A DNA stretch of 58,047 nucleotides, taken from assembly GCF_001921205.1 (NCBI RefSeq), contig NZ_MSIE01000041.1, forward strand, positions 1-58,047. Direction: 5' to 3'. The position numbers were made by a program, and so were the translations under genes. Position 1 is the stretch's first letter, and every line of letters begins with the position of its first letter. The DNA is from Actinophytocola xanthii (lineage in GTDB: Bacteria > Actinomycetota > Actinomycetes > Mycobacteriales > Pseudonocardiaceae). A model generated the notes under the pieces. The model worked only from the letters and a program-made list of their open reading frames with translations. It made no database searches and had not been told where the DNA came from. Of the stretch, positions 1 to 58,047 are shown in pieces.

Positions 1-257
1 ACGACGTGACCCTTGATGTCCAGCCCGAGGATGTTCTCGGCCTTGCGGACCGCGTCCTCGCGGCCCTCGGCGAGCTTCACCCCGCCGGCCTTGCCCCGAC
101 CACCTACCTTCACCTGCGCCTTGATCACCACTGGCATACCGAACTCCGCCGCGGCGTCTCCCGCGGCGGCGGCGTCCTCCACGACTCGCTGCCCTGCTCC
201 GACCGGCACGCCGTGCCGCGCGAACAGGTCCTTTGCTTGGTACTCGTACAGGTCCAC
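1..257 (-). CDS. sucC: succinyl-CoA synthetase beta subunit, N-terminal part (runs off left edge)
   Basis: Partial gene read leftward from a GTG at 257. The translation begins [20 protein letters not shown] and continues through [20 protein letters not shown], the characteristic N-terminus of the ADP-forming succinate-CoA ligase beta chain. The ATP-grasp lysine-containing segment ([14 protein letters not shown]) is present. The enzyme interconverts succinyl-CoA and succinate in the TCA cycle, pairing with SucD, which would be expected beyond the left edge. Only about 85 residues are in the window, so completeness cannot be judged. It is divergent from the MFS gene at 365. Confidence 0.93.
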
Positions 258-310
258 GCGCCCGACCCTCCAATTCATGGGCTGTGACCGGGGCCACGAT
301 GTGTTGTAGA

Positions 311-324
311 CTGTATGCAGTATG
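311..324. promoter_or_regulatory. CATAC/GTATG operator, copy A (upstream of MFS gene)
   Basis: CTGTATGCAGTATG lies 41 bases before the MFS start codon. Read on the other strand it gives CATACTGCATACAG, of which CATACTGCATAC is identical to the copy at 13109 in front of the decarboxylase/lyase operon. Likely binding site of the GntR-family regulator encoded at 2068 (inference from shared occurrence). Confidence 0.65.
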
Positions 325-364
325 GACCGCACTTGTCCAGGGAACAGCGACCCGGAGGCCAGTG

Positions 365-1723
365 ATGAGGACCTCAGCCGAGCCAGCGGCACCCCCCGCG
401 GCCAGCGAGACGCTCGACTTTCTCGGCCGGCGCTACGCCGTCGGTCCCACTGCCGAGAGCCTGCTCGGACGGCGCCGGGAGTGGATGCTCTGGCTGCCGT
501 GGGCGGCCATGGCCGCGGTCGGCGTGCTCCAGTACGGCTTCGGTTCGCTGGTGCCCTCCCTGGTGGCCCGCGGCTGGGCGCCGGTCGACGTCTTCTGGCT
601 GCTGGCGCTGTGGACGGTCTTCCAGGCCGGCGCCGGGTTCCCCGTCGCGTTCCTGCGGGAGCGGGGGCGGATCGGCCCGCGTAGCGCGATGGCCGGCGGC
701 GCCGTGTTGCTCGCGCTCGGCCCGCTCGCGCTCGCCCACGGCTCGCTGCTGGTCGCGGTGATCGGCTACTCGGTGCTCAGCGGCACCGGCGCCGGGCTGA
801 TCTACGCCACCTGCTCGTCGACGGTGGCCAAGTGGTACCCGGAGCGCACCGCCGCCAAGGTCAGCCTGGCGACCGGAGCCTTCGCCTACGGGTCGGTGCC
901 GTTCGCCGTCGCGTTCCTGTTCGCCGCGGACGCGGGCAGGCTCGTCGGCATGCTCGACGCGACGGCAGCGGTCATGTTCGTCGTCGTGCTCGGCGCCGGG
1001 CTGCTCCTGCGGGACCCGCCGGCACACTGGTGGCCGCCGACGGTCGACCCGCGGGTGTGGGCACTGGACCGCCGGCAGAGCCCGGTCAACGCCGTGCGCC
1101 AGTACTCCCCGCGCGAGGCCATGCGCACCGGGGTCGCCCCGTTGATGTACCTGATCCTGTTCTGCGCGAGCGCGGTCTCGCTGTTCGACATCACGTTCCT
1201 GGCCACCCTCGGCGCCGAGCTGGACCTGACGCTGGTCGCCGTCGCGATCGGAACGGCGGTTCTGCTCGGTACCAACGGCGCCGGCCGCTCCCTGGCGATC
1301 CGCGTCTCCGAACGGGTCGGCCGGACCCGCACACTCGGCTGGGTACTCGCGCTGCTCGGTGTCGGCCAGCTCTGCCTCGCCAGCGCGGCGACCACGGGCT
1401 CGGTGTCGATGCTGCTGCTGGCCGCCCTGCTCGCCGGTACCGGCGGCGGCGCCTTCTATCCGCTGTTCGCGAGCCTTGCCCGCGAGTTCTTTGGCGACCA
1501 GAGCGCTGGCTCGCGGCAGACGCACGCCGCCGTGTACAGCGCCAAGGCGTTCGGCGGCGTGCTCGGTGTCGGCCTCGCCGCCGCGGCCGTGCCGGCCTGG
1601 GGCTACCCGGCCCTGTTCATGCTGGCGACGGTCCTGGCGACGACCTCCGGAGCGCTGTGTCTCAAGCTGCGTCAGCCAGGCCGGTTCCTACCCGGTCTCC
1701 CGCCGCGCCAGGTCGTTCCGTAG
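365..1723 (+). CDS. MFS transporter, oxalate/formate antiporter (OFA) type
   Basis: A 452-residue polytopic membrane protein with about 12 hydrophobic segments. The segment [20 protein letters not shown] resembles the signature region of OFA-family carriers (OxlT-like), which exchange small carboxylates across the cytoplasmic membrane. I chose ATG 365 because a GGAGG at 354-358 sits 6 bases before it; an upstream in-frame extension to 233 has no ribosome site and would overlap the sucC leader. A CATAC/GTATG operator lies just upstream, tying it to the CoA-ligase/CoA-transferase/ThDP enzyme operon at 6-13 kb. Oxalate, formate or a 2-hydroxy acid are plausible substrates. The substrate cannot be fixed from sequence. 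Confidence 0.82.
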
Positions 1724-1747
1724 CCGACCGCAGGGCTCATCGGCACC

Positions 1748-1787
1748 GGGCTCACCCGACGGGTTGGTTCTCCCTCGGGGTGAGCCC
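1748..1787 (+). terminator. probable terminator hairpin after MFS gene
   Basis: GGGCTCACCCGA (1748-1759) pairs with TCGGGGTGAGCCC (1775-1787) with one bulged base, starting 24 bases past the MFS stop codon. No U-rich tail follows, so termination strength is uncertain. Confidence 0.5.
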
Positions 1788-1976
1788 AGCCGTCCGCGGG
1801 AGCGAGAAATCGCCTGGGAGCGGGATGGAGAACGGCTCGAGGCCTTCCCGCCGACCGTCGCCGGCGGCGTCCCAAACCCCCCTGTACACCCGGTCTGACC
1901 GGGGAATTCACTAATGGAGTAGTGGCGTCCGTCACGCACTGTGAAGGTGCTCACGAGGCAGGTAACGGAGAACGTT

Positions 1977-2040
1977 AAGCTGTATGCTGTAGACAGCACG
2001 CAGAGATGCGGCTGGGAAATGCCACTGGGGCATACAGCTT
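1977..2040. promoter_or_regulatory. CATAC/GTATG operators B and B2 forming an 11-bp inverted repeat upstream of the GntR gene
   Basis: AAGCTGTATGC (1977-1987) and GCATACAGCTT (2030-2040) are exact reverse complements separated by 42 bases, just before the regulator start at 2068. Both contain the CATACAG core found at the other three operators. They may be two opposed regulator sites (autoregulation, possible looping) or a stem in the 5' leader. The remainder of the 344-base gap between the MFS and regulator genes shows only the terminator hairpin. Confidence 0.6.
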
Positions 2041-2067
2041 CTCCACATCGACCTGTTGGAGTCCACC

Positions 2068-2814
2068 ATGCAGTCGAACGAGTTGCCGAAGGAACTGGCG
2101 GCTCGCCGGATCGACCGGCCTGTTCCCCTGCGTGAGCACGTCTACCAGGCGATGCAGGAGCTGATCATCTCGCGCCGTCTCGCGCCCGGTCAACACCTGG
2201 TGGAGAGCGAGTTGGCGCAGATGCTGGGGGTGTCCCGGCAGCCCGTGCGCGAGGCCCTGCAGTGGCTCAACAACGAGGGGTGGGTGGACCTGCGGCCCGG
2301 CTACGGCGCCTTCGTCCACGCCCCCACCCAGGACGAGGCCGACCAGCTGCTCGCGGTGCGCTCGCTGCTGGAGAGCGAGTCGGCCCGACTGGCAGCGGTG
2401 CACGCGGACGCCGAGGGCATCGCCCGGCTGCGCGACCTCAACCGACAGGGCATCGAGGCCCTGGCGAGCGACGACGTGGACACCGCGGTGGCACTCAACG
2501 CGGCCGTGCACCGCTGTGTCACCGAGCTGTCCGGCAACAAGGTCCTGCTGGACTTCGCCACCCAGGTGGACCGCAGGGTCCGCTGGTACTACACCCCGAT
2601 CGCGCGCCAGCGCGGCGAGCAGTCCTGGCAGGAGCACGCCAAGCTGATCGACGCGATCGAGAACCGTGATGCGGACGCCGCCGCCCGCATCATGAAGGAG
2701 CACACCGAACGGACGCGGAAGTCCTACCTCGAGCAGCGAGTGGAGGACGGCGAGGACGACCAGCAGCTGATCGCGCTGCCGACCCGCCGTCGCCGCAAGG
2801 CCGCCAAGGCCTGA
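2068..2814 (+). CDS. GntR-family transcriptional regulator with FCD effector domain
   Basis: A 248-residue cytoplasmic DNA-binding protein. A winged HTH occupies roughly residues 20-85 (LREHVYQAMQELIISRRLAP, then ESELAQMLGVSRQPVREAL), followed by an all-helical FCD ligand-binding domain to about residue 220, with the usual metal-site-like Asp/His positions (LNAAVHRCV, QEHAKLIDAI). FCD regulators typically respond to small organic acids or acyl-CoA precursors. ATG 2068 is preferred over an in-frame TTG at 2056 because GGAG (2058-2061) is correctly spaced from the ATG. CATAC/GTATG sites precede this gene and three other transcription units, so I infer it controls the whole organic acid locus and itself. 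The C-terminus is a basic tail (RRRRKAAKA). Confidence 0.92.
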   Translation: MQSNELPKELAARRIDRPVPLREHVYQAMQELIISRRLAPGQHLVESELAQMLGVSRQPVREALQWLNNEGWVDLRPGYGAFVHAPTQDEADQLLAVRSLLESESARLAAVHADAEGIARLRDLNRQGIEALASDDVDTAVALNAAVHRCVTELSGNKVLLDFATQVDRRVRWYYTPIARQRGEQSWQEHAKLIDAIENRDADAAARIMKEHTERTRKSYLEQRVEDGEDDQQLIALPTRRRRKAAKA

Positions 2815-2923
2815 CCCGCTCCCACCCCACCCTTGGCGACCACGACGGTCGCCGGTAAGGCCCTGGGCTCGCGCTGTCGCGACCCAAGGCTTACTCGTGA
2901 TGCCCGTGAGGAGGTGAACGAAC

Positions 2924-3091
2924 ATGCGCAACTGGCTGACCAGGTTCAAGGGCTTCAACGCCGACGGGCGCGCGCTCGGCCTCGGCCTCGCCGTCGCCAT
3001 GGAGCGGCAGCGCGAGCAGGCCACCCACGACGTGGAGGAGTACCTGCGGCGCAACGCCGAGGACCGTCCTGTGACGACCACCTCGGCGTGA
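2924..3091 (+). CDS. small protein, paralogue 1 (55 aa, function unknown)
   Basis: A 55-residue protein starting MRNWLTRFKGF, with a strong GAGGAGGTG ribosome site at 2908-2916. Its central segment GRALGLGLAVAMERQREQAT and the following HDVEEYLRR closely match the 60-residue protein at 3182 (GRRLGLGLATAMERQRRDAT, HEVEDYLR). The two look like a tandem duplication. Predicted character: a glycine/leucine stretch followed by a charged amphipathic helix; no signal peptide. I do not recognise the family. It is separated from its paralogue by hairpin H1. Confidence 0.72.
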   Translation: MRNWLTRFKGFNADGRALGLGLAVAMERQREQATHDVEEYLRRNAEDRPVTTTSA

Positions 3092-3126
3092 TCTGGACTT
3101 GTCGGGGTACCCCGGTTGTTGGAACA

Positions 3127-3166
3127 GGTGGAACACCGGGCCGTGGTCCGTACGGCCCGTCTCCAC
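3127..3166. repeat. hairpin repeat H1
   Basis: Stem GTGGA plus CGGGCCG pairing with CGGCCCG plus TCCAC around a loop containing GGTCCGTA. First of four related hairpins (H1-H4) between 3.1 and 4.55 kb; it lies between the two small paralogous genes and ends just before the second gene's ribosome site. Confidence 0.7.
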
Positions 3167-3181
3167 AGGAGGTGAAAGACC

Positions 3182-3364
3182 ATGCGTAGCTGGCGAGAGA
3201 TCCTCACCGCCCTGACCGCCCCGCCCCGCGGCTTCGCCGCCGACGGCCGGCGCCTGGGCCTCGGCCTGGCGACGGCGATGGAGCGGCAGCGCCGCGACGC
3301 CACCCACGAGGTGGAGGACTACCTGCGCGACGTTCCCGCCGAGCAGGTGAAGGCCGCGGCGTAA
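3182..3364 (+). CDS. small protein, paralogue 2 (60 aa, function unknown)
   Basis: A 60-residue protein with an AGGAGGTG ribosome site a few bases upstream of ATG 3182. It shares the GR(A/R)LGLGLA(V/T)AMERQR core and the H(D/E)VE(E/D)YLR helix with the protein at 2924; the N-termini differ, the second reading MRSWREILTALTAPPRGFAA. The conserved part in both is a glycine-leucine patch followed by a charged helix, which may be a protein-binding or membrane-surface element. Function unknown. It precedes a predicted phosphoesterase and is followed by hairpin H2. Confidence 0.72.
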   Translation: MRSWREILTALTAPPRGFAADGRRLGLGLATAMERQRRDATHEVEDYLRDVPAEQVKAAA

Positions 3365-3370
3365 CGCCGC

Positions 3371-4327
3371 GTGGGGGTAGACGCGATCTCGGTGGGCTGG
3401 GCCACGGTCCGTGTGGCCCAGTCCACCGACGCGTATGCCGAGGACGTCCTGGTCTCGGACCTGGGTCGCCTCGAGGGGACCGGCCGCGTCGAGCCCACCA
3501 CGAGGCCGGTCGTCCGTCTCACCGTCGACCCGCTGGAGCAGCAGGCCCAACGACCGGGCCCGCCGGCACAGGCCCTGCGGGTTCTCACCCTCAACATCCA
3601 GCACGACGCCGGCGACCAGCGGCGGCTGCCCCTGCTGAACCGCGAGCTGCGCCGGCTGCGCCCGCACCTCGTCGCGCTGCAGGAGGTCCGCGAGCACCAA
3701 CTGCCGGTGCTGCTGGCCGGCACCGACCTGAGACACACGACCCACCAGAGCGCGCTGATCCGCACGACCGACGTCGGCGGAAGCGTGGTCGCCACCCGCT
3801 GGCCGCACCGGGTCGTCGACTCGATGGAACGCCGCGAGAACAACGCCCACTGGTGGCTGCTCGCGGTCACCGTCACCGTGCCCGCCCGCGGCGACCTGTT
3901 GTTCGTCACCGGCTCGACGCCCTGGGAACCGAGCGCGGAGTGGGCCCGGGAGCACCAGGCGCGGGAGCTGGTCGCGTTGATCGCCCGGCACCCCACCCCG
4001 TTGCCGCCGGTCGTCGCCGGCGACCTGAACGCCGCCCCGGACTCCGCCAGCATCCGCCACCTGACAGCGCACCTGCGCGACGCGTGGGCCACAGCCGGAC
4101 AGGGCGCCGGCCACACCTGGACCGTGGACAATCCCCTGGCCGCGGCGGAGATCGCCCGGCTGATCGGCGACCCGACCCACCGCCGCCGCATCGACTACGT
4201 CCTCGCCGGCCGCGAAGCCCGAGTCAGGTCGGCGACGCTGGTCGCGAACCACCCGGTCGACGGCGTCTGGCTCAGCGACCACTTCGGCGTACTCGCCGAC
4301 CTGGACCTGACCGGCGTACGCCACTAA
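3371..4327 (+). CDS. endonuclease/exonuclease/phosphatase (EEP) family protein
   Basis: Carries all the core motifs of the metal-dependent EEP hydrolase fold, in order: LTLNIQHD (metal-side Asn), ALQEV (catalytic Glu), GDLNA, RIDYVLAG and SDHFGV (the terminal Asp-His pair). Members cleave phosphodiester or phosphomonoester bonds in nucleic acids, lipids or inositol phosphates; the substrate here is unknown. There is no convincing signal peptide. The start is doubtful: GTG 3371 is the longest choice, but the first 20 codons overlap hairpin H2, and GTG 3392 or 3413 are alternatives; the domain begins only near residue 68. Hairpin H3 follows the stop. Confidence 0.85.
   Translation: MGVDAISVGWATVRVAQSTDAYAEDVLVSDLGRLEGTGRVEPTTRPVVRLTVDPLEQQAQRPGPPAQALRVLTLNIQHDAGDQRRLPLLNRELRRLRPHLVALQEVREHQLPVLLAGTDLRHTTHQSALIRTTDVGGSVVATRWPHRVVDSMERRENNAHWWLLAVTVTVPARGDLLFVTGSTPWEPSAEWAREHQARELVALIARHPTPLPPVVAGDLNAAPDSASIRHLTAHLRDAWATAGQGAGHTWTVDNPLAAAEIARLIGDPTHRRRIDYVLAGREARVRSATLVANHPVDGVWLSDHFGVLADLDLTGVRH
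3390..3428. repeat. hairpin repeat H2
   Basis: A 39-base nearly perfect inverted repeat, left arm CGGTGGGCTGGGCCAC and right arm GTGGCCCAGTCCACCG, with a GGTCC loop. It overlaps the presumed 5' end of the EEP gene, so it may be a terminator/attenuator between the second small gene and the phosphoesterase. Confidence 0.72.
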
Positions 4328-4333
4328 CGGGCC

Positions 4334-4370
4334 GGTGGACTGGGCCGCGGTCCGTACGGCCCAGCCCACC
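4334..4370. repeat. hairpin repeat H3 (probable terminator of EEP gene)
   Basis: GGTGGACTGGGCCG pairs with CGGCCCAGCCCACC (one mismatch) around CGGTCCGTA, six bases after the EEP stop codon. Bases 4337-4373 are identical to 4507-4543 in H4, a 37-base exact direct repeat. Confidence 0.75.
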
Positions 4371-4416
4371 GAGTTCCGGGGGTCGATCGACGTTCGGAAC
4401 AGAAGCTCAGGGGAAC

Positions 4417-4485
4417 GTGACGCAGGCCAGCCACAAGTACGCACCCGGGCCGAGCCCGCGCCTCCCAAGGCGACCAACACACTGA
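4417..4485 (+). CDS. possible 22-aa peptide between hairpins H3 and H4
   Basis: GTG 4417 follows CAGGGGAAC and opens a 22-codon frame (MTQASHKYAPGPSPRLPRRP, then TH) ending at TGA 4485. It sits alone between hairpins H3 and H4, as the other small genes sit between H1 and H2. Basic and proline-rich, no recognised family; it may be chance. Confidence 0.2.
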   Translation: MTQASHKYAPGPSPRLPRRPTH

Positions 4486-4505
4486 ATTCCGGGGAGTCGG
4501 ACCAG

Positions 4506-4540
4506 CGGACTGGGCCGCGGTCCGTACGGCCCAGCCCACC
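4506..4540. repeat. hairpin repeat H4
   Basis: Fourth copy of the GGGCCG/CGGCCC hairpin with the same GGTCCGTA loop, near the 3' end of the leftward TerC gene (stop 4577). It could act as a terminator for that gene. Confidence 0.72.
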
Positions 4541-4576
4541 GAGCTGTGGAAAATCAGTGGTCCGCCTCCCCGTAAC

Positions 4577-5584
4577 TCAGTCGATCTCGGCGGGGCTTTC
4601 CCGTGGCACCGGGGTGGTGACGGCGGTGTCGACCTCTCGACGCCGGTCGCGGCGGACCTTGAGCAGGCTCGCCACGGTGGTGACGGCCAGGGTGCCGACG
4701 ATGATCGCCAGCGACACGAGGATGGGGATCTCCGGTGCCCAGGAGACGCCGTCGTGGTGCAGTGCCTCCAGCACCAGCTTGACGCCGATGAAGCCGAGCA
4801 CCACGGACAGGCCGATGCTCAGGTACACGAGCTTGTCCAGCAGCCCGCCGATGAGGAAGAACAGCTGGCGCAGCCCCATCAGGGCGAACGCGTTGGCGGT
4901 GAACACCAGGTAGGGCTCCTTGGTGAGCCCGAAGATCGCCGGGATCGAGTCGAGGGCGAACAGCAGGTCGGTCGTGCCGATCGCGACCATCACGATCAGC
5001 ATCGGGGTGACCATGCGCTTCCCGTTCACCTTCGTGGTGATCCGGGCGCCTTCGTAGGTGTTCGTCGCGGGCAGCACCTTCTTCACCGCCCGCAGCATCG
5101 CGTTCTCCTTGAACTCCTCCTCCTCGTCGTCCTTGTGCATCATCAGCTTGTAAGCCGTGTAGACGAGGAACGCGCCAAAGAAGTAGAAGAGCCAGTCGAA
5201 GCGGGTGATCGCCTGGTACCCGATCAGGATGAACGCGCCGCGCATGAGCAGCGCCAGCACGATGCCGATCGACAACACCTTCTGGCGGAACTGCCGGGGT
5301 ACCGCGAAGGACGACATGATGATCACGAAGACGAACAGGTTGTCGACCGAGAGTGAGTACTCGGTGATCCACCCGGCGAAGAACTCACCGCCGTACTGCG
5401 GGCCCTCGAAGGCCAGGATGCCCAGTCCGAACAGGATCGACAGCGTCACGTAGCCCGAGATCCAGAGAGTGCATTCCTTGAGCGACGGGTCGCGCGGGTT
5501 GCGCGAGATGAAATAGAAGTCCAGGCAGATGATGGCGATGAGGCCAACGCCGGTGACCAGCCACAGCCACAGTGGAACGTTCAT
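4577..5584 (-). CDS. TerC/Alx-family integral membrane protein
   Basis: A 335-residue membrane protein with about nine hydrophobic segments. TerC hallmarks are the acidic membrane motifs EYSLSVDNLFVF (near residue 75) and LLFALDSIPAIFG (near residue 210), separated by a charged cytoplasmic loop (HKDDEEEEFKEN). Family members include Alx and TerC, linked to manganese export and tellurite resistance. Start ATG 5584. It is convergent with hairpin H4 and follows, 108 bases downstream, the small membrane protein of the preceding operon, so co-transcription is possible but not shown. No metal-responsive riboswitch is evident in the short leader. Confidence 0.93.
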   Translation of the reverse strand: MNVPLWLWLVTGVGLIAIICLDFYFISRNPRDPSLKECTLWISGYVTLSILFGLGILAFEGPQYGGEFFAGWITEYSLSVDNLFVFVIIMSSFAVPRQFRQKVLSIGIVLALLMRGAFILIGYQAITRFDWLFYFFGAFLVYTAYKLMMHKDDEEEEFKENAMLRAVKKVLPATNTYEGARITTKVNGKRMVTPMLIVMVAIGTTDLLFALDSIPAIFGLTKEPYLVFTANAFALMGLRQLFFLIGGLLDKLVYLSIGLSVVLGFIGVKLVLEALHHDGVSWAPEIPILVSLAIIVGTLAVTTVASLLKVRRDRRREVDTAVTTPVPRESPAEID

Positions 5585-5692
5585 CGGCTCCCTTTCGCCC
5601 GCGCGCGGGCACGACTCGTCGATGCGCCGAGTCCAACACTACGGCGCACCGACGAGCTCCTCGCGGGGACTTGATCTACTTCGAGGTCGGCG

Positions 5693-6340
5693 TCAGGGTG
5701 TCGGGGACGCCGCCTTCTTCACGGCGGTCGCCTTCCCCGGACGCGCGGGCGGGCGGTCGGCACCGCGGGCCGGGGTTTCCGGACGACCGCCCCGACGACG
5801 GGCCGCCCTGACCTGGTCGCGCATCGCCTTGCGCCGCTCCTTGGCCTCGAACAGGATCCTCGCGTGCTCGGCGTAGCGCAGGTACACCTCGCGGGCGCGG
5901 GGGTTGCGCCCGGAGATCCGCTGCCAGTACTGGGGCGCCACGCGCTCGTGCAGCCAGAGGAAACCGATGGAGAAGCCCGCACTGACGATTCCCTGGTAGG
6001 CGAGGAAACCGAGCGGGTCGGGGGGCAGCGACGGCGACCCACCCAGGATCCACGAGGTGAGCACCTCGTGCAGCAGACGGGCCGCCGGGAAGGCGATCAG
6101 CCAGTAGAGCGCCGCGGGAGCGAACCCGCCGAGGCGCACCTTGTTCTGCACGAGCAGCATCGTGTAGCCGGCGCCGAGCAGGGCCAGCGGAATGCCCAGC
6201 GCCAGGCCCGTCACCAGCGCCCAGCCGACGGGCTGGCCGACGAATCCGGCCAGCCCGCCGGCGAGGACACCGGCGATGAACCCAACGGCGAGCCCGGGGA
6301 GGGTGAGCTCGGCCAAACGGTAGAGGCGCATCGCAGTCAT
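5693..6340 (-). CDS. small integral membrane protein, unknown family
   Basis: About 215 residues. The N-terminal two thirds contain roughly four hydrophobic helices rich in Gly/Ala/Leu (PGLAVGFIAGVLAGGLAGFV, ALVTGLALGIPLALLGAGY, and others). The C-terminal third is a soluble, very basic tail (KERRKAMRDQVRAARRRGG). It begins 7 bases after the Nramp-like gene stop, so the two are almost certainly co-transcribed and may work as a pair. ATG 6340 touches the AAGGG ribosome site; ATG 6331, eight to nine bases from it, may be the true start. I do not recognise the family; an accessory subunit of the transporter is inference. Confidence 0.75.
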   Translation of the reverse strand: MTAMRLYRLAELTLPGLAVGFIAGVLAGGLAGFVGQPVGWALVTGLALGIPLALLGAGYTMLLVQNKVRLGGFAPAALYWLIAFPAARLLHEVLTSWILGGSPSLPPDPLGFLAYQGIVSAGFSIGFLWLHERVAPQYWQRISGRNPRAREVYLRYAEHARILFEAKERRKAMRDQVRAARRRGGRPETPARGADRPPARPGKATAVKKAASPTP

Positions 6341-6347
6341 CCCTTGG

Positions 6348-7844
6348 TCACAGAACAACGCCGTACCTGAACAGGCTGTAGAACAGCATGCCGAGGTAGA
6401 ACACCGCACCGAAGCCGATGATGGCGTTCGACCACCACTTCGGCCGAATCGGCTTCGGCAACATCTTGTTGTTCACCAGCAACAACGTGACGCAGTAGGC
6501 ACCCATGGCGAACGCGGAGAGGAACGCCAGGATGTCGAGTACGCCCGCCGGACCGTCCGCGGGCCCGAACAGCAGGATCAGGATGCCGAAGGTGATGACA
6601 CCCCACAGGAAGCCCGCGTACAGGTGGGACAGCCGGAACCGCCGTGCGCCGGGCACGTGGAAGTAGGTCATGTCCGCCTGGCCGCGGGAGAACGAGTCGA
6701 ACAGACCCAGCGTGGCGTTCAACCCGATCAGCGCGATGAACCCGAAGAACACCGACCCGAGCACCGGTGAGCCCGCCGCCGCGAACGCGTCGGACATCGC
6801 CGCGAGCGCCGCGTCCCGGTCGCCGCCCTCGATCAGCTCCTTGACGTTCGGGTTCTCCCTGGCCGCCGACTGGGCGAGCACGGTGAACGAGATCGTCACG
6901 AGCATCGTGACGCCCCAGAACAGCAGGAACGCGTCGAAGGTGACCCACTTGCGCCAGCCGCGCCACTTCTCCATCTCCTGCGGGTTGTCCGTGTCGAACA
7001 TGAACCCGCGGGCGGGCATCTCCTCCTCGTCCTTGGCCGCCCGGAGACCGCGGATCTTGGGCACGTGCGCGCCCATGCCGGCCCCGGAGTCCCGGAGGTG
7101 GAGCGTGTACCACATCTGCTGCATGCCGGACGGGCCCGCGAACGCGATCGAGCCCACGATGACCGGGAACCACGCCTCGGTGAACATCTCCGAGGGCATG
7201 TACCCGAAGGCGAACATGCCGCCCAGCGTCGAGCCGAGGTCACCCCAGCTACCGACGATCGACGCGATGATCGCCGTGCCGATGACCAGCGTGCCGATGA
7301 GGATGGCGAGCACGTTCTCCAGCAAGTTGTAGATCACGCTGGCCAGGCTGAACAGGATCCCGACCAGCACCAGGGCGACGCAGGCCGTCACGACCCACGG
7401 AATCCCGGTTATCTCCTCGAACGCCGCGGCGCCCGCCGAGAGGTGACCCGGCCAGATGTAGACCAGGATCGCTGTCACGAAGAAGAACCACATCAACGGT
7501 TTGAACACGCGGGCCGCGCCGGAGAAGATGCTCTCCCCCGTCGCCATCGCGTACCGCGCCATCTCCAGCATCACCACTGCCTGCAGGGTGACACCGATCA
7601 GGAACAGCCACCTGATCTCCGGCCCGAAGACCAGCACCAGACGTGGCCACATGTACGACTCGCCCATACCCACGCCGAGCGCGACCAGGAACACGGTCGG
7701 GCCCAGCAGGTGGATGGAGGGCGGCGCGTCTGGCAGCGGGCGAATGGGCATGGGTTCGAGCCCCCCGGCTCGCCATACCCGTTCCTCGCCCGCGACAGTG
7801 GCCTCACCACTGCCCACGGCGGGAGGATTGTGAGAATCCACCAT
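6348..7844 (-). CDS. Nramp-fold transporter lacking canonical metal-binding motifs
   Basis: A 498-residue polytopic protein matching the Nramp/SLC11 fold (TM1 context GPTVFLVALGVGMGESYMWP; about 11-12 membrane segments). In metal-transporting Nramps TM1 carries DPGN and TM6 carries a Met-Pro-His motif. Here the TM1 position reads GMGESY (residues 59-64) and the TM6 position reads GPSGMQQMWYTLHL, so the usual ligands are absent. A long soluble loop (residues about 270-310, charged) separates middle helices. ATG 7844 has GGAGG just upstream. It lies downstream of the CoA-ligase gene (120-base gap) in the organic acid operon, so a non-metal substrate such as a carboxylate is possible (inference); a Mg-type Nramp relative is the alternative. 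Confidence 0.8.
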   Translation of the reverse strand: MVDSHNPPAVGSGEATVAGEERVWRAGGLEPMPIRPLPDAPPSIHLLGPTVFLVALGVGMGESYMWPRLVLVFGPEIRWLFLIGVTLQAVVMLEMARYAMATGESIFSGAARVFKPLMWFFFVTAILVYIWPGHLSAGAAAFEEITGIPWVVTACVALVLVGILFSLASVIYNLLENVLAILIGTLVIGTAIIASIVGSWGDLGSTLGGMFAFGYMPSEMFTEAWFPVIVGSIAFAGPSGMQQMWYTLHLRDSGAGMGAHVPKIRGLRAAKDEEEMPARGFMFDTDNPQEMEKWRGWRKWVTFDAFLLFWGVTMLVTISFTVLAQSAARENPNVKELIEGGDRDAALAAMSDAFAAAGSPVLGSVFFGFIALIGLNATLGLFDSFSRGQADMTYFHVPGARRFRLSHLYAGFLWGVITFGILILLFGPADGPAGVLDILAFLSAFAMGAYCVTLLLVNNKMLPKPIRPKWWSNAIIGFGAVFYLGMLFYSLFRYGVVL

Positions 7845-7964
7845 TGGACCTCCAGTGTTCGGTGTAACTACCGCCTGCCTGCCTGTCGACCCCTGCCGGG
7901 TGGCCGCCGTTTTCCGTCCCGGCGGCCACCCCACCTTCTGAACTTGGTTCTGGTCGGCGACTTC

Positions 7965-10103
7965 TCAGCCGTCGATCAGGCCGGCGGCCCGCGCCCACCG
8001 GTACTTCGCGCCGAGGACCGCGACCGGTCGCTCGGTCGTGTAGGGATACGCGATCACCCGATGCTCGAAGAGGTAGTCGCAGGCCTGCTCGACCTCGGTG
8101 TCGCCGGCCAGGGACGCCACCACCGGCTTGTCGATCCCCTTGGCACGCGCCTCGGCGAGCACCTTCGCGGTCAGCTCGGCGAACACCATCGGCGGCGTGA
8201 CGATCGTGTGCCAGTAGCCCAGGATCAGCGCGTGGATGCGCGGGTCCTCGAGGCCAAGGCGGATGGTCGCCTCGTACGTCGACGGCGGCTCGCCACCGGT
8301 GATGTCGATCGGGTTGCCCGCCGCGCCGAACGGCGGGATGAACGCGCGGAACGCCTCGTCGAGGTCCGGTGGGATGTCCATCAGGGACAGACCCTCCGCG
8401 ACACAGGCGTCCGAGAGGAGCACTCCCGAGCCGCCGGCGCCGGTGATGATGACGACGTTCTCGCCCTTCGGGGTCGGAAGCAACGGCAGACCCCGGGCGT
8501 ACTCCAGCATCTCGTTCAGCCCCGGCGCCCGAACCACGCCGGCCTGGCGGAGGATGTCGTCGTACACCTTGTCGTCGCCGGCCAGGGCACCGGTATGCGA
8601 GCTGGCTGCCCGCGCACCCATGTCCGTACGGCCCGCCTTGAGCACGACAACAGGCTTCTTCTTGGTCATGCGCTGCGCGGTCTCCACGAACGCACGACCG
8701 TCCTTCAGGTCCTCGAGGTGCATGGCGACACACTGCGTGTTGTCGTCGTTCTCGAAGAACGTCAACAGGTCGTCCTCGTCCACGTCGGACTTGTTGCCGA
8801 GGCCGACGATGGCCGAGACGCCCATCTTGGTGGTCCGGGCGAAGCCGAGGATGGCCATGCCGATACCACCGGACTGCGAGGTGAGCGCGACGCCGCCCTT
8901 CACGTCGTAGGGCGTGCAGAACGTCGCGCACAGGTTCTGCGGTGTGTAGTAGTAGCCGTAGATGTTCGGGCCTAGCATGCGGACGCCGTACTCGGTGGCG
9001 ATGCCGACGATCTCGTCCTGGAGCTCCTGGTTGCCGGTCTCGGCGAACCCGGACGGGATCATCACGGCCGCGGTGACGCCCTTCTTGCCGCACTCGGTCA
9101 GCGCCGCCGGCACGAACTTCGCCGGGACCGCGAACACCGCGACGTCCACCTCACCCGGCACGTCGGCGATCGTCCTGTACGCGGTGCGCCCCTGGATCTG
9201 CTCGGCCTTGGGGTTGATCGGGTAGATCTCCCCCGCGTAGCCGCCGTTGATCAGGTTCTTCATCACCGAGTTGCCGATCTTGCCGGCCTGGTCGGAGGCA
9301 CCGATGACGGCGACCGAACGCGGGTTCATCAGCCGGTTCATCGCCGTGAGGATGTCCTCCTGGCTGTGCCGCACCGGTTCGGACCGCTTCTCGGTCTCCA
9401 GCAGGATCCGCACGTCGGCCGCCGTCGCGCCGCTCGCCGAGGCGAACACCGGGTTGAGGTCGAACTCGCTGATCTCCGGGAAGTCGGTGACCAGCTGGGA
9501 CACCTTCTGGATCACGTCGGCGATCGCGTCGAGGTCGGCCGGCTCGGCACCGCGGGCGCCCTGAAGCACCTCGGCGGCCTGGATGCCGGTGACCATGGAC
9601 CTCGCCTCGGCCTGGTCCAGCGGGGCCAGGCGGAAGGTGACGTCCTTGAGCACCTCCACCAGCACGCCGCCGAGGCCGAACGCGACGACCTTGCCGAACG
9701 TGCCGTCGGTGGTGGCGCCGACGATGACCTCCTGGCCGCCGCCGACCATCTCCTGGATCTGCACCCCGGAGATCGAGGCGTTCTCCTTGTATGCCTTGGC
9801 GTTGGCAATGATCTTGTCGAACGCCGCGCGGGCGGCGTCCGCGCCGTCCACACCGATGATGACGCCGCCGGCCTCGGTCTTGTGCAGGATGTCCGGGGAG
9901 ACGATCTTCGCGGCCACCGGCTTGCCGATCTCCTCGGCGAGGCTCGCTGCCTCGTCCGCCGTCGTGGCGAGACCCTCACGCGGGGTGGGGATCCCGTACG
10001 CGTCGCAGACCCGCTTGCCCTCGGGGGCCGTGAGCGAGTCCCGTCCCTCGGCCCGGACCTTGTCCAGGACCTCGCGGACGGACGCCTTGTCTACTTCGGA
10101 CAT
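7965..10103 (-). CDS. acyl-CoA ligase (ADP/NDP-forming), fused ATP-grasp and CoA-binding subunits
   Basis: A 712-residue fused acetate/acyl-CoA synthetase of the NDP-forming superfamily. Order: N-terminal ATP-grasp subdomain (about 1-230, with KIVSPDILHKTEAGGV and a C-terminal DLNPVF), CoA-binding Rossmann domain (about 260-390, PRSVAVIGASDQAGKIGNSV), then ligase domains with SSHTGALAGDD, whose His503 is the expected phosphohistidine. The ATP-grasp half precedes the CoA-binding half, opposite to several archaeal enzymes. It would activate a carboxylate with ATP and CoA. It is four bases from the CoA-transferase gene in one operon, so it may prime the cycle by making the first acyl-CoA (oxalyl-CoA, acetyl-CoA or a 2-hydroxyacyl-CoA). 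Substrate not deducible. Confidence 0.9.
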   Translation of the reverse strand: MSEVDKASVREVLDKVRAEGRDSLTAPEGKRVCDAYGIPTPREGLATTADEAASLAEEIGKPVAAKIVSPDILHKTEAGGVIIGVDGADAARAAFDKIIANAKAYKENASISGVQIQEMVGGGQEVIVGATTDGTFGKVVAFGLGGVLVEVLKDVTFRLAPLDQAEARSMVTGIQAAEVLQGARGAEPADLDAIADVIQKVSQLVTDFPEISEFDLNPVFASASGATAADVRILLETEKRSEPVRHSQEDILTAMNRLMNPRSVAVIGASDQAGKIGNSVMKNLINGGYAGEIYPINPKAEQIQGRTAYRTIADVPGEVDVAVFAVPAKFVPAALTECGKKGVTAAVMIPSGFAETGNQELQDEIVGIATEYGVRMLGPNIYGYYYTPQNLCATFCTPYDVKGGVALTSQSGGIGMAILGFARTTKMGVSAIVGLGNKSDVDEDDLLTFFENDDNTQCVAMHLEDLKDGRAFVETAQRMTKKKPVVVLKAGRTDMGARAASSHTGALAGDDKVYDDILRQAGVVRAPGLNEMLEYARGLPLLPTPKGENVVIITGAGGSGVLLSDACVAEGLSLMDIPPDLDEAFRAFIPPFGAAGNPIDITGGEPPSTYEATIRLGLEDPRIHALILGYWHTIVTPPMVFAELTAKVLAEARAKGIDKPVVASLAGDTEVEQACDYLFEHRVIAYPYTTERPVAVLGAKYRWARAAGLIDG

Positions 10104-10107
10104 TGCC

Positions 10108-11337
10108 TCAGATCACTCCATTCGCCTTGAGCTCGGCGAGCTCCTGCTCGGGCAGGCCGAGCTCGGAGCCGTAGATTTCCTGGTTGTGCTCCCCGAGGAG
10201 CGGCGAGCGCTCCACGGTGGTCGGCGAGTCGGACAGCTTGATCGGCATACCGACGGTGGTGAACTCGCCTCGCTCGGGGTGGTCCACCTTGACCACGATC
10301 TCGTTCTCCGCCAGCGAGGTGTCCTCGATGATCTCCTTGGTGGACAGGATCGGCCCGCACGGCACGTTGTGGGCGTTGAGCTTCGCCAACACCTCCCACT
10401 TGTTGTGCCCGGAGGTCCAGTCCTCGATCAGCTGGAACATCTTGTCCAGCTTGTTGAGGCGAGCCTCCGGCGTCGACCACTCGGGGTCGTCGGCCAGCTC
10501 GGGCCGGCCGATCAGCTTGGCGATCGGCTCCCAGCCGACCGGCTGAACGATCACGTAGATGTAGTCGTTCGGCCCACCCGGCGCGCACTTGACGGCCCAG
10601 CCGGGCTGACCGCCGCCGGAGGCGTTGCCCGAGCGGGGCACCTCGTCGCCGAACTCGGCGTTGGGGTACTCCTTGAGCGGGCCGTGCGCGAGCCGCTGCT
10701 GGTCACGCAGCTTCACCCGGCACAGGTTGAGCACCGCGTGCTGCATCGCGACGGTCACCCGCTGCCCGCGACCGGTGTGCTCACGCTGGTACAGGGCGGC
10801 CAGGATGCCGGCCACGGTGTGCATACCGGTGCCGGAGTCGCCGATCTGCGCGCCGGTGGCCAGCGGCGGTCCGTCCTCGAAGCCGGTGGTGGACATCGAG
10901 CCACCCATTGCCTGCGCGACCACCTCGTAGGCCTTGAAGTGGGTGTAGGGGCCGTCGCCGAAGCCCTTGATCGAGGCGTAGATCAGCCGGGGGTTCAGCT
11001 CCTGGAGCTTCTCCCAGCTGAAGCCCATCCGGTCGACCGCGCCGGGCCCGAAGTTCTCGGCGAGGATGTCGAACTTCTTCACCATCTCGGTGAACAGCTC
11101 CTTGCCCCGCGCGGACTTCATGTTCAGCGTGATACTGCGCTTGTTGCAGTTCAGCATCGTGAAGTAGAGGCTGTCCACATCGGGCAGATCGCGCAGCTGC
11201 TTGCGCGTGATGTCACCGGTCGGAGCCTCGATCTTGACCACGTCCGCACCGAGCCACGCCAGGATCTGCGTACAGGAGGGTCCACTTTGGACGTGGGTCA
11301 TGTCGAGGACCCGAACGCCCTCGAGTGCCTTTCGCAT
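10108..11337 (-). CDS. frc: class III (CaiB/BaiF) CoA-transferase, formyl-CoA transferase-like
   Basis: A 409-residue family III CoA-transferase. Close to Frc: MTHVQSGP with Gln17, the catalytic aspartate in GDSGTGMH (Asp167, equivalent to Asp169 of Oxalobacter Frc), and a glycine loop SGGGQPGW where Frc has its tetraglycine gate. Frc moves CoA from formyl-CoA to oxalate, giving oxalyl-CoA and formate. It is 11 bases downstream of the ThDP enzyme that would release formyl-CoA, so the two form a CoA-recycling pair. The carboxylate acceptor might be oxalate or, if the neighbour is a 2-hydroxyacyl-CoA lyase, a 2-hydroxy acid. The gene symbol is by similarity only. Confidence 0.85.
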
Positions 11338-11348
11338 GCCAGGCCCCT

Positions 11349-13076
11349 TTACTTGTACATGGTCTGGTTCATCGTCCCCGGGGCGTACACCTCGGGGTCG
11401 ACCCAGACGTTGATCAGCGAGGGCAGGCCGCTCTCCCGCGCACGCTCGAGCGCCGGGCGGATGTCCTTGGGGTCGCGGACCTCCTCGCCGTAGCCGCCGA
11501 GCATCCGGGCGAACTCGTCGTAGCGCACGTCGCCCAGGGTGTTGCCCACCCGGCCGCGGTCGGCGCCGTACTTCTGGATCTGCCCGTAGCGGATCTGGTT
11601 CATCGAGGAGTTGTTGCCGACGATGCCCACGAACGGCAGGTTGAAGCGGACCAGCGTCTCGAAGTCGAAGCCGGTGAGGCTGAAGGCGCCGTCACCGAAC
11701 AGTGCGACGACCTCCTTGTCCGGCCGCGCGTACTTGGCCGCCATCACGAACGGGACGCCCACGCCGAGGGTGCCAAGGGGACCCGGGTCCATCCAGTGCC
11801 CCGGGGACTTGGGCTGCACGACCTGGCCGGAGAACGTGACGATGTCGCCGCCGTCGCCGATGTAGATCGAGTCCTCGGTGAGGAACTCGTTGATCTCGTG
11901 GACGAGCCGGTACGGGTCGATCGGCGTCGAGTCGGACAGCTGGCGCGGCAGGCGCTTCTCGTAGGCCTGGGTCTCCACCGCACGCAGCTCCTCCAGCCAC
12001 GCCTTCCGGCCAACGGCGCCGTTGTCCACCCGGCCGGAGGCGGCCTGGGTGACAGCTGCCAGAACGGCGCCGGCGTCGCCCACGATGCCCAGGTCGACGT
12101 CGCGGTTCTTGCCGACGGTGCGGTAGTCGAGGTCGATCTGGACCACGGTCGCCTGCTGGGAGAGCCGCTTGCCGTAGCCCATCCGGAAGTCGAACGGGGT
12201 GCCGACGATGATGATCAGGTCGGCGTTCTGGAAGGCGTAGCGGCGGGCGAGCTGGAGGTGGTGCGGGTCGCCCGGGGGGAGCGTGCCGCGGCCGGAGCCG
12301 TTCATGAACGCCGGCACGTTGAGCGCGCGGACGAACTCGATGGCGGCGTCGGTGCCCCGGGTGGTCCATACCTGGCTGCCGAGCAGCACGCACGGCTTCT
12401 CGGCGCTGACCACGAGGTCGGCGAGGCGCTCGACGGCCGCGGGGTCACCCGAGGTCTTCGTCGAGGCGCGGTAGCCGCCGGCCTTCGGGATGCGTGCCTT
12501 CGCAAGCGGCACGGAGGCGTCCAGCACGTCGCGCGGGATCTCCAGGAAGGAGGGTCCGGGGGCGCCGTGGAAGCACTCGCGGAAGGCCATCGACACCAGG
12601 TCGGCCGCGCGCTCGGTGCTGGGCACGGTGGCGGCGAACTTGGTGATCGGGGTCATCATGTCGACGTGCGGGAGGTCCTGCAGGGACCCCATCTTGTGCT
12701 GGCTGAGCGCACCCTGGCCGCCGATCAGCAGCATGGGGCTCTCCGCGCGCAAGGCGTTGGCGACACCGGTGACCGCGTCGGTCGTGCCAGGGCCGGCGGT
12801 CACCACGGCGCAGCCGGGCTTGCCGGTGATCCGCGCGTAGCCGTCGGCCGCGTGCGCGGCGACCTGCTCGTGGCGCACGTCGATGACGTCGATCCCCTCG
12901 TCGACACATCCGTCGTAGATGTCGATGATGTGTCCACCGCAGAGCGTGAAGATCACGTCCACGCCCTCGGCCTTGAGCGCCTTGGCCACCAGATGACCAC
13001 CGGAGATCGTCTCCGGGTTCTCCTGACCGTCGCTGCCCGGCGTCTCCCGGACGGTTGAAGCCATGTGACTCGTCAT
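11349..13076 (-). CDS. ThDP-dependent oxalyl-CoA decarboxylase or 2-hydroxyacyl-CoA lyase
   Basis: A 575-residue thiamin diphosphate enzyme: PYR domain with catalytic Glu70 ([12 protein letters not shown]), central domain, and PP domain with [10 protein letters not shown]...NN metal/ThDP motif. The stretch following Glu70 ([20 protein letters not shown], then [16 protein letters not shown]) resembles the ILVBL/HACL2 branch and acetolactate synthases more than Oxalobacter Oxc, which has a Tyr-Glu pair (QGDYEEMD) there. The C-terminus ends in [12 protein letters not shown], a possible active-site lid. With the adjacent Frc-like transferase, formyl-CoA is the likely product, from oxalyl-CoA or a 2-hydroxyacyl-CoA. 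ATG 13076 abuts its GAGGAG; ATG 13064 is an alternative. Operon promoter carries operator C. Confidence 0.85.
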
Positions 13077-13108
13077 CTCCTCATGTCATCGTGTGTCGAG
13101 GTGTGGCG

Positions 13109-13126
13109 CATACTGCATACCGTATG
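13109..13126. promoter_or_regulatory. CATAC/GTATG operator, copy C (ThDP enzyme operon)
   Basis: CATACTGCATACCGTATG contains the perfect palindrome CATAC-C-GTATG (13116-13126) and an extra upstream CATAC. It is 33 bases upstream of ATG 13076, in position to block or activate the leftward operon promoter. Confidence 0.7.
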
Positions 13127-13287
13127 ACTCTAATGAGGGCCAGCGTCCCGGTCTACGTTTTGTCGTCCGCGCCTGTCGAAGCTGTTGCCTGATCCCACTC
13201 ACGCTGGCATCGGCGAGCCCTTCGAGCCGCCTTGCAGCGCCCTGACCAGCCGATCCGTGTTCACTCTTCTCGTTTTGGCCAACATCT

Positions 13288-13306
13288 CATACTGTATGCT
13301 GCATAC
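13288..13306. promoter_or_regulatory. CATAC/GTATG operator, copy D (reductase gene)
   Basis: CATACTGTATGCTGCATAC holds two overlapping palindromes, CATAC-T-GTATG (13288-13298) and GTATGC-T-GCATAC (13294-13306), ending 29 bases before the GTG start at 13336. About 160 bases from copy C in the same divergent promoter region; the sequence between the two shows nothing else I can name. Confidence 0.7.
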
Positions 13307-13335
13307 CAAATGAACACAAGAACGGAGCTTACGCG

Positions 13336-14316
13336 GTGAAAGTTGCTGTTCTTGGGGCCGGCGCCATCGGCGCGTACGTCGGTGCCGCCCTGCACCGGGC
13401 AGGAGCCCAGGTGCATCTCATAGCCAGAGGTCCCCATCTGGAGAAGATCCGTGCCGACGGCGTCCGGGTGCTCAGCCCCCGGGGCGACTTCGAAGCCCGT
13501 CCCCATGCAACTGACGACCCGGCCGAGGTTGGCCCGGTCGACCATGTCTTCCTCGGCCTGAAGGCCAACCGGTACGCCGAGGCCGGCCCGATGATCAAGC
13601 CGTTGCTGCACGACACCACCACGATCATCGCGGCGCAGAACGGGATCCCCTGGTGGTACTTCCACGGCGTGCCGGGCAGGTACGCCGGTTACCGGATCAA
13701 CAGCGTCGACCCCGGTGGTGCGGTCAGCGCCGTGCTGCCGGTCGAGCGAGCGATCGGCTGCGTCGTCTACGCGGCGACGGAGATCGCCTCCCCCGGCGTG
13801 ATCCGCCACCTGGAAGGCACCCGTTTCTCCATCGGCGAGCCGACCGGCGAGATCTCGAGCCGCTGCACGGAGTTCTCCGAAGCGATGATCGCCGGCGGTC
13901 TCAAGTGCCCGGTGGAGCCGGACCTGCGCAAGGACATCTGGCTGAAGCTGATGGGCAACATCGCCTTCAACCCCATCAGCGCCCTGACCAGAGCGACGAT
14001 CGCCGGCATGTGTCGACACGCGGACACCCGCGAGGTGGTCATCCAGATGATGCGCGAGACCCTCGACGTCGCCGCGCGGCTGGACTCGTACCCGGAGATC
14101 TCCATCGAGCGGCGGATGGCCGGTGCCGAGCGGACCGGCGAGCACAAGACGTCGACACTGCAGGACCTCGAGAAGGGCAAACCGCTCGAGCTGGACGTGA
14201 TCCTCAAGGCAGTCGTCGAGCTGGCGGACCTGACCGGTGCGGAGGCGCCGACGGTGCGGGTGGTCAGCGCGCTGGCCGACCTGCTGAACGAGCAGGTGAG
14301 CGCTCAGGCGAGCTGA
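13336..14316 (+). CDS. ketopantoate reductase (ApbA/PanE) family 2-oxoacid reductase
   Basis: A 326-residue NAD(P)-dependent oxidoreductase. The N-terminal Rossmann motif GAGAIGAYVG (residues 7-16) is followed by the typical VFLGLKANRY and the C-terminal helical domain (LRKDIWLKLMGNIAFNPISA, containing the family's catalytic Lys/Asn region, and a late Glu in the ELDVILKAV helix). Family members reduce 2-oxoacids, e.g. ketopantoate, to 2-hydroxy acids. GTG 13336 has GGAG eight bases before it. It is divergent from the ThDP enzyme operon and shares its operator, so it probably handles a 2-oxo or 2-hydroxy acid of that pathway rather than making pantoate. A strong terminator follows. Confidence 0.85.
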   Translation: MKVAVLGAGAIGAYVGAALHRAGAQVHLIARGPHLEKIRADGVRVLSPRGDFEARPHATDDPAEVGPVDHVFLGLKANRYAEAGPMIKPLLHDTTTIIAAQNGIPWWYFHGVPGRYAGYRINSVDPGGAVSAVLPVERAIGCVVYAATEIASPGVIRHLEGTRFSIGEPTGEISSRCTEFSEAMIAGGLKCPVEPDLRKDIWLKLMGNIAFNPISALTRATIAGMCRHADTREVVIQMMRETLDVAARLDSYPEISIERRMAGAERTGEHKTSTLQDLEKGKPLELDVILKAVVELADLTGAEAPTVRVVSALADLLNEQVSAQAS

Positions 14317-14332
14317 GTGGGGTGAGTGTGGT

Positions 14333-14359
14333 GCGGCGGGCGCGCTGAGCGCCCGCCGC
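14333..14359 (+). terminator. rho-independent terminator after the reductase gene
   Basis: Perfect 11-bp stem GCGGCGGGCGC / GCGCCCGCCGC with a GCTGA loop, followed by AGTTTCTTTC. Located 16 bases past the reductase stop. Confidence 0.85.
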
Positions 14360-14517
14360 AGTTTCTTTCCGCCGGATCACCCCAGGTAGGCGCCAACCAG
14401 GTCGACGAGGTTCGCCTGGAGGGTTTCCGCCTCCCGCAGTCCATGCATGAGCCGACGCTACGAACACCGCCGACTGATCAGGTAGGACGGTGTGTCCCAC
14501 TACCCGATCGGGGTGGC

Positions 14518-15708
14518 CTATCCGGCGATGACGCCCAGCCGAACCGCGAGGTCCCGAACCGGGCCGCTCGCGCGGCGCTTCCGTTCGACGAGTTCGGCCA
14601 GCACCTGGCGGGGCAGCGTCTGGAACCTGATCCAGTCCGGGGCGAACTGCTCCATCGACAGCAGGGTGTTCGCCGCCGCGGCGTCCCGGCCGAGGCGCAG
14701 CTGCGCCAGGGCCACGTCAGCCAGATGTCTGGCGCGGCTGGCGAGCGGCAGGGCCGCGTCGTCCGGCAGAGCCGATGCGGCGGTCAGCGCGGCCGAGAAC
14801 TCGTCCTGGGCTACGTACACATCGACCCGCATCATCGCCAGCTTGGCCGGGCCGAACGTGGTCTGGTGGACGTCGCGGTCGTGGCCCAGCCGGATGGCCA
14901 TCTCCCCGGCGGCGTCGAGCAGTTCGGCGGCCGCGGCGCCGCGGTTTGCTCTGGCCGCCGCCGTCGCGCCGGTGACCGTGAGGATGCCGTAGGCCGCCAG
15001 CTCCGGTTCGCTGGCGTCGCCGCGTGGCTCGATGTCGTTCGCGGCGACCACGGCGACCCGTTCGGACTCCTCGTACCGGCCCTGCACGAGCAGCTGCCAG
15101 GACACCGACATCCGCAGCGCCGAGTCCAGCATCGGGTCGCCGCCGCCTTCCGCGGCCCGCAACGCCTCGCGAATGGCCAGGAATGCCGCGTCGGGATGCC
15201 CGAGATGCACGAGGGTGTCGCCGGCGGCCTGGTAGGCCCGGGCGAGAGCGCGAGCGGCGCCGGGGCGCTGCTCCGACGCCACGGCTCGCGCGGTGGCACG
15301 TAGCTGCATCAAGGCGTTCGGCAGCGTCGCCGACAACAGCTCGTAGCGGCCGGACCAGTAGGCGCCCCACAGGTAGGTGGCCGTGCGTTCGGCCTCCTCG
15401 AGGGTGAGTGGCTCGATGTCCGGGCCATCGCCGTCGGTCAGGTCGTCGACCGGGGTGAGGGCACGGCGGATCGCCACAACACCAGCGTCGGGGTCGGCGG
15501 ACGGGACGCCCCTTGGCTTGTCGAGCAGTTCGGCCAGGGAAACGTCGAGCGCACGCGCGATGCGTTGCAGGCTGCCGACTGCCGCGGTCTGGCGCTGGCC
15601 CTGTTCGAGCTTGCGGACGAGGTCCACGCTGACCCCAGCTCGTTCGGCCAGCTCCCGCTGGGTAAGCAGCGTTCCGCGCAGCTGCCGGATCCGGGCGCCC
15701 AGTTCCAT
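14518..15708 (-). CDS. XRE-family regulator with TPR-like C-terminal domain
   Basis: A 396-residue protein. Residues about 1-65 form an XRE helix-turn-helix (MELGARIRQLRGTLLTQREL, AERAGVSVDLVRKLEQGQRQ). The remainder is alpha-helical with repeat-like Ala/Leu pattern (ARALARAYQAAGDTLVHLGH, AAFLAIREALRAAE), resembling the TPR sensor regions of actinobacterial regulators. ATG 15708 follows GAGGTGGACGGT; longer frames to 15792 lack support. It lies downstream of the DrrAB-like exporter on the same strand, with a GC-rich hairpin between, so it could regulate that exporter (inference). No ligand is evident. Confidence 0.85.
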   Translation of the reverse strand: MELGARIRQLRGTLLTQRELAERAGVSVDLVRKLEQGQRQTAAVGSLQRIARALDVSLAELLDKPRGVPSADPDAGVVAIRRALTPVDDLTDGDGPDIEPLTLEEAERTATYLWGAYWSGRYELLSATLPNALMQLRATARAVASEQRPGAARALARAYQAAGDTLVHLGHPDAAFLAIREALRAAEGGGDPMLDSALRMSVSWQLLVQGRYEESERVAVVAANDIEPRGDASEPELAAYGILTVTGATAAARANRGAAAAELLDAAGEMAIRLGHDRDVHQTTFGPAKLAMMRVDVYVAQDEFSAALTAASALPDDAALPLASRARHLADVALAQLRLGRDAAAANTLLSMEQFAPDWIRFQTLPRQVLAELVERKRRASGPVRDLAVRLGVIAG

Positions 15709-15752
15709 ACCGTCCACCTCTTCGCGGTAGGCCCTCGCTGCGCGAGGCCAAC

Positions 15753-15781
15753 GCGGCGGGCGCGCTGGGCGCGCCCGCCGC
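15753..15781. repeat. GC-rich hairpin between exporter and XRE-TPR gene
   Basis: 13-bp perfect stem GCGGCGGGCGCGC / GCGCGCCCGCCGC with a 3-base loop, just past the permease stop on the minus strand. No U-tract on the minus strand. It shares GCGGCGGGCGCGCTG with the terminator at 14333, so both ends of the XRE-TPR gene carry similar hairpins. Confidence 0.6.
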
Positions 15782-15788
15782 CAGGGGC

Positions 15789-16637
15789 TCACTTCCGGTT
15801 GTACAGCCGCATGGTCAGGGTGCCGAAGATCGCCACGATGACGGCGCCGGCGACCAGCACCCAGGTGATCTCACCCGCGTCCGGCCTGCCCTGCATGAGG
15901 CCGCGGACCGCGGCGACCAGGTGGGTCACCGGGTTGACCTCGGTGAACACCCGCAGCCAGCCGGGCATGGTGGTCGGTTCGACGAAGACGTTGGAGAGGA
16001 ACGTCAGGGGGAACAGGACCATCATGCTGACGCCCATGACAGACTTCTCCGAGCGGAGCAGCAGGCCGAACATCGTCCACACCCACGAGAAGGCGAACGA
16101 GAACAGCACCAGCAGCGCTATCCCGAGGACCACCCCGGTCGGGCCGCCCTGGGGACGGAAGCCGAGGATCAGGCCGACCACGAGGATGACCGTCGCCGCG
16201 GTGACGTAGCGGAACACGTCGCCGAACAGCGCGCCGACCAGCGCGGCGGGGCGCCAGATGGGCAGGGTGCGGAAGCGGTCGAACACGCCCTTCTCGATGT
16301 CGACGTTCACGCCGGTGCCGGTGTACATGGTGATCATCACGACGCTGGTGACCATGATGCCCGGCAGCAGGTACTGCAGGTACTCGGTCACCGAGCCGGC
16401 CAGCGCACCCCCGAACAGGTAGGTGAACATCAGCACCATCATGATCGGGAACGCGGTGACGTCGAACATCTGCTCCGGCACGTGCTTGATCTTCAGCATC
16501 GCGCGCCAGCCGAAGGTGACGGCCGCGGACCAGGCGGACGGCCGGGGCGGCCGCTCGGCGCCGTCGAGCACGGCGGCGAGGCTGTCCGCCGCCGGGGTGT
16601 AGCTGGAGACGGTGGGTTCAGTGGTGGCGGTACTCAT
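15789..16637 (-). CDS. ABC-2 type exporter permease, DrrB-like
   Basis: A 282-residue membrane protein with six predicted helices and the ABC-2 permease core ([40 protein letters not shown] coupling-helix region; [20 protein letters not shown]). DrrB-type subunits pair with a DrrA ATPase to export lipids or drugs such as daunorubicin. The start ATG 16637 overlaps the ATPase stop (16634) by four bases, so translation is coupled. Substrate unknown; the FMN reductase upstream and XRE-TPR regulator downstream give no specific clue. Confidence 0.9.
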
Positions 16638-17614
16638 GCCGCAACCTCCTCGGTGGTGGCGGGGTGGTCGGTCAGGGCGAGGAACACCTCGTCGAGGGTC
16701 GGCTGGCCCAGGGCGAAGTTGTCGACGGTGATCCCGGCAGCGGCCAGCTCGGCCAGCGCGCGCGAGGCCTGCTCGGCGGCCTCCCGGTCGGTGTCCTCCC
16801 CGGAGAGCTGGGCGGTCAGCGCGACCGGGTCGGCGTCCAGTTGCACCGACGAGCCGAGCACGGCGGTCAGCACCCGCAGCGCGTCCTCCCGCTGCGCCGC
16901 GTCCCGCAGCCGGACGTGCACCGAGCCGGCACCCACGGAGGCCTTGAGCTCGCCCGGCGTGCCCTCCGCGATGACCTTGCCCCGGTCGATGACCGCGATC
17001 CTGGACGCCAGCTGGTCGGCCTCGTCCAGGTACTGGGTGGTGAGCATGACCGTCGTGCCCTGCGCGACGATGATCCGCACGATGTCCCAGACCTGGTTGC
17101 GGCTGCGCGGGTCGAGCCCGGTCGTCGGCTCGTCGAGGAACAGCACGTCCGGGGTGGTGAGGATGGACGCCGCGATGTCGATCCGGCGGCGCATGCCGCC
17201 GGAGTAGTTCTTGACCTGCCGGTCCGCGGCGTCGGAGAGGCCGAAGGCGTCCAGCAGCTGGCCCGCCCGTTCCCTGGCCCTGGCTTTGCGGTACCCGAGC
17301 AACCGCCCGACCAGGACGAGGTTCTCCAGGCCGGTGAGGTCCTCGTCGACGGAGGCGTACTGCCCGGTGAGGCTGACCCTCGCCCGCACCGCGTCCGCCT
17401 CGTGGACCACGTCGTGGCCGAAGACCCTCGCCTCACCTCCGTCCGGCCGCAGCAGGGTGGCCAACATCTTCACCGCGGTGGTCTTGCCCGCGCCGTTCGG
17501 ACCGAGCACCCCGTACACGGTGCCGGCCGGAACCGCCAGGTCCACCCCGTCCACGGCCCTGGTCTTGCCGAACGTCTTGACGAGGCCCGATGTCTCGATG
17601 GCCAGTTCGGTCAT
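16634..17614 (-). CDS. ABC exporter ATPase, DrrA-like
   Basis: A 326-residue ATPase: Walker [13 protein letters not shown] near residue 40, signature [13 protein letters not shown], Walker [16 protein letters not shown], and a C-terminal DrrA-type extension ending near [17 protein letters not shown], the motif typical of daunorubicin-resistance ATPases. ATG 17614 ([16 protein letters not shown]) is chosen because homology begins there; AAGGGA lies about nine bases upstream. It energises the permease encoded immediately downstream. The FMN reductase stop is 14 bases upstream, so a three-gene operon is likely. Confidence 0.92.
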
Positions 17615-17628
17615 CTCCGTATGTCCCT

Positions 17629-18186
17629 TCACGCAATGTAAGGCCGGTTGGCTCGCGCGTCGCGGAGCGCGAGCGCCCACCAGGCCAGCTGGTCGAGCAT
17701 GGTCGTCACGGCGACGTCGGCGGAGTCCGGCGGGATGCCGTCCTCCCCCAGCGTCATGAGGTCGATGGCCACCTCGTCGCGGACCGCCATCACGTGCAAC
17801 TCCGCGAACACGACCCGCAGGGCCTCGACCGCGTAGTGGCCGCGGCTGCGGCACCCGTAGGAGACGAAGCCGACGGGCTTCGCGTGCCACTCGTCGTAGG
17901 CGAAGTCGATGGCCTGCTTCAGCGAGGCGGGAAAGCTGCGGTTGTACTCGGGCGTGACGACGACGAACGCGTCCGCGCTCCCGATCACCCGCCCGAACTC
18001 ACGCATGGACTCGGTCATCTCCTCGGGGTAGCAACTCGGGAAGTCGAACCCGACCAGGTCGACCACCTCCAGCTCGATGTCGGCACGACGCGCCGCACAG
18101 CCGACGAACCACCGGCCGATCGAGCCCCCGACCCGACCGTCCCTGGTGCTGCCGATGATCACCGCGACCCGTAGCCGTGCGTCCAT
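17629..18186 (-). CDS. NADPH-dependent FMN reductase family flavoprotein
   Basis: A 185-residue flavodoxin-fold protein. [19 protein letters not shown] near the N-terminus is the FMN phosphate-binding loop; [20 protein letters not shown] is the family's conserved PEYN(x)S motif; [19 protein letters not shown] contacts the flavin ring. Such enzymes reduce FMN or quinones/azo compounds with NAD(P)H. ATG 18186. It is the first gene of a probable operon with the DrrAB exporter, suggesting a toxic or redox-active compound response (inference). Confidence 0.9.
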
Positions 18187-18341
18187 CTCGCCTCCTCGTC
18201 CAGGAGGCGCGAGACCGGCCGCCAGATCAGATCTAGCGACCGCGCGGGCTCGTCTGTCAAATCGAAATCCGCGACAGCCCGTAACTGTTCCGGCCCGTCG
18301 ACCGAGAGCTGTACATCGGCGCGCACGGAGGGGAGCCTGGA

Positions 18342-19118
18342 ATGCGTTACCGCCCGACCAACACAGAGCCCGAGGACCAGCGACTGGGCCGGTACGTCCC
18401 GAACGACTGGAGCCACGTCGAGCACTTTCCGATCACGGAGCTGTCGCCGGCCGAGCGGCCGGTCCGGCGGCCGGTGGTGATCGGGGTGAACTGGTACCGC
18501 GAGATGGACAACCCGGAACAGGACGGGACCAGCGGCGAGTTCTTCATCGCCAAGGGCGGCGCCGGGTCACTGACGACGATCCGGGGTGGCCACTGCGTGT
18601 GCCTCGAACCCGGCGGCGAGCCGGACCGCGAGGCCTGGCACGGGTTCTACGACCAGGGCCGGGAAGGGGCGTGCGTCGGCTTCGGCTGGTCGCGGTGCAT
18701 GACGATCCTCAACGACCAGCTGTACTCAGCGCGCTGGCTGTGGGACCGGGCCAAGGAGATCGACGAGTGGCCCGAGACCAACCCCGGGGACAGCGACGGT
18801 ACCTCCGTCCGCGCGGCCGCCCAGATCCTGGTCGACTCGGGCCACGTCGACTGGTCCGACTCCCTCTCCGGCCACGACCACGTCGCCAGGGCCGAGTACA
18901 AGCCCGACTCCACCGACGGACTCACCACCTACCGCTGGGCGACGACCGTCGAGGAGGTCCACCAGACCCTGGACAACAAGCGCGCCGACCAGCTCGGCGC
19001 GGTCCCGATCCTCAACTCCTGGGGAACGAGCTACCCCCAGCGGGTCTGGCTCCCCGACGACGTCCTCGACCGCCTGATCGCCGAGGACGGCGAGATCGCG
19101 ATACCGACCGACCGCTGA
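18342..19118 (+). CDS. papain-like (C1 fold) cysteine peptidase homologue with displaced histidine
   Basis: A 258-residue protein without signal peptide. YDQGREGACVGFGWSR matches the papain oxyanion-hole Gln (Gln105) and nucleophile Cys (Cys111) with the same six-residue spacing. GTSVRAAAQILVDSGH resembles the following C1 region, and PILNSWGTSYPQRVWLP matches the NSWG block (Asn225). The usual histidine motif, normally between Cys and Asn, is not obvious there; a GGHCVCLEP motif (His84) that looks like it lies before the cysteine. This could be a circular permutation or an inactive homologue; His180 or His207 are other candidates. Substrate unknown. It converges with the HTH gene, ten bases apart. 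Confidence 0.6.
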   Translation: MRYRPTNTEPEDQRLGRYVPNDWSHVEHFPITELSPAERPVRRPVVIGVNWYREMDNPEQDGTSGEFFIAKGGAGSLTTIRGGHCVCLEPGGEPDREAWHGFYDQGREGACVGFGWSRCMTILNDQLYSARWLWDRAKEIDEWPETNPGDSDGTSVRAAAQILVDSGHVDWSDSLSGHDHVARAEYKPDSTDGLTTYRWATTVEEVHQTLDNKRADQLGAVPILNSWGTSYPQRVWLPDDVLDRLIAEDGEIAIPTDR

Positions 19119-19128
19119 GGACGTGCCC

Positions 19129-19566
19129 TTAGGGCGCGATGACCTGGACCTCCACCTCGGCCTCGCTCGTCGCGACCGCGTCGAACACCGCTCCGCCGGC
19201 GAAGGCGGCCGCGAGGGCCGCCGCGGCGGCGACCGCACGGCGCCACCGCGCGGGCGGCCGAGGTGCGGCCGGGACCGGCGGGGCGGCGTCGCGGTCCGCG
19301 ATGCGGGCCCGGGCGACCAGCCACGGGCGCACGTCGGCAACGCCGCAGGCCCTGACGAACGCCGCCACGACGTCCTCGCGCGGCAGGCGGCTCTTGCCGA
19401 GCATCGTCGCGGCCGTGGAGTAGGGAAGGGTGTCGCCGGCGCCGGCCGCCCGGCGTTCCAGCTGCCGGAAGCTCAGGCCGGACCAGGCCTTGAGCCGGCG
19501 CAGCTGCGCCACGAGCGCGGCGTCGTCGATGGCCGTCGCCGGCGAGGGCGGGGGCGTGGCGGTCAT
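19129..19566 (-). CDS. membrane-tethered helix-turn-helix protein
   Basis: About 145 residues. An XRE-like HTH-related domain (LVAQLRRLKAWSGLSFRQLE, then YSTAATMLGKSRLPREDVVAA) fills the N-terminal half; a Pro/Arg-rich linker leads to one hydrophobic helix (AVAAAAALAAAFAGGAVFDA) near the C-terminus with a short acidic outside tail. This organisation is frequent in actinomycetes, but targets are unknown. ATG 19566 is preferred over 19599 because AGGAG lies five bases upstream. Divergent from the serine hydrolase at 19665. Confidence 0.78.
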   Translation of the reverse strand: MTATPPPSPATAIDDAALVAQLRRLKAWSGLSFRQLERRAAGAGDTLPYSTAATMLGKSRLPREDVVAAFVRACGVADVRPWLVARARIADRDAAPPVPAAPRPPARWRRAVAAAAALAAAFAGGAVFDAVATSEAEVEVQVIAP

Positions 19567-19664
19567 GTCGCTCCTGTTCCGCACGAAGTCGAACGCCAAA
19601 CGTGTTGATCGCCCCGGATCCTCTCGGTGAGCGTGTGACCCCTCGATAAAACCCAGGAGGTCAC

Positions 19665-20729
19665 ATGGTTCCCGTTCTGCTCGTCGTCCTGGTGGGAGCG
19701 CTGGCGTGTTCGCCGGTGCCCCCTCCGCCCGATTCGGTGGGCGACTACCTCGAACGCACGCTGCCGGAGGGGTTCGGCGGCACCGTCCTCGCCGGACGCG
19801 ACGGCGACATCACCTACTGCGAGGGCGTCGGGCTGGCAGACCGGGCCGCCGGCGTCCCCACGACCTGCGACACGGTGTACGACGTCATGTCGATCACCAA
19901 GCAGTTCACCGCGGCGGCGGTCCTGAAGCTCGAGATGATGGGGAGGCTGCGCGTCTCGGACCCGATCAGCGTCCACCTCGGGCCGGTGCCCGCGGACAAG
20001 GCGGCGATCACCGTGCACCACCTGCTCGCCCACACCTCCGGTCTGGTCGAGGGGCTCGGCGACGACTACGACGTGATGTCGCGGGAGGACCTGCTTGCGG
20101 AAACGCTTGCGTCGAGGCTCGTCTCGACCCCCGGTGCGGAGTTCCACTACTCGAACGTCGGCTACAGCGTCCTGGCCGCGATCGTCGAGAAGGTCTCGGG
20201 GCTCGGCTACGAGAGGTTCCTCGCGCGGTACCTGTTCACCCCGGCCGGCATGCGCCGGACCGGTTACGTCCTGCCGCGCTGGTCGCCAGAGCAGGTCGCG
20301 GTCGAGTACGACGAGGCCGGGGTGAGCCAGGGCCGACCCTACGAGCATCCGTGGGCGGCCGACGGTCCGTACTGGAACCTGCGCGGCAACGGCGGCATGT
20401 TGTCCACCGCGCGGGACATGTTCCGCTGGCACCACGCACTGGCCGGCGACGTGGTCCTGTCCCCCGCCGCCAAGCGGAAGCTGTTCACCCCGCACACGCG
20501 GATCCCCGGCAGGGACGAGTGGTACGCCTACGGCTGGGCCATCCTGGAGACGGAACAGGGCAAGGTCGCCTGGCACAACGGCGGCAACTCCTGGTCGCTG
20601 GCGAACTACGCGCGCGCCCTCCCCGACGGCGCGACGACGTTCTGGGTCAGCAACCAGGCCTACGGCGAGGACTGGAACCTCGAGGACCTGGAGCTCGACC
20701 TGACCAGAGGCATCCTGCGTCGCGCCTGA
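19665..20729 (+). CDS. beta-lactamase/penicillin-binding-protein-fold serine hydrolase
   Basis: A 354-residue class C beta-lactamase-like hydrolase. Active-site motifs: Ser76-Ile-Thr-Lys79 (SxxK), YSNVGY (YxN) near residue 160, and HNGG near residue 300 in place of KTG, typical of esterase/DD-peptidase-like members rather than true lactamases. An unusually short hydrophobic N-terminus ends in ALAC, a poor lipobox, and lacks the normal basic residues, so export as a lipoprotein is only probable. ATG 19665 has AGGAGG upstream. The substrate may be a peptide, ester or cell-wall fragment. The HEAT-like gene follows 46 bases later. Confidence 0.88.
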   Translation: MVPVLLVVLVGALACSPVPPPPDSVGDYLERTLPEGFGGTVLAGRDGDITYCEGVGLADRAAGVPTTCDTVYDVMSITKQFTAAAVLKLEMMGRLRVSDPISVHLGPVPADKAAITVHHLLAHTSGLVEGLGDDYDVMSREDLLAETLASRLVSTPGAEFHYSNVGYSVLAAIVEKVSGLGYERFLARYLFTPAGMRRTGYVLPRWSPEQVAVEYDEAGVSQGRPYEHPWAADGPYWNLRGNGGMLSTARDMFRWHHALAGDVVLSPAAKRKLFTPHTRIPGRDEWYAYGWAILETEQGKVAWHNGGNSWSLANYARALPDGATTFWVSNQAYGEDWNLEDLELDLTRGILRRA

Positions 20730-20775
20730 GGTAGACCCCCGACGGCGCCAGTACAGTGCCCAGCGTGGCTGCCCC

Positions 20776-21771
20776 ATGACCGAGTCCGAGCTGTTCGAGA
20801 GCTTCCGCGCGGGCCTGTACGACCCTCTCCGCCTCACCCGCGACGCCGTCGACGAGATCCCGAACGTCGGCGCGGTGCACCTGCTGACCGGCAACCTGCG
20901 CCGCGCGGCCGAGGACCTGCTCATCACCCGGCTCGCGGTCAACGACGGACGCGCCGCGTCCGCGCTCGCGCGCCTCTGCGTCACCCGGGCGATCCCCGCC
21001 CTTCGCGACCGCATCGGCCCCGACACCCCGCACATCATGCGTGTCTTCGCCGCCCGCGCCCTACACGAGCTCGGCGACGAGTCCGGACGTGAGGTCGGGC
21101 CGGCCCTGCTCGGCGACCTGGGAGTGTCCGAAATCGACCGGTCACGGGCCGCCGCGCTGATGCGCGAGTTCCCCGACGCCGACCGCGAGGCCCTGCTGGT
21201 CGCGGCGGAGCACGACCCGAGCAGGCTGGTCCGCTCGTCGGCGACGGACGCGCTCTACGCGAACACCGGTCTCACCGAGCCGAACCAGGAGCGCACGGGT
21301 GAGACGCTGTCCAGTATCGCCAGCCGACTCGTGTCGCACCTGACGGCGCTGCGGGGGCCGGCCGCGAACGAGCTGCGGGAGATTCTCGCCGCGCTCGACC
21401 GAGGGGCCTCCCCGGCGGACCTGGGGCTGCTGTGGGAGCCGGAACCGGACGGGCCGCTGCGCACGTTCACCGACGCGGTCACCAGCGACCTTTACCACGG
21501 TCAGCGTCCGGACCCCAACGGCCCGGAATACCCTGTCGAGATCGTGGCCGGGCTGACCGAGCGGGAACGCCGCGTGGCCGAGGACGTGTTGCTGATCTAT
21601 CTTGCGCACGACCCGCGCGCTGCCCGGGCCGTTGCCCGGCTCGGCCTCGCGGCGGCCGTTCCCGCGCTGCGCGAACTGGCCACCTGGCCCGACCTCGAAC
21701 TGTCCACCGCCGCACGCGCCGCGTTGCGGACCATGGGCGTCCCGGAGCACATCGATCGCGCCGGCCCCTGA
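20776..21771 (+). CDS. HEAT-repeat-like protein of unknown function
   Basis: A 331-residue, Ala/Leu/Arg-rich helical protein. Repeating pairs of short helices (DGRAASALARLCVTRAIPAL; IMRVFAARALHELGDESGRE; DPRAARAVARLGLAAAVPAL; LELSTAARAALRTMG) suggest HEAT/PBS-lyase-type repeats at both ends, with a less regular middle. No catalytic motif, signal peptide or membrane segment. Such proteins are usually protein-binding scaffolds. It is probably transcribed with the preceding serine hydrolase and converges with the large AAA gene, three bases apart. Specific function unknown. Confidence 0.65.
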   Translation: MTESELFESFRAGLYDPLRLTRDAVDEIPNVGAVHLLTGNLRRAAEDLLITRLAVNDGRAASALARLCVTRAIPALRDRIGPDTPHIMRVFAARALHELGDESGREVGPALLGDLGVSEIDRSRAAALMREFPDADREALLVAAEHDPSRLVRSSATDALYANTGLTEPNQERTGETLSSIASRLVSHLTALRGPAANELREILAALDRGASPADLGLLWEPEPDGPLRTFTDAVTSDLYHGQRPDPNGPEYPVEIVAGLTERERRVAEDVLLIYLAHDPRAARAVARLGLAAAVPALRELATWPDLELSTAARAALRTMGVPEHIDRAGP

Positions 21772-21774
21772 GCC

Positions 21775-24700
21775 CTACAGCCGCCAACTGGTGGGCATGG
21801 ACGGGGCGTAGGAACACGTGGTGCCGGTCGACACCGAACCCCGGAGGTGGGTCGCCAACTCCGGGTGGCGGGCGTCGAGCTTGCGCAGGGTGTCCCGGAT
21901 CCTGGCCGTCACCGCCTTGCGGGCACGTTCCGCCTCGTCGCCGAGGCGGCGGGGGCGGCCGGCCAGGCCGGCGGCGGTGCGGAGCTCGGTCAGGAGGGCT
22001 TCGCGTTCGCGGTCCAGGTCGGCTGCCTGGCGGTCGGCGCCCGCGTCGGTAGCGGCGGCAATGCGCTCGTCGAGGTGGGTCAGGCGCCGGCGGTAGGCCG
22101 CCTTGGCCTGGGCGTCGAGTACGTCGTCGCCGCCCAGGCGGGCGGCGGCGGCCACCTCCTCGCCGCCGCCGGGGTTGAGCAGCCGGGTGGCCGGGATCTC
22201 CGTGCCGGGTGCGGAGAGCAGGACGTGCAGGTCGCGCAGGCCCTTCGCGTCGGGCATGTGGACGGTTCGGCCGGCCATCGTGAGGGTCCACACGGCGCCG
22301 GTGCGGCGGAACTCGTTGGCGGGGGCCACCGGGACCGGCGCGGTGACCGACGCGCGGTGGCCGATACCCAGCTCGCCTGCCTCGTGGGTGGCCTCCGCCA
22401 GGAGCCGGGCCGCGGTCGGGGCGTCGGCCGGGTCGGCGCGGCCACGCAGGGCCGACGCCAGGGCCAGCTTGGCCTCGACGACCCAGGGACGGGCACCCAG
22501 CAGCTCGGCCGAGCGCAGCGCCGCGGTGAAGCCCTCCACGGCCGCGGACCAGCGTTCGCGGGCGGCGTCGATCATCGCCAGCCACAGGCGGACCGGGCCG
22601 CCGATGTCGCAGCCGTAGAGCGACACCAGCCAGAAGTCCGCGTACGGGGTCAGCTCGGCTCGCGCCCGCTCGCAGACGGCGGAGTCCCGCACCAGCGACG
22701 CGACATGCGCCCGCAGGCGGAACAGCAGCGGCAGGAACGCCTCGCGGATCGGCTCGGTGCGTGCGTCCGCCGTCGCGAGGCAGCGCGCCGCGGTATCCAC
22801 GTCACCGCGGAGCGCGGCGGCGATGCCCTCCAGGAGCTCGGGATACGGGTGCTTCGCCGCCACCACCCGCTCCCGCAGGACCTCCACCTCCGTCCAGTCG
22901 CCCCGCAGCACCGCCAGCGCCCACCGGAGGTGGTGGATGGTGTACCCGAAGTGCGGGTGCTCGTGCTCGTCGCCGGTGATCTCGACCGCGACCCCCAGGA
23001 AGGCCTCAGCCTCGGCGAACCGACCGTGCAGCGCGGCGATGATGCTCTGGTCGATGTTCGACGCGATGGCCATCGACGGGACCGACGCGTCCTCGGACAG
23101 GCGCACGAACTCGGTGAACCGGTCGTGGTACGCGGGCTCCCCCAGCTCCAACGCCGCCACCCAGCCCAGCGACCGCGCCCACTGCTCCATCTCCCGGTCG
23201 CCGGTGCGCCGGGCGATCGTGACCAGCTCGTCGGTCAGGCGCTGCCGTTCCGCGGCGTTGCCCGGGCCCCAGAGCGTGTCGTGCATCGTCCACAGGCCGA
23301 AGCCGAGCTGGTCGTCGTCGTTGCCGTCGCGCGCCGACGCCACGAGGTGGAGGATCAGCTCCTGCGCCAGGTGGTCGAGGGACTTCCCGCCGGGCCGGTC
23401 GACCTCGCCGCCGTCGATGAGCTTGTCGTGTGCGGCCCGGAGCAGCTCGGCCCGGTTCACCGAGCCGAGCGTCCAGCCGTCGCCGACGCTGAAGAGGGTC
23501 AGCGCCACCCTGGCAAGCAGCTCCGGGTCGTCGCAGGTCAGGGCGACCTCGGCGGCCTCCTGGAAGATCGGCGGCGCGTCCTGCGTCGGGCCGAACTGGT
23601 AGAGCAGGTTGGCGAGCTGGAGGCAAACCCGGGCCCGGCGTGGCTCGCGCGGACCGAGCAGCTCGAGCGCCCGGCGGTAGTGCCCACCCGCCTCCTCGAA
23701 CGCCATCCGCCGGCGGGCGTCCTTGGCCGCGGCGACCAGATGGTCGACCACGCGGACCGCCGGCAGCTCCGCGCCGGCCAGGTAGGCGTGCCGGGCGAGG
23801 TCGGCCGGGAAGACCCGCTCGGCCAGCGCCGAGGAGCTCTCCAGCGCCCGGACCACGGCGGCGTGCCCGGAACGGGCCCGCGCGACGTCCAGCGACTCGT
23901 ACAGCGTCTCCCGCACCAGGTCGTGCGCGAACGCGAACCGGCCATCGCCCACCGGCAGCACCAGGCGGGCCGCGACCGCCTCGTCGAGCAGCCGCGCGAC
24001 CTGCGGCACCGGCGCCGCCACGACGGCAGCCAGCACGCGGCGGTCGAACTCCCTGCCCAACACGGCCGCGCTGGCCAGCAGCGCGGACACCGCCGGCGCC
24101 AACAGGGACAACCGCCGGCGCACCGCGTCGCGCACCCCCGGCGCCACCGTGGTCAGCGCTCCCCCGCTGTGCCACAGCCGGGCGGTCTGCTCGACGAAGA
24201 ACGGATTTCCCCCGGTGCGCCGGTGCACCTCGCCGACCAGCTCCGCGGCCGGCTCGACACCGGTCGTGCGCGTGATCAGCGCCCCCACCTCGGCCTCGTC
24301 CAGCCCGCCGAGCGTCACCGTGCTCGCCCGGGACAGCAGGGGCAGCATCAGCGGCGCCAGCGGGTGGTCGCTGGCCTCCACCTCGACGTCGCGGTAGGTG
24401 CCCACCAGCAGCAGCCGCTCGAACCAGGTGTGCTGGGCGACGAACTCCAGCAGCCGTACCGACTCCGGGTCGGCCCAGTGCAGGTCGTCGAGCACGACGA
24501 CGACCGGGCGCCGCTGAGCGAGGGCCACCAGCGCGTTGGTGACCGCGTCGTAGAGCTGGAACCCGGCCACCGGCTCGGTGGTGTGCGTGTCGCCCAGCAG
24601 GAAGGTCAGCGGTGCGCCGGCCGCGGCCTCGACGGCTGCCCACTCCTCCGGCGCGCTGTGCCGACGCAGCGCGCGGATCACCTGGACCCACGGCCAGTAC

Positions 24701-24915
24701 CCCGGCGCGGCGGCCGAGTCCCAGCAGGAGCCGGACAGCACGAGCGCGCCGTCCCGCCGGGCCGTGTCCATGGCGGCGGTGACGAGCGTGGTCTTGCCGA
24801 TCCCCGCCTCGCCGGTGACCAGCACCAGCCCGCCGTGACTCGCCACGACGCGCTCGATCTCCGCGCGCAGCAACGCCGCGGGGTGGGCCCGTCCGATGAG
24901 CTCAGCGACTGCCAT
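21775..24915 (-). CDS. large AAA ATPase/TPR regulator-like protein with a non-LuxR C-terminus
   Basis: A 1046-residue STAND-type protein. The N-terminal ATPase has Walker A TGEAGIGKTTLV (about residue 35) and Walker B VVVVLDDLHWADPES (about 140), followed by the sensor/winged region LVGTYRDVEV and RRTGGNPFFVEQTARL. Residues about 380-850 are TPR-like helices. Unlike LAL regulators there is no LuxR HTH; instead residues about 860-920 carry FRRTGAVWTLTMAGRTVHMP and DAKGLRDLHVLLSAPGTEIP, followed by a charged helical tail (LDEREAAATDAGAD-like, DREREALLTELRT). That module occurs in other actinobacterial ATPases as an ill-defined output domain. ATG 24915. It is probably a cytoplasmic signal integrator; DNA binding is unproven. 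Confidence 0.8.
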   Translation of the reverse strand: MAVAELIGRAHPAALLRAEIERVVASHGGLVLVTGEAGIGKTTLVTAAMDTARRDGALVLSGSCWDSAAAPGYWPWVQVIRALRRHSAPEEWAAVEAAAGAPLTFLLGDTHTTEPVAGFQLYDAVTNALVALAQRRPVVVVLDDLHWADPESVRLLEFVAQHTWFERLLLVGTYRDVEVEASDHPLAPLMLPLLSRASTVTLGGLDEAEVGALITRTTGVEPAAELVGEVHRRTGGNPFFVEQTARLWHSGGALTTVAPGVRDAVRRRLSLLAPAVSALLASAAVLGREFDRRVLAAVVAAPVPQVARLLDEAVAARLVLPVGDGRFAFAHDLVRETLYESLDVARARSGHAAVVRALESSSALAERVFPADLARHAYLAGAELPAVRVVDHLVAAAKDARRRMAFEEAGGHYRRALELLGPREPRRARVCLQLANLLYQFGPTQDAPPIFQEAAEVALTCDDPELLARVALTLFSVGDGWTLGSVNRAELLRAAHDKLIDGGEVDRPGGKSLDHLAQELILHLVASARDGNDDDQLGFGLWTMHDTLWGPGNAAERQRLTDELVTIARRTGDREMEQWARSLGWVAALELGEPAYHDRFTEFVRLSEDASVPSMAIASNIDQSIIAALHGRFAEAEAFLGVAVEITGDEHEHPHFGYTIHHLRWALAVLRGDWTEVEVLRERVVAAKHPYPELLEGIAAALRGDVDTAARCLATADARTEPIREAFLPLLFRLRAHVASLVRDSAVCERARAELTPYADFWLVSLYGCDIGGPVRLWLAMIDAARERWSAAVEGFTAALRSAELLGARPWVVEAKLALASALRGRADPADAPTAARLLAEATHEAGELGIGHRASVTAPVPVAPANEFRRTGAVWTLTMAGRTVHMPDAKGLRDLHVLLSAPGTEIPATRLLNPGGGEEVAAAARLGGDDVLDAQAKAAYRRRLTHLDERIAAATDAGADRQAADLDREREALLTELRTAAGLAGRPRRLGDEAERARKAVTARIRDTLRKLDARHPELATHLRGSVSTGTTCSYAPSMPTSWRL

Positions 24916-25021
24916 GTCCGTTACGCCGTCTCCGTGTGGTTTTCGAGCGGTTGGGAGGCTCCGATAGTAGGCGGCGCCACCGACAACGCCGCCCGTCGCC
25001 GATCAACCAGTACCCTCTAGC

Positions 25022-25035
25022 TAGAACACGTTCTA
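25022..25035. promoter_or_regulatory. KstR-type operator box
   Basis: TAGAACACGTTCTA fits TNNAACNNGTTNNA, the binding motif of the TetR-family cholesterol regulator KstR of mycobacteria and rhodococci, with perfect symmetry apart from the central two bases. It lies 15 bases upstream of the SDR start, where binding would block transcription or initiation. Confidence 0.7.
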
Positions 25036-25050
25036 CTTCTGGGAGGTGCC

Positions 25051-25725
25051 ATGGCCCGGACCGCCCTGGTGACCGGCGGAGCCAGCGGGATCGGCCTGGC
25101 CTGCGCGAAGCGTCTCGCCGCCGACGGCCTGCGGGTGGTGACCGCCGACCTCGTCGGCGCCGACCTCCGGCTCGACGTCACGTCCTCGGCGGAGGTCGGG
25201 GCGGCGGTGGCCGAGCTGGGCCCGGTCGACGTGCTGGTGAACAGCGCCGGCGTGCTCGGTCCCGCCGGGCCGCTGGCCTCGGTGAACGACGCCGAGTGGG
25301 CCCACACGTTCGCGGTCAACGTGACCGGGACCTTCCACCTGTGTCGCGCGCTCACCCCCGGCATGGTCGAGCGGGGCTGGGGACGGGTGGTGAACCTGGC
25401 GAGCATCGCCGGGAAGGAGGGCAACCCGGGCCTGGCGGTGTACTCGGCCACGAAGGCGGCGGTCATCGGGCTGACCAAGGCCCTGGGCAAGGAGCTCGCG
25501 ACGACCGGCGTCCTGGTGAACGCGATCGCGCCGGCGGTGATCGAGACCCCGATGAGCGCCGGCTCGCCGCCGGAGGTCATCGCGCGGCTGGCCGGCCTCA
25601 TCCCCATGGGCCGCCTCGGCCAGCCCGACGAGGTCGCCGAGCTCGCGACCTGGCTGGCCTCCGACCGGTGCACCTTCTCCACCGGCGCGGTCTACGACAT
25701 CAGCGGCGGCCGGGCCACCTACTAG
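25051..25725 (+). CDS. short-chain dehydrogenase/reductase (SDR), FabG-like
   Basis: A 224-residue classical SDR: cofactor motif TGGASGIG (residues 8-15), NSAG (64-67), Asn90, and catalytic Ser118, Tyr131 and Lys135 (SIAGKEG; YSATK). It would interconvert a hydroxyl and a ketone using NAD(P). The short inter-motif acidic residue D34 region suggests NAD preference (inference). GGGAGG lies five bases before ATG 25051. A perfect KstR-type box immediately upstream suggests a role in sterol or other steroid/isoprenoid degradation, for example as a hydroxysteroid or 3-hydroxyacyl-CoA dehydrogenase, although no other sterol genes are nearby. Confidence 0.93.
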   Translation: MARTALVTGGASGIGLACAKRLAADGLRVVTADLVGADLRLDVTSSAEVGAAVAELGPVDVLVNSAGVLGPAGPLASVNDAEWAHTFAVNVTGTFHLCRALTPGMVERGWGRVVNLASIAGKEGNPGLAVYSATKAAVIGLTKALGKELATTGVLVNAIAPAVIETPMSAGSPPEVIARLAGLIPMGRLGQPDEVAELATWLASDRCTFSTGAVYDISGGRATY

Positions 25726-25751
25726 CCTGATCGGGCACGCGCGACGAGCAG

Positions 25752-25787
25752 GAAGTGACCGCCGAAGTGACCGCCGAAGTGAACGCC
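25752..25787 (+). repeat. 12-bp tandem repeat x3
   Basis: GAAGTGACCGCC twice, then GAAGTGAACGCC, head to tail between the SDR and DUF1232 genes. In frame it encodes repeated E-V-T-A inside a possible leader peptide. Confidence 0.75.
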
Positions 25788-25823
25788 GTCCCCGACCCCA
25801 GGGCCGAGCCCGGCCAGCCGTGA
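25755..25823 (+). CDS. possible 22-aa leader peptide overlapping the DUF1232 start
   Basis: GTG 25755 opens a frame MTAEVTAEVNAVPDPRAEPG (then QP) whose TGA at 25821-25823 overlaps the GTG start of the DUF1232 gene by two bases, a classic coupling geometry. AGGA lies directly before it; GTG 25767 would be better spaced. It may be a translated leader or simply the 3' part of a repeat expansion. Confidence 0.3.
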   Translation: MTAEVTAEVNAVPDPRAEPGQP

Positions 25824-26236
25824 CCGGCTCGTTCTGGTGGGACCTGCTCATCGGCGTGACCGCCGCGCTCCTGCTGACCTGGCTCGTCCTCGTCCTCGTC
25901 CTGCTCGTCGCCCGACCGCGCGGTGGGCTGCTGCGCGAGGCGCTGCGGGTGCTGCCCGACCTCCTCCGCCTCGTCCGCCGGCTCGCCGGCGACACGACGC
26001 TGCCCCGCGGTGTCCGGGTCAGGCTCGGGTTCCTCCTGGCCTACCTCGCCGTCCCGATCGACCTGATCCCTGACATCATCCCGGTTCTGGGCTACGCCGA
26101 CGACGCCATCGTCGTCGCGCTCGTCCTGCGCGGGGTCGTCCGGCGCGCGGGCCTCGAGGCGGTTCGCGCGCACTGGCCGGGCACCGACGACGGCTTCGCG
26201 ACCGTCGTCAGGCTCACCGGCCTCGGAGAGCGGTGA
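25820..26236 (+). CDS. DUF1232 (YkvA-like) membrane protein
   Basis: A 138-residue protein. An N-terminal membrane helix (LLIGVTAALLLTWLVLVLVL) is followed by a helical segment and the DUF1232 core, LGFLLAYLAVPIDLIPDIIP followed by VLGYADDAIVVALVLRGVVR, whose PIDLIPDxIPxxGxxDD motif is diagnostic. Biochemical role of the family is unknown. The GTG start overlaps the stop of a small upstream frame, and the gene may be co-transcribed with the SDR. Confidence 0.88.
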   Translation: MTGSFWWDLLIGVTAALLLTWLVLVLVLLVARPRGGLLREALRVLPDLLRLVRRLAGDTTLPRGVRVRLGFLLAYLAVPIDLIPDIIPVLGYADDAIVVALVLRGVVRRAGLEAVRAHWPGTDDGFATVVRLTGLGER

Positions 26237-26275
26237 CGAAGCCGGCGCCGGGAGATGTCGGTCGGTCGGTGGCGA

Positions 26276-26686
26276 TCAGTGAGTTTGGAGCCCGACGGCG
26301 GCCCCCCGTCGCCGTCGGGCAGGTGGGGTGGCCGGCCTCGGCACGAGGTCGCCGAGGTGCTCGTCAGGGGTGGCGAGCATCATCGCGAGTACCTCGTTGG
26401 CCGGTCCGGCCTCGCGCCAGAACACGCGGCGGGGCGCCAGGACGTCCTCGTTCGCGGGCATGCGGCAGGCGAGGGCCTCGTCCTCGCCGTGAAGCTCGAC
26501 GACGTCGACCACGCTGTGGTGCGCGCGGATGCCGACGACCGCGACCACTTCGCCGTGCTCGTCACGCGGGTCGATGAACCGGAACCCGCGCGCGACCAGG
26601 GCACGCAGGAGGCTGTCGACGCTGGCTGCCGGTCCGGCCGAGACGGGCCGCGCGGACACCGCGGCAGGAGCTCCGCCGGGGGCCAT
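26276..26686 (-). CDS. hypothetical protein in XRE/DUF397 module
   Basis: A 136-residue soluble protein, start ATG 26686 overlapping the DUF397 stop by one base (TGATG). Its core (LLRALVARGFRFIDPRDEHG, EVVAVVGIRAHHSVVDVVEL, HGEDEALACRMPANEDVLAP) resembles a small alpha/beta fold; the C-terminus is basic and proline-rich. Not recognised. Position as third gene of an XRE-DUF397 operon suggests it belongs to the same regulatory or toxin-antitoxin-like module, but that is inference. Confidence 0.7.
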   Translation of the reverse strand: MAPGGAPAAVSARPVSAGPAASVDSLLRALVARGFRFIDPRDEHGEVVAVVGIRAHHSVVDVVELHGEDEALACRMPANEDVLAPRRVFWREAGPANEVLAMMLATPDEHLGDLVPRPATPPARRRRGAAVGLQTH

Positions 26687-26940
26687 CAGGCCTGCTCCCC
26701 GGCGAGACCCGCGCCTGCTCCGCCATCGGCACGCAGGCCGGCCAGGAAACCCGCGAGGCGCGTCCGCGGGTAGACCAGCACCGGCCCCCGCGGATCGCGT
26801 GAGTTGCGGATCGCGACCACGTCGCGAGCCGGCCAGCACAGCTCCACACAGTTGCCGACGGCTCCGCTGCGGCTGCTCTTGCGCCAGTCGGCCGCATCGA
26901 TCCGAGTCGCCGGCATCCCGTTGCGCACCTCGTCCGCCAT
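26686..26940 (-). CDS. DUF397 domain protein
   Basis: An 84-residue protein with the DUF397 core: ADWRKSSRSGAVGNCVELCW near the N-terminus, then VVAIRNSRDPRGPVLVYPRT. DUF397 proteins in actinomycetes sit next to DUF5753 XRE regulators and act with them in developmental or toxin-antitoxin-like control. ATG 26940 has GGGGAG nine bases upstream; a frame to 27102 runs through the TGCA array and is unlikely to be translated. It is followed, with overlap, by the hypothetical gene at 26276. Confidence 0.87.
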   Translation of the reverse strand: MADEVRNGMPATRIDAADWRKSSRSGAVGNCVELCWPARDVVAIRNSRDPRGPVLVYPRTRLAGFLAGLRADGGAGAGLAGEQA

Positions 26941-26974
26941 ATCGCCCATCTCCCCGATCACCACCCGCAGTGGG

Positions 26975-27050
26975 TGCATCTGCACGTGCAGTTGCAGTCC
27001 CCTGGACGATAACACTTGCGGTTGCAGTGGTAAATGCACGTGCATCTGCC
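26975..27050. promoter_or_regulatory. six-base-periodic TGCA array upstream of DUF397 gene
   Basis: TGCA occurs at 26975, 26981, 26987 and 26993, then TGCG at 27017, TGCA at 27023, 27035 and 27041 and TGCC at 27047, all in the same six-base phase even across the gap (26993 to 27017 is 24). It contains two TGCACGTGCA palindromes. It lies between the XRE gene and DUF397 gene; a multimeric operator is the simplest reading. Confidence 0.6.
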
Positions 27051-27141
27051 CAAGCGCAGACTTCGGCCACGAACTCCCTGGCGGGGCACAGGTCGAACTC
27101 ACCGCCCGGGAAACGGCCGGGCGGCTCTCAGTATCGGCTCG

Positions 27142-28047
27142 TCAGAGCCCGGCGCGCAGCTTCGAGAGGGTCTGCCGGGTCTGGTCCGGCGTCTCGGCGT
27201 CGACAGCGAGGCGGTCGATCACCCGGCCGTACAGCTCGATCTCGCTGGGTCGGTCGAGGTAGAGCGCACCGCCGAGGTGCTCCACGTACACCACGTCCGG
27301 CAGCGTGGGCTCGGCGAAGCGCAGCATGCTGAACGCGCCTTCGGCCGCGTACCCGCTCATGCCGTACGCCACCATCTGCAAGGTGATGTTCGGCTGCCGG
27401 GTCATCTCCAGCAGGTGCTCGATCTGGCGGCGCAGCACGGCCGGGCCGCCGATCGGGCGGTGCAGGACCGACTCGTCGATCACCGCCCACAGCCGGGGAG
27501 CGTTCTGCCGGGTGAGCACCTTCTGTCGCTGCAGGCGCAACCGCACCCGCCGCTCGGTCGGCTCGTCGATGTGCTCGGGCCGGCCGTGGCTCGCGACAGC
27601 TCGGATGTACTCCTCGGTCTGCAACAGGCCGGGCACGAACTGGAGCTCGTAGTTCTGGATGAGCGAGGCCGACTCCTCCAGGCCGACGAAGTCCTGGAAC
27701 CAGTCCGGCATCAGATCGGTGTACCGGTGCCACCAGCCCCGCTCGTTCGACATGCGCACCATGTCGAGGAACTGCGCCCGCTCGGTGGCGTCGTGCACCC
27801 CGTACATGGTCAGCAGGTCGGCGACGTCGCGCTCCTTGAAGCCGACGCGCCCAAGCTCCATCCGACTGATCTTCGAGTCCGAGCCGCGGATCGCGTAGCC
27901 GGCCTCCGCGCGCGAGATCTCCGCGGCCTCGCGCAGCCGCCGCAGCTGGGCGCCCAGCACGATACGTCGCGCGGTCGGCGCGCCGCTCAGCTCGCCACCA
28001 GCCTTGGCAGAGTCGTTCGAGTCACCGCGTAGCCCGTCCGCGGTCAT
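27142..28047 (-). CDS. XRE-family regulator with DUF5753 sensor domain
   Basis: About 301 residues. The HTH lies at about residues 28-80 (LGAQLRRLREAAEISRAEAG, GSDSKISRMELGRVGFKERD), followed by the DUF5753 domain, marked by FVGLEESASLIQNYELQFVP and GLLQTEEYIRAV, and later RRQIEHLLEMTRQPNITLQM. These regulators pair with DUF397 proteins encoded nearby, as here. ATG 28047 follows GGAGG with five-base spacing; ATG 28077 is the longer alternative. Its probable target is the TGCA array in front of the DUF397 gene. Confidence 0.92.
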   Translation of the reverse strand: MTADGLRGDSNDSAKAGGELSGAPTARRIVLGAQLRRLREAAEISRAEAGYAIRGSDSKISRMELGRVGFKERDVADLLTMYGVHDATERAQFLDMVRMSNERGWWHRYTDLMPDWFQDFVGLEESASLIQNYELQFVPGLLQTEEYIRAVASHGRPEHIDEPTERRVRLRLQRQKVLTRQNAPRLWAVIDESVLHRPIGGPAVLRRQIEHLLEMTRQPNITLQMVAYGMSGYAAEGAFSMLRFAEPTLPDVVYVEHLGGALYLDRPSEIELYGRVIDRLAVDAETPDQTRQTLSKLRAGL

Positions 28048-28122
28048 CTCCGCCTCCATCGTCGTCTTCGCAGTCACCGTCAGACAACTCAGAGTACGCG
28101 CATCGGGGCCGCACCGGGAGTA

Positions 28123-28178
28123 GCACCGCCGTTCTCCCGTGCGCCCGTACGGGCGACAACACGGGAGGACGGCGGTGC
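28123..28178 (-). terminator. large nested hairpin downstream of the S1 protease gene
   Basis: A 19-bp stem (GCACCGCCGTTCTCCCGTG with CACGGGAGGACGGCGGTGC, one mismatch) encloses the perfect 14-bp palindrome CGCCCGTACGGGCG. It starts six bases past the protease stop on the minus strand. No U-tract; probably a factor-assisted terminator or 3'-end stabiliser. Confidence 0.7.
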
Positions 28179-28183
28179 GTCGA

Positions 28184-29311
28184 TCAGGCCGTGACCAGGC
28201 CCAGGCCGTAGACGGCCAGGATCTCGTTCACCGGCTGATACCACGTCTCCCCACCGCTGGAGCAGTTGCCCCAGCCGCCGGACGTCACGCCCTGGGCCTG
28301 GTCACCGGTGATGAACGAGCCACCGGAGTCACCAGGCTGGGCGCAGACGCTCGTCTTGGTCATCTGGTGCACCGCCCCCTGGGCGTAGTTGACCGTCTCG
28401 TTCTTGGCGAGCACCCGACCGCAGTGCCATCGCGTGGTCGAGCCGGAGCGGCAGATCGAGGAGCCGACCGGGGCCTCGCCCGAGCCGCGCACCAACTGGT
28501 CGGGCACGGTGCCCCAGCCGAGCACGACCGGCGCCGTCCACCACCCGTTCCCGATCCGGACGAACGCGTAGTCGTTCCCAGGGAACGAGGAACCCGCGAA
28601 CGAGCCCATCGCGCTGCCGTCCCAGCCGGCGACCGACGCGCCGACGCCACCGCAGTGGCCGGCGGTGACGAAGCCGCCGTGCACGGAGAAGCCGATCGAG
28701 CAGCGCGTGTTGCCGTTGATGTAGAAGGGGTCGCCGCCGACGGTGCCGGCCGCGAACGGAACGGGCCGCTCGGCCGCCTCGACCACGGTCACGTCCTTCA
28801 CCAGGCCGAGGAAGGCCCGAACGGCACCCTTGTCCGCCGAGCCGGCGAGCACGGTGACGACGACGCCGCCCGAGCGCGGGTCGGCGTGCCAGCTCAGGAC
28901 CTCGCGCGGCGCCGCCGCCCGGTCCAGCCGTGCCTTGTCCGCGTCGAGTTCGGCCTGGGTGCGCTCCACGTCGGCGACCCGCGCCCCGGTGGCCAGCACC
29001 GCCCCGGCGTGGTCCCGGTCGACGAGCCCCACGACGAGCGAGCCGGACGCCGGATCGAACCAGGAACCGCCGAAGTCCTCACCGGCCGCGGCCTTCGCCG
29101 TCGGCTCGGTCCGGATCGCCGCCGACTCCTGCCGGACCCGCGCGGCGGCCTGCGCCTCGGTCAGCCCGAGGTCGCGGCTCATGGCCGCGACCAGTCCCGG
29201 TGAGACCTCCGGGGCCGCGGCCGCGGTCGTCGTCGCGATCGGTGTCGCGGTCAGGCCCAGTGCGACGAGCGCGCACGCGCCCATCGCCCCGAGCAGTCGT
29301 GCTCGTGTCAT
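28184..29311 (-). CDS. secreted streptogrisin-like S1 serine protease
   Basis: A 375-residue pre-pro-protease. Signal peptide (MTRARLLGAMGACALVALGL), then a propeptide of about 150 residues with the alpha-lytic-protease type fold (VVTVLAGSADKGAVRAFL), then the chymotrypsin-like catalytic domain. Catalytic triad: His in GFVTAGHCGG, Asp in NDYAFV, Ser in QPGDSGGSFI. Two disulfide-forming cysteine pairs are likely (NTRCSIGF with GHCG; ICRSG with WHCG). ATG 29311 is chosen because the signal peptide begins there. Expected to be autoprocessed outside the cell and to degrade protein. A monocistronic unit by its terminator. Confidence 0.94.
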   Translation of the reverse strand: MTRARLLGAMGACALVALGLTATPIATTTAAAAPEVSPGLVAAMSRDLGLTEAQAAARVRQESAAIRTEPTAKAAAGEDFGGSWFDPASGSLVVGLVDRDHAGAVLATGARVADVERTQAELDADKARLDRAAAPREVLSWHADPRSGGVVVTVLAGSADKGAVRAFLGLVKDVTVVEAAERPVPFAAGTVGGDPFYINGNTRCSIGFSVHGGFVTAGHCGGVGASVAGWDGSAMGSFAGSSFPGNDYAFVRIGNGWWTAPVVLGWGTVPDQLVRGSGEAPVGSSICRSGSTTRWHCGRVLAKNETVNYAQGAVHQMTKTSVCAQPGDSGGSFITGDQAQGVTSGGWGNCSSGGETWYQPVNEILAVYGLGLVTA

Positions 29312-29444
29312 GTCTGCCCTCACTTGCCTCGCAGGGGAGCCGGACCGAAGTCCGGCGGAGACCGTGAGAGCGCTCTCATCCCTACGGTGGCGTGGACTCG
29401 TGTCCGTCGTCAAGGTCTAGACCAAATTCGGCGGCGGGAGACGC

Positions 29445-30114
29445 TCATTCGACGGATCGACCCGGCCGGACGACCCCGTTCTCGTAGGCGAACACGATCA
29501 GCTGGGCTCGGTCGCGCAGGCCGAGCTTGGCCAGGAGGTGGCCGACGTGCACCTTCACCGTGCCCGCGGACACCGAGAGCCGCTGCGCGATCTCGCCGTT
29601 GGAGCTGCCGCGCGCCAGCTCGACGAGAACCTCCCGCTCCCGGCGGGTCAGCGTGTCCAGCCTCGGGTCGGTGCGCGGCGGCCGGTCCGGCAGGTACGAG
29701 GCGAACCGCTCGATCAGCCGGCGGGTCGCCGTCGGGGCCACCACCGCCTCGCCCGCCGCCACCACCCGGATGCCGTTGGTCAGATCCGCCGGCAGCGCGT
29801 CCTTGGTGAGAAATCCCGAGGCCCCCGAGCGCAGTTGCGGCGAACACGTACTCGTCGAGGTCGAACGTGGTCAGGATGAGCACGCGCGCCGCCGCTCCCG
29901 AGCCGACGATGCGGCGGGTGGCCTCGATCCCGTCCATCCTCGGCATCCGCACGTCCATCAGTACGACGTCGGGTCGCAGCGCTTCCGTCCTGGCGACCGC
30001 CTCCGCCCCGTCCCCGGCTTCCCCCAGTACCTCGAGGTCGGGTTGGCCGTCGAGTACCGCGCGGAAACCGAGCCGGACCAGCGGTTGGTCGTCGACCAGC
30101 AGGACGCGGATCAC
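29445..30114 (-). pseudogene. NarL/FixJ-type response regulator with a one-base frameshift
   Basis: The receiver domain starts at GTG 30114 ([20 protein letters not shown]), with phosphoacceptor Asp54 in [12 protein letters not shown]. After DEYVFAA the frame breaks: an extra base at about 29835 (one of two T's on the plus strand) must be removed to restore [18 protein letters not shown], which includes the conserved receiver Lys. The second part encodes a full LuxR HTH (LTRREREVLVELARGSSNGE, IAQRLSVSAGTVKVHVGHLL). Without correction the protein is truncated in DNA-binding function. It overlaps the kinase gene by four bases (GTGA). Could be a real null mutation or a sequencing error; both halves are otherwise intact. 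Confidence 0.85.
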
Positions 30115-31319
30115 GGCGGGTCCCCGGGACCGCCCGTGAACCGGACCCGAACGCGCCAGCCCTGATCGGCGGGACCCGTCTCGACCGTCCCGCCGTAGGC
30201 GGCGGCGCGCTCGGCGATGCCGACGAGCCCGTTGCCGCCGGAGGACGTGGCTGGAGCCGGTCGGTCCCCGCCGTCGTCGACGACCTCCAGCTCGAGACCC
30301 TCCGCGGTGGACCGCAGTCGCACCTCGGCCCGGGCGTTCGGGCCGGCGTGCTTGAGGATGTTCGTCAGCGCCTCCTGGACCACCCGGTAGACGGCGAGGC
30401 CGAGGCCCGACCCGCGCACCCCGACCGGCCCCTCCCGGGTGAACGCCACCCGCAGTCCCGCGGCCCGCACCTGACCCACCAGCTCGTCGAGGTCGGCGAG
30501 GCCCGGCTGGGGGGCCAGGTCGACCTCCCGCGCCTGGTCCCCGGTCCACGCGCCGCCGTCCCGCAACAGCCCGACGAGCCGCCGCATGTCACCCAGCGCC
30601 GCCCGGCCGGCCGCCGACGCCTGGTCCACCATCTCGACGGTCCGGCGCGGGTCGTTCCAGGCGGTGTGCGCGGCTCCCTCGGTCAGGGCGACCATGACCG
30701 CCAGGTTGTGCGCCACGATGTCGTGCACCTCCCTGGCGATCTGTGCGCGTTCGGCGGCGACGGTCGTCATCGCCCGGTGGTCGAGCTCCGCGCGCAGGCG
30801 GCGGTCGCGTTCGTCGAGATAGGCCAGCCTCTGCCGGACGAGTATCCCGGTCACCGCGATGGCCGTCGCCAGCGAACCAATCCCGATCAGCGTCGCCGGC
30901 GCCGGACGGTCGCGCAGCCACCCCAGGCCGACGACGAGCACGAACGCCACCGCCACGGGCAGCAGCCGCACGGGCGGGAGGTACCGCGCGACCGCGTAGA
31001 GCGCGCACAGCGGCACGGACACCAGGAAGACGCCGGTCACTCCACTGAGGACCGACGCGACGGACAGGCAGAGCACCAGCCAGAACACGCCGTCGGGGGA
31101 ACGCCGCCGCCAGACCAGCGGAACGTGCACGACGACGAACCAGAGCCAGCCCGCGCCGGTCACACCGGTGCCCGGCTCGAGCACACCCGGCGCCGAGTGC
31201 CCGCCCACGGTCGCCGGCAGCGCCACCGCGGCGGCCAGGACCGCGAGCCCGCCGTCCACCAGTTGTGGACGGCGGGCCAGCAGCCGTTCCAGGGCCGCTC
31301 GCCGGGCCTGGTCAGGCAT
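30111..31319 (-). CDS. NarL-type sensor histidine kinase
   Basis: A 402-residue membrane kinase: about four to six transmembrane helices in the first 160 residues, a short helical linker, the HisKA_3 dimerisation domain with phospho-acceptor His199 ([20 protein letters not shown]), and a HATPase_c domain ([14 protein letters not shown]-box; [18 protein letters not shown]-box). No extracytoplasmic sensor domain is evident, so it may sense a membrane signal or the exporter. ATG 31319 overlaps the permease stop by eight bases. Its partner is the frameshifted regulator downstream. Confidence 0.92.
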
Positions 31320-32076
31320 CGCGTCTCCACAGGGACCACGCCCCGCCGGCCAGCAGGAGGACGACCCAGGCCGCGACCACGCCCGCACCGGCGTCCGGGT
31401 CCAGGACCGGCGAGGTGCCGCTCAGGTCGAACAGCGACTGCAGGGCGAACGTCGGCAGGAACGGCAGCGCGTCGTCCTGCACGGACGCGGGCAGCACCCC
31501 GAGCAGTACCTGCGGCACGAGCACGAGGCCCACGACGAACGTCACGATCGCCGCCGCGGTGCCGCGCACGACGGTGCCGATGGCCAGCCCCAGCAGGCCC
31601 GCCGCCACCGTCGCACCGGCCGCGCCGACGAGCGCCCGCAGAACGCCCGGGTCGCCGAGCGAGACCCGGGCCGAGGAGCCGACGAAGGCCTGGTTGGCCA
31701 GGAACGAGCCGAGTTGGGCGGCGAGCATCGTCGGCGCCGTGACGGTGACCAGCACGACGGCCTTGGCCCAGAGCACCGGCAGCCGGCGCGGCACGGCGAC
31801 CAGCGTCGCGCGAACGAGGCCGGAGTGGTACTCACCGCTCATCGCCAGCACGCCGAAGACGCCGATCGCGAGGGCGAACGCCAGGAAGCCGCCGCCGACC
31901 GCCTCGCTGACCGTCGGCGGGTCGACCCGTCCGCGGTTGTTGAGCCCGATGACCGCGGACAGCCCGACGAACAGGATCGGTACGCCGCCGAGCACCACCC
32001 AGCTCGACCGCAGCGACAGCAGCTTGGTCCACTCGAACCGCAGCACGCTGCCGAAGCTCAGCCGGTACTCGCTCAT
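31312..32076 (-). CDS. ABC transporter permease
   Basis: A 254-residue protein with six hydrophobic segments (SWVVLGGVPILFVGLSAVIG; LAFALAIGVFGVLAMSGEYH; and later ones), of the ABC-2-like permease class associated with bacitracin/lantibiotic-type exporters. The EYHSGLVRATLVAVPRRLPV loop resembles the permease coupling region. It overlaps the ATPase stop by four bases and the kinase start by eight, giving an ATPase-permease-kinase-regulator operon, an arrangement common for antimicrobial-peptide resistance modules. Substrate unknown. Confidence 0.88.
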   Translation of the reverse strand: MSEYRLSFGSVLRFEWTKLLSLRSSWVVLGGVPILFVGLSAVIGLNNRGRVDPPTVSEAVGGGFLAFALAIGVFGVLAMSGEYHSGLVRATLVAVPRRLPVLWAKAVVLVTVTAPTMLAAQLGSFLANQAFVGSSARVSLGDPGVLRALVGAAGATVAAGLLGLAIGTVVRGTAAAIVTFVVGLVLVPQVLLGVLPASVQDDALPFLPTFALQSLFDLSGTSPVLDPDAGAGVVAAWVVLLLAGGAWSLWRRDA

Positions 32077-32987
32077 CTACCCGCCTCCGTTCCAGAGAAC
32101 TCCACCGCGTCCCGCGTGATGTCCATGTACGCCTCCTCGAGCGAGGCACGCCGCGGTGTCAGCTCGCGCAGCGACAGCCCGTGCCCCACGACCACCGAGC
32201 TGATCTCCTCCGCCGCCATCCCGCCCACGACCATCGCGCCCGGCTCCTCGCCGACGACGGTCGCGCCGCGGCCGGCCAGCAGCTCGCGCAGCCGTTCCGG
32301 CTGGTTCGACCGCACCAGGACGTGGTCGCCACCGGCGCGGGAGGTCAGCTCCTCGACCGAGGTGTCGGCCACCAAACGGCCCCGGCCGATGATCACCAAC
32401 TGCTGGGCGGTCAGCGCCATCTCGCTCATCAGATGGCTGGACACCAGAACGGTGCGACCGGCGGCGGCCAGACCGGTCAGCAGGGTTCGCAGCCACAGCA
32501 CGCCGTCCGGGTCCAGGCCGTTGGTCGGCTCGTCCAGGATCAGCACACCGGGGTCTCCCAACAGCGCCGTCGCGATGCCCAGCCGCTGGCGCATGCCCAG
32601 GGAGAAGCCGCCGGTCGACCGCCCGGCTACCGGCTGCAGGCCGGTGACCCCGAGCACCTCCTCCACCCGGGACCTCGGCAGGCGGTGGCTGCGGGCGAAC
32701 GCGAGCAGGTGCGCCGCGGCCGTGCGGCCCCGCTGCAGGGGCGGCAGGTCCAGCACGACCCCGACCTGGCGCAGCGGGTCGGGGAGGTCGGCATAGCGGC
32801 GACCGTTGATCCGCGCCGTGCCCGCCGTGGCCCTGGCGAGCCCCACGACCACCCGCATCGTCGTCGACTTGCCCGACCCGTTCGGGCCGAGGAAGCCGGT
32901 GACCCGGCCGGGAACGACGTCGAAGGACAGGCCGTCGACAGCCGTCTTCCCGCGGTATCTCTTCGTGAGTGCCCTTATCTCGATCAT
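32073..32987 (-). CDS. ABC transporter ATPase
   Basis: A 304-residue ATPase: Walker A GPNGSGKSTTMR (near residue 37), signature FSLGMRQRLGIA, Walker B VLILDEPTNGLDPDG, H-loop VSSHLM, and a C-terminal extension of about 80 residues typical of bacitracin-type export ATPases (RASLEEAYMDITRDAVEFSG). First gene of the operon; ATG 32987. It works with the permease at 31312. The upstream 95 bases to the divergent metallo-beta-lactamase gene hold its promoter; no operator is recognisable. Confidence 0.93.
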   Translation of the reverse strand: MIEIRALTKRYRGKTAVDGLSFDVVPGRVTGFLGPNGSGKSTTMRVVVGLARATAGTARINGRRYADLPDPLRQVGVVLDLPPLQRGRTAAAHLLAFARSHRLPRSRVEEVLGVTGLQPVAGRSTGGFSLGMRQRLGIATALLGDPGVLILDEPTNGLDPDGVLWLRTLLTGLAAAGRTVLVSSHLMSEMALTAQQLVIIGRGRLVADTSVEELTSRAGGDHVLVRSNQPERLRELLAGRGATVVGEEPGAMVVGGMAAEEISSVVVGHGLSLRELTPRRASLEEAYMDITRDAVEFSGTEAGR

Positions 32988-33082
32988 GCCTGTCGACGCT
33001 ACGGAGCACCGGCCGGCGCCGCGTCTGCCGCGAGACCGGTTTCCGGGCCCGAGTCCTCTGCCTCAGGTCATACGATTGCCGG

Positions 33083-34024
33083 ATGAGCAGCTCCGCGCAC
33101 GAGGTGGACAGCCCCGCCCCGCCCCGCGTCGAGGAGGTGGGTGAGGGCGTGTTCGCCTACGTGCAACCGGACGGCACGTGGTTCATCAACAACACCGGCT
33201 TCCTCGTCGGCCGGCGCGGGGTGGTGAGCGTCGACTCCTGCTCGACGGTCCGCCGGACCCGCGCCTACCTCGACGCGATCGGCCGGGTCACCCCGCAGCC
33301 GGTGCGCACCCTGGTCAACACCCACCACCACGGCGACCACACCTTCGGCAACTTCCTGTTCTCCGGCGCGACGGTCGTCGGGCACGAGGAGACCAGGACC
33401 AACGTGCTGCGGTGGGGCCAGCCGATCGACGCGCCGATCTGGAACGAGGTCGACTGGGGCGACATCGAGCTCGAGCCCCCGTTCCTCACCTACACCGAGG
33501 GCGTGACGGTCTGGGTCGACGACCTGCGCTGCGAGGTACGACATACCGGAACGCCGGGGCACACCACGAACGACTCGATCGTCTGGGTGCCCGACCGCAA
33601 GGTGCTGTTCTGCGGCGACCTGCTGTTCAACGGTGGCACGCCGTTCCTGCTGCAGGGCTCGGTCACCGGCGCGATCCAGGTGCTCACCGAGGTGCTCGAG
33701 CCGCTTGGCGCGGAGACGATCGTGCCCGGCCACGGCCCGGTCGCGGGGCCCGAGCTGATCCAGGACGTGCTCGGCTACCTGCGCTTCGTCGACGAGACGG
33801 CCCGCTCGGCACACGCCGCGGGCCTGTCGCCGCTCGAGGCCGCCCGCGAGACAGACCTCGGCGAGTACGCGCACCTGACCGACCCGGAGCGCCTCGTCGG
33901 CAACCTGCATCGCGCCTTCGCGGAGCTGTCCGGCGCACCCCGCGGCGCCCCGGTCGACGCCGTCGCCGCCCTTACCGACATGGTCGCCTTCAACGGCGGA
34001 CGCCCGCTGACCTGCCTCGCCTGA
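33083..34024 (+). CDS. metallo-beta-lactamase-fold hydrolase
   Basis: A 313-residue MBL-fold protein. Zn-binding motif THHHGDHT gives HxHxDH (His81, His83, Asp85, His86), with a third-ligand histidine in HTGTPGHTTNDS, bridging Asp in VLFCGDLLF and final His in IVPGHGPV. The order and spacing are those of an active dinuclear hydrolase. Family members hydrolyse thioesters, lactones or cyclic nucleotides; no substrate is indicated. ATG 33083 (MSSSAHEVD) is preferred because upstream sequence is not conserved-looking. The helicase gene follows 23 bases later, so co-transcription is possible. Confidence 0.9.
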   Translation: MSSSAHEVDSPAPPRVEEVGEGVFAYVQPDGTWFINNTGFLVGRRGVVSVDSCSTVRRTRAYLDAIGRVTPQPVRTLVNTHHHGDHTFGNFLFSGATVVGHEETRTNVLRWGQPIDAPIWNEVDWGDIELEPPFLTYTEGVTVWVDDLRCEVRHTGTPGHTTNDSIVWVPDRKVLFCGDLLFNGGTPFLLQGSVTGAIQVLTEVLEPLGAETIVPGHGPVAGPELIQDVLGYLRFVDETARSAHAAGLSPLEAARETDLGEYAHLTDPERLVGNLHRAFAELSGAPRGAPVDAVAALTDMVAFNGGRPLTCLA

Positions 34025-34047
34025 CACCGGGCCGGTAGCGTGGGAGC

Positions 34048-37000
34048 GTGGGCGAGGTGAGCCGGGCGGCACGCGATCCGCTGGTCGACCGCGCCGTCCG
34101 GCTGTTCGAGTTCCTCGGGCGCGTGCAGCAGCTGCGCGCGACGCCCCCGCGCGAGGTGGACGGGTACCGCGCCGTGCACTGGCTCGGCGACCTCCCCGAG
34201 CATCCCGCCGTCCTGGGAGCGCACCGGGGCGAGCCGGGACCGGACGACCCGATCCTCACCCTCGACCGCGTCGTCCGGGTCGAGCCGCCGGAGCCGGCCG
34301 GGTTCACCGTCGAGCACTGGGACGACCCCGCCCTCACCCCACCCCCGCCCGAGGACCCCGTCCTGCGCGAGCGGTACGACGCCTGGCTCGCCCCCTGGCG
34401 CGCCTGGGCGGACCGGGAGCTCGCCGACCGGGCGGTCCGGGACGCCTACGGGCGCCTGTTCGCCACCTACGTCGCGGCGAGCGGAAGCCCCGAGGAGCTG
34501 GAGCTCGTCCTCGGCGTCGGCTGCCTCGTCTGGTCCCCCGCCGGACACCCGCGGGTGCGCCGGCACCTGCTCACCGTCCCGGTGGCGGTCGACCTCGACG
34601 ACGACACCGGACGGCTGACCGTGCGGCGCGCGGACGCGGTCGACGGTGCCGACCTCGAGCTGGACATGCTCGACCCCGGGGTGGTGCCCAACCCCGGTCA
34701 CCTCGACGAGATCCGCACCGCCGCCGCCGCGCTCGCCACCCACCCGCTGCTGCGTGCCGAGACCGGCGCGCTGGTGCGCCGGGCGGTGCACACGCTGGAC
34801 CCGGCCGCGGAGTACCACGACGCGGACACCGCGCCGGCCGGGGCCGAGCACGCCGTCGCCTCGTTCGCGCCGGCGGTCATCCTGCGCCGGCGCGGCCAGC
34901 AGGGGCTGGTGGAGATCTACGAGACCATCGTCGAGCAGCTGACCGGCGCCGGCGAGGTCCCCGACGGGCTGCTGCCGCTGGTCGACCCCGACCACCGACC
35001 CGCGTCGGGCACCGCCACCCCCGGCGGCGGTGCGCTCGTCACCGTGGACGGCGACGACTTCCTGCCGCTGCCGGTCAACGAGACCCAGCTGCGCATCGTC
35101 CGACAGGTGGACGGGCAGGCCCAGACCCTCGTCCAGGGCCCGCCAGGCACCGGCAAGACCCACACCGCGGCGGCGCTGCTGTCGCACCTGCTCGCCCAGG
35201 GCAAGCGGGTGCTGGTCACCGCGCACACCGACCGCGCGCTGCGGGAGGTCCGGGCCAAGCTCCCGGCCGCGGTGAAACCGCTCTCGGTCGCGGTCGTGGG
35301 TACCTCGCGGGAGGACATGTCCGACCTCAAGGTCGCCGTCGAGCGGATCGGGGCCGCCGCCGTCGAGCACGACGACGCCGAGGCCGAGCTCACCGAGCAG
35401 CGGTGCCAGGAGATGATCGAGCGGCTCGGCCGACGGCGGGCGGAGCTGCGGCGCCAGCTTGTCGCCGCGCGCGCCGAGGAGGTGCGCGAGCACGAGCACG
35501 CCGGCCACCGCGGGACCCTGGCCGCGATCGCCCGCCGGCTCGCCGCCGAGGCACCCCGGTTCGACTGGCTGGGAGAGCTCGCCGACGTCCGGTCCGACCA
35601 GGAGCCGCCGCTGCCGGTCGGCGAGGTTCTCGAGTGGCACCGGCTGCTGACCGACCGGGTGCTCGCCGAGGACGAGCTCGAGTCCTCCGGGCGGCTGGTG
35701 GACCTCGCCGCCGTGCCGCCACCGCCCGGGTTCGCCGACCTGGTCGCCGGGGAGCGGGCGGCCGCGGCGGAGGAGCAGCGGCACGAGCGGCACCGCACGC
35801 ATCCGGCGCTGGAGGCCCTGCGCGGCCTCGACCCCGGCGCTCGCGGCCGGCTGCGCCGGCGACTGCGCGAGCTGGCGGAGGAGGCCGAGCACCTGGCCCG
35901 GCGCCGAGAGGCGTGGATGAACGACGCGCTGGCCGACATCCGCTCGGATCGCGGCCGGCCCTGGCACGCCCGCGCCGAGCAGCTCGCGGCGCTGACCGCC
36001 CAGGCACAGCGACTCGCCGCCGAACTCGGTCCACTACGGACAGTCGAGGTGGACGGAAACCCGGTTCTGCTTGTGGCGCAGGCACAGCAGCTGCACGCCC
36101 ACCTGCGTGGCGGCGCGCTGCGGACCCAGCCGGACGGCATGCCGAAGCTCGGCGCGCTGACACCGAAACCGGTCAAACAGGCGGCCGCGCTGTTCGGGCA
36201 GGTCCGGGTGGACGGGCTGCCGCCGACCAGCGCCGAGCAGGTCGGCGCGTTCCTCGTCTGGGCCGAGCTCGCCAAGGTCCTCGCCGCGCTCGACCGGACC
36301 TGGCCAGACGGTGTCGCCGCCCCGGCGGGCTCGGTGCACGAACGCGTCCAGTGGCACGGTGCCGAGCTGGACCAGCTGCACCGCGTACTGCGCCTGTCCG
36401 CGGCGCTGGAGGCCGAGCAGCGCGAGCTGACCGGCGCCGGTCTCCCCCGTCCGGACTGGACCGACCTGGACGCCGTGCGCGCCTACGCCGACCTCGTCGA
36501 GGTCGCGGACGCGGCGCAGGCGCACGCCGCCGCGACGGTGCCGCTGCGCCGGATCGAGGGCACGCTCGCGGCCGCGGCGGCGCACGCGGACGCCGCACCG
36601 TGCCTGCGGGCACTGCGCCGCGCCGCTCGCGACCGCGACCCGGACGCCTACGCCACCGCCTACCGCCGCATCGAGCGGCTGCACGAGGTCCGCGACCTGA
36701 CCGCGCGGCGCGAGGAGCTGGGCGGGCGGCTGGGCGCCGTCGCGCCTCGGCTGCGCACCGCCGTCGAGCGGTCGCCGGTGGAGTGGGGCGAGCGCCTCGC
36801 CTCGTTCGACCGGGCGTGGTCGTGGGCCTCGGCCAGGGCCTGGGTGCTCACCCGGGGCGCGACCGACGTCAACGCGCTCCAGTCCGAGGTCGGTCTCACC
36901 GAGGAGCGGATCCGGGGGGAGGTCGAGCGGCTGGCCGCGACGCGGGCCTGGCGGCACGCCGTCTCCCCGGACCGGTTGACCGGGCAGGCCAGGGCGAACC

Positions 37001-38370
37001 TCGAGCACTACGCGTACCTGGTGCGGCGCCTGGGGAAGGGCACCGGGCGCTACGCGCCGCAGCGGCGGGCCGAGGTGCGCCAGGCGATGGACCGCTGCCG
37101 TCCGGCCGTGCCGGTGTGGATCATGCCCGTGTACCGGATCGCGGAACAGCTGCGGATCGGGCGGGACATGTTCGACGTCGTCATCGTGGACGAGGCGTCC
37201 CAGGCCGGCCTGGAGGCGACGTTCCTGCAGTACCTCGCGCCGCGCATGGTCGTCATCGGCGACGACAAGCAGGTCTCGCCCTCGGCGGTGGGCGTCGACC
37301 AGCAGCAGCTGCGTGACCTCGCCCGGCAGTACCTCGGCGACGACCCGTACCGGTCGGCCTGGCAGGACCCGCGGCGCAGCCTGTTCGACGAGGCGAGGAT
37401 GCGTTACCGCGGCCTGCTCACGCTGACCGAGCATCGCCGGTGCGTGCCGGAGATCATCGCGTTCTCGAACCGGGTCGCCTACGAGCCCGAGGGCGTGCGG
37501 CTGGTGCCCGTTCGCCAGTACGGCGCCGACCGCCTGGAGCCGGTGAAGGCGGTGTACCTGCCCGAGGGCCACGTGCTGGGCACGACGAACAAGGTGAACC
37601 CGGTCGAGGTCGAGGCGGTGGTGGAGCAGCTGGAGAAGTGCATCGCCGACCCGCGCTACGACGGGATGACGTTCGGCGTGATCTCGCTGCTCGGCACCGC
37701 CCAGGCGAAGGCCGTGGAGAAGCGCCTGCTGGAGCGGGTCGCGCCGGAGGACTGGGTGGCTCGCGACCTCCGGTGCGGGGACGCCGCCGACTTCCAGGGC
37801 GCGGAGCGCGACGTGGTGTTCCTGACGATGGTGGCGGCCGGCCCGGCGCAGGTTCCGCTGACCGGGGACCGCTACGTGCAGCGGTACAACGTCGCGGCGT
37901 CGCGGGCGCGCGAGCAGATGTGGCTGTTCCACTCGATCCCACCGGGCGCGCTCGCCAACCCCGAGGACATGCGCTTCCAACTGCTCGACCACTGCTACGG
38001 CCTCGACGGCGGGCAGGAGAGCTACCTGCGCGGGCCGGCGCCGGAGGAGACGCTGGTCGAGCCGTTCCCGTCGCTGCTGCACCAGCACGTCGCGAACCGC
38101 CTGCTGGCGCTGGGGTACGCGGTGTCGCCGGATCTCGTGGTGGTCGGCGGCCGGTCGCGGCTGGGCGTCCTCTGCGCCGACGACACCTGGCAGGGCGAGG
38201 CGGCCTACGTGCGGGAGCTGGCCAGGCAGCGCGACCTGGAACGGTGCGGCTGGCGGTTCTTCCGGGTGCGGGCCTCGTCGTTCTACGCCGACGAGGCGGG
38301 CGTGCTCGCCCGGCTCACCGCGGTGCTGCGCGAGCTGGACATCCACCCCCTTAGGGGCGACCCGGAATAG
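34048..38370 (+). CDS. very large SF1 (Dna2/Upf1-like) helicase with degenerate Vsr-like nuclease tail
   Basis: A 1440-residue protein, GTG start. Residues about 1-340: N-terminal region of unknown fold. Motif I GPPGTGKTHTAAALL near 365, then a 650-residue insertion rich in charged helices, probably coiled coil. Motif II VIVDEASQAG near 1045, motif III VIGDDKQVSPSAVG, motif IV LTEHRRCVPEIIAFSN, motif V DFQGAERDVVFLTM near 1250 and motif VI VAASRAREQMWLFH. The last 90 residues (LALGYAVSPDLVV, ARQRDLERCGWRFFRVRASS) match the Vsr/DUF559 nuclease that caps such helicases, but the catalytic segment is shortened and VECDGD reads VLCADD. ATP-dependent nucleic acid translocation is expected; related proteins occur in phage defence. 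Confidence 0.88.
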   Translation: MGEVSRAARDPLVDRAVRLFEFLGRVQQLRATPPREVDGYRAVHWLGDLPEHPAVLGAHRGEPGPDDPILTLDRVVRVEPPEPAGFTVEHWDDPALTPPPPEDPVLRERYDAWLAPWRAWADRELADRAVRDAYGRLFATYVAASGSPEELELVLGVGCLVWSPAGHPRVRRHLLTVPVAVDLDDDTGRLTVRRADAVDGADLELDMLDPGVVPNPGHLDEIRTAAAALATHPLLRAETGALVRRAVHTLDPAAEYHDADTAPAGAEHAVASFAPAVILRRRGQQGLVEIYETIVEQLTGAGEVPDGLLPLVDPDHRPASGTATPGGGALVTVDGDDFLPLPVNETQLRIVRQVDGQAQTLVQGPPGTGKTHTAAALLSHLLAQGKRVLVTAHTDRALREVRAKLPAAVKPLSVAVVGTSREDMSDLKVAVERIGAAAVEHDDAEAELTEQRCQEMIERLGRRRAELRRQLVAARAEEVREHEHAGHRGTLAAIARRLAAEAPRFDWLGELADVRSDQEPPLPVGEVLEWHRLLTDRVLAEDELESSGRLVDLAAVPPPPGFADLVAGERAAAAEEQRHERHRTHPALEALRGLDPGARGRLRRRLRELAEEAEHLARRREAWMNDALADIRSDRGRPWHARAEQLAALTAQAQRLAAELGPLRTVEVDGNPVLLVAQAQQLHAHLRGGALRTQPDGMPKLGALTPKPVKQAAALFGQVRVDGLPPTSAEQVGAFLVWAELAKVLAALDRTWPDGVAAPAGSVHERVQWHGAELDQLHRVLRLSAALEAEQRELTGAGLPRPDWTDLDAVRAYADLVEVADAAQAHAAATVPLRRIEGTLAAAAAHADAAPCLRALRRAARDRDPDAYATAYRRIERLHEVRDLTARREELGGRLGAVAPRLRTAVERSPVEWGERLASFDRAWSWASARAWVLTRGATDVNALQSEVGLTEERIRGEVERLAATRAWRHAVSPDRLTGQARANLEHYAYLVRRLGKGTGRYAPQRRAEVRQAMDRCRPAVPVWIMPVYRIAEQLRIGRDMFDVVIVDEASQAGLEATFLQYLAPRMVVIGDDKQVSPSAVGVDQQQLRDLARQYLGDDPYRSAWQDPRRSLFDEARMRYRGLLTLTEHRRCVPEIIAFSNRVAYEPEGVRLVPVRQYGADRLEPVKAVYLPEGHVLGTTNKVNPVEVEAVVEQLEKCIADPRYDGMTFGVISLLGTAQAKAVEKRLLERVAPEDWVARDLRCGDAADFQGAERDVVFLTMVAAGPAQVPLTGDRYVQRYNVAASRAREQMWLFHSIPPGALANPEDMRFQLLDHCYGLDGGQESYLRGPAPEETLVEPFPSLLHQHVANRLLALGYAVSPDLVVVGGRSRLGVLCADDTWQGEAAYVRELARQRDLERCGWRFFRVRASSFYADEAGVLARLTAVLRELDIHPLRGDPE

Positions 38371-38427
38371 TCACCCATGTCCGCCCAGAGGGTGGCCGCG
38401 TCCGGAACGCGGACGCACCATGGCTGT

Positions 38428-38742
38428 ATGAGCCACGAACTGTCCAGCGCCGAGCTGCGGGCCATCACGTTGTCGGACGACCCGACACGGCGCTACCGGG
38501 TCGACGCCACCCTCGAGATCGTCGTCCACGACCTGGACGCGCTGCGGGCGGCGGCACGCAGGGCCTTCGACCACGGCCGGTTCCGCAGCGAACAGGAACG
38601 CAGGGCCGCCTGGGCCGCGATCGAGAACCACCCCGACCGCCTGCTCTCCCAGGCAATGGACTTCGCCCGGCTCACCGAGGACATCCCCGGCATCATCGGC
38701 CAGGCCGCCCAGTGGACCGTCCGCCGCTCCGACGCCGCGTGA
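38428..38742 (+). CDS. small hypothetical protein, 104 aa
   Basis: ATG 38428 follows the helicase stop by 57 bases. The protein is soluble with mixed strand and helix (SSAELRAITLSDDPTRRYRV, then VHDLDALRAAARRAFD, then LTEDIPGIIGQAAQWTVRR). No known domain recognised. It may be co-transcribed with the helicase. A 15-bp bidirectional hairpin at 38804 follows. Confidence 0.6.
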   Translation: MSHELSSAELRAITLSDDPTRRYRVDATLEIVVHDLDALRAAARRAFDHGRFRSEQERRAAWAAIENHPDRLLSQAMDFARLTEDIPGIIGQAAQWTVRRSDAA

Positions 38743-38803
38743 GCCGAACGCGACGTCAGCGGCCGGAGCGGCGGACTCGCACCCGCCGGCACGACGACGC
38801 GGC

Positions 38804-38836
38804 AGGGCCGCACGGGTTCCGAACCCGCGCGGCCCT
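38804..38836. terminator. bidirectional terminator hairpin
   Basis: AGGGCCGCACGGGTT pairs with AACCCGCGCGGCCCT (one mismatch) around three bases, between the converging 38428 gene and chemoreceptor gene. Followed by TT on the plus strand only. Confidence 0.75.
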
Positions 38837-38853
38837 TGACCGGTCCGAAGCGA

Positions 38854-40452
38854 CTAGAACCGGAACTGCCCAACCAGTGTCTGGAGCTGCCCGGACACCG
38901 CTGCCAACTCGTCGGCGGCGCGCTGGGACTCCTCCACCTCCTCGCTGGCGGCTCGGGCCGCCGCGGCCACCCCGGTGATGTTGCCCGCGATGTCCTGCGA
39001 GCCGGTCGCGGCCTCGGTCACGCTGCGGTTCATCTCCGACGTGGTCGCGGTCTGCTCCTCGACAGCCGCGGCGATCGACTGCTGGTAGGAGTTCATCTGC
39101 CCGATCACGTTCGCCACCTCGCTGATCGCGCTCACCGCCTTGGTGGTGTCGGCCTGGATCGCCTCGATCCGACCGGAGATGTCCTCGGTCGCCCTGGCGG
39201 TCTCCTGCGACAGCTCCTTGACCTCGTTGGCCACCACCGCGAAGCCCTTGCCGGCCTCGCCGGCGCGCGCCGACTCGATCGTCGCGTTGAGGGCCAACAG
39301 GTTCGTCTGCTCCGCGATCGAGGAGATCACCTTGACCACGTCGCCGATCGTGCGGCTGGAGTCGCCGAGGCGCTCCACGGTCATCGTGGTGCCCTCCATC
39401 GCGGTGACGGCCTGCGCGGCGACGGAGGCCGCCTCGGCCGCGTTCTGCGCGATCTGCCGGATCGACAGGCCCATCTCCTCCGAGCCGGTGGCGACGGCGT
39501 GCACGTTGCGCGACACCTCGCCGGCCGCGGTGGCCACGGCCTCGGCCTGGGTGGAGGACTCCTGGGTGGTCCCCGCCATCCGCTGGGACAACCCGCCGAT
39601 CCGCTCGCTGGCCTTGCCGAGCCGGTCCGCGCTGGTCGAGAACGCGACCAGCACCTCGCTGATCCTCGCCAGCGCACCGTTCATCGACCGACCGAGCTGC
39701 CCGATCTCGTCATTGGACATGCCGTCGATACGCCGGGTGAGGTCGCCGTCCGCGACCGCGGACATCACCTCGCTGGCCTTGGCCAGCGGACGCGTGATGC
39801 CCCGGGTGAGCCACCACGCGACGAGCACGCCGAGCAGTACCGCCAGCGCGCACATCAACAGCATCAGCATCAGGAAGTGATCCGCGATCGAACGCGCGTC
39901 CGCGCTGTTCTCCTGGTTCATCGCCTCTTCGAGGTCGATCAGCTTGTTGATCGACGCCAGCCACGCGATGAACTGCGGCTTCGCCTGCTCGGTCAGCACC
40001 GCGAGCGCCTGCTCGTTCCGACCGGCGTCGCGCAGGCTGATGACCTGGTCGATCAACGGCAAGGTCTTCGCCTCGATCGCCTGGATGGCGGCCAGGTCGG
40101 CCTTCTCCTCGGCGTTGACCTTGCTCGCGTCCGCGAAGATCTCGTCCATCTTCGTCGCCGAGTCGGCGTAGTTGCCGGCCAGCGTGGCGATCGTGTCGAC
40201 CTCCGTCCGGACGTCGGCAGGCGTGGTCGCCAGCACCACGTCACGGAGGCTGATCGCCCGGTCGTGCACGCTGCCACGGAAGTTGATCGCGTACCGCTGC
40301 TTCACGCTGTTGTTGTCGTTGATCGTGCTCAGCCGGTCGTTGATCGCCTCGACGCGGGTCACACCGACGCCGGTGAGCACCACCATGCCGAGAACGACAA
40401 CGCCGAACCCGATGCCGAGTCTGCGGCTGATCTTCATGTTAGAGAGTTGCAT
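38854..40452 (-). CDS. methyl-accepting chemotaxis protein
   Basis: A 532-residue chemoreceptor. TM1 ([20 protein letters not shown], residues about 10-30), a four-helix-bundle periplasmic-type sensor (to about 185), TM2 ([20 protein letters not shown]), a HAMP domain ([20 protein letters not shown]) and a long signalling coiled coil whose hairpin tip [23 protein letters not shown] is intact (only part quoted: [16 protein letters not shown]). ATG 40452 with AGGAG five bases away. Chemotaxis genes are uncommon in actinomycetes; no che or flagellar genes are in the window, so it may feed a remote Che cluster. Ligand unknown. Confidence 0.93.
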
Positions 40453-40561
40453 CGTCGCTCCTGGGTGTGGCACTCGTCGGGTCAGAGCAGTGCCACGCGG
40501 AGGATCGGCGGGTGAGGCCCGTAGCTGAGGAGTCGCGGAGGGTCCGTGTCGCGGAACCGCC

Positions 40562-41059
40562 TCAGCCCGCCTCCTGCCCCGACGGGCGCACGGCCTGCTT
40601 GACCAGTACGGCGAGCCTCTCCCAGGCCTCCTCCCCCGGGTCGGTCAGCGCGTAGGACGTGGGCCACAGCCCGCTCCCCTCGTCGAGGTTCGCCTCCGCG
40701 CTGAACCCGAACGTCGAGTAGCGCTCCTTGTCCATCCGCCCGCTGCGGAAGAAGCACACCACCTTCCCCTTCCTGGCGTAGGCGGGCTGCCCGTAGTACA
40801 GCTTCGGCGCCAGTTCCGGGGCGGCGGTCGTCACGACCGCGTGGACGCGCTCGGCGAGCACACGGTCCGACTCCGGCATCTCCGCGATCTTCGCCAGCAC
40901 GTCGGCCTCGTCGGCTGCCGCCTTGTTCGCGCCGCGCCCGCGCCGCGCCTGCGCCTTGAGCTCCGCCGCCCGCTCCTTCATCGCGGCGCGTTCCTGCTCG
41001 GAGAACCCGCCCTCGGAGGACGTGCTCCTGGTCTTTCCGCCGGCCTTCGATGCAGCCAT
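40562..41059 (-). CDS. DUF1801 (iron-chaperone-like YdhG fold) protein
   Basis: A 165-residue protein with a Lys/Arg/Ala-rich N-terminal helix (residues about 20-50: [20 protein letters not shown]), then the DUF1801 core ([60 protein letters not shown]). The fold is known in Fra/YdhG-like proteins; the biochemical role is uncertain. ATG 41059 follows AGGAGGAG with eight-base spacing. Monocistronic by its spacing from MCP and IclR genes. Confidence 0.85.
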
Positions 41060-41154
41060 CGTCGATGCTCCTCCTGCTCCGGTCAGGTGATCTTCCTCCA
41101 CGCTAGACACGGTGCGAGGCGCACGCTTCTCGATTCCTGACGAGGTGCTCGACG

Positions 41155-41937
41155 TCAGGCGCGGCGAGCCCGGGGGCCGGGAAGGTCGGCCTCCACCAGC
41201 GCCGCCGTTCGCAGCAGTGGGGGCAGCAGCTCGCGGCGCATGGCCTCCAACGACGTCCGGCTCGCGTGGGCGGACACGTTCAGCGCGGCCACCACGGCAC
41301 CGGACCGGTCGCGGATCGGCACCGCGAGCGCGCGCAGGCCCTCCTCCAGCTCCTGGTTGACCAGCGACCACCCCTGCCCCCGCACCCGGGCGATCTCCGC
41401 CCGCAGCGCCGCCACCGACGCCACGGTGCGGGCGGTCAACCGCTCGAGGCGCACCGACGACAGGTACTCGACCAGCGCGTCCTCCGGCAACCCGGCCAGC
41501 AGCACCCGACCCATCGACGTCGCGTACGCGGGGAACCGGGTGCCGACGCTGATCGACACCGTCATGATCCGGCTGACCGGCACGCGGGCCACGTAGACCA
41601 CGTCGTGGCCGTCCAGGACCGACACCGACGAGGACTCGTTCACCTCGCCGACCAGCGCCTCCAGGTGCGGCTCGGCCACTTCGGGCAGGGTCAGGCTGGA
41701 CAGGTACGCGTACCCCAGCTCGAGGACCTTCGCGGTCAGCGAGAAGAACCGGCCGTCGCTGCGAACGTAGCCGAGCGACTCGAGGGTCAGCAGGAAGCGG
41801 CGGGCGACGGCGCGGGTGACGCCGGTGACCGCGGCGACCTCGCTCAGCGTCAGCTCGGGGTGCTCCTGGTCGAAGGCGCGGACCACCGCCAGGCCGCGTT
41901 CGAGCGACTGCACGAAGTCCGAGCCCCGCCCGGCCAC
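41155..41937 (-). CDS. IclR-family regulator, PcaR/PcaU-like
   Basis: A 260-residue regulator. N-terminal winged HTH (VQSLERGLAVVRAFDQEHPE; LSEVAAVTGVTRAVARRFLL) and C-terminal IclR effector domain (AEPHLEALVGEVNESSSVSV; VSISVGTRFPAYATSMGRVL; ALAVPIRDRSGAVVAALNVS). PcaR and PcaU regulate beta-ketoadipate genes in response to protocatechuate or beta-ketoadipate. It is the last gene of the leftward pca operon, 24 bases after pcaG, so autoregulatory control of pcaIJHG and of the divergent transporter-pobA unit is likely (inference). Palindromes in the divergent promoter are candidate sites. Confidence 0.9.
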   Translation of the reverse strand: MAGRGSDFVQSLERGLAVVRAFDQEHPELTLSEVAAVTGVTRAVARRFLLTLESLGYVRSDGRFFSLTAKVLELGYAYLSSLTLPEVAEPHLEALVGEVNESSSVSVLDGHDVVYVARVPVSRIMTVSISVGTRFPAYATSMGRVLLAGLPEDALVEYLSSVRLERLTARTVASVAALRAEIARVRGQGWSLVNQELEEGLRALAVPIRDRSGAVVAALNVSAHASRTSLEAMRRELLPPLLRTAALVEADLPGPRARRA

Positions 41938-41961
41938 CGGCCCACCCCCGTCCCACGAGAA

Positions 41962-42513
41962 CTAGACGCTGAAGAACACGGTCTCCCGCTCGCCCTGCAG
42001 CCGGATGTCGAAGACGTATCCGTCCTGCGCGACAGCTGCTACCAGGGTCTCCCGCCGGTCGGACGAAAGGGCCGACAGTACCGGGTCCTCCGCGTTCGCG
42101 GGCTGTCCGGCGAAGTAGACCCGGGTCACCACACGGTCGAGCAGCCCGCGCGCGAACACCGACAGGTCGATGTGCGGGGCCTGCAGCCGCCCGTCGACGC
42201 CGGGGACGCGACCCGGCAGCACCGTCCGGATGCCCCAGCGGCCCTCGTCGTCGGTCGCCGAGCGGCCGTAACCGCGGAAGCCGGAGACCGCGCCGCGCGG
42301 GTCGTCGGGGTGGTCGAACCGGCCTTCCGGTGAGGCCTGCCAGCTCTCGACCAGCGCGTCCGGCACCGGTTCCCCCGCGCCGTCGAACACCCTGCCCCGC
42401 AACCAGAACGCGCCCGGCTCCGATTCCGGCACGACGTCCGGACCGTCCAACCAGGTCAGGGCGTGGGAGAAGAACGGGCCGACCGTCTGGGAGGGAGTGA
42501 GACCGAAACTCAC
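41962..42513 (-). CDS. pcaG: protocatechuate 3,4-dioxygenase alpha subunit
   Basis: A 183-residue intradiol dioxygenase subunit beginning SFGLTPSQTVGPFFSHALTW, the usual PcaG N-terminus. It lacks the Tyr/His iron ligands, as alpha subunits do, but retains HIDLSVFARGLLDRVVTRVY and the fold. With PcaH it cleaves protocatechuate to 3-carboxy-cis,cis-muconate. The GTG start overlaps the pcaH stop (GTGA). Confidence 0.95.
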   Translation of the reverse strand: MSFGLTPSQTVGPFFSHALTWLDGPDVVPESEPGAFWLRGRVFDGAGEPVPDALVESWQASPEGRFDHPDDPRGAVSGFRGYGRSATDDEGRWGIRTVLPGRVPGVDGRLQAPHIDLSVFARGLLDRVVTRVYFAGQPANAEDPVLSALSSDRRETLVAAVAQDGYVFDIRLQGERETVFFSV

Positions 42514-43220
42514 GACGTCTCCACCGGGGTCTGCTCGCGCCCGCGCAGCACGATGTCGAACCGGTAGGCCAGGGCCCACTCCGGCTCGGTCTCGGACAGG
42601 TCGAACGAGGAGATCATCCGGCCCCTGGCCGCCTCGGGAACCGCGTTGTAGATGGGGTCCTGGAAGAACAGCGGGTCCCCCGGGAAGTACATCTGGGTTA
42701 CCAGCCGCTGCACGAACGCCCGCCCGAACAACGAGAAGTGGAGGTGGGTCGCGCGCCAGGCGTTCTCGTGGTTGCGCCACGGGTAGGCCCCGGGCTTGAT
42801 CGTGACGAACCGGTACCGGCCCGTCGAGTCGGTCAGGCAGCGCCCCACGCCGGTGAAGTTGGGGTCAAGCGGTGCCGGGTGCTGGTCGCGGGCATGTGCG
42901 TAGCGACCGGCGGAGTTGGCCTGCCACAGCTCGACCAGGGTGTCCGGGACCGCGCGCCCGTCGCTGTCCAGTACCCGGCCGTGCACGATGATCCGCTCGC
43001 CCAGCGGCTCACCGTCGTGCTGGCGGGTCAGGTCGCTGTCGGTGGGCAGCACCCGCCCCTCCCCCAGAACCGGGCCGGTGATCTCGGTCAGCGTGTGCGG
43101 CAGCGGCACCGGCGCCTGGTGCGGGGCACGCAGCACCGTCGAGCCGTAGCCGGGCGAGGCGAGCGGCGGGTGCGTCCCACCGGGGTCGCGCCGGTAGCCG
43201 GGCACGACGAGATCGGTCAC
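42510..43220 (-). CDS. pcaH: protocatechuate 3,4-dioxygenase beta subunit
   Basis: A 236-residue catalytic subunit. Iron ligands Tyr in AGRYAHARDQH and Tyr in PGAYPWRNHENAWR, and the His pair in ATHLHFSLFG, are all present, so the Fe(III) site is intact. N-terminal assembly arm (GYRRDPGGTHPPLASPGYGS) is typical. Catalyses intradiol ring cleavage of protocatechuate, joining PobA's product to the beta-ketoadipate pathway. The ATG start overlaps pcaJ's stop by four bases. Confidence 0.96.
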   Translation of the reverse strand: MTDLVVPGYRRDPGGTHPPLASPGYGSTVLRAPHQAPVPLPHTLTEITGPVLGEGRVLPTDSDLTRQHDGEPLGERIIVHGRVLDSDGRAVPDTLVELWQANSAGRYAHARDQHPAPLDPNFTGVGRCLTDSTGRYRFVTIKPGAYPWRNHENAWRATHLHFSLFGRAFVQRLVTQMYFPGDPLFFQDPIYNAVPEAARGRMISSFDLSETEPEWALAYRFDIVLRGREQTPVETS

Positions 43221-43972
43221 GGCTTGCTCCTTTCGACGAGTCCGCGCAGCACGGTCAGCTCCTCCTCGGTGGGCGGCTCGGTGACCTCGAGCGACGGTGC
43301 GACCTTCAGCTCCCAGCCGGTCGCCGCGCGGACGTCGGCCACGTCCACGCCCGGGTGCACCCTGGTCAGGGTCAGCTCGCGGGTGACCGGGTCCGGCTCG
43401 AGCACGCCGACGTCGGTTACCACCCGCACCGGTCCCCGGCCGCGCAGGCCCAGCTTCTCCCTGGCGTCGTGGCCGGCGCCGAAGCCGACCGAGGTGACGA
43501 AGTCGAGCCGCTCCACGAACGTCCGCGGGCTCTGCCGCACCATGATGAACACCTCGCGGCAGGACGCCGCGATCTCCGGGGCGCCGCCCGAGCCCGGCAG
43601 CCGCACCCGGGGGTGCGCGTAGTCCCCGCCGATGAAGGTGGTGTTCAGGTTGGCGTAGCGGTCCAGCTGCGCGGCGGACAGGAAGCCGACGTCGATCCGG
43701 CCCGGCTGGAGCCAGTAGTTGAAGATCTCCGGGACGCTCACGACCGCGTCCGCCGTCTCGGCCAGCTCACCGTCCCCGATGGACAGCGGGAGCCGGGTTG
43801 GCTTCGCGCCGACGGCGCCGGACTCGTAGATCAGCACGAGGTCCGGGTTGTGCACGCGTCGGGCGAGGTTGGCCGCGGTACTCGGCAGGCCGATGCCGAC
43901 GAAGCACGACACGTGTCCGACCAGTGACCGTGCGGCCTCGACCGACATCATCTCGTCGGTTGTCCAGCTCAT
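43217..43972 (-). CDS. pcaJ: 3-oxoadipate CoA-transferase beta subunit
   Basis: A 251-residue class I CoA-transferase subunit. The glutamate nucleophile region reads LVLIYESGAVGAKP, where Glu forms the CoA thioester, and GGDYAHPRVRLPGSGGAPEI provides the glycine loop. It converts 3-oxoadipate and succinyl-CoA to 3-oxoadipyl-CoA with PcaI. ATG 43972 overlaps the pcaI stop by four bases. GTG-free coupling throughout the operon supports a single mRNA pcaI-J-H-G-iclR. Confidence 0.93.
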   Translation of the reverse strand: MSWTTDEMMSVEAARSLVGHVSCFVGIGLPSTAANLARRVHNPDLVLIYESGAVGAKPTRLPLSIGDGELAETADAVVSVPEIFNYWLQPGRIDVGFLSAAQLDRYANLNTTFIGGDYAHPRVRLPGSGGAPEIAASCREVFIMVRQSPRTFVERLDFVTSVGFGAGHDAREKLGLRGRGPVRVVTDVGVLEPDPVTRELTLTRVHPGVDVADVRAATGWELKVAPSLEVTEPPTEEELTVLRGLVERSKP

Positions 43973-44781
43973 GCCGCCCCCGCGTGGACGTGCTCGGACA
44001 GCCACGCCTGGAACCGTTCCCGGGACCGGCTCACCTGGTCCCAGGCCCGGTAGGCCTCGTTGTCGCGCTCGTAGTAACCCTGCGCGTAGGACGGTTTCGC
44101 GCCGCCGGGGACCTCGGCCACCGCGGTCACCACCCACGATGGCAGTACGACGGCGTCCGGGCGCGGTTCGAGCGTGTCCACGACCTCCTCCACGGTGACC
44201 AGCGACCGCTTCGCCGCGAGCACGGCCTCCTTCTGCACGCCGACCAGGCCCCACAGCTGGACGTTGCCCTGCCGGTCCGCGCGCTGGGCGTGGATCACCG
44301 TGACGTCCGGCCGGACCGCGGACACCGCCGCCAGCTCCTCACCGGTGAACGGGCAGGTGACCGTCCTGATCGTGTCGTTGTGTCTGGCCAGGTCGGTGCC
44401 CTGGTAGCCGCGAAGCACCGCGAACGGCAGCCCGGAGGCGCCCGCGACATAGCGGTTGGCCATGCCGGCGTGGCTGTGCTCCTCGATCTCCAGCGGCGCG
44501 GGCCAGCCGTTCTCCACCGCGTCGCGCAGCCGGTGCAGCGAGCCGACGCCGGGGTTCCCGCCCCAGGCGAACACCAGCCTGCGGGCGCAGCCGGCGCCGA
44601 TCAGCTGGTCGTAGACAATGTCCGGGGTCATCCTGACCAGGGTCAGCTCCCGCCGGCGCTGCCGGATGATCTCCAGTGCTGCCCGGGAGGGGATGAGGTG
44701 GGTGAAGCCCTCCAGGGCCACGGTGTCCCCGTCCCGCACCAGCTCGGCGATGCCGTCGGCGAGCGTCACCAGTTCGGCCAC
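43969..44781 (-). CDS. pcaI: 3-oxoadipate CoA-transferase alpha subunit
   Basis: A 270-residue class I CoA-transferase alpha subunit, including VRDGDTVALEGFTHLIPSRA near the N-terminus and HSHAGMANRYVAGASGLPFA, with the PDVTVIHAQRADRQGNVQLW core. GTG 44781 is favoured over 44826 because GGAG lies six bases before it. First gene of the leftward pca operon. Downstream steps (PcaB, PcaC/D/L, PcaF) are not in the window and must be elsewhere. Confidence 0.92.
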   Translation of the reverse strand: MAELVTLADGIAELVRDGDTVALEGFTHLIPSRAALEIIRQRRRELTLVRMTPDIVYDQLIGAGCARRLVFAWGGNPGVGSLHRLRDAVENGWPAPLEIEEHSHAGMANRYVAGASGLPFAVLRGYQGTDLARHNDTIRTVTCPFTGEELAAVSAVRPDVTVIHAQRADRQGNVQLWGLVGVQKEAVLAAKRSLVTVEEVVDTLEPRPDAVVLPSWVVTAVAEVPGGAKPSYAQGYYERDNEAYRAWDQVSRSRERFQAWLSEHVHAGAA

Positions 44782-44790
44782 ACTATCTCC

Positions 44791-44813
44791 GTTCGCATTA
44801 CGAACGCGCGTTC
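44791..44813. promoter_or_regulatory. overlapping palindromes before pcaI (candidate IclR/PcaR site)
   Basis: GTTCG-CATTA-CGAAC (44791-44805) overlaps GAACGCGCGTTC (44802-44813). Both are perfect inverted repeats, ending ten bases from the pcaI start codon. Confidence 0.55.
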
Positions 44814-44881
44814 TCTTTACGCACAATAGGGAGCCGCGTCCTGGCCAGTCAACGGTTGACGCCCCCGGGGCGTACCTCTAC

Positions 44882-44896
44882 GTTCTCGATGAGAAC
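44882..44896. promoter_or_regulatory. palindrome before ABC transporter operon
   Basis: GTTCTC-GAT-GAGAAC, a perfect inverted repeat 50 bases upstream of the binding-protein gene, sharing GTTCTC with the site in front of pcaI (44810-44815). Likely operator for the same or a related regulator. Confidence 0.5.
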
Positions 44897-44946
44897 GAGC
44901 GTGCGATCTACGAACAACGCTGTTTACCCCCGACTGGAGTCCGCTG

Positions 44947-45903
44947 ATGCGCCGTCACCTCGCCGCGCTCCTGCTAGCGCCAGCCCTCCTCGCGACCGCC
45001 GCGTGCGGGTCGGACGAAGGCCAGTCGCCGAACGCGGGAGAGGCGGACAAGGTCACCGTCGGGGTGATCCCGATCCTGGACGTCGCCCCGATCTACCTGG
45101 GGGTGGAGAAGGGCTTCTTCGAGAAGCGGAACATCGACGTCACGCTCGAGCAGGCGGAGGGCGGCGCGGCGATCGTGCCGGCGGTCGTCTCCGGCCAGTA
45201 CCAGTTCGGCTTCAGCAACATCGTGTCGCTACTGCTCGCGCACTCCGAGGGACTGCCCGTCAAGATGGTGAGCAACGGCAACAACTCGACCGGTGTGGAC
45301 GGCGAGGACTTCGCCGCGCTCATGGTCTCCGCAGACAGTCCAATCGAGACGGCCGCCGACCTCGAGGGCAGGACCGTCGCGGCCAACACCCTGCAGAACA
45401 TCGTCGACACCGCCGTCCGCGCCTCGGTCCGCAAGGCCGGCGGCGACCCGACGAAGGTCAAGTTCACCGCGCTGCCGTTCCCCGAGCAGCCCGCCGCGCT
45501 GGCCTCCGGCCAGGTCGACGCGGTGTTCGTGGTGGAGCCCTTCCAGCAGGCCGTGCTCGGCCAGGGTGGTCGCACGATCGCGTCCAGCTACGTCGACACC
45601 GCGCCCAATCTGACCGTCGCGTCCTACTTCACCTCGCAGCGGATACTCTCCGAGAACCCCGAGCTGGTCAAACGGTTCACCCAGGCCATGCAGGAGTCAC
45701 TGTCCTACGCGAACGGCCACCCGGACGAGGCCAGGGCGATCATCGGGTCCTACACGAACATCGCCCGCGACGTCGTCGCTCGGGTCACCCTGCCGAAGTG
45801 GCCGGCGGAGGTGAACCGGGACTCCGTGCAGCGGGTCGCCGACCTCGCGCTGGAGGACGGACTGCTGAAGGAACCGGCGAAGGTCGGCGACCTTCTGCCA
45901 TGA
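44947..45903 (+). CDS. ABC transporter substrate-binding lipoprotein (SsuA/TauA/NMT1-like)
   Basis: A 318-residue lipoprotein: signal peptide MRRHLAALLLAPALLATAAC ending in a lipid-attached Cys20, then a periplasmic-binding-like fold (VTVGVIPILDVAPIYLGVEK; GFFEKRNIDVTLEQAEGG; SGQYQFGFSNIVSLLLAHSE; AALASGQVDAVFVVEPFQQA). This family binds sulfonates, taurine, nitrate or aromatic/pyrimidine-like small molecules. Next to aldehyde dehydrogenase and PobA, an aromatic ligand is likely (inference). Its stop overlaps the first permease start (ATGA). Confidence 0.9.
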   Translation: MRRHLAALLLAPALLATAACGSDEGQSPNAGEADKVTVGVIPILDVAPIYLGVEKGFFEKRNIDVTLEQAEGGAAIVPAVVSGQYQFGFSNIVSLLLAHSEGLPVKMVSNGNNSTGVDGEDFAALMVSADSPIETAADLEGRTVAANTLQNIVDTAVRASVRKAGGDPTKVKFTALPFPEQPAALASGQVDAVFVVEPFQQAVLGQGGRTIASSYVDTAPNLTVASYFTSQRILSENPELVKRFTQAMQESLSYANGHPDEARAIIGSYTNIARDVVARVTLPKWPAEVNRDSVQRVADLALEDGLLKEPAKVGDLLP

Positions 45904-46664
45904 ACGCCCTCCTCGGCCTCGCCGGGTTGCTCGGCTTCGGACTGCTCCTCGAGGTCGCCCCCCGGGTCGGGCTGGTGCCGGAGCGTTACTTCCCCCCGAC
46001 CAGCACGATCCTCGGCGAGCTCGCCGGGCAGGTCGGGGAGCGGGCGTTCTGGGTGGCGGTCGGGGACACCGTGCTGACCTGGTTACTCGGCCTCGCCATC
46101 GCGGTCGCGCTCGGGGTCGTGGTCGGGGTGGCGATCGGGTCGGTGCCCCTGGTGCGGGCAGCGACCTCCTCGACGATCGAGTTCCTCCGGCCGATCCCCT
46201 CGGTCGCCCTGATCCCCCTGGTCGTCGTGCTCCACGGCAGCACGATCACCTCCACGCTCATCCTCGTCGTCTACGCCGCCTTCTGGCAGGTGCTCGTCCA
46301 GGTCCTGCACGGCGTGGCCGACATCGACCCGGTCGCCCGGGACACCGCCCGCTCGTACCGGCTCGACCGCTGGGCACGCGTGCGCTACCTGACCTGGCCG
46401 ACCGCGCTCCCCTACGTCGTCACCGGCGTCCGTCTGGCCGCAACCGTGGCGCTGATCCTGACGATCACCGGCGAGCTCGTGATCGGCTCGCCCGGCCTCG
46501 GCCAGCTGATCGCGACCGCACGCCAGTCCGGCGCGGTGCCGGCGATGTACGCGCTGATCGTGGTGACCGGGGTGTTCGGGGTCCTGGCCAACGTGGTGAC
46601 CCGGGCGGCGGAACGGCGCGCCCTGCACTGGCACCCGTCGATGCGCGCGGAGGTGCCGGCATGA
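45900..46664 (+). CDS. ABC transporter permease (SsuC-like), first
   Basis: A 254-residue inner-membrane permease with six helices and the EAA motif region (DIDPVARDTARSYRLDRWAR). TM regions include WLLGLAIAVALGVVVGVAIG and LAATVALILTITGELVIGSP. It likely dimerises with the second permease encoded just downstream (start overlaps by four bases). Confidence 0.92.
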   Translation: MNALLGLAGLLGFGLLLEVAPRVGLVPERYFPPTSTILGELAGQVGERAFWVAVGDTVLTWLLGLAIAVALGVVVGVAIGSVPLVRAATSSTIEFLRPIPSVALIPLVVVLHGSTITSTLILVVYAAFWQVLVQVLHGVADIDPVARDTARSYRLDRWARVRYLTWPTALPYVVTGVRLAATVALILTITGELVIGSPGLGQLIATARQSGAVPAMYALIVVTGVFGVLANVVTRAAERRALHWHPSMRAEVPA

Positions 46665-47437
46665 CCGCCGTGCTCACCCGCGTCGGCCTGGCCCTGGGAC
46701 TGCCGGTCGTGCTGGTCGCGGTGTGGTGGTTCGCGAGCGCCGGCAGTACCGACTTCTTCTTCCCGCCGCTGCGCACGATCGTCGAGGTGTTCGGGCCGAC
46801 CTGGTTCGGGGAGCGCCTGGTCGACGACGTCCTGCCGAGCCTGGGCCGCCTCGCCGCCGGGTACGCCGCGGCGCTCGTGCTCGGCGTCGGGCTGGGCGTG
46901 TTGATCGGGTCGAACCGGTGGGTCCGCGCGGTGACCGAGCCGGTGCTGGAGTTCCTGCGGGCGATCCCGCCGCCGGTGCTGGTGCCGGTCCTGATGCTGG
47001 TCGCCGGCATCGGCAACGGCATGAAGATCCTGGTGATCATCTCGGGCTGCGTCTGGCCGATCCTGCTCAACACCGTGGCGGGGGTGCGGGCCGTCGACGG
47101 CGTGCTCGAGGACACCTGCCGGACCTACCGGATCCGGGGGACCCTGCGCTGGCGGCACCTGGTGCTGCGCTCGGCCAGCCCGCAGATCGTCACCGGCGCC
47201 CGGCAGGCGCTCTCGGTGGGGATCATCCTGATGGTCATCAGTGAGATGTTCGCGGCCAGCAGCGGCCTCGGCTTCACCGTCATCCAGTTCAAGGACGGCT
47301 TCCAGATCCCGGAGATGTGGAGCGGGGTCATCCTGCTCGGGCTGCTCGGTGTGCTGCTCTCGATGCTGTTCCGAGTGGTCGAGCACCAGGTGCTGAGCTG
47401 GTACCACGGCAGCCGTACCGCACAGAAGGAGCGATGA
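46661..47437 (+). CDS. ABC transporter permease (SsuC-like), second
   Basis: A 258-residue permease with six helices; EAA-type loop LEDTCRTYRIRGTLRWRHLV. The pair of distinct permeases (rather than one homodimer) is unusual for SsuC systems, which normally have one; here both are complete. Coupled to the ATPase gene by TGATGATG at 47435. Confidence 0.92.
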   Translation: MTAVLTRVGLALGLPVVLVAVWWFASAGSTDFFFPPLRTIVEVFGPTWFGERLVDDVLPSLGRLAAGYAAALVLGVGLGVLIGSNRWVRAVTEPVLEFLRAIPPPVLVPVLMLVAGIGNGMKILVIISGCVWPILLNTVAGVRAVDGVLEDTCRTYRIRGTLRWRHLVLRSASPQIVTGARQALSVGIILMVISEMFAASSGLGFTVIQFKDGFQIPEMWSGVILLGLLGVLLSMLFRVVEHQVLSWYHGSRTAQKER

Positions 47438-48216
47438 TGCTCACCGTCGACGGGCTCGGAAAGGTCTACGCCAGCCACGGCCGGCGGGTGGAGGCGATCG
47501 GCGACCTCAGCTTCGAGGTCGAGACCGGCAGCTTCGTCTGCATCGTCGGCCCGTCCGGCTGCGGCAAGACCACGCTGCTGCGCTGCTGCGCCGGCCTGTT
47601 GCCGCCGACCTCCGGCACCGTCACCCTGTCCGGATCCCCGGTCACCGGCCCGCCGGAAGGGCTGGCCGTGGTGTTCCAGGAGTACGGCCGGAGCCTGTTC
47701 CCGTGGTTACGGGTCGCCGACAACGTCGACCTTCCGCTGCGCGCCGCCGGCGTCGACCGGGCGGAGCGGCGCCGGCTGGTGGACGAGGCACTGGACGCGG
47801 TCGGGCTCGGCGACGCCCACCGCGCCTACCCATGGCAGCTCTCCGGCGGCATGCAGCAGCGGGTGGCCATCGCCCGCGCGATCGCCTACCAGCCGCGCGT
47901 GCTGCTGATGGACGAGCCGTTCGCCGCGGTCGACGCGCAGACCCGGGCCGACCTCGAGGACCTCGTCCGCTCGGTCTGGCAGCGGCTCGGCGTGACGCTC
48001 GTGTTCGTCACCCACGACATCGACGAGGCTGTCTACCTCGGACAGCGGGTGATCATGTTGACCTCGTCGCCGACCCGGGTCGCCGAGGACCTCACGATCG
48101 ACCTGCCCGACGAGCGAGACCAGCTCACCACCCGCGGCGACCCCCGGTTCACGGAGCTGCGCGGACGGGTGTACGCCCAGATCCAGAAGGCCAAGCTCGA
48201 AGGGAAGGCCCGATGA
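47434..48216 (+). CDS. ABC transporter ATPase (SsuB-like)
   Basis: A 260-residue importer ATPase: Walker A GPSGCGKTTLLR (near residue 43), Q-loop VFQEYGRSLFPW, signature QLSGGMQQRVAIA, Walker B VLLMDEPFAAVD and H-loop FVTHDIDEAVYL. EYGRSLFPW is characteristic of SsuB/TauB-type subunits. Start ATG 47434 or 47437. It drives import for the preceding permeases. Its stop overlaps the aldehyde dehydrogenase start by four bases. Confidence 0.93.
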   Translation: MMLTVDGLGKVYASHGRRVEAIGDLSFEVETGSFVCIVGPSGCGKTTLLRCCAGLLPPTSGTVTLSGSPVTGPPEGLAVVFQEYGRSLFPWLRVADNVDLPLRAAGVDRAERRRLVDEALDAVGLGDAHRAYPWQLSGGMQQRVAIARAIAYQPRVLLMDEPFAAVDAQTRADLEDLVRSVWQRLGVTLVFVTHDIDEAVYLGQRVIMLTSSPTRVAEDLTIDLPDERDQLTTRGDPRFTELRGRVYAQIQKAKLEGKAR

Positions 48217-49673
48217 CCGCAGTACTGGACCCGAACACGTTCGCCGGAACAGTCTTCAGTGGAGGGTGGGTCTCCCCGAGGGGTGGGACGACGCCGATCG
48301 TCGCGCCGGCCACCGGCGAGGAGCTGGGCACGACCGGGGTGGCCGACGCCGAGGACGTCGCGTCGGCGTGCGCCGCGGCCGCTGCCGCCCAGCGCGAGTG
48401 GGCGGCGGCCAGCTACGCCGAGCGGGCCGCCGTGCTGCGCCGGGCCGGGGCGCTCGTCGAGCAGCACGCCGACGAGCTCGCGAACTGGGTCGTCCGGGAG
48501 ACCGGCGCGGTGCCCGGCCTCGCGGGGTTCGCTGTCTCGGTCGCCGCGCAGGAGTGCTACGAGGCCGCGGCGCTGGCCTCGCGCCCGCCGGGTGAGCTGC
48601 TGCCGACCGCCGAGCCGCGGCTGTCCATGCTCCGCCGGGTTCCGGTCGGGGTGGTCGGTGTGATCTCGCCGTTCAACGTGCCGCTGATCCTGTCCATCCG
48701 CTCGGTGGCGCCGGCGCTCGCGCTGGGCAACGCCGTGGTGCTCAAGCCCGACCTGCGTACCCCGGTCAGCGGCGGGTTCGCGATAGCGCGGGTGCTCGCC
48801 GAGGCCGGTCTGCCCGAGGGCGTGCTGCACGTGCTGCCCGGCGCCGCCGCGGCCGGGACCGCCCTGGTGAGCGACCGGCACGTGCGGGTCGTGTCGTTCA
48901 CCGGCTCGAGCGAGACCGGTCGCGCCGTCGGTGAGCTGGCCGCGCGCCACCTCAAGCGGGTCCACCTGGAGCTGGGCGGGAACTCCGCGCTGATCGTGCT
49001 GGACGACGCCGACGTCGAGCGCGCCGTCTCGGCCGCCGCCTGGGGCTCCTACCTCCACCAGGGGCAGATCTGTATGACCACCGGCCGCCACCTCGTCCAC
49101 GAGGGCGTCGCCGAGTCCTATGTAGAGGGACTGGCGGCGCATGCCGAGGCGCTGCCGGTCGGCGACCCGGCCACGGGGCAGGTCGCGCTCGGGCCGCTGA
49201 TCGACGCCGGCCAGCGGGACAAGGTGCACGGCCTGGTCACCGCGTCGGTCGACGCCGGGGCGAAGCTGCTCGCCGGCGGGCGCTACGAGGACCTGTTCTA
49301 CCGGCCGACCGTGCTGGACAACGTGTCGACGGACATGCCCGCCTACGCCAACGAGGTCTTCGGCCCGGTCGCGCCGGTCGTCCGGTTCTCCTCGGTGGAG
49401 GAGGCGGCGGCGCTGGCCGCGGGCAGCGAGTACGGCCTGTCGCTGTCGATCCTCACCGGCGACGCGATGCGCGGGCTGGCCCTGGCCGAGCGGATCCCCA
49501 CCGGGATCGTGCACATCAACGACCAGACGGTGAACGACGAGGCAGTGGCGCCGTTCGGCGGTGTGCTCGACTCCGGCACCGGCGCCCGCTTCGGGGGCTC
49601 GGCGAACCTCGACGCGTTCACCGAGCAACGCTGGATCACGATGCGCGGCGAGATCCCGACCTACCCGTTCTGA
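48213..49673 (+). CDS. aromatic aldehyde dehydrogenase (benzaldehyde/vanillin-type)
   Basis: A 486-residue ALDH. General-base Glu in LELGGNSALIVLDDADVER and nucleophile Cys in GQICMTTGRHL are conserved; cofactor region GVISPFNVPLILSIRSVAPA and FTGSSETGRAVGE. Sequence style matches benzaldehyde/vanillin dehydrogenases; oxidises an aldehyde to acid with NAD(P). In this operon the product could be 4-hydroxybenzoate, handed to PobA. ATG 48213, overlapping upstream ATPase stop; its own stop TGA overlaps pobA's ATG (TGATG). Confidence 0.92.
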   Translation: MTAVLDPNTFAGTVFSGGWVSPRGGTTPIVAPATGEELGTTGVADAEDVASACAAAAAAQREWAAASYAERAAVLRRAGALVEQHADELANWVVRETGAVPGLAGFAVSVAAQECYEAAALASRPPGELLPTAEPRLSMLRRVPVGVVGVISPFNVPLILSIRSVAPALALGNAVVLKPDLRTPVSGGFAIARVLAEAGLPEGVLHVLPGAAAAGTALVSDRHVRVVSFTGSSETGRAVGELAARHLKRVHLELGGNSALIVLDDADVERAVSAAAWGSYLHQGQICMTTGRHLVHEGVAESYVEGLAAHAEALPVGDPATGQVALGPLIDAGQRDKVHGLVTASVDAGAKLLAGGRYEDLFYRPTVLDNVSTDMPAYANEVFGPVAPVVRFSSVEEAAALAAGSEYGLSLSILTGDAMRGLALAERIPTGIVHINDQTVNDEAVAPFGGVLDSGTGARFGGSANLDAFTEQRWITMRGEIPTYPF

Positions 49674-50863
49674 TGCCCGAGCGCACGCAGGTCGCCATCG
49701 TCGGCGCTGGCCCGGCCGGGCTGCTGCTCGCCCACCTGCTGCACCTGCGCGGCATCGACACGGTCGTGCTCGAGCGGCAGTCGCGCGAGTACGTCGAGCA
49801 GCGGATCCGGGCCGGGGTGCTGGAGCAGGGCAGCGTGGACCTGCTCACCCGGGCCGGCCTTGCCGACCGGCTGCACCGGGAACGCCTGGTGCACAACGGG
49901 GTGGAGCTGCTGTTCGACGGCGAGGGCCACCGCGTCCCGCTGACCGAGCTGACCGGCCGGGAGCTGACCATCTATGGCCAGCACGAGCTGGTCAAGGACC
50001 TGGTCGCGGCCCGGCTGGCGACCGGCCGGCCGCTGCTGTTCGAGGCCCCCGCGGTCTCGGTCGAGGACGTCACCGGCTCGCCGGTCGTGCGGTACACCCA
50101 CAACGGTGTCGAGCGCGAGCTGCACTGCGACGTGGTGGCCGGCTGCGACGGCTTCCACGGCGTCTGCCGGCCAGCGGTGGCGCAGGCGCTGACCGTCTAC
50201 GAGCACGTCTACCCGTTCGCCTGGCTGGGCGTGCTCGCCGAGGTCGCGCCCTCGGCCGAGGAGCTGATCTACGCCTCCCACGACCGCGGCTTCGCCCTGC
50301 ACAGCATGCGCTCCCTCGCCGTCACCCGGCTCTACCTCCAGGTGCCGCCCACCGACGAGGTCGCGGCCTGGCCCGACGCTCGCGTGTGGACGGAGCTGCG
50401 GACGAGGCTGGGCCGCACGGCCGGGTTCACGCTCAACGAGGGACCGATCATCGACCGGTCGGTCACCGCGCTGCGCAGCTTCGTCACCGAGCCGATGCGC
50501 CACGGCCGGCTGTTCCTCACCGGCGACGCCGCCCACATCGTGCCGGCGACCGGCGCGAAGGGGCTGAACCTCGCCGTCGTCGACGTCGCCGTGCTGGCCG
50601 CCGCGCTCGAGCGCTGGTTCGCCGAGGGCGACGAGAGCGGCCTGGAGGCGTACTCGGCCACGTGTCTGTCCCGGATCTGGCGGGTACAGCACTTCTCGTG
50701 GTGGATGACCACGATGCTGCACCTCACCCCCGAGGCGGACCCGTTCGCCCGCCGCCTGCAGCTCGCCCAACTGCGGTACCTGACCGGCTCGACGGCGTCC
50801 GCGACCTCGTTCGCGGAGAACTACGTCGGGCTGCCGTTCCCGGAAGGAGCCTTCACCCCATGA
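49673..50863 (+). CDS. pobA: 4-hydroxybenzoate 3-monooxygenase
   Basis: A 396-residue class A flavoprotein monooxygenase. FAD motif GAGPAG (residues 11-16), DG motif AGCDGFHGVCR, and GDAAHIVPATGAKGLNLAVV, the PobA-specific second FAD motif. The substrate pocket RGFALHSMRSL keeps the Ser-x-Arg pair that binds the 4-hydroxybenzoate carboxylate, and RLYLQV keeps a pocket Tyr. Produces protocatechuate, the substrate of pcaHG in the divergent operon. Stop overlaps the next ATG (ATGA). Confidence 0.95.
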   Translation: MPERTQVAIVGAGPAGLLLAHLLHLRGIDTVVLERQSREYVEQRIRAGVLEQGSVDLLTRAGLADRLHRERLVHNGVELLFDGEGHRVPLTELTGRELTIYGQHELVKDLVAARLATGRPLLFEAPAVSVEDVTGSPVVRYTHNGVERELHCDVVAGCDGFHGVCRPAVAQALTVYEHVYPFAWLGVLAEVAPSAEELIYASHDRGFALHSMRSLAVTRLYLQVPPTDEVAAWPDARVWTELRTRLGRTAGFTLNEGPIIDRSVTALRSFVTEPMRHGRLFLTGDAAHIVPATGAKGLNLAVVDVAVLAAALERWFAEGDESGLEAYSATCLSRIWRVQHFSWWMTTMLHLTPEADPFARRLQLAQLRYLTGSTASATSFAENYVGLPFPEGAFTP

Positions 50864-51975
50864 CCGACCTCCCGCCGTTCCGCGCCGACCACGTCGGCAG
50901 CCTGCTGCGCCCGGCCGCCCTGCTGACCGCCCGCGAGGACCACGCCGCGGGCCGGATCTCCGGCGAGGACCTGCGAGCCGCGGAGGACACCGCGATCCGC
51001 GAGGTCGTCGCCATGCAGAAGGAGGTCGGCCTGCGGTCGGCGACCGACGGCGAGTTCCGCCGCACCTCCTGGCACATGGACTTCATCTACCGGCTCGGCG
51101 GCGTCAGCAGCTCGGACGAGTCGATCAAGGTCCGGTTCGAGAACGCGGACGGGGTGATCGAGTTCAGTACCGCGGCGTTGCGTGTGGACGGTCCGGTCCG
51201 CCTGCGGGAGACGATCTTCGCCGACGACTTCACCTTCCTCAGGGAGGTCGCCGGGGACTCGATCACGCCGAAGCTGACCATCCCCTCGCCGAGCATGGTC
51301 CACTACCGCGGCGGTCCGGCCGCGCTGGACCCGACGGTCTACCTGGACGAGGAGCTGTTCTGGGCGGACCTGTCGCAGGCCTACGCCGAGCAGATCGCCG
51401 CGGTGGCCGAGCTGGGCTGCACCTACCTCCAGCTCGACGACACGAGCCTCGCCTACCTCAACGACCCGCAGCAGCGCGCCGAGCTCGCCGCCCGCGGCGA
51501 CGACGCCGAGCACCAGCACCTGCGCTACATCAGGCAGATCAACACCGCGCTGGCCGCGCGCCCGGACGGGCTGCGGGTGACCACGCACATGTGCCGGGGC
51601 AACTTCCGCTCGTCCTGGGCGGCCGAGGGCGGCTACGACTTCGTCGCCGAGGCCCTGTTCTCCGAGCTGGCCGTGGACGGGTTCTTCCTCGAGTACGACG
51701 ACCCGCGCTCGGGCTCGTTCGCCCCGCTGCGGTTCGTGCCGCCGGGGAAGATGGTGGTGCTGGGGCTGGTGACCACCAAGCGCGGCGAGCTGGAGTCCAA
51801 GGACGACCTCAAGCGCCGGATCGAGGAGGCCTCGCGGTACGTGCCGCTCGAGCAGCTCTGTCTGTCCCCGCAGTGCGGCTTCTCCTCCACCGTGGACGGC
51901 AACAGCCTGACCTACGACGAGCAGGTGGCGAAGTTGGCGCTGATCGTGGAGGTCGCGAGCGAGGTCTGGGGATAA
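50860..51975 (+). CDS. MetE C-terminal-domain-like methyltransferase (YxjG/YxjH-like)
   Basis: A 371-residue cobalamin-independent methionine synthase homologue covering only the catalytic C-terminal half (full MetE is about 750). Zinc ligands His and Cys in THMCRGNF, and Cys in SPQCGFSS, match those of MetE; DHVGSLLRP near the N-terminus and YLQLDDTSLAYL are family motifs. Such proteins transfer methyl from a methyl-folate or related donor to a thiol. Final enzyme gene in the pobA operon; possibly handles methyl groups from methoxylated aromatics (inference). ATGA overlap with pobA. Confidence 0.88.
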   Translation: MTDLPPFRADHVGSLLRPAALLTAREDHAAGRISGEDLRAAEDTAIREVVAMQKEVGLRSATDGEFRRTSWHMDFIYRLGGVSSSDESIKVRFENADGVIEFSTAALRVDGPVRLRETIFADDFTFLREVAGDSITPKLTIPSPSMVHYRGGPAALDPTVYLDEELFWADLSQAYAEQIAAVAELGCTYLQLDDTSLAYLNDPQQRAELAARGDDAEHQHLRYIRQINTALAARPDGLRVTTHMCRGNFRSSWAAEGGYDFVAEALFSELAVDGFFLEYDDPRSGSFAPLRFVPPGKMVVLGLVTTKRGELESKDDLKRRIEEASRYVPLEQLCLSPQCGFSSTVDGNSLTYDEQVAKLALIVEVASEVWG

Positions 51976-51989
51976 CCCCTGGGTCGGAC

Positions 51990-52002
51990 CGAACGATCGT
52001 GC
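51990..52002. promoter_or_regulatory. TetR-type box, copy 1
   Basis: CGAACGATCGTGC, with core palindrome ACGATCGT, ends 13 bases before the tetR GTG. It is the exact reverse complement of the 13-base box at 52647. Confidence 0.65.
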
Positions 52003-52014
52003 TAATCTCTCCCG

Positions 52015-52602
52015 GTGGGTAAGGGAGAGGCGACCCGCGAGACCATCCTCGACGCGGCGAGCCGGCTGGCCAGGACGGTCGGCCTGTCCGGCATGACCAT
52101 CGGAACGCTCGCCGCGAGCACGGAGCTGTCCAAGAGCGGGCTCTACGCCCACTTCCGCTCCAAGGAGGCGCTCCAGCTGCAGGTGCTCGAGCACGCCAAG
52201 GGGCGGTTCGTCGCCGAGGTGGTCTCCCCGGCCCTGGCCGCGGCGCGCGGCGAGCCGAGGGTGCGCGCCCTGTTCGACGCGAAGTTGCGGTGGAATGCCC
52301 AGCCCGGCGGGTGCATCTTCACCTCCTCGGCGATGGAGCTGGACGACCGGCCGGGCCCGGTGCGCGACCGCGTGGTGCGTGACCAGCGCGACTGGCTGGA
52401 CACGCTCGCCACCGTGTTCCACACCGGACGCACCGAGGGGCACTTCCGCGCCGACGCGGATCCCGAGCAGTTCGCCTTCGAGCTCGACGGCATCATGTTC
52501 AGCTACCACTCGTTCAAGCGGCTGCTCGGCGACGAGACGGCCGAGGCGCGGGCCCGTCGCGCGTTCGAGACCCTGCTGGACTCCGTCCGAGAAGCCCGTT
52601 AG
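52015..52602 (+). CDS. TetR-family transcriptional regulator
   Basis: A 195-residue repressor-type regulator: N-terminal HTH (TRETILDAASRLARTVGLSG; IGTLAASTELSKSGLYAHFR) and a helical ligand domain with DRVVRDQRDWLDTLATVFHT and the C-terminal FAFELDGIMFSYHSFKRLLG. GTG 52015 follows GG(T)GGGT. Identical 13-bp inverted boxes in front of this gene and within the start of the next suggest it represses itself and the alpha/beta hydrolase. Ligand may be a product of the upstream aromatic operon (inference). Confidence 0.92.
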   Translation: MGKGEATRETILDAASRLARTVGLSGMTIGTLAASTELSKSGLYAHFRSKEALQLQVLEHAKGRFVAEVVSPALAAARGEPRVRALFDAKLRWNAQPGGCIFTSSAMELDDRPGPVRDRVVRDQRDWLDTLATVFHTGRTEGHFRADADPEQFAFELDGIMFSYHSFKRLLGDETAEARARRAFETLLDSVREAR

Positions 52603-52630
52603 CCACGCCATCATCGGGAAGAGGAATCAC

Positions 52631-53521
52631 GTGTATCCCAAAAAAAGCACGATCGTTCGTATCAATCTGACCGCTCTCCGGGCGGCGTTCGGACTGCTGG
52701 AACGGGTCGCACCTGGACTGGGTGCCCGGTGGGCCGCGCGGCGCTGGCTGACCGTGCCGGTGTACCGCGGCAGACCCAGACCGGCGGTGTTCCCGCCCGG
52801 CGAGCCGTTCACCGTGACCGTTGCCGGCCGGCGGGTGCACGGAAGGACCTGGGGCAGTGGCCCCGCGGTGTACCTGGTGCACGGCTGGGGCGGGATCGGC
52901 TCGCAGCTGCGTACGTATCTCGAACCGCTGCTCGACGCGGGGTACCGGGTCGTCACCTACGACGCGCCGAGCCACGGCGCGTCCGACCCCGGCCGGCTCG
53001 GCCCGGGACGAGCCTGCATTCCCGAGATGGCCGAGGCTTTCGCGGCAGTGGTCGAGGCGCACGGGCCGGCGCATGCGGTCATCGCCCACTCGCTCGGCTG
53101 CAACGCCGCGTTCCTCGCGCTGACCGAGGGCGTCCGGGCGGACCGGCTGGTGTTCCTCGCGCCGATGACCCAGCCCGTGCCGTACACGGCGATCTTCGGT
53201 GCCACGCTGGGGTTCGACACGCGCATCCGGACGCGCATGGTGGAGCGGGTCGCCCGGATGGTCGGCAGCCCGTGGTCGGCCTTCGACCTCCCCAGCCGGG
53301 TCGCCGAGATCACCCCGCCGCCGCTGCTCACCGTGCACGACCCGGGCGACCGGGAGACCCGGTACGCCGACAGCGTCGCGCTGGCCAAGGCCTGGCCCGG
53401 CGCGACCCTGCACACCGTGCGCGACCTCGGCCACTGGCGGCTGCTGCACGACACGGACACCGTCGCGCGGGCGGTCGCGTTCATCACCGCGGGGGCCGCC
53501 GATCGCGCCGCCGCGAGCTGA
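52631..53521 (+). CDS. alpha/beta hydrolase (esterase/C-C hydrolase type)
   Basis: A 296-residue hydrolase; HGWGG oxyanion region (VYLVHGWGGIGSQ), nucleophile elbow AHSLGCNAAF, acid in LTVHDPGDRETRY, and His in RDLGHWRLL. GTG 52631 has GAGGAA nearby, but the TetR box covers codons 6-10, so the true start might be further in. The hydrophobic, Arg-rich N-terminal segment is not a clear signal peptide. Substrate unknown; ester or lactone of an aromatic or fatty acid. Confidence 0.85.
   Translation: MYPKKSTIVRINLTALRAAFGLLERVAPGLGARWAARRWLTVPVYRGRPRPAVFPPGEPFTVTVAGRRVHGRTWGSGPAVYLVHGWGGIGSQLRTYLEPLLDAGYRVVTYDAPSHGASDPGRLGPGRACIPEMAEAFAAVVEAHGPAHAVIAHSLGCNAAFLALTEGVRADRLVFLAPMTQPVPYTAIFGATLGFDTRIRTRMVERVARMVGSPWSAFDLPSRVAEITPPPLLTVHDPGDRETRYADSVALAKAWPGATLHTVRDLGHWRLLHDTDTVARAVAFITAGAADRAAAS
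52647..52659. promoter_or_regulatory. TetR-type box, copy 2 (inside the hydrolase 5' end)
   Basis: GCACGATCGTTCG, reverse complement of copy 1, located 16-28 bases after the hydrolase GTG. An operator within the coding start is unusual and suggests a downstream start or roadblock repression. Confidence 0.62.
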
Positions 53522-53584
53522 GCGTGTTCCCCTGTTCACCCTCCGCTCGTAGGCTGGTCCCCCACCACCCTGCGGAGGCACAGC

Positions 53585-54739
53585 GTGAAACGACGGAACT
53601 TCCTACGCGCGGCCGTGATCGGCACCGGAGTCACGGCGTTCGGCAACACCCTCACCCCCTCGGCGATGGCGGCCCCCGCGCAGAACGGGCCCAGCCCGTA
53701 CGGCCCGCTGCTGGCCGCCGACGCCAACGGGGTGGCGCTGCCCGCCGGCTTCACCAGCCGGATCGTCGCCCGGTCCGGCCAGCCGGTGGGCCCGACGACC
53801 TACCGCTGGCACAACGCGCCCGACGGGGGCGCGGTGTTCGCCGACGGGACCGGCTGGATCTACGTGTCCAACTCCGAGATCAATCCCGGCGGCGGCGCGA
53901 GCGCGATCCGCTTCGACGCTGCGGGCGCCATCACCGACGCCTACCGGATCCTCAGCAACACCAGGCAGAACTGCGCCGGCGGCGCGATGCCGTGGTCGAC
54001 CTGGCTGTCGTGCGAGGAGGTCACCGGGGGCTTCGTGTACGAGACCAACCCCTGGGGCGGCAGCTCGGTGCAGCGCCCGGCGATGGGCCGGTTCGTCCAC
54101 GAGGCCGCGGCGGCCGACCCCGTCCGCCAGGTGGTGTACATGACCGAGGACACCAGCAACGGCTGCTTCTACCGGTTCGTGCCGAGCAGCTGGGGGGACC
54201 TGTCGGCAGGGACCCTGCAGGTACTGGTCGCCGGTACCGCGACGTCGGGCAGCTTCACCTGGGCGACCGTTCCCGACCCCGACGGTTCACCGACCCCCAC
54301 CCGGGACCAGGTGTCGGGGGCGAAGCGCTTCAACGGCGGGGAGGGCCTGCACTACGCCAACGACACGGCGTGGTTCACCACCAAGGGCGACAACCGGGTC
54401 TGGCAGCTGAACCTGCTGAACGACACCTACGAACTGGCCTACGACGACTCGCTGGTGAGCCCCGGGAGCCCGCCCCTGACCGGGGTGGACAACGTGACGG
54501 GCTCCTCGGCCGGTGACCTCTACATCGCCGAGGACGGCGGGAACATGGAGATCTGTGTGATCACCCCCGACGACATCGTGGCCCCGTTCCTGCGGCTGAG
54601 CGGGCACAGCGGATCGGAGATCACCGGACCCGCGTTCACCCCGGCGGGGAACCGCCTGTACTTCTCCTCCCAGCGCGGGACGAGCGGCTCGTCGAGCGGC
54701 GGCATCACCTTCGAGGTCACCGGTCCATTCCGGACCTGA
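53585..54739 (+). CDS. PhoX-like (DUF839) secreted protein, Tat-exported
   Basis: A 384-residue protein with a Tat signal (KRRNFLRAAVIGTGVTAFG). The mature part carries PhoX-family blocks: AGGAMPWSTWLSCEEVTGGF, FVHEAAAADPVRQVVYMTED, NGCFYRFVPSSW, FNGGEGLHYANDTAWFTTKG, SSAGDLYIAEDGG and GHSGSEITGPAFTPAGNRLY. PhoX is a calcium/iron alkaline phosphatase; this member is shorter than classical PhoX (about 600 or more), so activity is uncertain. GTG 53585 follows CGGAGG. Converges and overlaps the LysR gene by 23 bases at their 3' ends. Confidence 0.88.
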   Translation: MKRRNFLRAAVIGTGVTAFGNTLTPSAMAAPAQNGPSPYGPLLAADANGVALPAGFTSRIVARSGQPVGPTTYRWHNAPDGGAVFADGTGWIYVSNSEINPGGGASAIRFDAAGAITDAYRILSNTRQNCAGGAMPWSTWLSCEEVTGGFVYETNPWGGSSVQRPAMGRFVHEAAAADPVRQVVYMTEDTSNGCFYRFVPSSWGDLSAGTLQVLVAGTATSGSFTWATVPDPDGSPTPTRDQVSGAKRFNGGEGLHYANDTAWFTTKGDNRVWQLNLLNDTYELAYDDSLVSPGSPPLTGVDNVTGSSAGDLYIAEDGGNMEICVITPDDIVAPFLRLSGHSGSEITGPAFTPAGNRLYFSSQRGTSGSSSGGITFEVTGPFRT

Positions 54740-55610
54740 GCACGGGGACGCCCGCCCGCTCGGTGAGCGCGGCCAGTACGGCGGCGACGCCGGGCGGGTC
54801 GGGCGGGTCCCCGTAGGTGGCCGCGTAGATCCGGCGGTGGAGGCCCTCGAGCTCGGTCGCGTGGATGTCGGAACGGCGATGGGCCTGGAGGGCGAGTCCC
54901 GGGAGGAGGGCGACGCCCGCGCCCGCGGCGACGAGGGCCTGGACGACGACCATGTCGTCGCTGTGCGAGGCGATGCGCGGGGTGAAGCCCGCGCGCCGGC
55001 ACGCGGCGTCCAGCTCGTCCCGGCACCGCGCGCACCCGCCGATCCAGGCGGAGTCGCCGTGGTTGGCCAGGCTGTCCTCCGGCCGCCGGCTGATCAGGTA
55101 GAGCGGGTCGTCGCGGAGGTGGAGGAGGCGGACTCCCTGCTCCTCGAACGGGACACCGGCGTTGTGGAAGACGATGGCGACGTCGATCTCGCCGTGTCGC
55201 AGCAGCTGGAGCGCCTCGGCCGGGTGGCGGTCGACCAGGCTCAGCTGGAGGCCCGGATGCGCCTCGGCCAACGCGGCGGCCACCTCGGGCACGATCGTGC
55301 TCAGTGTGGACGCGTTGGCCGCCAGCCGGACCCGTCCCGCCCGCAGGCCGACCTGAGCCGCCAGCTCGTTGGCCGCCGCGTCGACCCGCCCCAGGATCTC
55401 GGCGGCCCGGTCGGCCAGCAGCTGTCCTTCCGGCGTCAGCCGGATGCCGCGGCCCACCCGCTGGACGAGCTTCACGCCGGTGGCGGTCTCGAGTCGGGAC
55501 AGGTGGTGGCTCACCGACGGTTGGGAGTAGTGCAACTCCCTCGCCGCCTCGGTCACCGAGACGTGTCGGGCCACCGCGACCAGAACCCTCAGGTGCACCA
55601 GGCTGAGCAC
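54717..55610 (-). CDS. LysR-family transcriptional regulator
   Basis: A 297-residue LTTR. N-terminal HTH LAVLRV-type region (LRVLVAVARHVSVTEAARELHYSQPS, quoted in part: SVTEAARELHYSQPSVSHHL) and a periplasmic-binding-like effector domain (VRLAANASTLSTIVPEVAAA; VGAVALLPG-like LVAAGAGVALLPGLALQAHR). GTG 55610. Divergent from the RibD-like gene at 55723, its likely target. Overlaps PhoX gene end by 23 bases. Confidence 0.93.
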   Translation of the reverse strand: MLSLVHLRVLVAVARHVSVTEAARELHYSQPSVSHHLSRLETATGVKLVQRVGRGIRLTPEGQLLADRAAEILGRVDAAANELAAQVGLRAGRVRLAANASTLSTIVPEVAAALAEAHPGLQLSLVDRHPAEALQLLRHGEIDVAIVFHNAGVPFEEQGVRLLHLRDDPLYLISRRPEDSLANHGDSAWIGGCARCRDELDAACRRAGFTPRIASHSDDMVVVQALVAAGAGVALLPGLALQAHRRSDIHATELEGLHRRIYAATYGDPPDPPGVAAVLAALTERAGVPVLRSGMDR

Positions 55611-55722
55611 CCATCAACAGTATCAATGGGTTCTCGACGAAACTGGCATTAGACGTCATGTCCCAACTACAGAAGGCTGGTTCCGACGGCGACACCAGGT
55701 CGCCACGAGGAGGGCAGCCGAC

Positions 55723-56340
55723 ATGACCACACGCACGGGCACGGTCACCTGCGACCTGTCGATCTCGCTCGACGGGTACTCCGCCGGGCTCGACCAGACC
55801 GAGCAGCGCCCGTTCGGCGACGACGGCAGTGACGGCTGGGGCGGCAGGTTGCACGCGTGGTACGACGACCCCGAGGAGAACCGGATCCAGCGCGACCGGG
55901 TGGCGGCGGCCAAGGCGTTCATCATGGGGCGCAACATGTTCGGCCCGGTGCGGGGCGAGTGGGATCGGGACTGGAGCGGCTGGTGGGGCGACAACCCGCC
56001 GTACCACGCGCCGGTTTTCGTGCTCACCCATCACCCGCGCGACCCGCGTCCGATGGAGGGTGGCACCACGTTCCACTTCGTCACCGACGGGATCGAGTCC
56101 GCGCTGGCGCGGGCCAGGGAAGCGGCCGGCGGCGGTGACATCTCCGTCCAGGGTGGCGCGACCACGGTCAACCAGTACCTCGCGGCGGGGCTGATCGACG
56201 AGCTGCGGCTGCATATCGTGCCGTTCACGCTCGGTGCCGGCACGCGGCTGTTCGACGGTGTCCCGCCCCTGAACCTCGAGCAGGTGGAGTCGCGAGCGGC
56301 GAGCTCGGTCACCCACCTGACCTACCGGGTGCTGTCCTGA
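55723..56340 (+). CDS. dihydrofolate-reductase/RibD C-terminal-fold reductase (first)
   Basis: A 205-residue DHFR-like protein (SISLDGYSAGLDQ N-terminal motif; AAAKAFIMGRNMFGPVRGEW; DISVQGGATTVNQYLAAGLI; ELRLHIVPFTLGAGTRLFDG). Actinomycetes have many such stand-alone RibD C-terminal reductases, NADPH-dependent, of unknown substrate. ATG 55723 with AGGAGG upstream. Divergent from LysR; probably its target. Confidence 0.9.
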   Translation: MTTRTGTVTCDLSISLDGYSAGLDQTEQRPFGDDGSDGWGGRLHAWYDDPEENRIQRDRVAAAKAFIMGRNMFGPVRGEWDRDWSGWWGDNPPYHAPVFVLTHHPRDPRPMEGGTTFHFVTDGIESALARAREAAGGGDISVQGGATTVNQYLAAGLIDELRLHIVPFTLGAGTRLFDGVPPLNLEQVESRAASSVTHLTYRVLS

Positions 56341-56394
56341 CGCTGGACCCATCCCAGCGCGCGACGTCGGCGGAGCGTCGGCGATGCTGGGGGC

Positions 56395-57234
56395 GTGGAG
56401 TACGTGTCCATGGTGCCGCGACCGCCGCTGGACGGGCTGATCGACGACATTTACCACCTGGCGGGCGCGCCGCCGTACGCCCTGCTGACGCTGCCGCCGG
56501 CCCCGTCGGCGCTGCTCATCGTCAACCTCGGGGCGCCGTTCCGCATCCGCGGCGGCACCGACATCGCGACGGCCGAGTACGCCGACGGCTGCGTGGTCAC
56601 CATGCCCACCCGGGCGTGGGAGTTCGGCTACCCGCTCCGGACCCAGTCGGTCGGCGTGCACTTCAAGCCGTGGGGGCTGGCGCCGTTCCTGCCGATGCCC
56701 GCCGCCGAGCTGTGTGACCGGCCGGTGACGGTGGAGCAGGTGTGGGGCCGACCCGCCGTAGCCGAGCTGCGAGAGCGGCTGGCCGCGGCGGACGGGCCGC
56801 ACGAGATGCTGACGCTGCTCGAGGAGGAGCTGATGCGACGCCTGCGCGAGACCGCCGGCCTGGGACTGGTCCGGCACACGAGCAGCGTCATCGCGGCGAC
56901 CAGCGGGGCGGTGGCGATCGGCGACCTGAACGTGGCAGCCGGCGTCAGCAGCACTCACCTGGCACAGCGGTTCGAGGAGCTCATCGGCGTCACGCCGAAG
57001 CGGCTGGCGCGCACCTACCGCTTCGCCGCCACCGTGTTCGCGATCGACCCCGCCGAACCGGTCGACTGGGGCGACCTCGCCTGTGCCGCGGGCTACTTCG
57101 ACCAGGCCCACTTCGGCCACGAGTTCCGGGCGTTCACCGGGCTCACACCGACCCGGTACGTCGAAGTCCGGCGGCGGTTCCTGCGCGAACATCCCGGCAA
57201 CGCGATAGACGGCTGGCCGCTGCCGGCCGATTGA
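56395..57234 (+). CDS. AraC-family transcriptional regulator
   Basis: A 279-residue regulator with an N-terminal effector domain (DUF6597-like, SALLIVNLGAPFRIRGGTDI and VGVHFKPWGLAPFLPMPAAE) and a C-terminal double-HTH (IGDLNVAAGVSSTHLAQRFE; DLACAAGYFDQAHFGHEFRAFTGLTP, quoted in part). GTG 56395, GGGGG close; ATG 56410 possible. Between two RibD-like reductases, it probably controls the second, 57298. Confidence 0.93.
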   Translation: MEYVSMVPRPPLDGLIDDIYHLAGAPPYALLTLPPAPSALLIVNLGAPFRIRGGTDIATAEYADGCVVTMPTRAWEFGYPLRTQSVGVHFKPWGLAPFLPMPAAELCDRPVTVEQVWGRPAVAELRERLAAADGPHEMLTLLEEELMRRLRETAGLGLVRHTSSVIAATSGAVAIGDLNVAAGVSSTHLAQRFEELIGVTPKRLARTYRFAATVFAIDPAEPVDWGDLACAAGYFDQAHFGHEFRAFTGLTPTRYVEVRRRFLREHPGNAIDGWPLPAD

Positions 57235-57297
57235 TTTCTTACAAGAGCCACAGCTCACGGCACACTAACTTGGGGCTCCACAGCAGAGGAGAGTCCC

Positions 57298-57879
57298 GTG
57301 GGCACAGTAGTCATGTACAGCTCGGTGTCGGTGGACGGCTTCATCGCTGACGAGAACGACCAGCCCGGACCCCTGTTCGACTGGTTGCTCAGCGGTGACG
57401 TCCCGTTGGACGAGAGCGGCGAGGTGAAGGTGTCGCAGACGTCCTACGACTACATCCGGCCGTACTGGGACCAGATCGGGGTGACGATCGCCGGCCGCCA
57501 CGTCTTCGACATCACCGACGGCTGGGACGGGAAGCCCCCGGCCGGGATCGACCACGTGGTCGTCGTGACGCACCGGCCGCCGCCCGAGGGCTGGGATCCC
57601 GAGGCGCCGTTCCACTTCGTCGACGGCGTCGAGGCAGCCGTGGCCATGGCGCAGGAGCTCGCGGGTGACCGCATCGTCGAGGTCGCCGCTGGCGACGTCG
57701 GTGGCCAGATACTCGCAGCGGGGCTGGTCGACGAGGTGCGCATGGACGTCGTACCCGTCGTGTTCGGGTCCGGCAAGCGCTACTTCGGTTCAGTCCACAC
57801 CCAGCACCTGTTGGAGGATCCTGATGTGGTGATTCGGGGCGACCGGGTGCTTCACCTGCGCTGTCGAGTGCGCCGTTGA
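57298..57879 (+). CDS. dihydrofolate-reductase/RibD C-terminal-fold reductase (second)
   Basis: A 193-residue relative of the gene at 55723: MYSSVSVDGFIADENDQPGP; VTIAGRHVFDITDGWDGKPP; VEVAAGDVGGQILAAGLVDE; VRMDVVPVVFGSGKRYFGSV. GTG 57298, AGAGGAG upstream. Differences in the nucleotide loop mean substrates may differ from the first. No operon partners on the right; convergent with the partial protease. Confidence 0.9.
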   Translation: MGTVVMYSSVSVDGFIADENDQPGPLFDWLLSGDVPLDESGEVKVSQTSYDYIRPYWDQIGVTIAGRHVFDITDGWDGKPPAGIDHVVVVTHRPPPEGWDPEAPFHFVDGVEAAVAMAQELAGDRIVEVAAGDVGGQILAAGLVDEVRMDVVPVVFGSGKRYFGSVHTQHLLEDPDVVIRGDRVLHLRCRVRR

Positions 57880-57885
57880 CGCGAC

Positions 57886-58047
57886 TCAGGCGGCGTACAT
57901 CGCCTTGAGGCCCTGGACGTCACCGGCGGCGAGGGCGCGGTTGACGGTGGTGCAGGCCGGGGTCCTGGGGGTCATGGTCTGGGCGGAGTTCTGGGCGACG
58001 TGCTCGAGGCCGGCGGTGTGGCCACGCTCGTGGACCATGACCGACTC
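57886..58047 (-). CDS. metzincin-type zinc metalloprotease, C-terminal fragment (runs off right edge)
   Basis: The last 53 codons of a minus-strand gene. The frame contains VHERGHTAGLEHVAQN, an HExxHxxGxxH zinc-binding signature with catalytic Glu, as in snapalysin/reprolysin/matrixin metzincins. It ends ALAAGDVQGLKAMYAA. Probably a secreted protease; signal peptide and most of the catalytic domain lie outside the window. Confidence 0.75.
   Translation of the reverse strand, partial: ESVMVHERGHTAGLEHVAQNSAQTMTPRTPACTTVNRALAAGDVQGLKAMYAA

Follow-up and report, generated by a model that had tools for sequence, protein, structure and literature searches.

The GntR/FCD repressor NanR of E. coli, as described in the available text of PMC8012715, governs its regulon through a (GGTATA)3 operator, and the available part of PMC4494728 gives GT-n-AC as the operator consensus of the FadR subfamily, with NanR and its GTAT repeats the exception. 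For oxalate use, the accessible portion of PMC7486775 reports that deletion of frc-oxc in Cupriavidus necator abolishes growth on oxalate and deletion of apbA2 slows it, with a PanE/ApbA-like oxalyl-CoA reductase (CoA-acylating glyoxylate dehydrogenase) encoded beside frc-oxc, and the active-site residues of canonical oxalyl-CoA decarboxylase (OXC) are listed in PMC10192776 as Y120, E121, and Y483. No known regulator or operator of oxalate genes was found in the open-access literature, as judged on titles and the opening of abstracts. The locus described here lies in a window of 58,047 nucleotides (58 kb, the whole stretch analysed) from Actinophytocola xanthii. As in the C. necator system, so far as the accessible text describes it, genes for Frc, a thiamine diphosphate (TPP) enzyme, and a PanE/ApbA reductase are linked, with the actinobacterial clusters adding Nramp-TerC, sucC, and formate dehydrogenase genes; that text names neither a regulator nor an operator for the C. 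necator genes. As with NanR in the available text, three short GTAT half-sites serve several operons of one catabolic pathway, however the first half-site is inverted here (CATAC-n-GTATG) where NanR has three direct repeats. The substrate also differs, and the regulator, for which the NanR model NF003011 is among the best NCBIfam matches, scores 98.6 bits against a cut-off of 260.

All four copies of the motif lie where the initial annotation had placed them, with the cores it described, and the sequence it reported as identical in the first and third is an exact 12-mer, CATACTGCATAC. The operator unit consists of three half-sites over 22 bp (tgCATACnGTATGCAGTATGca), with comparison of loci showing a composite site in which the inverted pair CATAC-n-GTATG is followed two bases on by a third GTATG half-site. 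Sites were scored with a 22-bp matrix trained only on those that precede the TPP gene in related loci, with 14 of the 80 TPP regions, which had no good consensus match, left out of the training, and a first iterative matrix dropped because it was circular. Operator A (305–326, plus strand; TGTAGACTGTATGCAGTATGGA, including GTATGCAGTATG at 313–324; score 28.0) sits between sucC (minus strand, GTG at 257) and the gene of an MFS carrier (plus strand, ATG at 365). Operator C (13107–13128, minus strand; GTCATACGGTATGCAGTATGCG, including CATACTGCATACCGTATG at 13109–13126; score 33.9) lies 31–52 bp before the TPP enzyme gene, with similar sites ahead of this gene in relatives, and operator D (13286–13314, plus strand; CTCATACTGTATGCTGCATACC, including CATACTGTATGCTGCATAC at 13288–13306) precedes the reductase gene and contains an overlapping reverse site at 13293–13314, with scores of 25.7 and 30.1. 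Copy B, ahead of the GntR gene, comprises overlapping weak sites on the plus strand (B1, 1974–2002; scores 9.4 and 11.7) and a minus-strand element (B2, 2030–2040), with the 11-mer AAGCTGTATGC at 1977–1987 and GCATACAGCTT at 2030–2040 forming a perfect inverted pair, 53 bp from start to start. Across 399,580 sampled positions of the same genome (a 400-kb sample) the maximum score was 11.4 and none reached 12, against 28.0 for A, 33.9 for C, and 30.1 for D. The best score of B (11.7) barely passes that maximum, and the case for B, presented in the initial annotation as stronger than it is, therefore rests on where it lies and on its being conserved in relatives. Overall, the four-copy motif is very likely a genuine operator.

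Footprinting over 80 related loci supports this. Sites scoring at least 8 were present in 76 of 80 TPP upstream regions (the training class), 61 of 62 PanE regions, 59 of 64 GntR regions (43 of the 64 reaching a score of 12), and 32 of 56 MFS regions; these genes were found in 65 (GntR), 63 (PanE), and 60 (MFS) loci, of which 64, 62, and 56 had a start within reach and were counted, with distances in relatives measured to where the aligned protein begins, start codons there being unchecked. At loci where the TPP and PanE genes are divergent and share one intergenic region, the matrix gives no independent test of PanE, and GntR, MFS, and SucC provide the better tests; in 50 of the 54 loci with SucC, a site is present within the 500 bp before this gene. 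None of 304 regions upstream of the internal genes (Frc, the acyl-CoA synthetase ACD, Nramp, TerC, and the hypothetical protein) held a site at this threshold. In each of the 24 MFS regions that lack a site, the MFS gene lies downstream of ACD in the same orientation (55–412 bp away in 22, about 1.6 kb in two), an arrangement seen in none of the 32 site-bearing regions, which argues that the sites mark transcription units. A further 44 site clusters scoring at least 12 were found in the 80 loci, of which 24 precede fdhA, fdhD, or sucC and the remaining 20 precede none of the three. The predicted site is thus found before the TPP operon, the reductase, and the regulator, and in many relatives before the carrier, sucC, and formate dehydrogenase.

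From these data we consider it likely that the GntR/FCD protein encoded at 2068–2814 (plus strand) has this element as its operator and would most probably repress an oxalate-catabolic regulon together with its own gene. Repression rather than activation is suggested solely by the position of the sites, with A, C, and D some 30–60 bp before the start codons, where a bound repressor would block transcription. An activator with oxalate or oxalyl-CoA as co-activator would be compatible with the sequence, and both the composite form of the sites and their pairing (16 of 22 MFS pairs lie 59–61 bp apart) could serve activation, yet given those positions this alternative appears unlikely.

The assignment of the regulon to oxalate begins with Frc (10108–11337, minus strand), a formyl-CoA:oxalate CoA-transferase which scores 683.9 against a cut-off of 504.2 for TIGR03253 and 492 bits to E. 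coli YfdW, with the glycine loop GGGQPGW aligned with that of YfdW; by this equivalog model, Frc is an oxalate enzyme. The adjacent TPP-dependent enzyme (11349–13076, minus strand), proposed here as a non-canonical oxalyl-CoA decarboxylase, falls below the OXC, 2-hydroxyacyl-CoA lyase (HACL), and acetolactate synthase (ALS) cut-offs. It belongs to the same superfamily as the OXC of Oxalobacter and E. coli and is likewise the partner of Frc, however it is only 25.8% identical to E. coli Oxc, scores 236.5 against a cut-off of 739.4 for the canonical OXC model TIGR03254, and has Leu, Gln, and Ile at the positions of Y120, E121, and Y483, the third adjoining an alignment gap. Of 24 genomes with the cluster that were searched (of the 80 loci), 22 likewise have no protein above the TIGR03254 cut-off.

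The same operator and regulator might instead serve a 2-hydroxy acid pathway, in which the TPP enzyme would act as a 2-hydroxyacyl-CoA lyase yielding formyl-CoA and a carbonyl compound, with Frc recycling CoA. The best match of the TPP enzyme among solved structures is an actinobacterial 2-hydroxyacyl-CoA lyase (278 bits; 38.0% identity over the compared segment), with which it shares the Leu-Gln active-site pair in place of the Tyr-Glu of OXC, and a GntR gene adjoins the gene of that lyase too, according to the available text of PMC7176365; the other gene partners of the two enzymes differ. Structures named oxalyl-CoA decarboxylase score 178–265 bits, with the sequence of the highest of these (265 bits) also named 2-hydroxyacyl-CoA lyase/synthase. 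Against this reading, Ile takes the place of the lyase's catalytic Glu493 in the TPP enzyme and in seven other aligned family members, that of C. metallidurans included, the lyase model NF058623 is missed (363.4 against a cut-off of 600), and the companion Frc is an oxalate enzyme. Furthermore, OxlT (601 against a cut-off of 335 in one cluster) and a PanE-type reductase are encoded in Phyllobacterium clusters with this TPP type, one of which also has glyoxylate carboligase, and related loci alternate between the TPP type and canonical OXC, with OXC standing in for the TPP type in related neighbourhoods. A lyase function therefore seems improbable, to about the same degree as activation or slightly more so, and a decarboxylase of oxalyl-CoA is the reading that we retain.

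The protein assigned to the operator exceeds the Pfam cut-offs for both GntR/FCD domains (PF00392, 69.2 against 27; PF07729, 98.4 against 24.3), and this proposed repressor is linked to the TPP gene by co-occurrence. Among 60 genomes of the family, 22 contain both genes, 36 neither, and one each the regulator or the TPP gene alone (Fisher's exact test, 3.6e-14, kinship ignored), and a GntR ortholog was found in all 14 genomes searched for it, ten of which show none near the TPP gene. A genuine operator bound by some other regulator, with the GntR gene a mere neighbour, would accord with the distance of 25–27 kb between the GntR and TPP genes in three Streptomyces genomes, and with the half-site order: the palindromic core CATAC-n-GTATG is conserved in relatives, however its order, AC-n-GT, is the opposite of the FadR-subfamily consensus as given in the available source. 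This is opposed by the near one-to-one co-occurrence, by the sites ahead of the GntR gene itself, by the GntR/FCD homolog (28–33% identity) that adjoins the Cupriavidus versions bearing the core site, and by the binding of GTAT repeats by NanR, of the same subfamily (PMC8012715, available text), and we regard it as a poor candidate, less probable than either of the alternatives above. Site and GntR gene together thus point to a previously undescribed regulator of oxalate use, a reading drawn from sequence comparison.

Motif counts are consistent with a specific element. Allowing up to two mismatches, GTATGCNGTATG occurs ten times in the window against 3.4 expected, a number reached in none of 100 shuffles, with nine of the ten falling in the four sites, and ten of the 25 GTATG/CATAC pentamers in the 58 kb lie inside these sites. 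The two-mismatch form of CATACNGTATG is not significant in the window (seven against 4.65; 18 of 100 shuffles reach seven) and, being at chance level, was not used as evidence. A genome-wide scan, proposed with the initial annotation, bore it out for exact CATACNGTATG, found in the 8.34-Mb genome at two places only, both between the TPP-enzyme and reductase genes (reversed control 0), and not for the loose form of GTATGCNGTATG, which at 303 occurrences (158 + 145) hardly exceeds its reversed control (285; 152 + 133) and is useless as a genome detector, hence the use of the matrix trained on relatives. CNGTATGCWGNA occurs seven times in the genome, four of these being the four sites (reversed control five). 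Chance A+T-rich repeats at promoters, which the control-level counts of the loose forms in window and genome might suggest, are a negligible explanation, already refuted by conservation and opposed by the exact-motif, shuffle, and matrix results.

Downstream of Frc, an ADP-forming acyl-CoA synthetase of the acetate–CoA ligase type (7965–10103, minus strand; PF19045, PF13549, and PF13607) is followed on the minus strand by genes for an Nramp-like transporter (6348–7934; NF037982, 456 bits against 50; 51 of 80 loci), a conserved hypothetical membrane protein (5693–6409; 51 of 80 loci), and a TerC/Alx metal-homeostasis protein (4577–5584; TIGR03718, 371 bits against 246; 42 of 80 loci), which probably belong to the same operon as the CoA genes. 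The MFS carrier (365–1723, plus strand) is related to oxalate/formate antiporters, with matches to NF049980 (119.8 bits), TIGR00890 (93.8 bits), and the OxlT model TIGR04259 (86.0 bits against a cut-off of 335), all below cut-off, and its suggested OxlT-like function rests on context. The reductase (13336–14316, plus strand; NF005089, 430.7 against 223) belongs to the PanE/ApbA fold family (PF02558 and PF08546), linked to frc and TPP or OXC genes in Proteobacteria as well. By its likeness to the C. necator enzyme, so far as described in PMC7486775, it is probably of the glyoxylate-forming oxalyl-CoA reductase kind, and the name 2-oxoacid reductase, given initially, is probably mistaken, as the PanE/ApbA-like kind beside frc-oxc is an oxalyl-CoA reductase in that source.

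Operator A also faces sucC (succinate-CoA ligase beta; N-terminal part at 3–257, minus strand; NF001913, E = 2.4e-24 on the fragment), which runs off the contig. A SucC match of at least 55% identity is present in 54 of 87 loci, and we propose sucC as a regulon member. Formate dehydrogenase genes and FdhD with sites adjoin the cluster in relatives, and elsewhere in the A. xanthii genome an operon that joins an AFOR-family gene to one for formate dehydrogenase alpha (TIGR01591, 783 against 666) carries sites scoring 15.6 and 17.5. Among formate dehydrogenase orthologs in six other genomes of the family, five have no site before the gene (L134, L135, L137, L138, and L139) and only that in G037 has one directly before it (17.9). 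Two of the five site-less orthologs come from genomes that also hold the TPP gene (G056 and G049), with G049 holding a second copy beside the cluster, with sites. Three other candidate sites in the genome were observed: C147:18086 (21.5), at the start of a beta-carbonic anhydrase gene divergent from that of a SulP-type transporter, C139 (17.4), near an AraC-type gene, and C203 (14.3), at an aldehyde dehydrogenase.

Taken as a whole, the initial interpretation of a compact regulon with a single operator and a single GntR/FCD gene is strongly supported by footprinting and co-occurrence, and its carrier, CoA ligase, CoA transferase, and C–C cleaving TPP enzyme are upheld as families by domain and profile models. 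Apart from the reductase name and the strength of B, its shortfall is an incomplete member list, to which we would add sucC, the Nramp-hypothetical-TerC tail, and the distant formate dehydrogenase operon.

The core site is found again next to homologous genes in Cupriavidus and Azospirillum, with the ATACnGTAT word absent from eight of 14 proteobacterial loci. With modest confidence, we favour a regulator–operator pair that controls oxalate use across phyla, in Actinomycetota and some Proteobacteria, and whose core enzyme would be a second oxalyl-CoA decarboxylase family with an active site unlike those of OXC and 2-hydroxyacyl-CoA lyase. In Cupriavidus and Caballeronia this enzyme would take the place of canonical OXC within one and the same gene neighbourhood, and it would carry oxalate catabolism in most actinobacteria that hold it. 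In the oxalate-regulon reading that we consider likely, regulator dimers would occupy the sites some 30–60 bp ahead of the start codons, blocking transcription until oxalate, or a metabolite made from it, bound the FCD domain and released the DNA. The carrier would import oxalate, Frc would form oxalyl-CoA, and the TPP enzyme would decarboxylate this to formyl-CoA, from which Frc would hand the CoA to the next oxalate. Formate dehydrogenase would burn the formate to yield NADH, the PanE-type enzyme would divert some oxalyl-CoA to biomass by reducing it to glyoxylate, and the ADP-forming ligase and SucCD may prime the CoA pool or keep it in balance.

Soil bacteria that use oxalate feed the oxalate-carbonate pathway. 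As 22 of 24 genomes searched that bear the cluster have no TIGR03254 match over the cut-off, surveys counting canonical oxc alone could miss these organisms. The reading also leads to a testable prediction on a TPP enzyme whose active site is unusual. With a defined operator, oxalate genes could be listed directly from sequence across many genomes, among them those that the canonical oxc model overlooks.

The analysis established a shared operator, the set of genes that it precedes, and the co-occurrence of the GntR/FCD regulator gene (2068–2814, plus strand) with the gene of a TPP enzyme (11349–13076, minus strand). The four motif copies described in the initial annotation were all recovered as stated, at sites A (305–326), B (1974–2040), C (13107–13128), and D (13286–13314). 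In the 8.34-Mb genome, of which the window forms contig C141, exact CATACNGTATG occurs at two places, sites C and D, compared with none for the reversed control, and the tandem form GTATGCNGTATG occurs without mismatches at three, namely A, C, and position 23394 of contig C153. CNGTATGCWGNA has seven occurrences, the four reported sites among them, and its reversed control has five.

A 22-column matrix was trained solely on TPP-upstream sites (66 of 80 loci, 25 distinct sites), the loci being the 80 best matches among 592 confirmed stretches, all named and carrying the TPP gene, with neighbouring genes mapped; within this set, the closest named relative of the TPP protein belongs to Actinophytocola algeriensis (95%). 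The matrix gives 28.0, 33.9, and 30.1 for sites A, C, and D, and at most 11.7 for B, a score insufficient by itself for this site. The top 13 entries of the window scan all overlap the four sites, with the 14th (position 5142) at 5.9, and a sample of 20 stretches (400 kb) from the same genome reached a maximum of 11.4, with no position scoring 12 or more.

Across the related loci, scores of at least 8 were observed upstream of the PanE-type reductase gene in 61 of 62 cases, GntR in 59 of 64, and the MFS carrier in 32 of 56, and upstream of no Frc (0/80), ACD (ADP-forming acyl-CoA synthetase; 0/80), Nramp (0/51), hypothetical (0/51), or TerC gene (0/42, two regions reaching 6). The split among MFS genes is informative: each of the 24 site-free genes lies downstream of ACD in the same orientation, an arrangement seen for none of the 32 site-bearing genes. 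In the window, site A lies between sucC and MFS (365–1723, plus), B precedes GntR, D precedes the reductase gene (13336–14316, plus), and C precedes TPP-frc-ACD (frc 10108–11337, ACD 7965–10103, minus) and probably also serves Nramp-hyp-TerC. The link to sucC is an addition to the initial annotation: SucC is present in 54 of 87 loci scanned (the 80 loci and seven stretches), with a site within 500 bp upstream in 50 of these 54. The Nramp-like transporter, conserved hypothetical membrane protein, and TerC/Alx genes (4577–7934, minus) follow the CoA-ligase gene, and among the 80 loci they are present in 51, 51, and 42, respectively; oxalate chelates metals, and a metal or metal-oxalate link for these genes is conceivable. 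Two similar small ORFs of 55 and 60 residues (2924–3091 and 3182–3364, plus), sharing ADGR.LGLGLA.AMERQ, lie between the regulator and TerC, with a somewhat similar ORF between TerC and GntR in locus L067 (18130–18462). Locus L010 (JOAA01000021.1), labelled Rhodococcus rhodnii, is probably mislabelled, since it agrees with the Kibdelosporangium loci in gene order, identities, and operator sequences and its genome measures 12.4 Mb.

The operator consensus, tgCATACnGTATGCAGTATGca, consists of one inverted and two direct copies of the half-site GTATGca. Information content over the three copies is 8.0, 9.5, and 7.9 bits before TPP (28 distinct sites), 7.2, 9.3, and 6.8 before PanE (32), 7.9, 9.0, and 6.2 before MFS (18), and 3.9, 8.3, and 5.5 before GntR (43), and on this content the third half-site is a conserved part of the operator. 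Upstream of MFS, 16 of 22 site pairs are spaced 59–61 bp apart, and upstream of the window GntR the starts of a pair of perfect inverted 11-mers are separated by 53 bp. The central pair, AC-n-GT, differs from the GT-n-AC consensus of the FadR subfamily in the excerpts seen of PMC4494728. The nearest described architecture seen is that of E. coli NanR, whose operator, as excerpted from PMC8012715, has three GGTATA repeats all in the same direction, whereas one half-site is inverted here.

Additional sites were found. Among 44 further site clusters scoring at least 12 in the 80 loci, 18 precede an fdhA-type gene, two fdhD, and four sucC, with 20 before none of these. On contig C153 of the same genome, single sites directly precede an AFOR-family gene (from 21564; PF02730, PF01314) and a formate dehydrogenase alpha gene (987 aa; TIGR01591 783 against a cut-off of 666), scoring 15.6 and 17.5. 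A site (17.9) precedes the FDH ortholog of genome G037, and in G049 an FDH copy adjoins the oxalate cluster with sites in between; five of six FDH orthologs from other family genomes (L134, L135, L137, L138, L139) showed no site. The Streptosporangium Fdh-alpha (L019; 641 aa) scores 656 bits, slightly under the 666 cut-off, and neighbours NuoEF-like, NuoG-like, and MoeA-like genes, while FdhD of Planotetraspora (L036) is over its cut-off. At G000:C147:18086 (L093, 1499–1520), a site scoring 21.5 overlaps what is probably the start codon of a beta-carbonic anhydrase gene divergent from a SulP-type transporter, which would fit CO2/bicarbonate handling in oxalate use.

Among 60 family genomes, GntR (E ≤ 1e-40) and TPP (E ≤ 1e-150) orthologs were each found in 23 and together in 22, an association far beyond chance with kinship ignored; G039 has GntR without TPP, its GntR lying ~3 kb from an FDH ortholog, and G010 has TPP without GntR. 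A GntR ortholog (56–91% identity) was found in all 14 genomes searched, 10 of which were picked since no GntR had been found near TPP. In 21 aligned GntR proteins the FCD domain retains an Asn/His/His/His set; in FCD proteins, residues of this kind bind a metal.

Proteobacterial PanE and TPP homologs were reached via a plasmid collection, and 14 loci were scanned. Nine ATACnGTAT words were found, eight of them no more than 220 bp ahead of PanE, TPP, Frc, or oxc, and eight of the 14 loci (L192, L194, L216, L220, L222, L223, L224, L225) contain none. C. metallidurans carries PanE, GntR, TPP (65%), Frc (65%), and ACD (70%) together, with GACATACGGTATGTGATATACC ~155 bp before the aligned TPP start; three Azospirillum records have GACATACGGTATGTGGTATACC ~150 bp before PanE, with no TPP gene in the part of the sequence covered. 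ATACnGTAT sites lie ahead of Frc and of canonical oxc in C. campinensis and Cupriavidus sp. EM10, the oxc gene of the latter appearing in two pieces (L221, 13563–15229). The PanE-GntR-Frc neighbourhood of Cupriavidus/Caballeronia contains one of two alternatives, the present TPP type or else canonical oxc accompanied by another frc, the slots not being exactly equal. Across seven replicons searched, all four with this TPP type lack OXC over the cut-off, and the other three comprise two with OXC over the cut-off and one whose oxc is in two pieces. Phyllobacterium combines the TPP type with OxlT over its cut-off, frc, sucCD, ACD, and PanE, and the P. zundukense cluster adds glyoxylate carboligase and transhydrogenase.

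Frc is over its equivalog cut-off and aligns with YfdW along its length. The TPP enzyme falls under the cut-offs for OXC (236 against 739), for the lyase (363 against 600), and for the acetolactate synthase model PRK05858 (512 against 587), with 66% identity to the C. metallidurans protein, 38% to AcHACL, the actinobacterial 2-hydroxyacyl-CoA lyase, and 26% to E. coli Oxc. It has Leu-Gln at OXC Tyr120-Glu121, as in AcHACL, and Ile at the position of OXC Tyr483 and AcHACL Glu493. According to excerpts of an oxc gene survey that included an all-actinobacterial group, almost every sequence in it had Tyr120 and Glu121, the sole replacements being Phe and Gln (PMC10192776); given Leu at 120, the present family was probably absent from that survey. 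A putative oxalyl-CoA decarboxylase is the favoured reading, as 22 of 24 cluster genomes searched lack canonical OXC over the cut-off (the two exceptions being Pseudonocardia), and as this TPP type or canonical oxc occupies the Cupriavidus/Caballeronia neighbourhood. Three Kribbella loci (L071, L075, L078) have the cluster without canonical OXC over the cut-off, and the genus is described as an oxalate user (Robertson and Meyers 2022, cited in excerpts of PMC10192776). The gene initially annotated as a 2-oxoacid reductase is instead read as a putative oxalyl-CoA reductase, owing to the Phyllobacterium linkage and to C. necator, whose growth on oxalate, in excerpts of PMC7486775, was slowed by apbA2 deletion and abolished by frc-oxc deletion.

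Sites A, C, and D lie ~30–60 bp before start codons, distances that would suit a roadblock-type repressor. The GntR protein would probably bind the operator and act as a repressor, with induction by oxalate or an oxalate CoA ester, and the gene products would have the proposed enzyme activities. A search of the open-access full-text literature by title and start of abstract returned no paper on an oxalate-gene regulator or operator. GntR/FCD catabolic regulons as such are already known; the new points are the present member, the composite operator, its reach past one phylum, and an enzyme marked by the operator.
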